Of a stretch of DNA of 64,000 nt, positions 1-64,000 are shown piece after piece (position 1 is the first letter of the stretch; each line of letters begins with the position of its first letter). The translations under genes and the position numbers were made by a program. The DNA is from Haliotis asinina (lineage: Eukaryota > Mollusca > Gastropoda > Lepetellida > Haliotidae): assembly GCF_037392515.1 (NCBI RefSeq), contig NC_090292.1, forward strand, positions 44,009,747 to 44,073,746. Direction: 5' to 3'. Under the pieces are notes generated by a model. The model was not told the DNA's origin. It saw only the letters and a program-made list of their open reading frames with translations, and did no database searches.

Positions 1-143
1 GTGATAATCTAGTGGTTTTACTGTCCTTCGTCGACAGGTTCTTCATAATATGCATATATAGTCTTTTTGTCACGTATGTTCTCGTCACGATATGGCTGCA
101 ATATTGCCGATGTGACGTTAAATATTAACTCACTCACTCACTC
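1..143 (+). mobile_element. I-like LINE 3' tail, cut by window edge
   Basis: The stretch matches the 3' end of the full-length LINEs in this window. It has the tract TTTTACTGTCCTTCGTCGAC, then TCGTCACGATATGGCTGCAA, and ends in (ACTC)n. Only the last part of the 3' UTR is present, so it is a solo tail or the end of an element lying to the left. It has no coding role. Confidence 0.85.
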
Positions 144-1880
144 TGATGAAATCAGGCCTCATTTAGCAGCATTCGGGACGTTCTGGTTGTATTCGGGATG
201 CACTGAAGGTACACGCGAGCTCGATTTAATCTACAATCAAAATATCCCTATACATTTGAGGAAGAGTCCAGCTGAAGTCCAGCAGCAATCGAGATATATT
301 CCAGCTCATTCGAGACGCATTCGAGACGTTTTGACTGGATTTGAAATGGCTCGTCCTTTTATTCTAATTTAGATATGTTCAGAATGTAGTTTGAATGCAG
401 AAAGAATACGTAGAATACAGTTCAAATGCATATATAATGTCGTTCGATATTTTTTCCACTTCGAATGTACCTCGAAAGGTTTTGAACATGTTCAAAATAA
501 TCGGACATGTTACAAGTATACCAGAACAGTCATTAGTTATACAGTGGTCGTCAGAAAATTGAACTGAAATTATATGCACAGAACAAAGATGAGTTCACAT
601 TTGCAGACACATCCTGAAGTCAGTTCCTGAAAATTATTCATGCTACACTGAAATAACGTGTAGGCCTACGGAAATTAGGAATAGCAAACACAACTGCATT
701 GTTGTAATATCAGCTAACGTATCCAATGTTGCAAGTTTCCTCAACATTATTAACGCAGTATACTTTTGCATTATAGAATAGAATAGAATAGAATGTAACA
801 CAGACTAGAAGGATAAATTTACAGTTTCACTCTATCAACTAACTTAACAATTATACACTGCTAACAAATGGGGTAAATCTATATTGGTTGAATGAAGAAT
901 GTGGTCTCTGTGCAGGTGATGTTTGTGACAGCATATTCGCTTGAAGTACTTCAAATACAGGTCTGGTGATTCCGCCTGCTCTACCAACATAAAAGGTATG
1001 CACAATGCTAAAACAATGCAAACATCTACCAGAATGAAGATATCTAAGTATTATGCTTAATTTTAATATCCAAATCGGTTAAATATTTTCCTCCTGAGGT
1101 TCAGTGATTCCATATATTCAATGATGATCTTTTTGTTGCCTTTTTAGCATTTTTGAAAGAAATTAGCCAATGTTTGTTTATATCAAAATATATGTCAAGT
1201 CATAAGATAAATCATATTTCATTCAGAGGTCAAGGCAGATGGAAGAACACGCCTTGGTTACAGATGATGATGTGTGATTATTTCTTCTTCTTCTTCTTCT
1301 TCATTTGTTGACAGAAGATATAAGGATGTCCAAGTTCTGACATGCACTTTAAGAAATAAATTAATAAAATATAAATAAAAAAAATTTACTTACACCAGAA
1401 TTATCCTTTGCTTATTTTGTTGCTGTCAAAATTTTACCTCATCAAGATTGTGGGAAATCAGATGCAGTAGCTATTGTGTTTCTCTCACTGTCGCCAAAAT
1501 GCCAAAATCTGTCAAAATCTAGGGTAAGGCCAAGAAAGATTTAAATGTTTCACATCTTTGTGTTGGACTTTTCTTGAGCTTTTTGTGTTAGTTATTGATT
1601 TGAAAACAACTATTGTTAGTATTGTTTTGAAACAGTTGTGATATGTATGGACTTGAAAGGTGTTTTGAAATATGCAACATATTTTAACTGTGTTCAGAAA
1701 CACTTTTTTTCTTGAGCTTACATCAAGCTGTCCAGCGAAAACAGAGACAATGTGCTTAACTGAGTTGCCGTTTCAGCCCAAAGCGAATTCAATTTGAAGA
1801 ATTTATTGCGTGTTATGTGATAGTGTTTCTAAATTCGTACAAACATTTCAGAGTAGATGACAAGTAAGGCATTAAAGAAA
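144..1880. other. No gene recognised
   Basis: I see only short, unrelated open frames. Small simple repeats occur: an AGAAT run near 773-793 and (TTC)n near 1284-1302. Downstream exons of gene A (minus strand) should lie here or to the left, but none can be supported. A minus-strand candidate near 1390-1420 has a good donor, but in the phase needed after the transmembrane exon it meets a stop. Confidence 0.5.
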
Positions 1881-1883
1881 ATT

Positions 1884-2030
1884 TGGGCCAACGTTGGGGC
1901 AAGCTTGAAGGGACTTTGGGCCAACAATGTTAGCCAACTTTGGCACGGCAGTCACGATTACGTTGGGCCAACGTTGGCATCCGACGTTGGGCCAACATAA
2001 GTGGTGACGTTGGGTCAACGTTGAACTTAC
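1884..2030. repeat. Clustered GGGCCAACGTTGG palindromic repeats
   Basis: About five spaced copies of a GGGCCAACGTTGG-type motif occur in roughly 150 bp, each partly self-complementary (CCAACGTTGG is a perfect palindrome). Intervals vary, so it is not a simple tandem array. It lies in the 3' part of gene A, downstream of the transmembrane exon. No function is known to me. Confidence 0.7.
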
Positions 2031-2158
2031 ATCAGAATGAGATCTGAGATATCTATCTGAGATACTCAGATACTTTCTCACTCGTCCGCCCGTTCTCACT
2101 TGTTGACAGCAATGACAATAAAAGAGACCCAACCCTTTCAAGATCATATCTAACTCAC

Positions 2159-3084
2159 CTGGCTCTTCTGAAATGTCGACAACACCAGCTCACAGCAAGG
2201 ACCACAACAACAATGACAAGAACTGATGCTGCAGCTAGTGATGCAGACAGGCCCATCGGCACCCCCACGTCTTCTGGTGACAAAGAACAAGTCTGGTGTG
2301 TATTGAGGATCACTTGACATAAACACATAGGACAAAACACGAGGCAGCTATCATCTCGTACTTCTCCTGTTTAATTCGGGTTTGCAAGTGGTTAAGTTGT
2401 TCCCTCGTCACAATGAAAACACGAGTTCAATTCCTCACATGCGTGAGCCCCATTTACGGTGTTCCTCGCCCATGATATCGCTGGATTAAAGCGGCGTAAA
2501 ACCATACTCACCCACGCAATAACCCCGGATTCCAGAATAGTTGTTGAAATTCAAATAATAAGATAAAATGAAATGGGACTAGGGTTGTCAATTTACACTC
2601 ACCCACCAGACTCACTGTCCTTACCCGGAGATGATCGGAGGTTGGACATCAATACTTGAACAACAATAATACATGCGGTAATACATACCCGGCTTCTCAT
2701 TACATTCTCCTGTCAACCTGTTGCATGACGTACAGCCACTTGAGCAACTCTTACAGCCAGTTCCGTAGTAGGAGTCTATACATCCAGACACACAGGAAGA
2801 GCCCAGCTGACAATATCCTCCATCACAGCCACCTGGACATGCTGTACAGTTACCTCCTGGAATGTCACATGGAATGCTGCAACCAATGCCATAATAACCA
2901 GCCACACATCCAGCAGTGCAGTTACCAGTACCATGTTCTGAGAGCACACACGTGTTATTCCTACAGTTCCTGCTGCACACAGACCTACACTGTCTATCAT
3001 AATACCCAGTGTCACAGTCAGTGAGGCAGTCCCCGGTCTCTCTGTCACAGTCTGAACAGTGATGGGTGTCAGGACATGGAACGG
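2159..3084 (-). CDS. EGF-like single-pass receptor A (partial: EGF and TM exons)
   Basis: Two exons are visible. Exon 3084-2689 (396 bp, phase 1-1) follows the acceptor TTCTTTTTTCAG and ends at a GTATGT donor. It encodes cysteine-rich EGF/MEGF-type modules, including CPGGCDGGYCQLGSSC and YYGTGCKSC. Exon 2273-2159 (115 bp, phase 1-2) follows TTTGTCACCAG and ends at GTGAGT. It encodes an acidic linker, a transmembrane helix (SVLVIVVVVLAVSWCC) and a basic stop-transfer run (RHFRRAR). The split codon joins cleanly as Glu. The family (MEGF/Draper/CED-1-like) consists of cell-surface receptors, often for engulfment or recognition; the ligand here is unknown. The signal-peptide exon and tail exons were not found. 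The intron upstream of 3084 has taken a LINE copy. The EGF module closely resembles that of receptor C at 63.1-63.5 kb. Confidence 0.8.
2378..2515 (+). mobile_element. tRNA-derived SINE
   Basis: A tRNA-like head carries an A-box-like AAGTGGTTAAG and a B-box-like GAGTTCAATTCC. A body follows, with GATATCGCTGGATTAAAGCG, and an A/C-rich tail. It lies in the intron of receptor A between the EGF and transmembrane exons. The acceptor stem is not intact, so it is not a functional tRNA gene. Confidence 0.65.
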
Positions 3085-3261
3085 CTGAAAAAAGAACGGT
3101 AAAGATGTATATTATTCCCTAACTAAAACTGAGCATTCTGTGCAACACAAACAGTAAAAGATCCCTAACTGTGGCAAATGAGACCTGAGATATTCTTCAT
3201 TTTCAGAAGGTAAGGAAATCTAGACTTGCCACATTTTCGAGACTTGCGTTGGCTTTGTGTC

Positions 3262-4569
3262 ATTAAAGTTGTGAAGCACGCCAGATTTTTGGGTCTAATC
3301 TTTGATTCACATTTAACCTTTTTACCACATATTAAATCACTTAAAACTAAATGTGTGAAAGCACTTGACTTGATGAAAGATGTTTCAAAATGGGGAGGGG
3401 ATCAAGCTACCCTTCTCTATCTATATCGATCACTCGTTTGTTCTAAACTTGATTATGGCTCCATCGTCTATGGTGGAGCCTGCAAAAGCAATCTTAAACT
3501 TCTTGATTCTGTCCACCATCAAGGTCTCAGACTCTGTCTTGGGTCCTTCAGAACTTCACCTATTGACAGTCTTTACGTTGAGGCCGATGAACCATCTCTT
3601 GCACAACGCCGTATCAAATTATCTTTACAATATATCACAAAACTATACTCGAACGAATCTAACAAAGCGAACATTAGAACTTATATGTGATCTGATGCAA
3701 AAGAAGTGGGACACCAAAGTAGGTATAAACAAATTACATGAAATAAAACTTGGGCTGTCAGTCCAGATTTGAAGAGGTCATTATGCGACGATGTCGTATT
3801 AGTCACACCAGATATACGCATAAATACCTTTTGAAAGGTGAGGATCCTCCATTTTGTACCCCTTGTGATGAAAGAATCACAGTCAAGCATGTCTTGCTTG
3901 ACTGCGTGGAATATTCCATCACATGGGATACCTATTTTAAATCACGTAGTATGAAGGACCTTTTTACTAATATCAGTTCTCATTTAAATTTTGGATTTTT
4001 AAAAGAATTAGATTTATCAAATGAATTGTAAATTAGATTTTTTTTTTATTATCTTAAGTTTAAATTGGTAACTGTGCTTGTTAGTGGCTGTATCCTCAAA
4101 GGGGGTTGAAGTACTGTAAAACTATTGTCCTCCTGAGAGAGTACGTAAGTCCACAAACATTCAAAGTAAATTCAAACTTCCATGTTTTTAATCGTAGAAT
4201 AAGTGTCTTTTTACTGAATGGCTAGATTTCCCGAATTGCTGACGCCTGAGGAGGTGATCTAAATCCAGCTAGGGTCCATGCAGGAAACAAAGGTAATGTA
4301 AGTCCCCATGGCCCCTAGTATGGTGATCTACCTTCAGTTGTTAGCAATCTATAGCCCATTTTTATATTGTATTGTCCTCTATAGATAAATTGTTTTAGGT
4401 ATAGTTACTAGTTTTATAATCTACTCTGTGATATTCTAGTTGTTTTACTGTCCTTCGTTGACAGGTTTTATAATAGGCATATATTTCATTTCAGAATTAA
4501 ATGTTCTCGTCACGATATGGCTGAGATACTGCCGAAGTGACGTTAAATGTTAACTCACTCACTCACTCA
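3262..4569 (+). mobile_element. 5'-truncated, internally deleted I-like LINE
   Basis: Homology to the full-length LINEs begins in the late RT region (KFLGL-type motif, then DYGSIVYGG), runs to about 3668 and jumps to the C-terminal KKWDT / CCHC region (to about 4030). About 0.7 kb with the RNase H domain is missing relative to the copy at 16443-22564. A typical 3' UTR ending in (ACTC)n follows. I found no clear target-site duplication. The copy is dead and sits in or just upstream of receptor A on the opposite strand. Confidence 0.85.
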
Positions 4570-4599
4570 AATCCTCCTCCAAAATCAATAATGAATTCA

Positions 4600-5130
4600 G
4601 GCGAAGAACAAACGTCAGAATTTGTTCACGTACAGTGCATAATCGTCTTATATCGGCTGGTCTAAAAGGCAGCCGTCCATTGGATGGGATCAACATGACT
4701 GTGCAAAACAAGCGCTTGAGACTGCTTTGAGCACGGAACCATGGAGGAAGAACCGTACGTCAATGGAGAAACACCATGTTTAGTGATGAGAGCAGGTACA
4801 CACTAGACCATAATGACGGTCGACTTTGAGTTTGGAGACGCGTTGGGGAACGTCACAGTGCATGCATCATCATACAGCATGATCGTTATGGAAGGGGCTC
4901 TGTTATGGTGTGGGGCGGGTTTACCTTTAACCACAAAACAGATCTTTTGCGTGTTGATGGCAGGATAACATGTGTACGATATCGTGACGAGATCTCGATC
5001 CCGATTGTGATCCCCCTTGCGTGTACAGCAGGTCGAATGTTCGAGTTCCAGCATGCCAGTGCCCGCCCTCACATCACTCCTGTTTGTCGGGACAGACTGA
5101 AGGCTGCAGGTGTCCGGGTGTTGACCTAAG
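4600..5130 (+). pseudogene. Tc1/mariner transposase relic
   Basis: Frameshifted fragments of a Tc1-type DDE transposase can be read: FSDESRYTLDHNDGR (first Asp region), GSVMVWGGF (the conserved Tc1 block) and QHASARPH (second Asp block, degraded). Stops and shifts separate the blocks and no complete terminal inverted repeat is visible. It is an old, inactive cut-and-paste element. Confidence 0.8.
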
Positions 5131-5389
5131 TGACGTGGCACTAACTGCCTTGGGTGTGAGATATAAACCAGATTGGTTACACCTGGACAATGACACAGTG
5201 CTGTTAACGACGATGGAAACTGTTTGGTTTTGTCTGAATGTGCTTGTAATATTTCTGCAGTGCCATGTGATACTTCAGATAACTCTATATTCACCATGCG
5301 AGCATTTAAGAAGTGACAGAATTGTGGGAGTGAGTGAGTTAATATTTAATGTCACATATTATAATTTTCAAGTTTACGTGCAACAATAC

Positions 5390-5600
5390 ATAGATATAGC
5401 ACAGGCTTGGCGAGACCAGCCGATTGGTTGGACCATGCCTATTCAATCACCCGTCTAGGTGAAGGCAAGCCAAAGTGGTGTGTTGGGCAATAGGAACACG
5501 ATTGAGGGCCCTTAACCACCAGGATCCCTTCCTCCACCGACACAGGATCGCAAACCACGGCAAACGGCTTGTTGGACCAACACACCACCCCCAACAAAAT
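5390..5600 (+). mobile_element. Solo copy of the LINE 5' module
   Basis: The segment resembles the first 280 bp of the LINEs, in reverse orientation relative to LINE coding sense. It shares GACCAGCCGATTGGTTGG, CACCCGTCTAGG and CACCAGGATCCC. No LINE coding sequence follows. A degenerate LINE 3' tail (minus) lies just before it at 5323-5370. It may be a rearranged LINE or a separate non-autonomous family sharing this module. Confidence 0.6.
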
Positions 5601-6462
5601 AAAATATCCTGGACATCAGAAATAAGAACACACTGTTTTACCTTTAGCACTAACAAAGCCAACTATCCACACGGTCACGAGGAAGGTCATTCTGAAATTG
5701 AAATCGATAACACAGATACCATTACAAACACATTGAAACAGCAACTGCTTTCGAGGAAGTCGAAAATGCAAAAACAGATAACTAACGTTGTAACGCCTTA
5801 TGGCCTCCAGTAATGTCTGAATACCACCAGCTACAGTATACATCAACATTTGGAACTCCCGTCACGTCATAATTACTGCTTCAACTTACAGAATTGACGG
5901 ACTTATCACGGTATTTTATTTTTGAGAAAGTATTTCTTGAGAGAAAACAAATTCTATATCAGCCACTATCTATATCACTATTTAACTGACTGGGAGGTAT
6001 GTCAAAATATGCTTACGGTTAATGTCAAAATATGCTTACGTTTACCGTCAAAAGCTAAGGACAGTTGTGATGCATCAGGTAAGTTCCAGAGCCAAATGTC
6101 ACGTTAAGCAGGTCGTTGAAAATTGAACCAAGTACTATCAGCTGTTATGCTTATCGTTGTAGATTCATGATCACAATCTGCTTCATGGTGAAACTATTTT
6201 TGTTACCTCTCGAGGAAATGACCATCGCCATGTGATGGGAAGGAAATGTTACCCAGTAATAATATCGATGCGGAAAACATTGAACGTTTTCAGGATAACT
6301 TGTTGATACATATTTTTAAACTCAATGAGTTGTGAATACCTTTATATGAAATCAGATAACGTCAACAGTAACATGGTGACATGTTATTGATCGCCTGAAT
6401 GCGCAAATAGCTTTCCTTTCCTCATCTTTCAAATATGCGTCAATTTCTGACTGCATACCATA
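5601..6462. other. No gene recognised
   Basis: Open frames here are short and unlike known families. A small direct repeat (TGTCAAAATATGCTTACG, two copies) occurs near 6000-6045. Confidence 0.5.
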
Positions 6463-6685
6463 GAACGAGTGAGTGATCGAGTTTAGTTTCACGCCGCACT
6501 CAGCAGTATTCCACCTATATGGTGGTGGTCTGTAAATACTCGAGTCTGGACCAGACAATCCAGTGATCAACAACATGAACATCGATCTGCGCAATTGGGA
6601 ACCGATGACATGTGTCAGCCAAGTTAGCGAGCCTGACCACCCGATCCCGTTAGTCGCCTCTTACAACAAACATAGTCGCCCATAG
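6463..6685 (-). mobile_element. (ACTC)n-tailed SINE
   Basis: Read on the minus strand it contains GGCGACTAACGGGATCGGGT, a B-box-like CGGTTCCCAATTG, CATGTTGTTGATCACTGGAT, a TATAGGTGGAATACTGCTGA block and GCGGCGTGAAACTAAACTC, then a short ACTC tail. The same order occurs at 24.65, 43.86, 44.17 (minus), 44.70 and 57.84 kb, so it is a dispersed short element. Confidence 0.8.
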
Positions 6686-6699
6686 AACGAAATTTTAAT

Positions 6700-6935
6700 A
6701 TACGTGATAAGATAGGTTATTTGTCTGGGAGGAGATGGTGGCCATGATATAGTATATGGGAATTACATGTCTAAAAAACAGGAGATATGGTGGTCTTAGA
6801 TATATTATGTGGAACTTCTATGACTGGGAAGTGGGAACAAAAGGTGATCATAGATATATTATATTATATATATTGGAAATACGTGGATGTATCACATGGG
6901 ACGTATGTGTCTGGGAAGTGGGAATAGATGATTTT
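6700..6935 (+). repeat. Degenerate ~70-bp minisatellite
   Basis: Three to four diverged copies occur of a unit with CTGGGAAGTGGGAA, a GATGATCATAGATATATTAT-like part and GGAACTTACATG-like text. A second block of the same family is at 15744-15890. Confidence 0.6.
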
Positions 6936-6938
6936 CCA

Positions 6939-6941
<3 letters not shown>

Positions 6942-6990
<49 letters not shown>
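6942..6990 (+). repeat. (TA)n(TG)n microsatellite
   Basis: A run of about 7 TA dinucleotides is followed by about 18 TG dinucleotides. The histidine/threonine-rich open frames across it are artefacts of the repeat. Confidence 0.95.
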
Positions 6991-7279
6991 ATAGATGGTG
7001 GAAGGTTGGGTAAATGGTTTTGACAGATTTATATATATATATACCAAACGGCATTAAAAACGCAATATCGATTTTTTTTTATCATATAGAAGAGTATCTT
7101 CGACAGTAAATGACACAATGAGACACATTTGTCACAAAACGTGGCAATATTGCGGTCAGTGCTGTGAATTCGAATCCAAACTCTCAAAGATACTGGCCTT
7201 GTATAAGCATAAAATCACTGCAAATTCCTGAGTTCATGTGCAGTCCCCATACCTTGGCCCTACAATAGTGTCCACTCCT

Positions 7280-8060
7280 TGCTCCCCATCACCTTGTGGC
7301 CAAGATGCCACACATAAACAACAGGCGAACGATGCCAGAGGGCTGAGGCAGGGAAGCAGAGGATGAGCAGTTGCCAGGCAGTTTGATGTCCCTCTATTGA
7401 CGATATCGTGGCATCGAAAGCGATTTAACACAAACAGGAAATGTTGCTGACCTTCTACGTCCAGATGCGCGTTAGATCGCCTCCAACGCCTCCGGAATCG
7501 GTTTCCGACAGCTACAGCAACTGCAGGAACACCCATAGGGACAAGAAAGAGAAGGATTGCACGAACCATCCGTAGGCGTCTTCCTGGTCTCAGTCTACGC
7601 TGTCGGCACCTATACATCGGACGGATCCTGTCACAACTGCGACAATTTCGAATGGGTCCATGAAACAGGCCAAGGAGAAATGTCATTTTCTCAGACTGAT
7701 GGAGATTCAACATAATCTTCACTGGATACCTGCATTGCTCAAATGGGCCTGTTTGTTCGGAGAAAGCGTCATGGTATGAGGTGACATAAGCTTTCTTCAG
7801 ATTGCCCTTGATTGTAAATCCTTGGAATCATTGTTGATATTGATCATGGTCAGGTCATCTTTTCTCACCACGACAACCTCCGCCCCCATACAACTAGGTT
7901 CAGGTGGTCTATTCTAAACAACAACCAGCTGATCCCTTTGATGAACTGACCGACTCGATCTCAGGACATAAACCCCTCCAAACAATTGTGGGATGAGCTC
8001 GGTCGCAAAGTTCGAGCCCTGACACACCCACCATGGCAACTGCAGCCTGACAGGGACATG
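7280..8060 (+). pseudogene. Tc1/mariner transposase relic, second copy
   Basis: On the plus strand an N-terminal Tc1 helix-turn-helix region can be read (HRKRFNTNRK, then RLQRLRNRFPTATATAGTPI, the conserved link to the catalytic domain). The C-terminal end follows (PNNCGMSSV, matching the DLNPIEHLWDELGRR-type block). Stops and shifts break it throughout. The long minus-strand open frame at 7234-7722 is its shadow. Confidence 0.75.
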
Positions 8061-8804
8061 TTTTGTATGTCTCTGCATGTGTATGTATGTACATGTAATT
8101 AGTTGCTTTAGTTTTAAGTATTGTAAACAACCATTAATTCTCTATAATATATTTCCGCATCCAACAGACGCTGAAACATACAGTCTTAACATATTACTTT
8201 AGTTTCAACTGACTACAATGGCTGAACTAAAATAGGTAATAATTTATGTATTTTAAACAAATTCTTCATTTCAGAACATATCAGCGCTGGAATAGTTCAT
8301 AGAGTTTAATCGCTAAGTCTCAATAATAAAATCAATAGTGTTTACTCATCAGGTTAGTAAACAAACTATCTTAAACAATCTCTAATCATATCTAATGTAA
8401 TCTTAGACACATAACGTATATTGAATAAATCACCAGCAATTAAGACTGTCAGGCAAGCTGTAGCAAGCGTGTGTACTAAGTGCCATGTTGGTAAGCGCAA
8501 AGTTCGTATTTCAATGTGTGTCATAGGATCATGGGAAATATATACCACATTAAATAACATGAAAACGAGTCATTGTGAGTATGAATATTGTCCAAGTATT
8601 ATTACCTTATTATGCACAAGTAATGGCAAATCTCAATCTAAGCTTTTATTGTGTACGAATATCTTTAATATCATTATGTCCGTATGGATATTTTACACCC
8701 AATCGTTTTGTTTCTTTTCACAATCTACCTTATTTCCAGTATACACCGTGAATAAATCAGTCCTCTGCTACGAGAGCCAGTCATGAACACGGGCCTCCGT
8801 GCCA
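8061..8804. other. No gene recognised
   Basis: AT-rich sequence with short frames only. Confidence 0.5.
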
Positions 8805-9358
8805 TACACAGTTTCTGAGTGAGTGAGTGAGAGAGTTAATATTTAACGCCACATCGGCAATATTGCAGCCATATCGTGACGAGAGCATTCTTAAAAAAGG
8901 AATCTAAGTATATGATAAAAACCTGTCGACGAAGGACAGTAAAACAACTAGAATATCACAATAAGAAATAAAACTAACGTGAGAAGATAAAACTAATATC
9001 CCTATTCAGACAATACAATATAAAAACAGGCTATATAGATCACCAACAACTGAAGGTAGATCACCATACTAGGGGCCATGGGGACTTACAGTACTTCTGC
9101 TACCTGCATGGTCCCTAGCTGGATTTACACCATCCCCTCAGCTGCTGGTGATTGTATGCAAGATTAGCCACAAATTAAAATGACAGAAATACTAAGGCTA
9201 AAAATATGGAAGACTAAATTTGACTTCAAATGTTTGGGGACTTACGTACCCTCTCAGGAGGACAATAATTTTACGGTGCTTTAACCCCACTCGAGAATAC
9301 AGCCACTAACACTCTCAGTTACGAATTCAAACTTCCAAGCATAACATATTTATCTATT

Positions 9359-12300
9359 TACAATGCATTTAGTAAATCTAAGTCTTTTAAAAATGCAATA
9401 GTTAAATGACAGCTAACATTATTAAAAAGATCCTTCAAATTTTGTTAAGTAAAATATTTATCCCTTGTGATGGAATATTCAACACAGTCAAGCAAAACAT
9501 GCTTGACTGTGATTCTTTCATCACAAGGGATACAAAACAGAGGATCTTCACCTTTTAATAGATAGTCGTGAGTATACCTCGTATGGCCAATACGACATCG
9601 TCGCATAATGACCTCCTCAAATCTGGACTGACAACCCAAGTAAGTATAACCAATATCAGGTTTTATTTCATGTAATTTATTTATACCTACCTGGGTATCC
9701 CACTTCTTCTGCATCAGATCACGGATATAAGATCTTATTGTAGATTTATAATCTGAATATGGAATAAGAAGTGGAGTCACACATTTGTTGAGTGCTGCCT
9801 TAGCAGCAAGATCGGCCATTGTGTTACCAGAAATGCCAACGTGACAAGGTAACCAACAAAGGACGATGTCGCACTGGCCAGTAGCAAGGTTATTGTACAA
9901 TTCAATAATTTCAATTAAAAGTGGATGTTTACAAGAAATATTTTTAATAGCCTGAAGGCAGGAAAGAGAGTCGGAATAGATTATGTACTGTCTATGTTTA
10001 GGGTGTCTTTGTATGTATTTAAGAGCATTAATATGGCGTTAGCTTCTGCTGTAAAAATAGAACTATTATCTGGTAATGTAGAAGATATTGTTCTGGATCC
10101 AATAACAGTGGCACAAGCCACAGCGCCACCGTCCTTGAAAATAAGTCCCAATAATTTGGCTTCCTTAAGAACTTTGATTGGGGTGCCACTTAGAAATAGT
10201 TCAGGGACTTTATGGGGTTTGTATTTACGACAGAAGTGTATACATTGATTTTTGATTTAGAAAATTTAAAGCCGTTTTCAAGACACCATTTATCTATCTT
10301 GTTTAAACACAGTTGTAGTTGCCGTTCAATAGTATGCATATTTTTACAACGACAAGAAATATTAAAATCATCCACAAATGACGATCCATCTATTAAATCG
10401 TTTAAAACTTTAGATAAACTGTTGATCTTGATACTGAAAAGAGTGACAGACAAAATACTGCCTTGTGGAACATCCTGATCCTGATTGTAATGATCAGACA
10501 GGGTAGAACCCACGCGGACCTGGAATTGACTGTTATTAAAAAAGTTGGATATAAATTCAGGCAAACGACCCCGCAAGCCGAAGTCATGTAAATCTCTTAA
10601 AATGCCATTTTTCCAGGTTGTGTCATATGCTTTTTCAAGATCAAAAAAGATAGACACAGCGTGTTGTTTATTAATTAGTGCGTTTTTAACAAATGATTCC
10701 AAACGCACTAAGTGATGAACGGTACTCCTGTTTTTACGGAAACCACACTGAATATCTGTAATTAGGTCATTTGTTTCCAAGTACCAAGTAAGTCGAGTAT
10801 TATTCATGCGCTCCATGGTTTTGCAAACACAGCTCGTTAGCGATATAGGCCGATAGTTCGAAGGGTCCGTGTGATCACGTCCAGGTTTAGGGATTGGGGT
10901 AACTATAGCCTCATGCCATGATGAAGGAAACTTTCCAGATGTCCAGATATCATCAAATATATGTAAAAGGGTGTCTAAACATGATTCCGGTAAATGTTTC
11001 AGAAGTTGATAATGGATGTTATCAGCTCCTGTAGCAGTATCATGGGCCTGGTCAGGAGCAGTATGGAGCTCATGAATCGAAAATACCTCGTTGTAATCTT
11101 CCCCGTTACCTGAAGTAAAATTGATAGCTTTCTTTTCTTGCTGTTTTTGATACTTTTGGAATTGAGGTACATAATTCGAGGAAGAAGAATGTTGTGCCAG
11201 TGTTTCTCCAAGTTTATTGGCTATATCTGCTTTATTAGTTAATAACTGGTTTCCATCTTTGAGATGGTGAACACTAGATCTAGAGCCCTTACCTTTGATT
11301 TTCTGGATCATATTCCATACCTTAGATATAGGCGTGCGGGAATTGATAGTAGATACATAGTTTTGCCAGGATTTACGTTTACTTTGCTTGAAAGTACGGC
11401 GAGCTTTAGCATTTTGGATTTTAAATTTGTTCAAATTATGAACCATAGGGTGATGACGGAAATAATGCTCGGCCTTTTTCCGTGCCTTCCTAGCTTGTTT
11501 GCAATCAGAGTTAAACCATGGTTTCCTTATGTGTGAAATTGTAGAGGACTTTGGGATACACTCATCAGCAATGGTGTTTAGTATGTCAGAGAAATCATTT
11601 ATAGCATCGGGAACATTAAGAAAACAGTTTGGTCTAAGTTTGTCAGCACACAGGGTTTCATATAAAGCCCAGTTGGCCTTTCTTAAATTCCATAGTAATG
11701 ATGGCGGAACATCAGATGGGTTGGCAGGTTTTAATATTGTTGGGAAGTGGTCACTTCCACAGAGGTCACCATGGACTGACCACTCAAATTCACTAAATAG
11801 GGTGGAATCAGTCATTGATAAATCGAGAGCTGAATATGTTCCCGTGCCAGGATGTAAATATGTCTTTGAACCATCATTATAAATGCATAGATGATTATTT
11901 GAGATGAAATCCTCCAATAATTTTCCTTTGGTGTTTGTATTAGCACCACCCCAGAGTGGGTTGTGGCCATTTAAATCACCCATGATCAAACAAGGTTTAG
12001 GTAGTTGATCATAAAGAGCTTGCAAATCACTTAACTGAACAGCAGAAGATGGTGGAAGATACAATGAACAAAGGGTAAATGCAACTTGTAATGTAAGTCG
12101 CACTGCCACGGCTTGGAGATTTGTTTTGAGCGTGACTTGACTATGAATAACATTATTCCTCACCAGGATAGATGATCCACCAGTGGCCCTGTCGCCTGGG
12201 GGAGAAAAATAATGATATGCGTTAAAATGAGGTAGATCAAAATTATCCGTCTGCTTAACTAGGTTTCTTGAATGCAGAATATTGACGGATTAAGATCCTG

Positions 12301-12372
12301 GATTAACAGTTGTAAGTCATTAAAATTAGTTCTGAGTCCTCTACAATTCCACTGAATTATAGACGAAGACAT
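9359..12372 (-). pseudogene. LINE copy 2 ORF2 (EN-RT-RNase H), broken
   Basis: The reading starts at ATG 12372, which overlaps the ORF1 stop (TAATG). The first ~70 codons are disturbed; 12163-10190 is open and carries the endonuclease (GDLNGHN, GSDHFPT) and RT (NYRPISLTS, FFDLEKAYDTTW, SSFVDDF). Near 10140 about 0.7 kb between the RT thumb region and RNase H is missing. The frame resumes with WLPCHVGISGN (RNase H) and a C-terminal CCHC (CIPCDERITVKH). No active product is expected. Confidence 0.9.
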
Positions 12373-13697
12373 TATTTCTTCCGAGGAGGATGTACAGGAG
12401 ATCTACCCCGCGCCTTCCTTGACGGTGACAAGCTATGTGTCCCACCACCATTGCCATGGTCGGACACATCCATGTCCTCAAGGGATCCAAACTTATTATA
12501 AAGCTGAATCTCATCTGTTGAACCTTTAGCCAGCCTTTCACTTTGATTGATTCTGTTTAACTTTTGATTTCCTTTGACAGTTTGTTTAGCCAGAGCTTCG
12601 TTTATTTTTTTGGACGAACCCGAGCCTGTTTTGTGTTTCAAAGAAGCATTTTCACTGTTAGTGTTTGTTTTATCCGATTGAGTCATAGGGCATGTAGAAC
12701 CGTTTGGTAAAGAAGACACAGACCGAGATTGAGATGCAATCAATGTAACTGGTAGCGAGTCAGTCTGTGTAGCTAATTCTCCTCGTTGTACAAGGTCTTC
12801 ATTTGGAACCAGTTCAGGTGAGGCTGATTTTGTTCATGTCATTTCTGTCTGACATTCAACAGAGGCTGTAGTAGGAGTTGGTCGTTTGGTAACTGAAGCA
12901 TAAGAAGCACTTTGATCAAAGGATGGGACGAGTTTCTTCGCTTCAGCATAGCTAATGTTTTGAGTGTGCCTTAATTTATTCACCTCCATTTCCCTCTTCC
13001 ACACTGGGCACTCTTTTGATGATGACGAATGTTTCCCAAAACAGTTGACGCATTTTTTATAGTTGCTTTCACAATCTTCTGTCACGTGGGATTGCCCTCC
13101 GCGGTTTGGGATGTACTGTTCTACTTGCAGATTACAATACCCTGCTTTGATAGATTTTGGTGCAGTTGGAGATACAAATGAGAACAGGTACGTATGCGTT
13201 GGAATTACTGTTGAGTTCTGACGTCGAGTGAATCGTTTAACGGACGTGACACCTTGATCTTTAAGTTCGCACATGATGTCAAGGTCTGTCATGTCCTCCA
13301 AAAGATGATCCCTATCCCTAACAATACCTTTACTTGAATTGAGGGTCCGGTGGATAGACACTTTAACAGGAGATCCAGCTAAACTATCTGTTGAAAGCAG
13401 GTTGTTTGCTTGTTGTCGTTTGCTGCACTCTATGAGCAACGATCCAGATCTCAGTCTTTTGATGTTTTTGACATCACCAGCTATACCATAAACTGCTTTA
13501 GAAACAATAAACGGGTTCAATTTGATTGGTTGTTTGTCTGGAGATTCAATAACCAGACATCGTGGCCGGTAGTCTGTTTCTTTGGATGTCCTGCAACTTT
13601 CAGTTGTACTTTGATCAGTATCGAGTTGACGTTTCTTTTTTAAAGGGGTTTCAAGGTCCATGTTGTAGTGTATAGTTTCATCATCTGAGCTCCCCAC
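12372..13697 (-). pseudogene. LINE copy 2 ORF1 (nucleic-acid chaperone), broken
   Basis: Two open pieces (13697-12834 and 12743-12372) are separated by a frameshift. ORF1 proteins of I-like LINEs bind the element RNA. An in-frame deletion has removed the first CCHC zinc knuckle and part of the second: the text jumps from YIPN to HVTEDC, whereas copy 1 has CFRCQRYGHGVNTC in between. The last knuckle-like motif (CVNCFGKHSSSSKEC) remains. Confidence 0.85.
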
Positions 13698-14558
13698 CCG
13701 CCATGGAGTATCACAAGGACAATGCTAAAGCAAGCGGATCTCCAGCTTGCAGCACCAAGGATACTTGGATGATATACTCAAGTAGAATAATCACAAAGTA
13801 ATTACTCCACCAGATTGGCCCATGAGCCACCGCCTTCTGGACATAAGACTCTAGGCAAATTATAACACAAAATTGAAGTGATTCGTTTGAAATTGAAATA
13901 TATAAAGATTTAGCCAAGACATTTGAGAAACTTTAAAAAGTTTCGGAAATTTATGCATTAGAATATACATACTCAGGGCTTGGCATGACCAGCCGATTGG
14001 TCGAACCGGGCCCATTCGACCACCCGTCTAGGCGAAGTCAGGGCCAAAGTGGTGTATTGAGCAACAGGAGCAGGATTGCAGGTCCCTATTGCCCTCAACC
14101 ATCAGGATCCCCTCCTCCGCCGACACAGGGCCGCAACCCATTTGGTGGACCAAATATCCCCCCGGGTCCACAACGGGGGTGTCGGCGAGCTCTTGGCGTT
14201 ACCCAGCACTCACCACGAGGAGGTGGCTCGCCACGGGTGCCTACACAGTTTATGTAATGTTCCGTACTGTACTCGTTGGGTCATGCGTATATATGTCATT
14301 CTAACACAGAATCATCATCTCATGTTAACGTTCTAAGGTAAATATTGTATGCTATGTGGCTATGACCGCTGTTACCATTTATGAGATTGTCTAAGCCATG
14401 TCATGAGTTATCGCCCCTGCTATTGACAAAGTGAAATCGTTGTTATCACTATGTTTAGGTATTGTTTTAATGCACCCATAATGTGGTGGGCGCTCAGACG
14501 TGTAGGTTGTATCAACATTCATGTAATGTACTGACTATGTATGTGTCCAAGAGCTTGA

Positions 14559-14660
14559 GCAAATATGACAAAGGTGTGTAAATATGACAAAAACGAGTAA
14601 ACATGGCAAAGGTGTGTAAATATGACAAAGGTGGGCAAATATGACAACGTTGTATAAATA
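14559..14660 (+). repeat. ~19-bp tandem repeat
   Basis: About five and a half copies of a unit containing AAATATGACAAAGGTG, with small changes between units. Confidence 0.8.
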
Positions 14661-15743
14661 TGGTCATCACTTTGACATTCATAACACTGGTCATAATTGT
14701 AAACTCTTTTCACTAACGACACATATGTTCGTATCCTTGAAATAATGCATGACCAAATTGAGATTTACCATTTCTGCCATACTCTTCAAATTGCTCTGTA
14801 ACAGGCAATAAGTAAACATTTAATCAACGGTTTCGTAATGTCCAAGAGCGTCCGTGGTAGTCGCTCTCGGATGTTAGTTCAGAATGGTGGAAGAGACAGG
14901 GAAGACAAGAGTCGGTGTTAGAGATGAAGACAGCAGAAACCATGGTGTATTATTGTCTGGTTGAATGACGGTCGAAATGGTATACACAGTGGTGAACATG
15001 GGACAGAACGCATATCGGGACCAAGTGGCCAATGATCCCGATGTGGAGACCCGCTCTGTCACTTACACACATTCAGAAGTCCGACGGCGATTCTTCATCG
15101 TTGACGTAGTCGTAGGTGGGGCGACGACCTTGCCCGACACCAAGACTAAACGCACAATCCGTCCACTTCTCGTTTCCAGTGGTCTCCTTGGTCTCGCTGG
15201 AGAGTCTCCTGACTGAACATATGAGTCAGGTTTTGATACACAGAGTCATTACGTCACACCGTGCAAGGTCGCTGGCCCATGCACATGTACATAGATAAGA
15301 TTCGCCGACGTAGGGAGGTGTTAATTGTCATATATTGATAGCACTTGAGAGTTCGGGAGGGGGTTTATGATAAGAGGGGATACATCGAATGTGTGCTGAA
15401 TACATTACACAGACAAAGGGGATAGAATTTCGGTGCACTTTGGACATATATTGAAACAAATAGATCGCGTGTATAAATGAAGTTTCAACAAACTTATTGA
15501 AATAATTTAGTTCATGACATACATATACATGTAAAATTATGTTCTGCTCACATGCTCAAGTTTGTTATTATACTGTTGTCATAATTGTTTCAGGGTTTAT
15601 TGTGTCTTTCTGGGGACTTATTCCCACTTGGGAATAAACTCGAACAAACTAATTAGACTATCTCAGTAACATTTAAATTAGTATGAGTTTCAAATTAGGA
15701 CAATACAATACACTTTTTTAATGGGCTATTGATCGCCAGCAAT

Positions 15744-15890
15744 ATACTACGTGGAACCTACATGTCTGAGAAGCGGGAAAATAATGGTTACATAAGTATT
15801 ATATGGAACTTTATATTGGACGGAAACATGTCGATGGAAGATAATCACAATGAGGTAGTCATAAATATTTACACGGAACCAATGTTTGAG
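15744..15890 (+). repeat. ~70-bp minisatellite, second block
   Basis: Two diverged units share the pattern ACATGTCTGAGAAGCGGGAA followed by a TATTATATGGAACTT part with the block at 6700-6935. Confidence 0.6.
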
Positions 15891-17029
15891 GGAGTATGAA
15901 CATGCCTTTCCTCACTCTGTTGAATTTTTTATCCATCAAAACCTGCTTTACACTTTGTCTGACTATCTTCTTTTTACAGTCTACGGTATCTGAACTTCTC
16001 TTCACTGCTTGTCCAAGATTGTTCTGAATGGGATTTTCCACGGAAACGTAAATGCCTTTGGAAAGTTTGTGGTCACTGTTTGACTTTTTATGACATGCAT
16101 GATATCGCCTCTAGGCCGATATGTCGTGACCACCCAAGTGGATTCACTCTTTACACTCATTGTTTTTACACGTGCGCAGACATACGGGGTCGTGTTCGCT
16201 ACCCAGAATAGCATAAATATGAAATTATGAATGCTATTTTGAAATCCGAGAAACTGTACAACTCTACACAGGAAAGCCGATAAGACCACAACTCTCTCAG
16301 TGGAATCAGAGAAAAACGGACAGAACATTCATACAATTAGTAACCATCATTTCAAATTCTGAAGATCGCTAGCGATCTCACTAAGACAACTTTCTGCCTC
16401 CGCCTTCTGGTGATATGTCCTCATGTGATTTTTCACAGCCTTTGGCACCCGTGGCGAGCCACCTCCTCTTGGTGGGTGCTGGGTAACGCCAAGAGCTCGC
16501 CAACACCCCCGTAGTGGACCCGGGGGGATATTTGGTCCACCAACCCGTTTGCCGTGGGTTGCGGCCCTGTGTCGGTGGAGGAGGGGATCCTGGTGGTTGA
16601 GGGCATGGGAGCAGGACCAGTGTTCCTAATGCCCAATACACCACTTTGGCCCTGACTTCACCTAGACGGGTGGTTGAATGGGCCCGGTTCAACCAATCGG
16701 CTGGTCATGCCAAGCCCTGTGCATAGATAATATGTAATTGCACAAAATTTGATTTGGAATTGTTTAAACTTTAGTCTTGGCACCCTTTGTTCAGAATATT
16801 ATTTGACTTGAATTTTGTTTACATGAATTCTGCCTAGAGTCTTATGCCCAGAAGGCGGTGGCTCATGGGCCAATCTGGTGGAAGAATTAATCTTTTGGTT
16901 TTTCTGCTGGAGTATATCATCTGAGTATCCTTGGTGCTGCAAGTTAGAGACCTGCTTGTATTTAGCATTGTCCTTTGTGATACTCCGTTGTGGGTGGGGA
17001 GCTCGGATGATGAAACATATATACTACCT

Positions 17030-18335
17030 ATGGAATACCAAACCCCCCAAAAACGCAATAAACGTCAACTTGACAACGATGATGACGACCAACGACCTTC
17101 CAACTCAATCAACTATTGGCCACGATTTTTAGTTCTAGAAACTGTAGACAAGACGCCAATGAAACTTAACCCTTTCGCCATTTCCAAGGGTATACATGGC
17201 ATTGCAGGTGAGGTTAAAAACGTTAGACAGCTTGCGTTCAGGCTCCCTGCTGGTTGAATGCAACAGAAAACAGCAAGCAAAGAACCTCATGTCAACAGAA
17301 GTATTTGTTGGAATTCCCGTCTCTATCACTGCCCACAGGACTCTGAATACCAGTAAAGGCATAATCAGAGACAGAGATGGATTGTTTGCTGATATGTCAG
17401 AGTTAGATATTGCTTCTGAGATGAAAGATCAGGGAGTGATTTATGTTAAAAGATTCACGATCCGCAGAAACAATGAAACGGTCCAAACAAATACTTATCT
17501 GTTCTCCTTCTCATCGCCAAATCCTCCGAAGTCTGTTAAAGCAGGTTATTGTAGTCTTTCAGTTGACGTGTACATCCCAAATCCTTTGAGATGTTTTAGA
17601 TGTCAAAGGTATGGGCACGGTGTTAACACTTGTACCAAGCCCATTACATGCGCCCACTGTAGTGAGAATACTCATGTCACAGAAGACTGTAACAGTGACC
17701 ATAAAAAGTGTACAAATTGTTCGGGAAATCATTCGTCTTTCGCCAAAGAGTGTCCAGTCTGGAAAAAACAAATGGAGATCAATAAAATTAAATTCACCCA
17801 GAACGTCAGCTTTTCTGACGCAAAGAAACTTGTGGAATCTGCAGCACATACTGAATCATTTGCATCAGTTGTAAGAACTCCTGAATATACCTCAAAAGTA
17901 ACTACCTCGTCGATACATTGCCAGACAGATTTGACGTGGGTTAAAACAAATAATGCTCAGTTCGTTGCACCCGAACAGTCTACTCAAACCTTGACATCTT
18001 CTGTCAACGCTCAGGTGGTATCTAAAGCCGGGTCACAGTCCTGTAGTCAGACTTCATCTGTATCTGGAGAACAATCTTTGTCTCAGCCAACTCACAAATC
18101 ACGATCAAAAACAAGCTCGAAGAATATTGTTCAAAGTAAAACTGACTCAAGAACAGAATCTTCAAAAAAGAGTGGCAGACCCCAGAAGGGTTCAGAAAAT
18201 CCTGTAAAATTATTTAATAAATACGGATCGCTTGAGGCCATGGAAGTGTCAGAAAACTTCCATCCCAGGGCACATAGCCTGTCGCCCTCCAAAAAGGTGC
18301 GGGGTAGATCCCCAATAAATCCCCCCAAAAGATAG
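17030..18335 (+). pseudogene. LINE copy 1 ORF1 (gag-like, three zinc knuckles), one frameshift
   Basis: The likely start is ATG 17030 (MEYQTPQKRNKRQ). A single extra base near 17233, between VRQL and RSGSLLVEC, shifts the frame. After it the protein is open to 18335. Zinc knuckles are CFRCQRYGHGVNTC, CAHCSENTHVTEDC and CTNCSGNHSSFAKEC. A Ser/Thr/Lys-rich C-terminal third follows. The product would coat the LINE RNA and chaperone reverse transcription. Confidence 0.88.
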
Positions 18336-21300
18336 TTTCTTCTTATAACATCATACAGTGGAACTGCAGAGGGCTGAAAAATAATTGCAATGATTTACAG
18401 CTATTGATCCAGGACTTTATTCCATCAGCAGTCTGTCTGCAGGAGACATATTTAAAGCAGACGGATACTTTTGACCTACGCCATTTCAATGCTTACCATT
18501 CTTTTTCACCCCCGGGCGAGAGGGCCACTGGAGGAGCTTCTATCCTTATAAACCAGAATATTATTCAGAGCCCTATTATTCTTAATACTGGTCTCCAAGC
18601 TGTTGCCGTGAGACTTACTTTACACGTTGCACTCACACTATGCTCTTTATATATCTCACCGTCTTCAACACTTCAGAAGACCGAACTTCAAAATTTGTAT
18701 AACCAACTCCCGAAACCCTGTGTTATTATGGGAGACGTAAATGGCCACAACCCACTCTGGGGTGGTACAACTACAAATGCTAAAGGTAAAATACTAGAGG
18801 AGTTCTGTTCCGAAAATGATTTATGTATTTTCAATGATGGGTCGAACACATATCTACATCCTGGCACAGGAACATATTCTGCCCTTGATTTATCAGTTTG
18901 TGATTCAAGCCTTCTAAATGAATTTGAATGGTCAGTTCATGATGACCTCTGTGGGAGTGACCATTTCCCAACATTACTAAAACCTGTGAATCCATCTGAT
19001 GTTCCTCCATCATCAAGATGGAACTTCAAAAAGGCTAACTGGCATTTATATGAAACTCTGTGTGTTGACAGGCTTAAACCTGAACTTTTTGATAATGTTC
19101 CTGATGCTATTCAACATTTTTGTGATGAAATGAATGTTATTGCTCATGAGTGTATACCAAAGTCCTCTGCAGTTCCACATATTCGTAAACCATGGTTCAA
19201 TGATCAATGTAAACAAGCTAGAAAGGAACGGAAAAAGGCAGAACACTATTTCCGTCGACACCCCATGGTGCATAATTTGAATAAATTTAAGATTGTAAAT
19301 GCTAAAGCACGGCGTACTTTTAAACAAAGCAAACGCCAATCTTGGCAACGATATGTATCAAACATTAATTCACGTACACCAATATCTAAAGTCTGGAATA
19401 TGATCCAAAAAATCAAAGGTAAGGGCTCCAAATCTAGTATTCACCACCTTAAAGATGGAAACCAGTTATTAACTAATGAAACCGATATTGCTAATAAACT
19501 TGGTGAAACTTTGGCAAAACATTCTTCCTCGTCAAATTATGAACCTAAGTTCCAAACACATCAAAAACAGCAAGAAAAGAAAACTATTAACTTTAATTCA
19601 GATAATGGGGAAGACTATAATGAAACTTTTTCGTTACATGAGCTTCATACTGCTCTTGATCAGGCTCATGATACTGCTTCAGGAACTGATAACATACATT
19701 ATCAACTCCTGAAGCACTTGCCAGATACATGCTTAGAGACGCTGTTACATATTTTTGATAATATTTGGACATCTGGACAATTTCCTTCGTCATGGCGTGA
19801 TGCTATCGTTGTTCCCCTTCCTAAACCTGGACGTGATCATACGGATCCTTCCAATTATAGGCCAATTTCACTTACTAGCTGTGTTTGCAAGACCATGGAA
19901 CGCATCATAAATAATCGACTTGTTTGGTACTTGGAAACAAATAACCTAATAACAGATATTCAGTGTGGTTTCCGTAAAAACAGAAGTACAGTCGATCACT
20001 TAGTGCGTTTAGAATCTTTTGTTAAGAATGCCATAATTAATAAACAACATGCAGTGTCGATCTTTTTTGATCTAGAAAAAGCATATGACACCACTTGGAA
20101 ACATGGGATTTTAAAAGATTTACATGACTTCGGATTGCGAGGCCGATTGCCTCAATTTATAGCCAACTTTTTAAATGATAGACAATTTCAAGTCCGTGTG
20201 GGTTCTACCCTGTCTGATCATTACAGTCAGGATCAGGGTGTACCACAAGGCAGTATTTTGTCTGTTACACATTTTAGCATCAAGATAAACAGTTTATCAA
20301 AGGTTTTAAACGATTCAATTGATGGATCACTTTTTGTGGATGATTTTAACATTTCATGTCGAGGTAAAAACATGCATACTATTGAACGGCAAATGCAGTT
20401 GTGTCTGAACAAGATAAATAAATGGTGTTTGGAAAACGGCTTTAAATTTTCTAAGTCAAAAACTAACTGTATACATTTCTGCCGTAAATACAAACCACAT
20501 AAGGACCCTGAACTGTATCTAAACGGCACACCTATTAAAGTTGTTAAAGAGGCCAAGTTTCTGGGTCTTATATTTGACTCCCACTTGACGTTCTTGCCAC
20601 ATATTAAATCCCTTAAAGTTAAATGTTTGAAGGCACTCGACTTGTTAAAAGTTGTTTCAAATTCAGAATGGGGAGGCGATCAAACCACCCTACTTCACTT
20701 ATACAGATCGCTCATTCGCTCCAAACTTGACTATGGTTCCATTGTATATGGTGGAGCCTGTAAAAGCAGTCTCAAAATGTTAGATTCTATCCATCATCAA
20801 GGTCTAAGATTATGTCTTGGATCTTTTCGAACTTCTCCCGTTGACAGTCTCTATGTCGAGGCAGATGAGCCATCTCTCACTCAGCGACGTATAAAATTAT
20901 CTTTACAATATGCTACAAAACTATACTCTAACAAATCTAACCCGGCATATAACTGTGTTTTCAATCCTCTCTACGAGGATTTATACAACAAAAAGTGTTC
21001 TCTTGTTCCACCTCTCGGACACAGAATCAAACCCTTTCTTTCTTCGGCCGGCATTGAGCTGGAAAACATAGCTCCTTCCCGTCTTCTTTCTTCTCCTCCT
21101 TGGCAATTGGTTAGGCCACAAGTTGACCTAACATTAAGTACATTTAAAAAATCAGAAACTAATGAACTACAATACAAACAAGAATATAATCAGTTGAAAC
21201 ATAAATATTGCGGTTATAAATCCTTATTTACAGATGGGTCTAAGGGCGGTGGCGCAGTGGCTTGTGCTACTGTCATTGGATCCAGAACAATATCTTCTAG

Positions 21301-22020
21301 ATTACCAGACAATAGTTCTATTTTTACAGCTGAAGCTAACGCCATATTAATGCTCTTAAATACATACAAAGACACCCTAAACATAGACAGTACATAATCT
21401 ATTCAGACTCTCTTTCTTGCCTTCAGGCTATTAAAAACCTAGCATGTAAACATCCACTTTTAATAGAAATTATTGAATTGCATAATGATCTTGCAACTGG
21501 CCAATACGACATCGTCTTCTGTTGGTTACCCAGCCATGTTGGAATCTCTGGTAACACATTGGCTGACCTTGCTGCTAAAGCAGCGCTCAACAAATCTGTA
21601 TCACCACTTCTTATTCCTTACAGTGATTATAAAGCCACCATTAGATCTTACATTCGTGATCTCATACAGAAGAAGTGGGACACCCAAGTAGGTATCAATA
21701 AATTACATGCAATAAAACCATTTGTTGGTTACACCTACTTGGGATGTCGGTCCAGATTTGAAGAGGTCATTATACCACGATGTCGTATTGGCCACACTAG
21801 GTATACCCATGAATATCTATTGAAAGGTGAGGATCCTCCGTTCTGCATCCCTTGTGATGAAATAATCACGGTCAAGCATGTTTTGCTTGACTGTGTTGAA
21901 TATTCCATCACAAGGGACAATTATTTTAAATCAAGAACTATGAAGGACCTTTTTAGTAATGTAAGTTCTCATTTAATTATTGCATTTTTAAAAGAATTGA
22001 ATTTATTGACTGACATGTAA
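18336..22020 (+). pseudogene. LINE copy 1 ORF2 (EN-RT-RNase H), one frameshift
   Basis: The frame begins at the ORF1 stop (reading IIQWNCRGLK), but the ATG used in copies 2 and 3 is changed to ATA here. Endonuclease (LQET, GDVNGHN, GSDHFPT), RT (NYRPISLTS, FFDLEKAYDTTW, LFVDDF) and RNase H (FTDGSKGGG, TAEANAI) are open to about 21350. There one base is missing compared with copy 3. The rest (WLPSHVGISGN and CIPCDEIITVKH) continues in another frame to 22020. Confidence 0.93.
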
Positions 22021-22576
22021 ATAAATAAGTATTTTATGATTGGAAGTTGAATTAGCAACTGAGATTGTTAGTGGCTGTATCCTCGAAGGGGGTTGAAGTA
22101 CCGTAAAATTATTGTCCTCCTGAGAGGGTACGTTAGTCCCAAAACGATTTAAGTCAGATTCAATCTTTCACTTTTTTAATCGTAGAATATGTGTCATTTT
22201 AATTTGTGGCTAATCTAGCATACAGTCGCCAACAGCTGAGGGGATGGTGTAAATCCAGCCAGGGACCATGCAGGTAGCAGAGGTACTGTAAGTCCCCATG
22301 GTCCCTGGTATGGTGATCTACCCTCTGTTGTTGGCGATCTATGGCCTGTTTTTATATTGTATTGTCCAAATAATGATACTGTTATATTTTTATAAGTTTC
22401 CACACTAGTTTTAATATTAACTGTGATAGTCTAGTGGTTTTACTGTCCTTCGTAGACAGGGTGTTCATAATATGCATATATATTCTTTTTTGTCATGTAT
22501 GTTCTCGTCACGATATGGCTGCAATATTGCCGATGTGACGTTAAATATTAACTCACTCACTCACTTTCACAGCCTT

Positions 22577-25500
22577 CAGTTCATGACTGCGTTGCCCACA
22601 TGAGAAACCATCAGCTCGTCGCGCTAATAGTCCAGGCTGAATTTCTAACAGGACAATGTATGAAGTCTCCACATTATCCTCTACTCCTTTACGTCCTTGC
22701 ATGAAACATTCACTTGTATATTATCCTCTTTCAATTAGTCCTAAGTCGTTTTGGTGAAACGGTAATCCCTTCAAACGGACTTGAATCATTTCGCAATGGC
22801 AATTGCAGCTGCTTTTAGTGCTCCACAGGCACGAAAATTGAAGTTTTGGAAAACTTTTCTCTGGTTAAGCGGATTTTAAACTCCCTATTTCCCGGGTCAA
22901 GGCATACCGAATGCTTGCTATGTAGAAACTGTGTTCCAGTTCTAGAAGAAAGCCCTTCACACGGTGCTGCCTAGCTCTTCCGAATACTAACCGAAAGGAC
23001 CCAAAATTGATATGTAGGTAGACAACATTTCATTCATTGTCGGGAAAGTGAGATGAGTTGAGCTGACTTTACGTCACATTAATCCAACCTTATAGTGACG
23101 AGGTCAAGTTTGCTTTAATACCATTCTAAGACCATGGTCCAAAAAGTTCGGTTTTTAAAACATATGTTTTCATTTCACTATCACTTGTGTATAACCAATT
23201 GTTGGCTCCAGGTCATGAAGTTTATTTTTTTCCTACCTGGATGTCACATCTTTTTCACATAAAGTATATTTGTATGAGTATATTTTTTTTGATAGTGAGG
23301 TTGCCAGGAGCTGCTTTAAATCTCGGAATATCATTCTGTAGAGTTGACCCCTGAGGACTAAATACACTAAATAAGTGTACAGACTTATATGTACAGACCC
23401 CTGAGGACTAAATAAGTGCCCCACATCTTCATAAGTATTTATTTTATTCATGTTTTTCCATCTTTGTGTTACATTTCCAATAACAACAGTTGTATGTTAT
23501 CCAAATGAAAGCAGTGTAAGTGTAGAGTAAATAGTGTCGATTTAAATATATCATGTGTACATTGCCTCATATCTAGTACATATACATATACAATCAGTCG
23601 GTTGTATCATTTCTAAAATAAGTCAATGTACACAGGAAAAGGAAAACATGCATAGTTTAAATTAGAAAACGCAATGAATTTGCAATTTCATGATATTTCG
23701 ATCATTCTTTTTGAAACCATATAGAATTAGGTTTCACCGTGTTGTTGTTACATTTATACAGCATGTATTAAGAGGGCTATTTGAATCCAAATGATATATA
23801 TATATTCTTCATTTCAGTGAATTTCCATATATACTTTAAACCATTCAGTACATTTTGTCCCAATATCCATTGCATATTGACAATTACTAAGCACGTGTGT
23901 TGTAGGTTCAACTGGATCATTACACAATGAAAATACTGGTGACATATAAATATAAATTAAGTCTTAAGTCACTGCTTTGTGTACATCATTTTGCCATCAA
24001 ACTATAATTTATCAATTACCAATTTCATTAATGTGTTTGGTAAGATAAAACTCCCATTTACTATAGCTCTTAAGGTTTTTTTTTTTTTTTTGTTTTTGTT
24101 TCTTAAATTTGGAAATCTGCAAAATATCATAATATAATCTACTACTTGAAGTATTCTTGACTTTAGAAATATGATAACATGATTTTCTTTATTACAGATC
24201 TCATGTATTTGAACAAAGCTGATTCTTAGTAAATATTGACATGTAAAAAAACATGTATCTGCACTAAAAGAATACTTTTGAATAATTCCTTGGGAATTAA
24301 ACCAAATTCCTGTGTCGTTGAAAAAAGTCATTAATGTATGTTATGCCTTTTGTCATGTCAGTGTAGAAAATATACTGACTTATTATCAATTGATATATTA
24401 TTGTTCCAAATTGACTGACAGGTCCATAAGTCTGTAACAGACGGTTCAATATTATCACAGTATTGTCTTTTAAATATTGATTTTATTTGAGTCATGTTTT
24501 CAATACACACATGAGAAACAAGTGTTCAATATATTCGGTTCTCGGTTTGTGACTGGTACAAACATCACATCGACAGTACTTCAGGCATATGGTCAGGACT
24601 GAAACATTTAATTTACAAATAATAACAGTAAACGTTCTGGTAGTTAGGTCGACACTTGTAATCGAATCCCAGCTGCGTATACCAGTGTTCATGCTGTTGC
24701 TCACTGGAACGTCTGGACCGGACTCGATTATGTACAGACAACAAGGATGTAGCTGGGATATTGTTGCGTCCAGTGCAGTTTAAGAGTCGCGGATGGACAG
24801 TGTAACAACAAGATTATCAAACATATTTAAAGCTAGTTTGTCAGCGTGTAAAACAAATAAACAATAAATTGACGAACAGACTATAAAAGCTTATAGTCTG
24901 ACTAACCAAAGATAGGCCACTATCCAAGGGACCCTGCTTACTTACGATCATAAGGCACACAATATGTGTCAGTATATACATGTACGCTAATTCAAGCAAG
25001 ATTATATCCTGTGCTGGAAACTTTTCTTTCAGATAACGAGCAGGCTACGCTAGGAACTATTTCCATATATTCCGACAATATCTGTAGAGTTATAAGTCAT
25101 AATTGTGAATACTTCAAATGACCTTGTGTCAAGTGGTAGTATTGTCACAACACATTTGTACTGCACTTTATCTGTGCGTGATATCATGCTCGAAGCAGAG
25201 TATTACCCCGTCGATGGCACTTAACACCTTATTTCCTATCGATGTGTTCGTGTCAATACATTCAGCTCGCTGGGGATCATGCAACCAAGACTGCTGAGGT
25301 ATAAAGAGTTGATACACAAGTCCGTCCTGTTGGGTACCCATGAACTGATGGAAAAACAGGGATATGTTTCGAACAACGCACATCACCCATGAAACTGACG
25401 AACGATGGATACAAAGGGGGTAGGAATGGCCAGCAAGCAAAGTTATGTCTTCCTAAGAGCGACCATAATGGTTTCCTGCAGGATCTGGTGACCAGTCTAT

Positions 25501-25926
25501 CGTTGTACAAAATAACTGTCAAGTGAGGTATAAATTGTATCGAGTTAATCCATCCAGTCTATCTGCATTTCTGGGCACATCAAGTGCCTTTCACTTCAGG
25601 AATATGTCATGTCGAAAATATGATCATTAATCCAGTTGGAATAAAACGGGTTCAGAGGCTACAACACGATGAAGACAATATCATTCTGCCTCTGACGGCC
25701 TCAAAGGACGGACGCAGACACGTCACGGTGTATTTCCTGTTCCGACACGTTAGATGTTTGATTACAAATTGCACCGCTGTTTATATCTCCTTAGGATGTT
25801 GTGTAGCGTTTTGGCCCTGTTCTTAAATTTTCATGTTTCACGTTTTAACTCGATTTAGCTCGATACAGCCTTGTGACACCTCATGGGTCTCTGTTGTTCG
25901 GGTGAGTTTCATTTCAGACTGCGATA
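22577..25926. other. No gene recognised between LINE copy 1 and the STAND gene
   Basis: AT-rich sequence with short frames. It holds a SINE remnant (24648-24783), a poly(T) run near 24077-24092 and a small direct repeat of a CCTGAGGACTAAATA motif near 23350-23410. It is the 3' flank of the minus-strand STAND gene; I found no AATAAA on the minus strand close to its stop. Confidence 0.5.
24648..24783 (+). mobile_element. Diverged SINE fragment
   Basis: It keeps CATGCTGTTGCTCACTGG, GTCTGGACCGGACTCGATTA and a GGGATATTG block in the order of the SINE at 57838-58090, with many changes and no ACTC tail. Confidence 0.6.
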
Positions 25927-28900
25927 CTATTTTTTTTTCTTAGAATGTCCATTAGCCCGTTTGATTTGCTCTAGTTTTTGTTTGATTAGTTTGTTCCCTG
26001 TTTTATAAGCGTGGTGCGACGCGTCGTTCCCTGCTCCGTCGACCATTAACACGTCTGCACCGTTTCTTAGGAGATCTTCAAACACAAACACATTGTCACA
26101 AATAACTGATGTCATGAGAGGTGTCAAACCATCCTTGTCTCTGCTGTTGATATTACTAGAGTTTATAATGTACTTTGTCATATGACGCTGCCCATGTCTG
26201 GTAGCCAGATGTAGAAGAGTCTGCCCATCCTTGTCCATCAGAGTCGGATTGGCTTTATGAGACACCAGGAATTTGTACACTTCAAGGTGACTTCCAGAAA
26301 CTGCCCTCATCAGTGGCGTCTGATTATTTCGGCCTCTAACGTCAATGTCAAAGTCACCACTCACCTCATTTACGATTGTTACAGTACCACCCAGTCTGAG
26401 CGTTTGCTGAACAACAGCCTCTTTCTGACCTTGAACGTACCCTTCAAAGTATGTCACAAGATGTTCTACAATAGCTTTGTTCCCTCCTTCACACGCCAGA
26501 TGTAGGACACTGTCTTTGTGGTCATCAGTCAAAGTGAGGTCAGCGTTCTGACTCACAAGCAAATCGAACACATCTTTCTTTCCAGCCAAAGCTGCAGCCA
26601 TGATTGGTGTCCGACCATGTCTTCCAGATGCATTGACGTCAAATTTCCGTATCAGATAATTCACAATGGAACAGTCACCACCCTCACAAGCAAGGTGTAA
26701 GATAGTGTCTCTGCTGTCATCAACCCGTTCGATATCAGCTTTCCTCGACAACAGTAGTTCAAACAGGTTGGGTCGGGCATGCAATGCTGTGACCATTATT
26801 GCTGTTCTTCCTTTGTTTCCCAGACAGTTGATATCGGTTTTGGCCAACAGAGTGTTCACAATGGATTTATTCCCGCCCACACATGCTAAATGTAACACGG
26901 AATTGTTGGAGTTATCCCGAAGTCGTACGTCGGCCCCCTTTGATACAAGCAGTTCAAACACACTGTGTACACCATTCGCAGCTGCAAACATCACTGGCGT
27001 CCATCCGTTGTTTCCACGGCCGTTGATGTCAAACATCTGCAATAGATGTTTCACAATGGAGACATTTCCTCCATGACATGCAAGATGAAGAAGATTATTT
27101 CCCTTGTCATCCGACTGGCGATTCGCCTTCTGTGGATCCAGGAGGTGTTCAAAGGCTTTCTTATGTCCATTTACAGCTGCCTTCATGGCTGGGCTCCAGC
27201 CGTGTTTTCCCTGAATGTTGACGTCAAGTTTTGTTTTCATATGCACCAACATGGTCACGTCATGAACAGTGCACGCCGCATGAAGGAGACTGTTGTTATC
27301 TTCATCTGTCAGTGTAAGGTCAGCTTTCTTGGACACGAGAATGTCAAACACACCCATTCTCCCAGACAACACAGCACACATTATTGGAGTTTGTCCATTT
27401 TTGCCGCGGTCATTTATATTTACGTCGGGGAGCAGGTTTTCGACAGTGGTCTTACCATCACGCTGACATGCGAGATGGAGCAGGGTATTGTTGTTGCTAT
27501 CCCTTAAACCGAAATCGATTTTCTTGGTTTTTACATTATCACTTTTCTTCTTGGGATGTATAAAACAGTCCGACACACCCTCAAATCCAAATACTACTGC
27601 ACACATCACTGGTGTCAAGCCTGTTCTTGTTTGACTATTAAGAAACTGCTTGGCGTAGGAATCAAGATTACGTCTGACGAAATGTTTTACATGTCTTGCT
27701 GTGGGTGCATGGCCATATAGACACGCCAAATGCAGGATGTTGTAGCCATTGTCATCACACAGCGTGACGTCAGCTTTTTTATCAACGAGAATGTCAAAAT
27801 ATTTCATCTGTTCAAAGACAACTGCATACATTAATGGTGTCCAGCCATTCAAACCACTTCTCTTGATATCACACTGACTTACAAGTTGTTCCAATGCATA
27901 TGTGTTCCCAGTGACAAAAGCGTGACACAGAAGGTGATGCTTGGCATCATCAGACACTTCATCAAGATGTTTGATCATTTGAGAAAATTCGTCGGCTATA
28001 GACGGGTGTTTCCATATGGGATGCCAGATGTATTCAGTTAAAGCACCACTGGTGACAGAAGCAACCATTCTGTCAACAAGTATTCTCCTGTTGTCCTTTG
28101 AGAACGGAATAGAGAGCTTGTGTTTATAAGTAGGGACAGACTCAGGTTGCTGCTCCTGGATGTGGTCAAGGAGAAATGTAATACTGAAGTGTTCGAGAGT
28201 AAACTTTGGTTCAATATTAAATAAAACAGAAACACACACATCATAAATCAAAGAATGAGAAAATGTTGCCATTTCGCCGTCTGTCAGAAATGTACCATAG
28301 AAGCTCCGGACAGCCTTAGCGACACCTTGTCTGGTGAATGTCCTCACAAGAGCTGTGACTGCTTGAAGGTGAGCTTCCAGGTCTGATTTATCTCTATCAG
28401 TCTGAAGGTGACTATCTGGACTGACACCTACAAACTTCAGCGGACTGCCAGGCCTGACAGTTTCAGGATTCGGTTGACTGGCGGGACTGAGAGTTTCAGG
28501 TTTGACCTGATGGTCTGATCTGACACCTTCAGACGCTAGCATAGTGTCTGCACTCACAGCGTCTGGTTTCACTTGGCTGTCTGACCAGGCCACTTCCACT
28601 GGCTCTACCTGACTGTCTGGCATTGCAGTTTCAGACTTCAGTCGGGTGCCTGGGCTAACACCTTCAGGCTCCACTTCACTGTGAGGACTGGTAGTTTCAG
28701 ACGTCAGTTGACCGCCTGGTCTGACACCTTCAGACTTTTTTAGCTCGTCTGGACTGACACCTGTAGACTCTAGTATGGTGTCTGTACTGACACCTTCAGT
28801 CTTCGGTTCACTATTTGACCTGTCCCCTTCAGGCTTCATTTGACTGTTTGAAGTGGCACATTCATACTTCACTTTGCTATCTGGAAAGACACTTCCAAGC

Positions 28901-30430
28901 ATCTCTTGAGTGTCGGGACTAGCAACTTCGGATTTAATTTGACTGCTTGGAGTTAGACCTTCAGACTTATGTTGGTTGTCTGTTTTTTCATCTTTAGGCG
29001 TCATTTGACTGCCTTGAATGACTCCTTCAGTCTCCAGTTGACTAATACTTAGCTGACCTTCACATAACGTCATCAATGCGAGAGCAGCTGATTTATGATC
29101 CAGTGAACTAATAATCGTACGAAGCTGGTTTGTTATGTAGAACAAAGGTTTTTCGAAAAAATGTTCTCGATACACTTGAAAGTCCGCACAACACGAAAAC
29201 AGTTTACATGCCAGGGGAAACCCTACAATTGTGTTTTCATGGGCAGTAATTTTGTTCTCATCTAAACTCGTATGGGGACTTTTGTATTTCTGCCGCAATT
29301 CTTTCTTCTCCTCCTGTGTGTAATGTATTTGGACACTCGATGATTCACTGAAAATACTTTGCCGTCCTAGCTTCGACAATGCATACTCAAGGTTATTGCT
29401 TTCTGCAGTGAATATAACACAGACGTGAGGCTGAGCGAGCTCTCTCGTATCTTCTCTTGGTTCTTGCTGCAGACACTGGTACCGTCTTTCAGACCTGGAC
29501 TCTGACTGTCCTAGGTACACATGCAGGTCGTACAAGAAATGTTTAATTCCGTACAGATCCTTATGTGATCTGATTGTCTTAAATATGTCATCAAATATGA
29601 CACAGACGTCTTTGCCGGTATGGAGATAATCAGTCAAACGTACTTTATTGTGATCCTCAGTCAGTACCAGCTCATACCCCTGCTTCCTGTATTCAGCTCC
29701 CAGCATCAGGGCCATGGATGTTTTACCCTCTCCCGGACCACCAGTTATTGTCACGTGACCAAACATGTCTAGCTTTTCTTGCGCCTTCTTGAAGCTCTCA
29801 CTTTCAACAAACACTTTTTCGCTATCCTTTATCTTCTGGCCCAGGGTACCTGTTAAATCAGATAAGCATATTAAACCACTGAAACCCCCGCTTGATATAT
29901 TTCAACTTACCACATCAACTCATTTGTTGATCACATCCGAGTCACTCATGAACGAATACTGAGTGAGAACGCCATGAATACCACGTACTGAACAGCAAAC
30001 GAAACGCAAGTTTCGAACAAATGGAAGCTGATGAAAACGTTCGTGTTTATGTTTTCTATTTTACTGTCCTTTTTCTGTCACGTATGTTCTCGTCACGATA
30101 TGGCTGCAATCTTGCCGATGTGACGTTAAGTATTGACTCACTCACTCATTATGTTTTCTATTTAAACACTTGACTTAAACAGAATTGCAATTTGTTCTTC
30201 AGTACATTTACATCTGTTTGAAAATCACTCACGAACTAAATATAATTTATTCACTGTGTCACTGACTGCACAGAGATCACTTGAATTTGAATACAATAAG
30301 GTAATATCAAAACAAGGCTTTCCCTGAAGAAAACAGGTTTCGATAAAGATCCTTCTTTACTTACCAGGCGGCAGATTGCTCTCGTCCAGGAGCTCAAAAC
30401 TGCAAGATGAATCGTCATCTTTCCCTGATG
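25927..30430 (-). CDS. nSTAND3-like NTPase with ~18 ankyrin repeats (3' exons)
   Basis: Exon 30430-30365 (66 bp, phase 1-1, acidic: GKDDDSSCSFELLDE) joins the giant exon 29849-25927. The giant exon opens after the acceptor TCTGATTTAACAG and runs to TAA. Counting from the codon at 29814: Walker A GGPGEGKTS (25-33), Walker B VCVIFDDIF (70-78), a sensor-like VCVIFTAES, and GFPLACKLF in the winged-helix position. Then come a Ser/Pro/Glu-rich 15-residue repeat linker, a helical part with FSHSLIYDVCVSVL, and about 18 ankyrin repeats in alternating G-x-TPLMxA and LLHLAC types. The tail is lysine-rich. STAND NTPases are signal switches that oligomerise on ATP binding. No ATG lies at the exon start, so upstream exons are required: either receptor B (phase matches) or a small ATG exon at 30749-30737. 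The NTPase-ankyrin call is firm; the 5' structure is not. Confidence 0.9.
28385..29045 (-). repeat. Coding minisatellite: ~15-residue repeats in STAND linker
   Basis: About 15 imperfect copies of a ~45-bp unit encode text such as SEGVSPDSQVKPE. Units keep E-G/T-V, S-x-D/S and K-S/P-E positions while drifting elsewhere. The tract stays in frame throughout and links the NTPase/winged-helix part to the helical region before the ankyrin repeats. It is likely a flexible, length-variable spacer. Confidence 0.85.
30055..30150 (+). mobile_element. Solo LINE 3' tail
   Basis: It has TTTTACTGTCC, TCTCGTCACGATATGGCTGC and GATGTGACGTTAAG, ending in (ACTC)n. It lies in the intron between the 66-bp exon and the giant STAND exon, antisense to the gene. 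Confidence 0.8.
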
Positions 30431-30736
30431 CTGGTCAGAAAATAATATGAATGGATTACATGTTTGTTTGTGCCAAACAATCAGTCTGTGTACTTTTCGT
30501 AACGCATTGCAAAGGTGTAGGAACATTTGTTATGGTGCACTATATATGTATATCATATGGAATGACCTCACCTTCCCTTAAGATTTCGTTTCACAACATA
30601 CAATCATCCTGTACCATATAACATGGCAGTTTCATCCTGCTCTTCATGAGGTCCCAACACATGGCATTATGTTAAAGGTCACATGCAACGTAAAATACAA
30701 GTTTGCAGATTCTGGTACATTGAGGTATGCACTTAC

Positions 30737-30905
30737 CGAAACAAATCATACAAAATGCCAATTCAACCTATAAAGTTGAAAAAAACGCGATGAAAAAAAG
30801 CCACCGAAATCGGAGTTCAAACGTTTCACTAAATTCCCCCCAGCGCTGGGGAGAAAACTGGTTTCAACAGCTGTGCTGCGCTGCGTCCACAACGCATGCG
30901 CAGTG
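30737..30905 (-). promoter_or_regulatory. Possible alternative first exon and promoter of the STAND gene
   Basis: On the minus strand ATG 30749 (Met-Ile-Cys-Phe, then one base) ends at the donor GGTAAGT (30737/30736). Its phase 1 end fits the 66-bp exon at 30430. An in-frame TAG lies shortly upstream of the ATG. About 150 bp further upstream is CGCATGCGCAG, close to the NRF-1 consensus. This would give a soluble STAND protein without the receptor part. The surrounding sequence may belong to a dispersed repeat, so the match could be chance. Confidence 0.35.
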
Positions 30906-31689
30906 AATAGCTTCTCGGAGCTTGAAACAGTATGCATGCCCAGCGTCTGAGGTCGTGAGCAGTAGTCGAACCTTTTTTGTGTACACAAACAAGTAAATAA
31001 TCTACTCGTTACGTAAAAGAACTTGTTGATTGTAGTAAGCAGTTTCTGTCACAGAGAAAGCTTAGTGTCTGGTTTATTCACACCTATATGTCTGTCTGCC
31101 TGTCTGCTAAAGACAACATGCAATACACAGTTTCAATCACTGACCACGTGCAATTTGAACTTAACACCTATCAGACTATACGACGTAAAGAAAATAAGTT
31201 GATTTATGACCCGTGCACCCGAGTCCCGTGTCTGCCACATTATGTAATTAGACACGTGTGATACACACGACATGTTTTTATGTCTGTGGGTTGCAAACAA
31301 ACTACATTCATTTTTTTCGGATGAGTGGATCTGACGGAAACTGGTGCAAACATTGTCACTTTCAAGTCCTGCTTTGTACTTGGACGGATGACAGATTCCA
31401 GTCACGCAATAGTTTACTGTCTCTACTGACATGATTTTTTATTGGATCGAGCGCAAATTCAGAGAACATGTATTTTCCAAACCCAGCATCTCTATATACA
31501 TTCTTCATGGATAACGACTTCTTTTAGTGTATATGATTTTGTTTGACAACAGTATATGAATCCATACTGAAACGACGAATCAAGTACACAAAAAGAAGTT
31601 GTTATCCATAAAGAATGTTATTTTCTTGTGACTGGCTATATTTCTAAAATGTCCATCAAACAGATTATCTTTCTGTACACACAATGAGC

Positions 31690-32160
31690 ACTACAAAAAT
31701 GACTTGGTTTCCAGAAACCTGGAAACCATCCGTAATGTGGGTAATTGCGGAATCCAGTTGGTTTCCATTCCCTGAAACTCACTAACTGAGTTTCCAACTA
31801 GATTCCATTTTGGAAATGTGATTTTGGTATTTCTGTAAATGGAAACCAAACTGAAACTAAGTTCGGGGGTTTCTTGTTGGTTTCCATACCTGGAATTTGC
31901 AACTCTCAGATCTCACTAAATGGAAACCAACATAAAAGTAGAAAATGTAGTTTCATGTTGGTTTCCATTGCGCTGTTTTGAACTAAGTAACATAAATTGT
32001 TTACCATCCTGACATCCAGTTGGTATCCATTCAGTAAAACTGGGTGACCTAGTTTCCAAATAGAATCCATAATGGATACTCTAAGCTCCGGTGATGGAAA
32101 CTGACACGAAGCTATGGTCATGTGTTGGTTTCCATTCCTGACTGAAACTTAGCTTTGACG
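31690..32160. repeat. GTTTCCAT/GGAAACC-rich degenerate repeat
   Basis: Dozens of short GGTTTCCAT and GGAAACCAAC words occur in both orientations without strict period. The same vocabulary returns at 37290-37830, where part of it forms a regular 36-bp array. No coding role is supported. Confidence 0.7.
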
Positions 32161-32256
32161 AGGTGTTATAATTCAATGTGAATGTGCCTGGGGAAGGAAT
32201 AGTAGATAAGAATGAAGATTTTTATGGATATCAACTTCTTTATGAGAGAACACAAC

Positions 32257-32287
32257 GTTTCGGAGTTAATGCTTACTCCTTCATCAG
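32257..32287 (-). ncRNA. Hammerhead ribozyme core motif (inverted arm)
   Basis: Read on the minus strand: CTGATGA, a stem-loop with GGAGT pairing with ACTCC, then GAAAC. This is the conserved hammerhead core found in the terminal repeats of Penelope-like elements. The outer stems needed for cleavage were not modelled. Confidence 0.7.
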
Positions 32288-32733
32288 GTGATTGAGAAAG
32301 GGATACAGAGATGTATTTATATGTACAGGTAAAACAATAACAAAGTAACAAGTGGAATGAGTTAACGAAAGCTAGTATAAACAAGCACTGATAGGAAGCC
32401 GATAGTTAAGATAACAATGATGGAAGCCAATGGTAATGCATTACAATGGTGATACATTACGCATGATAGGATGATGTACATAACACACGATAGGGGGTGA
32501 GCATGTTTACATGAGGGTTGGTGATGTACAAACACAAGTATGTACTCGGGTAGATAGGCTATACATGAATTACATAGATAGAATGTACACAGGTAGATGA
32601 GATTAATTTATCAATAAGTCCCAGGCACTTGGTAGGTACACTCCTTGGTCGCGGTTGATGGCTGGTTTCTGTCTCCGGATCTCGATGGCCTCTTGCAGTT
32701 TCCTTTGGCGCCAGTTGTTGTTGTTGGTAGATG

Positions 32734-33230
32734 AGAAACCTTCTCCATCACCCATCAGAGTAACCATACCCTACCTTGGCCCCATCAGTCATCAAATATC
32801 ACGCCTCATCAAGACCAAAGCCAGCATCGATGTCACCTTCTCCAGTGGCAAGACCATCAAGACCTACCTAAAAGCCAACGGTAAAGGACCCAGCTGTGAA
32901 CACCCTAACCCGAGAGGATGCATCTACCAGATCCCTTGCAACTGTGGCGACCTATACATTGGAGAAACGCTGAGACCAATCAACACCAGAATGAAGGAAC
33001 ATCAGACCTCAGTCAGGAAACTCGACCAGAAATCGGCCATCTCTGAACACATACTCAAGAACCCTGAACACTCAATTCGATGGGAGGACACTAGGATACT
33101 ATCTACCAACAACAACAACTGGCGCCAAAGGAAACTGCAAGAGGCCATCGAGATCCGGAGACAGAAACCAGCCATCAACCGCGACCAAGGAGTGTACCTA
33201 CCAAGTGCCTGGGACTTATTGATAAATTAA
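32734..33230 (+). pseudogene. Penelope-like element C-terminal GIY-YIG endonuclease fragment
   Basis: The open frame contains the GIY-YIG core as CIYQIPC...DLYIGETLRP, then TRMKEHQ, SAISEHI and a final SAWDLLIN before the stop. This is the EN domain following RT in Penelope-like ORFs, which nicks the target DNA. Everything N-terminal is lost. The apparent 5' extension of the frame back to 32655 comes from the inverted arm and is not protein of the element. Confidence 0.88.
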
Positions 33231-33595
33231 TCTCATCTACCTGTGTACATTCTATCTATGTAATTCATGTATAGCCTATCTACCCGAGTACATACTTATG
33301 TTTGTACATCACCAATCCTCATGTAAACATGCTCACCCCCTATCGTGTGTTATGTACATCATCCTATCATGCGTAATGTATCACCATTGGCTTCCACCCT
33401 TATCCCCAATCATGTTATGTAAACATATCCAATCAACTGTAATGCATTACCATTGGCTTCCATCATTGTTATCTTAACTATCGGCTTCCTATCAGTGCTT
33501 GTTTATACTAGCTTTCGTTAACTCATTCCACTTGTTACTTTGTTATTGTTTTACCTGTACATATAAATACACCTCTGTATCCCTTTCTCAATCAC

Positions 33596-33626
33596 CTGAT
33601 GAAGGAGTAAGCATTAACTCCGAAAC
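33596..33626 (+). ncRNA. Hammerhead ribozyme core motif (direct arm)
   Basis: CTGATGA (33596-33602), a helix II hairpin (GGAGT / ACTCC), then GAAAC (33622-33626). It is identical to the inverted copy at 32257-32287. Confidence 0.72.
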
Positions 33627-33860
33627 GTTGTGTTCTCTCATAAAGAAGTTGATATCCATAAAAATCTTCATTCTTATGTATTTTCACTTCTAAATGACAT
33701 TCAAAGACTTGAAGGAATAGTAGATTCGTATCATTGCTTAGATGACAAGACAACAAAAGTAAATTGTTGACGCATCATTCTGTGGATATCACAATAATAA
33801 ATGTGGCTTCAAACTGATGATACAAGAACAAACTATACACTTTTTACCTTCACATTCTTG

Positions 33861-33866
33861 TTTATT
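33861..33866 (-). terminator. Poly(A) signal AATAAA after receptor B short terminal exon
   Basis: AATAAA on the minus strand lies about 61 bp beyond the stop at 33927-33929. Its place supports 34084-33927 as a true 3' terminal exon. Confidence 0.6.
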
Positions 33867-33926
33867 CGTAATGTAATGAAGCATCATATTCCAACTACCA
33901 TGCACACAAACTTCACAATAACCGTA

Positions 33927-44528
<10,602 letters not shown>

Positions 44529-44694
44529 GGTTCTGGTGGGCTTGGAGCTGTAAAGAAAGTAACATCAACATTGTATTACAACACGAAATCGACTGAGTTA
44601 ATATTTATTGTCACATGGGCAGTATTTCAGCCATGTAGTAACGAGATTGAGTGCAAACAAACAGAAAGATGCATTCATTTGGCTTTCTGAAATT

Positions 44695-44912
44695 CTCCTA
44701 GGCCACTGTGCTTGTCATAAGAGGCGACTAACGAGATCGGATGGTCAAGCTCGATGACTTGGTTGTCACATGTCATCGGTTCCCAGTTGAACAGAACGAT
44801 GCTTATGTTGTTGACCACTGGGTTGTCTGACTCGATTATTTACAGACCGCGGCCATACAGCTGGAATATTGCTAAGTGCGGCGTAAACCTAAACTCACTC
44901 ACTCACACTGAA
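44695..44912 (+). mobile_element. (ACTC)n-tailed SINE
   Basis: A nearly complete copy: AAGAGGCGACTAACGAGATC, a CGGTTCCCAGTTG B-box-like part, CATACAGCTGGAATATTGC and GCGGCGTAAACCTAAACTC, then CACTCACTCAC. It lies just upstream of the receptor B signal-peptide exon. Confidence 0.82.
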
Positions 44913-45112
44913 ATTGTTCTGAAATGCTGGTCATCTTGCATAAGACATACGAGAGGATGTGGGTATCCTGATGTCATTAGATGCCGATATTTTGTTTCCA
45001 TTTGTGCAATTGAAGCCGGTAGTGCATTATTTATCTCCGCGTTCTATTGCACGAATCAAAATCGGGACACATAGCGCTCAAGAACATAGATTAGTGATAG
45101 TGAATGTGTACG

Positions 45113-45230
45113 TATTTCCGTGTGTTGTTGAGTATTTGAAGCACGGGAATGCATTTGGAACCGACGACGTCAGCCAGAGGTTTCAAATGAAATATTCTCG
45201 TGCTTCAAATACTCAATAACACCCAGAAAT
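45113..45230. repeat. Inverted repeat (48-bp arms, 20-bp loop)
   Basis: Arms 45113-45160 and 45181-45230 share TTGAGTATTTGAAGCACG with few mismatches outside. It may be a small fold-back element. Confidence 0.75.
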
Positions 45231-46196
45231 TGGCCAACACATGATGTTTATCGACACTGTAAACACAAAAGTAACCCAAAGGGTTTTGGTGTCTGCACTC
45301 GTTTACATCTAGTAAGGGTACAGCAGTAAAGTGTCATCAGCAGGCCGTTTCAGCTGGTTTCCATGGTAGCATCTGGAGTTGCTCATTTGTGACGTCATTC
45401 TAACTTTACGTCACAATATGATTTGAATGACGACACCACTGTTGATGACACAAGACAATAATTATTCACATGTCAATACGCAGTGAATAGTCATGCAGTT
45501 TCCGGGAATCTAATACCATTTGATGTTTTTCAACCAATCAGATTACAGAACACAGTGTGACTTTTTGGTTTACAATGTACGTTTAAGGTCACAAACACTG
45601 TAGGCCTATCTGTAGCTTACCACGCATGTTTCGCTGCTCTATATTCGAAACACTTGCTCGCTCACGCTGAACAAGTAGTGTACGTAAACAAACGAAAGAG
45701 GCATGTGGCAGCACTTCCTGGCTAAATATTGTAAGATTGCATTTTTAGAGGCGCTTCCTCCAGTAAATGAAAAAAAACACAATTATTATTTGGTGACGCA
45801 TGTTTTTATCCGCATGTCATATGCTTATTGTGTCCACATATATTTTCAAGTAGGTGACATTTGTTGTGGAACTGGGGCTGATATTTTCACCTTCCTGTAC
45901 TCAGAAAACATAGCTGGATAAGTTAGCCGGTATTTATGTTTGCATTTTTTTATTTCTTTTTTGTTCAGACCATGATGTACATGAAATGGCTCTTGTCATC
46001 CTGGATGATTTTTATACAAAAACATATACCGTTACGACAGAAGTGTATGCGAAACAGTCTGGCTGTGTAACCTACAAGGTGTTGAACGCTGTGCTTGTGG
46101 TTGTTCAAGGGACAAAACTCTGGGGTGTTTAACATTATGTCAGTATGAGAACGGCGTGAAGGGATGAGAGACAATTTAAAGTGTATGCTGACTTAT

Positions 46197-46197
<1 letters not shown>

Positions 46198-46283
<86 letters not shown>
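46198..46283 (+). repeat. (CA)n microsatellite
   Basis: An uninterrupted CA run of about 43 units. Confidence 0.98.
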
Positions 46284-46286
<3 letters not shown>

Positions 46287-46409
46287 TGCAGGTAGCTAGG
46301 TCGACGCTGTCAACTTACTGCAAGAAAGCCGTGGTATTATTGGTATTATCAAACCTGTCCATTTCCAGAGGTTGGGCTGCTCTAGGAACATGCGACTAAA
46401 GTATGTTAT

Positions 46410-46674
46410 TCCATGTCTGTGGTCCCTCGCATGGTGTTCATGTGTAGTCGTTGGTAATACAAAACGTGTTTTTAAATTGTAGTATCATTTATAGTTAAGG
46501 TCTTTAGTCTTAATTACTAGTTTCAAACTGAGATCTGTAATGAACTAGGTGTTTTACTGTCCGTCGCTGACAGGTTAATTTGCCTGTATTTTTTTGTGAA
46601 ATTGTAACTTGTTTGTAGTCACGCTAGGACTGAAATATTACCGATGTGACTTAAACTCTCACTCACTCACTCAC
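46410..46674 (+). mobile_element. Diverged LINE 3' UTR fragment
   Basis: GTGGTCCCTCGCATGGTG, TTTTACTGTCCGTCGCTGAC and ATATTACCGATGTGACTT, ending in (ACTC)n, follow the LINE 3' UTR order. No coding part is present. Confidence 0.75.
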
Positions 46675-48059
46675 ACCACGTCACTGAATGTGGTACATAC
46701 GTTACTGATACCTACCGAAACAAAACAAGCAAAGGCAGTTCAGCTTGACCTGAGCTACATTACATATCCATGACCCGTCACATGGCACGAACGGCTGGTC
46801 GTGTTAGCTCATTAAATAGGGGAGCTCCTGCCTAAAAAAACCCCGAATGCGAAACATTATAGTGACCGCTGATTTGCAATGTTACTTGAAAACTAATAAG
46901 CATAACATGCTCAGTGAAACGCTGATCATAATCAAAGGGACTACCAACTGAGACTGATGTGTAAAGAAATTTATGACTCTTCTCACAATTTCTCGACATT
47001 TAGATGTCAAACTGCGACCTTGTTTCGGCTGTTCGTACACATTGACAATCAACTCAATAAGCACCCCTCCACAATAATAAACTCAACCATAAGCGAACAC
47101 GGCTGAAGGTATGGTATAAAATCGGTCCATGCAGGTACATGGACCTTATTATGGTGATCGACCTTCTCAAGTCATATCTCACCACCAAAACCCCACGCCT
47201 TACACGTTAACGAGTGAGGATGCTGTTTCATGTCGTTAGGTTGCACACAGTCGAGCACAAATTCCGAGCGCAACAAACAATGCGTCGCGAATGTGACATA
47301 GTTCTGACGGCTGGGTCTTTCCGTGTAGAGCATATTCCCCGAGAATCCAGTCAGGGCATAGTTTACTCTGTATAGAGAGCACGGCTAGTTTCACTTGGCT
47401 AACAGGTTCTATTACAATCATGAATATTCAATATCGACACTGAAGACTATCCACATACTTCATTCATATCACAAGCTATATTTGCGTTGTACAACCTTTC
47501 ATCCCTATGGGCGTGTCTATTAAGTAATGCTTGTGTGAGCCGGCCTTGTTTACTTTATCAGACCACTCAAAACATATCTGACCTCGCGGCGCCGTCATGT
47601 TATGTGATATGTCTGAAGGCGTGTGACAGATTGTTTTTTAACGACCTGCTCCAGTTAACCGACAATGCAATGCGCACAGCTATCAGGGAATTCGGTGTCT
47701 AATACACCGTGCACATTCAGGAAGTATGATGGGTTATCCAGGCGAGTACTACATCGACATCGCTCAGGACAGTGTCACACCGCGAATGCAGACTCGAGTA
47801 TATTAGCGACTGATAACTCGAATAACAACCACTTTAACAGTGGTTCATCGAATGAAGGGCAGGATGTAGTATGTGGTCTTTAATTTGCGACGCTCTTATC
47901 CTTATGAAAACGCCAGAAATGAGTTTCACGTTGTATCCCTGTGGAGCACCCGACCCGAATTCTTTGCGTAATGAGCTAACAACTAGGTTGTCCTCCCTCC
48001 GACATCTTATAATTAATTACTTCCCGGAAACTTAGTGGGCGATGATACAGACTAATTCA

Positions 48060-48933
48060 TGTGAATCAAATCAAATAACACGTCAATCAAATCGAGGCGA
48101 TGACTGTTTGATAACACAATCGAATCCATGAAATATCTGTTCACTTATAGTGTGTTTTAATTATTCATGTGTTTAGTGTGTCTTCATATCTGCTCACAAT
48201 TTCTATGAATATGCATGTTTAGTGTTCGTTTATTTCTGCTCACAATAACTAATCAGATGTTTAGTGTTTGGGAATTAAATCAAATCTACGTGAATCAGTG
48301 GTCCATAACACACTTGAAACTAGTGGTTTATAACACTGTCAAATCCAGATGAAAAAGTGTTTGATAACACAATCAAATATAGGTGAATCAATGCCCGCTG
48401 ACACAATCAAATCCAGATGAATACGTGTTGATTGCAAATCAGTTATTTATAACACAATGAAATCCACGCAATCAGTGCTTGACAACAGTCAAATCCTCTT
48501 GAATCTATGTTTCACAAACACAATCGAAGCCATGTGAATCTGTGTTTGATAACATATTCAAATCTACGTGAATCAGTGATTCGTAACACATCTAAATCCT
48601 GGTTAACACAATCACAAAATGGTGAATCAATGTGTGATCCCACAATTGAAAAAAAGGATAAAATAGTGGTTTATATTACAGTCAAATCCAGGTGAATTAT
48701 TATTTGAAAAGACAACCAAATCCAGATGAATCATTGGTTGGTAACGCGATTAAATCCAGGCAAGTCAGTAGTCGGTACTACAATTAATCCCATGTGAATC
48801 ATTGGTTCATAACACCATCACGCCCAGGTGAATCAGTGTCTGATAACACAATCAAATCCTCGTGAATCAGTGGTTCATTACACAGCCAAATCCTCGTGAA
48901 TCAGTGGTTCATAACACAGTCAAATCCACGTGA
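48060..48933 (+). repeat. ~34-bp satellite, left half
   Basis: About 25 diverged units contain AATCAAATCCAGGTGAATCAG and GGTTCATAACACA-type text. Near 48130-48270 there are units of a second repeat (ATGTTTAGTGT...ATATCTGCTCACA). The array continues at 55039-55470 after LINE copy 3. Confidence 0.88.
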
Positions 48934-49474
48934 GTGAGTGAGTGAGTGAGTTAATACTTAACGTCACATTGGCAATATGTCAGCCATATCGTGACGAGAA
49001 CATTTTGATACTGAAATGAAATATGTATACATTATAAAATCCTGTCGTCAAAGGACAGTAAAACCACTAGAGCATCACATTTACAATTAAAACTAGTGTG
49101 GAGAGTTAAAACAATTACCACTATTCGGACAATACAACATAAAATACGGGCTGTAGATCGCCAACAACTGAAGGTAGATCACCATACTAGGGACCATGGG
49201 GACTTACAGTACTTCTGCTACCTGCATGGACCCCAGAAGGATTTACACCATCCCCTCAGCCGTTGGCGATTATACTGAAAGTTAGCCATTATTAAAAACA
49301 ACAAATATACTACGATTAAAAGTTTGGTCGTACTAAATTTACATAGAATGTTTTGGACTTACGTACCCTCTCAGGAGGACAATAATTTTACAATACTTCA
49401 ACCCCCCTCGAGGGCACAGCCACTCACAATCTCAGTTATTAATCTAGACTACCAATAATAAAATATTTATCTAT

Positions 49475-52400
49475 TTACAATTCTGATAACAAATCTAATT
49501 CTTTTAAGAAGGCAATAATTAAATGAGAGCTGGTATGAGTAAAAAGATCAATCATAGTTCGTGAATTAAAATACTGATCCCTTGTGATGGAATACTCTAC
49601 ACAGTCAAGCAGGATATGCTTGACTGTGATTCTTTCATCACAAGGGATGCAGAACGGAGGATCCTCACCTTTCAAAAGGTATTCATGAGTATATCGTGTA
49701 TGGCCAATACGACACCGCCGCAAAATGACCTCTTCAAATCTGGACTGACAACCCAAGTGGGTATACCCAATATATGGTTTAATTCCATGTAATTTATTTA
49801 CACCCACTTGGGTGTCCCACTTCTTCTGCATCAGATCACGGCTATAAGATCTAATGGTAGCTTTGTAATCAGTGTAGGGAATAAGAAGTGGTGTCACAGA
49901 TTTGTTGAGTGCTGCCTTAGCAGCAAGATCGGCCATTGCGTTACCAGAAATGCCTACGTGACTGGGTAACCAACAAAAGACGATGTCGCATTGGCCAGTA
50001 GCAAGATTATTATACAATTCAATAATATCAATTAAAAGTGGATGTTTACAAGATAGGTTTTTAATAGCCTGAAGGCAAGAAAGAGAATCTGAATAAATTA
50101 TATATTGTTTATGTTTAGTGTGTCTTTGAATATATTTGAGAGCCGATAATATGGCGTTTGCTTCTGCTGTAAAAATAGAACTATTATCTGGTAATCTAGA
50201 AGATATTGTTCTGGATCCAATGACAGTGGCACAAGCCACTGCGCCACCATCCTTGGACCCATCTGTAAATAAGGATTTATAATTGCTATATCTATGCTTC
50301 AATTGATTAAATTCTTGTTTATATTGTAATTCATTAGTTTCTGATTTTTTAAATGTGGCTAGTGTTAGGTCGACTTGTGGCCTAACTAACTGCCAAGGAG
50401 GAGAAGAAAGAAGACGGGAAGGTGCTATATTGTCCAGCTCAATGCCGGCAGCAGAAATAAACGATTTAATTCTGTGGCCTAAAGGCGGAACAAGAGAAGT
50501 TTTTCTGTTGTACCGTTCCTCAAAAAGGGGATTAAAGATGCAGTTATAGGCAGGGTTTGACTGATTGGAATGTAGTTTTGTCACGTACTGTAAGGCTAAT
50601 TTTATACGGCGTTGGTCAAGGGATGGCTCATCAGCCTCGACGAAGAGGCTCTCAATGGGTGACGTTCGAAAGGAGCCAAGACAAAGTCTTAGACCTTGAT
50701 GATGCACTGAATCTAAAAGTTTAAGGTTACTTTTGCAGGCTCCACCATATACAATTGAGCCATAGTCAAGTTTAGAGCGGACAAGTGATCTATATAAGTG
50801 AAGGAGAGTAGTCTGATCCCCTCCCCACTTTGAATTGGATACAACTTTTAACAAATCGAGCGCCTTGAGGCATTTAGCTTTAAGAGATTTAATATGTGGC
50901 AGAAATGTTAAATGGGAATCAAAAATTAAGCCCAAGAACTTGGCCTCCTTTACCACCTTGATGGGAGAGCCATTTAAGGTTAGCTCTGGGTCCTTATGAG
51001 GTTTATATTTTCTACAGAAGTGTATACAATTAGTTTTGGATTTAGAAAATTTAAATCCGTTTTCAAGACACCAGTTATTTATTTTATTTAAACACAACTG
51101 TAATTGCCGTTCAATGGTGCGCATATTTTTACCACGACAAGAGATATTAAAATCATCCACGAATAATGATCCATCAATTGAATCATTTAAAACCTTTGAT
51201 AGACTGTTGATCTTAATAATAAATAATGTGACAGACAAAATAGTGCCTTGAGGGACACCCTGATCCTGATTGTAATGATCAGACAGGGTAGAACCCACTC
51301 GGACTTGAAATTGCCTGTCTTGTAAAAACTGTGATATAAAAAGAGGTAAACGACCTCTCAAACCAAAATCATGTAAATCCTTTAAAATGCCATGCTTCCA
51401 CGTGGTATCATAAGCTTTCTCGAGATCAAAGAAAATTGATACAGCATGTTGTTTATTTACTATAGCATTTTTCACAAAGGATTCTAAACGTACCAAATGA
51501 TCAATGGTACTGCGATTTTTCCTGAAACCACATTGAATATTTGTAATCAGGTTGTTGGTTTCAAGATACCATGTATTATTTCATACCAATCTATTATTTA
51601 CCATTCGCTCCATGGTTTTACATACACAACTCGTTAAGGAGATTGGTCTATAATTAGATGGATCAGTATGATCTCGACCAGGCTTTGGTATTGGGACTAC
51701 AATGGCATTACGCCAGGAATTTGGAAAATTGCCTGTAGTCCAGATATTATCAAATATATTAAGCAGCGTTTCCAAACATGTTTTGGGCAAATGCTTCAGG
51801 AGCTGATAATGGATACCATCAGCCCCTGTAGCTGTATCATGAGCCTGTTCAAGGGCGGTATAGAGCTCATGCAGTGAAAATAATTCATTATAATCTTCAC
51901 CATTGTCCGAGTTAAAATTGATTGTTTTCTTCTCCTGTTGTTTCTGGTGCTTTTGAAATTCAGGGACATAATTGGATGAAGATGAGTGCCTGGCGAGAGT
52001 TTCACCAAGCTTATTGGCAATGTCAGCCTTATCCGTTAATAAATTATCACCATCCTTTAAATGTTGAACGGTAGATTTGGAACCTTTGCCCTTTATTCTT
52101 TGTATCATATTCCACACCTTTGAAATAGGTGTGCGTGAATTGATCTTGGAAACATATTTTCTCCAAGACTGACGTTTATTCTGCTTAAACGTGCGTCGAG
52201 CCTTGGCATTTAAAATTTTAACTTTATCTAAATTGTGAACAGTAGGGTGTCGGCGAAAATAGTCTTCTGCTTTCTTCCTACTTTTCCTGGCCTGTTTACA
52301 TTCGTTATCAAACCATGGCTTACGAATGTGTGGATTTACAGAGGACTTAGGAATAGTATCATCAGCAATTTGTTTCAGTGTCTCCGAAAATGACTGGATT

Positions 52401-53176
52401 GCATCATGAGCGTCCATGAAAAATTCTGGTTTTACGTTTTTAGTACAACTAGTCTGAAATAAAGGCCAATTAGCTTTAGAAAAATTCCATCTTGACGTCG
52501 ACAGATCATCAGTTGGATTTATAGCAGTGATTACTGTCGGAAAATGGTCACTACCACACAGGTCACCGTGGACTGACCATGAAAATTCATTAAGTATGGT
52601 TGGATCTGTGATTGACAAATCTAGTACTGAATATGTACCCGTTGCTGGATGTAGATATGTGTTCGAACCGTCGTTAAATATGCACAAGTCATTATTAGAA
52701 ACAAAATCTTCAAGAATTTTACCTTTATTGTTCGTATCGTTGCTTCCCCACAGAGGATTATGACCGTTGAGATCTCCCGTTATAACACAGGGTCCAGGCA
52801 ATTGGGAATATAAATCCTGAAGTTCTGATAGCTGAAGAGTCGAGGATGGTGGTATGTACAACGAACAGAGTGTGATCGTGACGTGTAAGGTTAGTCGGAC
52901 AGCAACAGCCTGAAGTTTAGTTGTAAGAGGAACAGGGCTGTGAATGATACCCTGTCTCACCAAGATGGAAGCACCCCCGGTTGCTTTATCCCCCGGAGGT
53001 GAAAAACAGTGATGCGAGTTGTACTGACGCATTTCAAACTTATCATCACGTTTCAGAAATGTTTCCTGTAGACTAAATGCTGATGGGTTTAAATCTTGAG
53101 CTAATAATTGGACTTCGTGAAAATTATTCCTAAGCCCTCTGCAATTCCACTGTACTACATTTGTAGCGTTACTCAT
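49475..53176 (-). pseudogene. LINE copy 3 ORF2 (EN-RT-RNase H), single in-frame stop
   Basis: ORF2 makes the endonuclease/reverse transcriptase that nicks the target and copies the RNA. Domains by codon: APE-type endonuclease (E38 in LQET, GDLNGHN 134-140, SDH 209-211); RT (NYRPISL 508-514, D584 in FFDLEKAYD, FVDD 672-675); RNase H with D972, E1005, D1030 and D1083 (HVGISGN just before); and a C-terminal CCHC (C1176, C1179, H1187, C1192). The only break is TGA at codon 532 (51583-51581), the first codon of a 12-bp in-frame insertion (TGAAATAATACA) absent from copies 1 and 2. The start ATG overlaps the ORF1 stop as ATGA. Confidence 0.94.
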
Positions 53177-54516
53177 GGCGGTTCTATTGGAGACCTCTCA
53201 CGTGTACGAGAGGAGGGTGTACCGTTATTTCGGTTTTGTGAAGATGGCCTATCATCCATCTCCAAAGGCTCAAACAAATTGTGAACCTCTACAGGAGTAT
53301 CAGCAGGAGATTTCTTTGATCTACGATTTAGACGCTTTCTTTGCGATTTTGACATTTCACCTTTTGACGTTTCAACATCTATAGCTGTTTGAACAATTTC
53401 ACCTGATACATGACTAATAGTCTGAGAGGCAGACGTTGTAAAAAAGCCCTGACTGCCAGAAGTACTATTCACATGAACAGGTTTCTCAGAAGCCATCCAG
53501 GTCAAATCCGTTTGACACGAAGTAGAGATTGTTTCTGGTCGTCGTGAGACTGCAGCAGAGTATGTCACAGTGGGAGAGGGATTATGTTGATTCTGGCTAA
53601 GGACTTTGTTTTTAGCCTCCATGAAGGAAATATTTGTTTCATACTTTAATTTAAGTATCTTAGATTGCATTTGCCATTCAGGACAACATTTAGAAGAGGA
53701 AAGATGACTGCTTCCACAATTGGCACATTTAATATCATTGCTGCAGTCAGAGTCCTGATGATGTTCACTACAACGATGACAACGAGGAGTGTTTCGACAG
53801 GACTTAGACCCGTGTCCAAACTTCTGACAGGAATAGCAGCGGAGTGGAGTGGGGATATACACCTCCACTCCGATATTGAAATAGCCGGCTTTGATTGACT
53901 TTGGCAGAGTGCACGATGAAAAGGTAAACATGTAAGTGTGGCCAGGTACAATGCTACCATCCTGCTTCTTAACAGGAAAGCGTTTGACGGAAGTTACATT
54001 CTGATCCTTAAGTTCAGCCACTATTTCATCCTCGGACATGTCCGCCAGACAATGGGCTCTATCCCTAACAATGCCTCTACTTGAGTTCAGAGTTCTATGA
54101 GCTGAGACAGCAACATTGACGTTGGCAAATTGATGTTGTTGCAATAAATTTATGGATTGCTGTCGTCGCGCACACTCAACAAAAAGTGTACCTCCTCTGA
54201 GACGTGAAACGTTCTTAACCTCTCCACAAATAGATTGTATTGTCTTTGATACTAGAAATGGATTGATCTTGAGTGGTTCACCATTGGTAGATTCAATAAC
54301 TATGAATCTTGGCCAAGGTTCTTGGTGTGTTGGACCTGAAACATCTTCATTACAAGAAAGATGATCAGCCTCTAAACGTCTTTTTTTGTCGTTTCTCGTG
54401 GAACCAGAAAGGGTGATTGACATGGTGATGATAATAGATTCAGCACTCCCGCTCCCCACCCGCCACCGAGTGTCAACGAGGACAGTGTTGTACTGCAGTG
54501 GAACTCCAGCCTGCAA
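53173..54516 (-). CDS. LINE copy 3 ORF1 (gag-like RNA-binding protein), intact
   Basis: The frame of 447 codons starts at ATG 54516; a later ATG (MSITLSGSTRNDKKRR) corresponds better to the starts of the other copies. The middle has a conserved block (LRGGTLFVECARRQQ, TLNSSRGIVRDRAH). Then come three zinc knuckles: CYSCQKFGHGSKSC, CHRCSEHHQDSDC and CANCGSSHLSSSKC. The C-terminus is rich in Ser, Lys and Arg. It should bind the element RNA. The TGA stop overlaps the ORF2 ATG by 4 nt, which suggests coupled reinitiation. Confidence 0.9.
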   Translation of the reverse strand: MQAGVPLQYNTVLVDTRWRVGSGSAESIIITMSITLSGSTRNDKKRRLEADHLSCNEDVSGPTHQEPWPRFIVIESTNGEPLKINPFLVSKTIQSICGEVKNVSRLRGGTLFVECARRQQSINLLQQHQFANVNVAVSAHRTLNSSRGIVRDRAHCLADMSEDEIVAELKDQNVTSVKRFPVKKQDGSIVPGHTYMFTFSSCTLPKSIKAGYFNIGVEVYIPTPLRCYSCQKFGHGSKSCRNTPRCHRCSEHHQDSDCSNDIKCANCGSSHLSSSKCCPEWQMQSKILKLKYETNISFMEAKNKVLSQNQHNPSPTVTYSAAVSRRPETISTSCQTDLTWMASEKPVHVNSTSGSQGFFTTSASQTISHVSGEIVQTAIDVETSKGEMSKSQRKRLNRRSKKSPADTPVEVHNLFEPLEMDDRPSSQNRNNGTPSSRTRERSPIEPP

Positions 54517-55038
54517 ACACTAAGGATACAGGAGTGGTATACTCCAGTAAATACGACATGAGTAGCTACATTTGTCTACCAATTCAAATGCTAGGCTGGT
54601 TCGGCTATTAGCAAGAAATTGGAGACATATAGAACACAGAGGTCGACATCACCAGATTGGCCCATGAGCCACCGCCTTCTGGCATAGGACTCTAGGCAAG
54701 TAGATATAGCAAAAAGGTATTACACACTAGACGTCAAAAAGACCAATGCCCAATAAATCAAATGTGCGAAAATACTTTCTATGCACAGGGCATGGCGTGA
54801 CCAGCCGATTGATAGAATCGGGCCGATTCTACCACCCGTCTAGGTGAAGTAAGGGCCGAAGTGGTGTGTTGAGCAATAGGAGCAAATTGGTTCAGTCCCC
54901 TACTGCCCTCAACCACCAGGATCCCGTCCTCCACCGACACGGGACGCAACCCACGGCAAACAGGTTGCCCAATTTAGTCGCCTCTTACGACAAGCAATGG
55001 GGTGCTGTGGACACATTCTGTCCCGGGTCCACACGGGA

Positions 55039-55470
55039 CAAATCCACGTGAATCAATGATTGATAGCATAGTTAAAGACAGGTAAATCAGTGGTTTATAG
55101 TACAGTCAAATCCAAGTGAATCAATGATTGATAGCATAGTTAAAGACAGGTAAATCAGTGGTTTATAGTACAGTCAAATCCAAGTGAATCAATGACTGAT
55201 AGCATAGTTAAAGACAGGTAAATCAGTGGTTTATAGTACAGTCAAATCCAAGTGAATCAATGATTGATAGCATAGTTAAAGACAGGTAAATCAGTGGTTT
55301 ATAGTACAGTCAAATCCAAGTGAATGGGTATTTGAAAAATATAATCAAATCCAGGCAAAATTGGTTGGTACCCCGATTAAATCCAGGCTAATCAGTAGTC
55401 GATATGACTATAAAATCCAGGTACATCAGTGGTTGATGACACGATCAAACCCTGATCGCCCCTGTGATGA
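55039..55470 (+). repeat. ~34-bp satellite, right half, with ~68-bp dimers
   Basis: It continues the left array. From 55052 to about 55330, four nearly identical ~68-bp dimers (GATTGATAGCATAGTTAAAG plus GTGGTTTATAGTACAGTC) form a higher-order pattern. More diverged single units follow. Confidence 0.9.
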
Positions 55471-55689
55471 CCCGGCTAATTTCTCTAACAGCCTTGTCTC
55501 ACTGTGCTTCCCATAATGCCCACTATCGAAACATCAGTTAAAATTTTACGATTCAAGTATTTAGTTTTTCGGAATATATGTTTGCCTTTACTATTCATGT
55601 GCTTAATGATTATTTATTTTTTTTTTTTGCTATTGATATGGTTAGTGTTTTGAAATATCTGTTCACATTTCTTATTCAAATGCTTAGTG

Positions 55690-55975
55690 TGTTTTGATTA
55701 ATCATATGTTTAGTGTTCCTTTATATCTGCTCACAGTTACTATCCAGATGTTTAGTGTTCCTTTATATCTGCTTACATTTACTATCCAGATGTTTAGTGT
55801 ATGTTTATATCTGCTCACAGTTACTATCCAGATGTTTAGTGTATGTTTATATCTGATCACAGTTACTATCCAGATGTTTAGTGTATGTTTATATCTGATC
55901 ACAGTTACTATTCAGATGTTTTGTGTTTCGAAACATCGGTTCACATTTACTGTTCAGATGTTTAAAATTCATTAA
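55690..55975 (+). repeat. 42-bp tandem repeat
   Basis: About six copies of a unit with ATGTTTAGTGT, TTATATCTGCTCACAGTTAC and TATCCAG. The same unit type occurs at 48130-48270 on the other side of the satellite. Frames stay open on both strands only because 42 is a multiple of 3. Confidence 0.9.
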
Positions 55976-57437
55976 CCGCTGTGTTTCTTTTGTATATGTT
56001 TTGGGGAACTGGTAACACACGTTGTTGTTTGCCACATAATATACTAAAACAGTTGCTACCACACGCTCTATCATGTAATGTGTTAAGCGTCAACTTAATC
56101 GATCCTGAATGAATAACATCCGGTGTTTGTCAAAAGGTCGCCGGTTTGACTGCCACCCTTGTGATTATAAACATCCGTCCCTATATACTAGTGATGCATC
56201 TATATAGTCAAATCCAGTATATAGCACTGTTCATAAATCTATAAATCAGACTGAACTACTGCAGTAAATGTACACAATGGGGCAGCAATCTGTACCTGCG
56301 CACCTGTGATAAGGGGCAACGTGACACGGCGATCACCTGAGACATAACAGACTGACGTACCTTGTGAATATGATCGATGTTTAGGTAGGGTGTCGGGTAT
56401 CATGTGGACAACAGATCAGAGTGAGTCTATGCTTATTCCTATTGTTACGACAGTCGACCTTTGATACAGAGACCTTGATACTAAACAGCTTGCCAAATCA
56501 AATATAGCAATGTTGTAATACATGAGTGTGTACGCCAGACCTGATCTACTTTCACTCCGCACTGTACTGGAATGTTTATTATCCATATGACTGTCAGCCT
56601 TTGTAACAACAGGTCGCTGTCAACATGAAATGGATATTTTGTTCACGAAAACTAATTACAGAGGTACTCACCAGAATGACGACCCGATTAAGCTTCATTC
56701 GTGGTGCCGCCTGCATTCCACTGCGCCGTGTCACGTGACCAGCTTATATGTGTTACTGCATGCTCCAGACATGGCTCCAAACCAGTGTCTTCGTCGGGGA
56801 AAATACATTGTGGCATTGTAATGCCTGATCGTAGTTAGTATTATCAATTATTTGAGATTTCAGATTTGTGATGCACTTAGAGGATAAGATGGCACTCAGG
56901 CATTACTACATGGATTCCTCACTGTTAGTCATGTGGAACAGTTTCAGGCTGTGGCTCTTACAACACCTCACACAACTCCTGTTTACGTTTTAACGCTTTC
57001 CTCCCTGGGCAAAACAGCCACTTGTAATACACGTTTACTACTTGTTTGGTCTGTCTCTCTGCTCACTGTACCATCTCCCGACTCCAGTCTACTTTCACTG
57101 AAACAGACCCGATCCCCTAGCCTGCTGAAAGCGTGTCAGTGATTCGTACACCTATTTGGCCATCTTCCTTGGAAATCTCAACTTCCCAGAAATTACTTAT
57201 CTGAACTATGACAATGAACAGGAAAAAGATAATAAAACAAGTTCGCTTTTGTCCCTTGTCTTTAACACTTCCTGGAAAATGTCAGTGTTACAGCTTTAGA
57301 TTAAACATGGTAGTGCTAACTGCTTCCGAGACATGACACACTTAGACTCGTTGTGGGACTGCAGCGTGCGGCTGACTGCGTTGTGATTTAACATGTCAGC
57401 ATAGGGTCACCCGACAGAGGTCACTCACGTGGCTCAT
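55976..57437. other. No gene recognised
   Basis: A minus-strand ATG exon ending in a strong donor (56695 to about 56669, GTGAGT) can be drawn but has no partner exon. No family similarity was seen. Confidence 0.45.
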
Positions 57438-57439
57438 TT

Positions 57440-57705
57440 AGCAGAGAGCTTGAAAACTTGACCAGTGGGACCATTGTTCAGCGACAGCTTTCCTTGTGCA
57501 TATCCTCTCCGTATGTACTTTGCATAACCACAGGATGCACCTATCATGTGACTGCACCCTTATCGACACGATCAAGTTCTTTAAACTTGCAATGCTACAT
57601 CTGGAAAATTTACTTCCTAAAAGACCCGAGTTTAATAATCGTTGTCAAAACCTTATCAATGAACGTCGAGGCAAGGGGACTACTGTGCTCAGCTCGTATC
57701 AGTAA
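57440..57705 (+). pseudogene. Possible LRR C-terminal cap remnant
   Basis: From about 57510 a frame reads HLSCDCTLIDTIKFF, then RPEFNNRCQNLINERRGKG and a stop. The CxC...C spacing and the RGKG ending resemble an LRR C-terminal cap. Upstream text (FSRELENLTSG in another frame) could be a last leucine-rich repeat. The frame is broken and short, and no splice sites were established. Confidence 0.3.
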
Positions 57706-57837
57706 ATATAAAACTGAGCGAGTTCAAATTTATCGTCAAATATATTTGAACCATTTTGTGATATAAAATAGTAGTAATTATCAATGACTACAATTGAATT
57801 ATAAAACGCTTGTCAGTCGTGACCCGTGAAGGTCCCA

Positions 57838-58090
57838 GGGTAGAATAGGCCTTCAGCAACCCATGCTTGCCATAAAAAAGCGGCTATGCTTGTCGTAAGA
57901 GGCGACTAACGGGATCGGGTGGTCAGACGCGCTGACTTGGTTGAGACATATCATCGGTTCCCAATTGTGCAGGTCGATGCTCATGTTGTTGGTCACTGGA
58001 TTGTCTGGTCCAGACTCGATTATTTACAGACCGGTGCCATATAGGTGGAATATTGCTGAGTGCGGCGTAAAACTAAACTCACTCACTCAC
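57838..58090 (+). mobile_element. (ACTC)n-tailed SINE, complete copy
   Basis: The order is GTAAGAGGCGACTAACGGGA, TCGGGTGGTCAGACGCGCTG (A-box-like), CGGTTCCCAATTGTGC (B-box-like), CATATAGGTGGAATATTGC and GCGGCGTAAAACTAAACTC, then (ACTC)n. It is the best copy of this family in the window. Confidence 0.85.
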
Positions 58091-58091
58091 T

Positions 58092-58445
58092 GTCAGTCGT
58101 TGGCGATCTATAGCCAGGTTTTAAATTGTACTGTCCAAACAGTGCTATTAGTTTTAGCTTTCCATGTTAGTTCTAGTTCCAGTGGTGATATGGTGCTTTT
58201 ACTGTCCTTTGTCGACAGTTTTTTCTTATAATATGCATATATTTCTTTTTTGTGTCAAGGATGTCTTCGTAACGATATGGCTGCAATATTTCCGATGCGA
58301 TCGACGTTCAATATTAACGCAGTCACTATAACACGTTCTGACGAAGGACAGTAAACTAACTAGTGTATCACAGGAATAAATTTAAGACTAGTAATTAAAT
58401 CCAAAATATTCTAAACACAAAATACCTATAAAATGCTATTAAATA
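58092..58445. mobile_element. Two LINE 3' UTR fragments, tail to tail
   Basis: 58092-58328 (plus) has GTTGGCGATCTATAGCC, TTTTACTGTCCTTTGTCGAC and CGTAACGATATGGCTGC. From 58330 the reverse-strand pattern starts (CGAAGGACAGTAAACTAACT, then CAGGAATAAATTTAAGACTA). Neither has coding sequence. Confidence 0.75.
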
Positions 58446-58784
58446 CATGTGACCTTACCAGTTAACGTCATTCGCGTCAACCATCGCATCCGTGCTCAAT
58501 GGCTGGAGGTGTGGATGAAAAGCAGGTTAAGGCGAGAGAGCAACGAGATGCTGCGACAAAACGTATGCCACAACACTCGCTAGCGTTCTTAGTCCAGCTG
58601 CAACGTGACACTAAGTCACCATGAACTGCATTTTCCAGACACGTGACCTCGAAAGATGTCCTCCTAGGCGCAAAAGCAATTCAAATTGCCGATGACCATC
58701 CAATAAGGGGAAAACAAGTGTACACCGATCGCCGTTCTTCAGTGATCTTGCAACATTGGTACTACATGTAGTGTTGAAGTCAAA

Positions 58785-58935
58785 TTGGCGGGCGTGGTGT
58801 AGCTCAGAGATCAAAGCGTTCGCTCGCCACGTTGATGGCATACAACGTGTAGGTGAGGGTCCCCGGTCGTGATGTTGCTCACATTGCTGATATTGCTAAA
58901 AGTTCCGTAAAACCGAACTCCCTAACTCATTCAAA
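58785..58935 (+). mobile_element. tRNA-derived SINE, second type
   Basis: GGTGTAGCTCAGAGATCAAA (tRNA 5' half with A box) is followed by a diverged B box (GAGGGTCCCCGG) and a body with GTTCCGTAAAACCGAACTCC. It resembles the element at 2378-2515 in layout. Confidence 0.65.
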
Positions 58936-59197
58936 ATGGGGACCATGTCACGAAAACGTTGCCCTGGGGACTTCCCATCTGCGGCCCGGATCCTGTGCCA
59001 TATCTCCAACGTGAAAACTCACATGCTCTCATATGCAAGCTTCATAATTATAAAGCAGAACATTTCAGTTTTTGAGGATTTCCAAACAAAATTAACAGAT
59101 TTTATTCGGCTGAGATGACCTAAATTTCGTCAAACTATTCCCCAAGTGTGACTTTCCTTACTTTTAGCACGACATAAGATTCGATTGGCACTACAAT

Positions 59198-59668
59198 GTG
59201 TCACTTCATAAACATACGCATTCTAGCGTATCCCCAGAAACAGATTCGATTCAGTTGAATGTAAAGGCCGAATTATGCTCATATGTGAGTGTAAACAACA
59301 TCAAAATACACGTGACACCATGTGTTAAGGAAAAGAGCGTCCTGTCGTACTTGTGGCATTCATTGACGGGGAAAGGACGCCAGTGGCCTGTCCTACCCGA
59401 TGCATTAAGTGACATCAGGTGTTCGGGAAAGGGTGTCAATGTCCGGCTGTACCTGAAGCACTGTAGTTGCCAAATGCACACCATATGCCAGCATGCGGTT
59501 GTGACACAGAATTATCCGGATGTCAACAGTACGTACTCATGTCAGTGTGACTTCACCCTACCACATACTGAAAGAGCGTCACACTCTAATAAGGAAGGAC
59601 AATACATAATGCATGGTGACCTTGACACCACGATACACATTACTTCTGATAAGGAAGACAATACATAA
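59198..59668 (+). other. Unexplained 156-codon open frame
   Basis: It starts MSLHKHTHSSVSPETDS and has several cysteines (CSCQMHTICQ, YSCQCDF). There is no signal peptide, no recognised domain and no clear splice context, and its 3' end runs into a tandem repeat. It may be chance. The plus strand is opposite to the receptor genes. Confidence 0.2.
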
Positions 59669-59720
59669 TGCATAGTCACCTTGACACCACGATACATTTC
59701 ACTTCTGATAAAGGAAGGAC
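59590..59720 (+). repeat. ~58-bp tandem repeat
   Basis: Two to two and a half copies of a unit with GGACAATACATAATGCAT, GACCTTGACACCACGATACA and CACTTCTGATAA. A separate 27-bp duplication (TCGCACATAAATTACAAATG) lies at 59822-59876. Confidence 0.85.
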
Positions 59721-60427
59721 ACTATTTTCCGACTGTTGGCATATTTAAAACTGCGACCCAACAAAATACAAGTAAACCTTCTTTACCATAATTTCTATCT
59801 TTTTTTTATTTTCGTCGTCTATCGCACATAAATTACAAATGCATGTCATCGCACATAAATTACAAATGCATGTCACAAGTGTACAATACACTTCACTGAC
59901 AACAACCAATTACTTCTTTCAAATGGTTTATATATTTGAAGGTGTTCTCCCAAAAACTAGAAAATGTGCAAACACTGTCTTTGTATTATTACGAAAAGTG
60001 CACGTTTTGAGGCTATTTTCACCACACGTGTTAGGTCTACAAAAGGAGTTTCTTTCAAATGAAGTGTTTGTAGTCTGCACTTTGCACAGCGTAAAGTCAG
60101 TCTCCACGCATGGTGTTGATTTTCTAATAATTCTTGTCCTTGAAGAACAAGGTGAACTGCTATTTCACGCCAGAGATAACATCGAGCCAACGGTATGTTG
60201 AAGTCAAGGGAAAGGTGACTCGTGCACATTAACTGTGCTTTTCTATTGTTCTGCTATTTACACAGGCCCTCTGACTGTCAGCTTCTTTCAAGTAAGACCT
60301 TTGCCATGACAGACAGTGTTATCGTTCAGGTTAACCATTGTCCTCATCCACAGATAATGCGTTCACGGGCAGCAGTTAGAGAGAAAGATAGACATAGAGA
60401 AAATGAGTGAAAGAGCGAATGAATATG

Positions 60428-60456
60428 TGAGTGAGTGAGTGAGTGAGTGAGTGGGT
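60428..60456 (+). repeat. (GTGA)n simple repeat
   Basis: Seven near-perfect tetramers without adjoining LINE tail sequence. Confidence 0.9.
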
Positions 60457-60950
60457 GAGAGTTTGGGAAACACCGTGTAACGATGGTCGTCACGAGGCTG
60501 GACAATTACGGAATACAAAAGACATATAATATTTAATATTACTGACAACAATGAAACTATGGTATTATCATACACTGCATCACCAATAATAGCGTTTCTT
60601 TATTCCAACCTGTTGCGTCAGCAGAAATGAAAGCATATTGGGACATTAATGTTATTTAGTTCAACTGTGCATATATTACTGTTTTCCTAAAGATAATATT
60701 TGAGGGCATGAAAAGGGACTTGCAGACTAAGGATACAAATCACCATACACTATTAACAAGTGTGATACCAGATGCATGTGAATGGGTCAGCGATGCCTGC
60801 CACATTCCTGTTGATAAGTGATTGACAGAATCATCACAGTTTTATCTGCATCAAACACTTTGAAGCTACTCTTTCATTGTGTCAAACTGTGAATGTCATA
60901 GATGGGAATAATAAACTGTCAGAGGAAAACAATGGCGGGACTCATCTCAC

Positions 60951-63563
60951 CATCAACAACGTCATAATAGGCATGATTGGAATGTCGGTTATTATTGCAG
61001 TTTCCGATCTGCACTGACGGTAAATACTCCAGATATTCCACCTCATCTTGATGAATCTGTTCTCTCTGTTCCCTCTGTTCAAGCCGTTCCCTGCAACAGG
61101 CAAATGTTTAATATGCACACACAATGGTTTTTGTTATGAGATCAAGCTCGCATAAATAGAATGCCACACAAGCGCTGAGCTGCAAACATCAATGGCTGGC
61201 TTAAATTTGAAGCGAAGTGTTAAGCACTTGAAGGCTAATATCCAGATGGCGTATCCCACCGGGTACCCATTTTCAGCTAGGAGAACAGATGCAATTTTGA
61301 TTTTACTTAACCCAATTGCCTAAGCTGATACGAAGTTTGTCCCATAGTGACCATATTTAATCCTGTTTCTCAGACAAAAAGGAGATGTGCCACGTTACGG
61401 TACACGCCATGGCGTGCATTATCATGCGCGTTGCTACACACAAGGACATTTGTTTCTAACGCACCTCTCTTTTTTGCACTGATTCGGATGATGCGAACAG
61501 GTGAAATCACATATTCTTTACCAAATCACTAACCTACAGTGTTCTAGGCACACGAGAACCTGCAGGGTTGTTCTAGTATTCAATATTAGAAATATATCTC
61601 CAACAATGAACCTCACTGTCGGTGCGTTGCATCATGTCAGTCACACGATGTGTGCTACTGTAGGTGAGTGAGTGAGTTAATATTTAACGTCACATCGGCA
61701 ACATCTCAGTCATATCGGTTCGAGAACATTATAAAACGTGTCAACGAAGGACAGTAAAACAACTAGAATATAACAGAGCAGAATATAAAACTAGTAACTA
61801 TACCTAAAACAATTTATCTATAGAGGACAATACAATATAAAAATGGACTATAGATTGCTAACAACTGAAGGTAGATCACCATACTAGGGACCATGAGGAC
61901 TTACAGTACCTTTGCTACCTTCATGGACCCTAGATGGATTTACATCATCCCCTCAGCCGTCAGCAATTCGTGAAATCTTGCCATTCTATAAAAAAAGACC
62001 CACTTATTCTACGATTAAAAACCTGGTAGACTTAATTTTTTTTACTTCGAATGTTTTGGGACTTTGGTACCCTCTCATGAGGACAATAATTTTACAATAG
62101 CTACTGTAGGTGTCGCGCAATGACAGTTATCGAAACACGGCGAGAAACTCACTTTTGTTTGGGCAAGCACTTAAAGTACACCAAGCAGAGTGTCACCAAG
62201 ACGCCGAACACAAGTAGAAGTAGTGACAACAGCAGTCCAGTCAGTGCAATACTTGTCTGACCATCATCATCTTCTGTCAAACAGAGAAAACCGACACTAA
62301 ACGTGTGAAACGGACCATTCAGTACACTTCTTAAAGCTGTAACTTAACCTATGCAAAAAGGACCCGATATCTAGCCTGAACACGTGTACTATATTATTTT
62401 TCCTACATCATGTTACGGTTGAGAATTTACCGTGACAAACAACGTAAGAAATCCCCCGTCAACTAGCAAAACAGAACAAAGACAAGTCATAAACGTTCAA
62501 ATAATGTATTATTATGCAATGAGAACAAGGTATACAAATTCACAAGTAGATTTCACAATACAGATTTCTAATACAATATAAATGAGACAAAATCTAAGGC
62601 AATGGGTCACAAGATATACATATAGTAGCAAACTCACATAAGTCTTGGTGTGAGAGAGAATCAACCAGATGCAAAATGTAAACACAGTGATCTGTCTGAC
62701 AGCGGATGATGTTGATTCAACCGTTAACGGATGCAGATGATATAAACTCAAGAAATGTCCGTCCTGCAACTGGCCTTTATATATATCTAGTCATTTCCCG
62801 AACGTTTGCGTACAAACGAACATCGTCAGCACTGTAGAATGCCCCAGAATAAGCCTCCCATAAGTAAACACTTAAGAAACTAGGAGCAGATAGATTCCGG
62901 AAAACCAGAATCCTGAAAGTGTTGACCAGCTATTAAAACGAGATGCGACCCATCATAATTATTATTCAAAACATTATTATGTAAGGAACAACAAAATATA
63001 CAAAATATACAAAATAACAATCAGTATCAATAAAAAGCAGACATACGCGCACATGTACTCACGTGGGTCATTCTTTGGGTCTCCTGTTTCAAAGCCTTCT
63101 TCAGATCCATGGCTGTTTTCACATCCACCTTCCTGACCCTCAAATGGAGGATGGCATTCAATGCAAACTCCTGTCGATCTGTTGCAGGTCTTACATCGAC
63201 TGAAACACGACTTACAGCCAGTCCCGTAGAAGGAGTCTACACATCCGGACACACAGGATGAACCCAGCTGACAATATCCTCCATCACAACCACCTGGACA
63301 TTCTGTACAGCTACCTCCTGAACTGTCACATGGTACCATGCAGCTGGTACCTTGATATCCCGGGACACAGCCGTCTGTACAGTTACCATTGCCATTTTCT
63401 GATTCCGTACATTTCTTCTTGTGACAATTCTTACTACAGGTAGCATTGCATCTCCGGCCGAAATACCCAGGTGTACACTCTAGGCAATCGCCTGCTCCGT
63501 CACACCTAGAACAGTGCTGGTTGTCCTTGCAGGAGACAGATGAAACGGTTGAGAATGTGTCTG
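60951..63563 (-). CDS. EGF-like single-pass receptor C (partial: EGF, TM and tail exons)
   Basis: Exon 63563-63063 (501 bp, phase 1-1) encodes cysteine-rich EGF/MEGF modules, with CPGGCDGGYCQLGSSC and FYGTGCKSC, and an acidic stalk. Exon 62273-62153 (121 bp, phase 1-2) follows CTCTGTTTGACAG and encodes the transmembrane helix ALTGLLLSLLLLVFGVLVTL. Exon 61090-60951 (140 bp, phase 2-1) encodes the start of the tail. It has a charged ERLEQREQREQ helix and tyrosines in EVEYLEYL and AYYDVV, which are candidate phosphotyrosine docking sites. Boundaries have AG/GT and the phases agree. The signal-peptide exon lies beyond the right edge; tail exons after 60951 were not found. The EGF part is a close paralogue of receptor A. 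A LINE 3' UTR occupies the intron after the TM exon. Confidence 0.82.
61664..62105 (-). mobile_element. LINE 3' UTR fragment
   Basis: GTGAGTGAGTGAGTTAATAT, GAAGGACAGTAAAACAACTA, GAAGGTAGATCACCATACTA and the final GAGGACAATAATTTTACAAT block cover the whole LINE 3' UTR without coding sequence. It lies between the TM and tail exons of receptor C. Confidence 0.88.
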
Positions 63564-63671
63564 CTGGAGAATGAACTATAATCACCTGAGGTAGTGAAGC
63601 AAACGAATTGACGTGTGTCTGCTGAAGAATGAACTGTAATCACCTGAGATAGTGAAGCAAACGAATTGACG
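63556..63671 (-). repeat. 58-bp tandem duplication over a splice acceptor
   Basis: Two copies differ at a few sites. Each contains, on the minus strand, CACTACCTCAG or CACTATCTCAG followed by a TTCATTC(T/C)(T/C)CAGCAG acceptor-like end. The copy nearer the exon (63613-63556) provides the receptor C acceptor. Confidence 0.85.
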
Positions 63672-63683
63672 TTGCTTTATAAC

Positions 63684-63980
63684 TATGTTTCCTGTTTCGT
63701 GTTTGTTTCCTAACCTCTGTTTTTATCATCCAAAGGAGATATCGCTTGTGTGAGATCAGACGTTATCTCCTGGGAGACATTGCTTTGACAGTAGATTTTG
63801 CACAATGCCCTGATAATGCTATGACTTCATGAACTTGATGACGTCACAATGCTATGACACAGCAAAATCTACTGTCAAAGCAATGTCTCCCAGGAGATAA
63901 CGTCTGATCTCACACAAGCGATATCTCCTTTGGATGATAAAAACAGAGGTTAGGAAACAAACACGAAACAGGAAACATAT
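63684..63980. mobile_element. Inverted-repeat (MITE-like or fold-back) element
   Basis: Arms 63684-63801 and 63863-63980 (118 bp each) are complementary with no mismatch that I found; the loop is 61 bp. Each arm has GGAGATATCGCTTGTGTGAG. No ORF. It ends at a TA-rich run at the window edge. Confidence 0.85.
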
Positions 63981-64000
63981 ATATATATATATACATATAT

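Follow-up and report, generated by a model that had tools for sequence, protein, structure and literature searches.

STAND switches, which have prokaryotic kinship, are known mainly from cytosolic sensors; the usual order in classical NLRs is effector-STAND-repeats, with the C-terminal repeats acting as the sensor. Membrane-anchored STAND proteins are already in print, and the general idea of such a receptor is therefore known. One of them, AjNLRC4 of the sea cucumber Apostichopus japonicus, is presented in the accessible part of its report as a membrane pattern-recognition receptor for phagocytosis (PMC8699970), and the excerpt available for a second sea-cucumber membrane STAND receptor gives it a reversed topology (PMC13133943). 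The accessible text on the oyster Crassostrea virginica describes ~50 proteins that combine a Cys-rich ectodomain, a transmembrane segment (TM), DED, TRADD-N and a variable C-terminus including STAND or ankyrins (PMC8195603). NLRs with 3–5 N-terminal TM helices are reported in the corresponding extract for sea anemones (PMC5094078), and the available portion of a survey of ctenophore NACHT proteins mentions no EGF-NACHT protein (PMC11797021). The initial annotation of the abalone locus described here had proposed an EGF-like ectodomain wired through a TM to an intracellular STAND switch, and had called this architecture unusual. Unusual it is, but it has precedents in the membrane STAND or NLR proteins of sea cucumber, oyster and sea anemones.

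The locus lies in a stretch of 64,000 nucleotides of the Haliotis asinina genome (contig NC_090292.1, positions 44,009,747 to 44,073,746), referred to as the window, whose own numbering is used below. Read off the window by script, the gene comprises ten coding exons on the minus strand, from 44528 to 25927, at the same positions as in the initial annotation. AG is found ahead of each exon except the first, and GT behind each except the last. Exon 1 (44495..44528) holds the start of the signal peptide, with the same N-terminus as the public protein P0001 (see below), and exon 2 (42258..42548, phase 1-1) a Cys-rich EGF-like ectodomain with 14 Cys that is apparently swapped among relatives. They are followed by exon 3 (40575..40607), a piece of stalk whose residues are absent from the shorter stalk of P0002, exon 4 (40177..40294), with stalk and transmembrane helix (mean hydropathy 3.36 at residues 140–158 of P0001), and exon 5 (39802..39891), a juxtamembrane exon with the basic stretch RRRKR. 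The three acidic mini-exons of the initial annotation are all present (39592..39605, 39087..39119 and 38717..38755), with their sizes corrected to 14, 33 and 39 nt; exons 7 and 8 are acidic, and exon 8 resembles exon 7 in sequence. An intron of 8286 nt separates this half of the gene from the 66-nt juxta-STAND exon 9 (30365..30430) and the giant exon 10 (25927..29849), which codes for an nSTAND3 NTPase, a disordered linker, a second folded region and ankyrin repeats up to the stop.

The passage from the eight upstream exons to the 66-nt exon at 30430, and from there to the STAND exon at 29849, was likewise reproduced, both exons entering in phase 1. The joined exons add up to 4641 nt, i.e., the 1547 codons already claimed, counting the stop (1546 residues), with no internal stop. 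In-frame stops are located 18 codons upstream of the STAND exon (29904) and two codons upstream of the 66-nt exon (30437), and the first Met of the STAND exon is found eight residues ahead of the first Walker A Gly, within the domain. Therefore neither exon can start a protein alone and upstream exons are needed, as had been argued for the STAND exon. An end-to-end comparison by script showed that P0001 (1541 aa), a predicted model of H. asinina that one source labels “isoform X2”, matches the joined protein at every position, the mini-exons that link TM to STAND among them, except that RRRKR is missing. Direct reading of the sequence accounts for this loss by a second acceptor 15 nt inside exon 5 (window 39891–39877), and the joined version with RRRKR is presumably another isoform of the same gene. 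Removal of RRRKR right behind the TM might alter membrane topology or stability. Since P0001 is the joined protein minus five residues, public annotation treats EGF-TM and STAND-ANK as parts of a single gene, and the fusion is an existing, predicted gene model of H. asinina, in agreement with the main inference of the initial annotation.

One gene might nevertheless yield several products: the full membrane receptor, a short decoy stopping at 33927 and a cytosolic STAND-ANK form starting at 30749. We consider this quite possible, although we would not expect it. The window contains a possible alternative terminal exon (33927..34084, minus strand, AATAAA at 33866) that would give a receptor of 269 aa without STAND. 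It also contains a possible alternative first exon for a cytosolic form (30737..30749, minus strand), with its ATG at 30749, 13 coding nt and a donor from 30736 in phase 1, the sole candidate with a GT[A/G]AGT donor found by script in 30440–33900. Both have usable splice sites, and comparable forms are predicted in other Haliotis. P0083 and P0084 are receptor-only models, the latter a named short isoform. Models lacking the ectodomain include P0026, P0037, P0040 and P0041; the last three bear isoform names, and P0026 (H. rufescens) has a four-residue leader, MFAC, joined directly to the STAND exon. These short and ectodomain-less models, together with the candidate exons, make other isoforms possible. 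However, none of these forms was found for H. asinina in the searches made, and truncated models are a common annotation fault. The initial annotation had set against the joined gene a receptor that always ends at 33927; the protein database search with the short form gave four matches, all from other Haliotis and none from H. asinina, and thus did not bear this out.

Some other features of the window were recorded. A tblastn search with 48 family proteins against the window showed no alternative EGF exons beside exon 2, its matches inside 30.5–44.6 kb falling in the known exon areas only, and those elsewhere in the window being confined to two EGF-like loci near 3 kb and 63 kb. These are two further EGF-like exons, alike, that flank the gene on the minus strand (63639–62977 and 3118–2621); family proteins match them at 24–44%, and no intracellular parts belonging to them were found. 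Translations judged by eye indicate non-LTR retrotransposon-like ORFs at 10190–13724 (minus), 17163–22020 (plus) and 49475–54519 (minus), with what we take to be a zinc-knuckle ORF1 and a reverse-transcriptase ORF2. Within the 8286-nt intron, an ORF at 32607–33230 (plus), accompanied by a nearby inverted partial copy, presumably resembles, as judged by eye, the GIY-YIG part of Penelope-like elements. The introns also hold a 36-bp minisatellite of 8.6 copies (37348–37655) and a long AT microsatellite (41511–41783), and related GGTTTCCA motifs were seen by eye near 31.7–32.1 kb.

The giant exon matches nSTAND3 in Pfam (PF20720; 2.8e-14, 53.5 bits vs. a cut-off of 27.2) and ankyrin repeats (2.2e-119); the nSTAND3 score of the relative P0054 reaches 98.0 bits. 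Conservation was followed in an alignment (A2) of 55 rows, the window gene plus 54 of the 56 clusters of relatives, P0046 and P0049 being left out. At what we take to be the Walker A, Walker B and GxP positions, 54 rows retain the Lys and Thr of Walker A (the remaining one has a gap), all 55 the Asp of Walker B and 54 the Pro of GxP. At the sensor-1-like position, assigned by eye (column 149) and presumably that of the sensor-1 Arg after an IFTT-like strand, only one of 55 rows has Arg. In the giant exon, Pfam gave no match to NACHT, NB-ARC or LRR even at E up to 1, ankyrins being found instead, and an NB-ARC match of P0055 stays below cut-off (0.0067). By these domains the gene would not count as a strict NLR, which combines NACHT or NB-ARC with LRR. 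NCBIfam matches to Dot/Icm ankyrin effectors were rejected, being far below cut-offs and due to the ankyrin repeats only.

The structure model, from the start of the STAND exon up to the ankyrins, shows two folded regions, the first being the NTPase core, with a low-confidence linker between them; its mean pLDDT of 66.8 is fair only. The best Foldseek matches of the STAND model were DnaA and ORC, with EfAvs5 (SIR2-STAND) and SAMD9 in the first ten, none of them at E <= 0.001. Among the 50 matches listed, the longest structural alignments were to 8bob_C, which we take to be MalT (319 residues), NLRC4 (308) and NRC1 (266), three STAND chains that tie in Z with AAA+ proteins among the matches listed. 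In NB-ARC and NLRC4 a winged-helix-like region follows the AAA core, and on this point the equal Z values do not separate the model from AAA+ proteins. Searching PDB sequences with the STAND region gave weak ATPase matches only. The low-confidence, disordered linker corresponds to fragment residues 276–486 (28390..29022, minus strand). Between the markers used, it measures 20–229 residues in 12 clusters (P0001–P0009, P0011, P0012 and P0014) vs. 0–9 in the other 42, and the long-linker clusters other than P0014, which is absent from the STAND tree, form one 11-row branch of it. The linker carries repeat-like SDSQVKPEA units, expanded only in the clade of the window gene and P0014; at the DNA level the repeat is weak (33 bp x 2.7).

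Of the 43 family members measured, 39 have an ectodomain with 14 Cys. Pfam makes no EGF call for the window ORF or in the family members run, so that the EGF assignment of the initial annotation stands on alignment instead: the ectodomain matches the MEGF6/PTP receptor of a scallop (P0057) over 34/82 positions (41%, 1e-15), with weaker matches to several further repeats. We call it MEGF-type EGF-like because of this alignment with successive repeats. Its fold model was poor (pLDDT 56.7) and the PDB sequence search gave no match to it.

The protein search with residues 215–540 of the joined protein returned 48 proteins, all named Haliotis or bearing a name truncated at “Hal”, and an alignment search together with the short-form search took the set up to P0085. 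The ectodomain motif and a single hydrophobic TM accompany the STAND body in 45 of the 56 clusters (P0001–P0056), and four Haliotis species have a predicted fused protein; in P0008 and P0038 the TM is listed even though the P-loop pattern of the script failed. As for the 11 clusters without ectodomain, P0043, P0044 and P0048 have another N-terminus without TM and stand apart in the STAND tree (branch support only 80/61), P0012 and P0023 keep the TM, and the remaining ones appear truncated or begin within the TM. P0054, P0055 and P0056 have ectodomain, TM and two tandem P-loop STAND regions with no ankyrins listed; two nSTAND3 stretches are seen by Pfam in P0054 and P0055. All seven clusters named H. 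asinina, and also P0031, list the same length for their longest contig (55,744,664), and 21 of the 22 named H. cracherodii list another (40,864,218), which suggests that the family members sit on one chromosome each in these two species. Many family members are concealed in annotation under names like “serine/threonine-protein phosphatase 6 regulatory ankyrin repeat subunit B-like”.

Relatives with the order EGF-TM-STAND-ANK, for which the initial annotation had proposed a search of gastropod proteomes, are thus found in Haliotis. Outside the genus the matches covered the EGF part only (the scallop MEGF6/PTP protein P0057 and P0058 of Solemya) or the ankyrin part only, the latter including fungal proteins that list NACHT or NPHP3_N (P0060 and P0074). 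No nSTAND3 was found outside Haliotis in the precomputed Pfam lists, with a word-based search that may miss distant relatives and unannotated vetigastropods.

The ectodomains were also compared with the STAND bodies to which they are attached. The STAND tree included 54 of 56 rows (P0014 and P0024 were left out, their start pattern not being matched), and the ectodomain tree 44 of 45 rows over 84 columns (P0024 was left out, having no STAND group), with 13 of 40 inner branches well supported. The 44 rows having both regions gave 946 pairs. Overall the two sets of distances correlate (Mantel r 0.61, reached by none of 2000 permutations), with a mean of 0.37 for the ectodomain vs. 0.49 for STAND. 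A hypervariable ectodomain was rejected, as on average this region is more conserved than STAND. STAND is at least 85% identical in 31 pairs, and in 10 of them the ectodomain is at most 70% identical (52–69%). These 10 reduce to about three cases of discordant ectodomains: P0031 vs. P0034, both taken as H. asinina (STAND 242/255, ectodomain 44/84); P0029 and P0033 vs. P0025, P0030 and P0035; and P0008 vs. P0004, P0006 and P0007. Conversely, the ectodomain is at least 85% identical in 50 pairs, in 22 of which STAND is at most 70% identical. The window gene and its paralogue P0002 share 83/84 ectodomain and 231/255 STAND positions (Fisher p 0.008 in one of 18 tests of this kind), whereas compared with P0003 of H. 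rubra both regions are equally divergent (64/84 and 191/255), indicating that the ectodomain is not simply slower-evolving.

Sliding identities in 30-residue windows locate the break. For P0031 and P0034 the first 120 residues are 40–63% identical and the rest 70–100%. Between P0029 and P0030 the first 90 residues give 37–67%, and later windows 60–100% save one at 47%. The break is less sharp for P0004 and P0008. In the clearest cases it falls close to where the EGF region stops; in the window this is where exon 2 ends, in phase 1. Placed on the ectodomain tree, the STAND groups change nine times (minimum six, shuffled mean 25.1). AU tests reject a single ectodomain clade for P0031 plus P0034 (p 8.5e-5, a pair picked after its identities were known that is also a clade of the STAND tree), for C2a (9.3e-8) and C1b (1.2e-5), and weakly for C1a (0.02). 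As judged from these comparisons, the ectodomains appear to have a history partly separate from that of the STAND bodies, and recombination or conversion involving the first two exons would explain the mosaic data best.

The main rival to recombination is exon misjoining in the tandem arrays: the swaps would be annotation errors, or first exons shared by splicing to several bodies of one array. In both H. asinina and H. cracherodii a single contig apparently carries most members, and P0029 and P0033 have identical ectodomains (84/84), as one shared exon pair would produce. Still, we regard this as rather unlikely. The models of P0031 and P0034 are complete and their signal peptides differ, both of their ectodomain types recur in other species, and the ectodomains of P0001 and P0002 are one residue apart, hence not one exon. 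The ectodomain shared by P0029 and P0033, over STAND bodies identical at 245/255, might stem from recent conversion or from a single exon pair that both use. If recombination is accepted, the abalone family could be a modular system, in which tandem STAND-ANK or STAND-STAND bodies would gain interchangeable signal-peptide-plus-EGF cassettes through recombination in phase-1 introns, with no death-fold adaptor; to us this broader proposal appears evenly balanced.

For the gene as a whole we favour, with some reserve, a type I single-pass surface receptor encoded by one gene, in which input to the ectodomain would drive a STAND oligomer that presents an ankyrin platform, and whose outer cassettes would be exchanged between bodies. 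The parts read from the sequence begin with a putative signal peptide and continue with a Cys-rich ectodomain of two MEGF-type repeats, a predicted TM helix and a short acidic juxtamembrane part, followed inside by an nSTAND3 ATPase with apparently intact nucleotide-binding motifs and the ankyrin array. The ectodomain may bind a ligand or be clustered, gathering the STAND domains at the membrane, where nucleotide exchange would lock the oligomer. The Pfam lists contain no death, TIR, protease or nuclease domain, and for this reason we assign to the ankyrin array the possible role of a platform that recruits cytoskeletal or signalling partners. From the relatives, the signal-peptide-plus-EGF exons would have been exchanged between STAND bodies, probably by recombination in phase-1 introns. 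The immune or self-recognition role that the initial annotation proposed for the receptor is likewise an inference. Counting against this explanation are the poor ectodomain model, the only fair STAND model, the lack of Foldseek matches at E <= 0.001 with DnaA and ORC leading the list, the tie in Z between STANDs and AAA+ proteins, the single sensor-1-like Arg in 55 rows and the 11 of 56 clusters without ectodomain, besides a distance correlation that conserved neighbours could equally produce and swaps that could reflect wrong gene joining in tandem arrays.

The same parts could work inside-out, the ankyrins sensing an intracellular signal and the TM-ectodomain being an effector or anchor clustered by the STAND oligomer. 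This would agree with the usual order effector-STAND-repeats and with ectodomains that are on average more alike than the STANDs (0.37 vs. 0.49), unlike a fast-evolving sensor. We nonetheless find it unlikely, as P0054–P0056 retain ectodomain, TM and two STANDs while listing no ankyrins, and differing ectodomains on near-identical bodies suggest that the outside part bears the specificity. Finally, it is very improbable that gene prediction merged two adjoining genes, one for an EGF-TM receptor that stops at 33927 and one for a cytosolic STAND-ANK protein that starts near 30749. The terminal exon, usable and followed by AATAAA, the ATG exon in phase 1 at 30749, the 8286-nt intron between the halves, the ectodomain-less or receptor-only models of other Haliotis and the overall distance correlation, which conserved neighbours would also yield, could be fitted to such a merger. 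Against it, four Haliotis species have fused proteins among their predicted models, ectodomain and TM occur in 45/56 clusters, P0001 includes the mini-exons that link TM to STAND, and the search with the short form found none in H. asinina.

Were the single-gene receptor with exchanged cassettes confirmed, it would represent a large animal family that places STAND directly behind a single-pass receptor, with apparently exchanged cassettes that time and again connect new outside specificities to one and the same ATP switch inside. Such a family would show a route by which innate receptors diversify in the absence of somatic recombination, and it could be used to test directly whether a STAND can be triggered extracellularly.

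Engulfment receptors carry cytoplasmic ITAM or NPxY Tyr motifs. Compared with MEGF/Draper-type and bivalve EGF-PTP receptors, the abalone protein has similar ectodomain repeats (the 41% identity over 82 residues to P0057 mentioned above), i.e., MEGF-type EGF repeats are present, but cytoplasmic Tyr motifs behind the TM are not. The joined protein contains no Tyr at all between TM and STAND, and this part therefore does not resemble the tail of an engulfment receptor. P0057 and P0058 have many more repeats and an internal phosphatase, vs. one two-repeat module and STAND in abalone. On the NTPase side, the region matches the bacterial candidate defence protein PDC-S73 (5e-13), and P0054 matches DS41_1 (3e-11), in line with the prokaryotic kinship of STANDs; the best stretches span only ~65 residues, the DS41_1 match is far below cut-off, and EGF-TM lies outside the matches.

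As described in the accessible part of its report, AjNLRC4 is like the abalone protein in joining an extracellular domain, TM and an intracellular STAND-class NTPase in one protein, and differs in its Ig ectodomain, two TMs and NACHT, with no ankyrins mentioned there (PMC8699970); neither Ig nor NACHT appears in the Pfam results for the window gene. The oyster expansion, going by the available text, is similarly molluscan and lineage-specific, with a Cys-rich ectodomain plus TM outside and STAND or ankyrin modules inside (PMC8195603). That family is defined there by DED and TRADD-N (PMC8195603), both absent from the precomputed Pfam list of P0001, whereas the abalone STAND comes directly behind the juxtamembrane part. 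Sea-anemone NLRs are also predicted membrane-anchored STAND proteins, but the extract at hand gives them several TMs and NACHT plus LRRs and mentions no EGF-like ectodomain (PMC5094078). In open-licence PubMed Central (mostly titles and abstract starts) we did not recognise the order EGF-TM-nSTAND3-ANK, the nSTAND3 type, the abalone expansion or the swaps. What sets the abalone family apart from the systems compared here is its domain order, its nSTAND3 type of NTPase, its expansion within abalones and the partly separate histories that its ectodomains and STAND bodies appear to have had.
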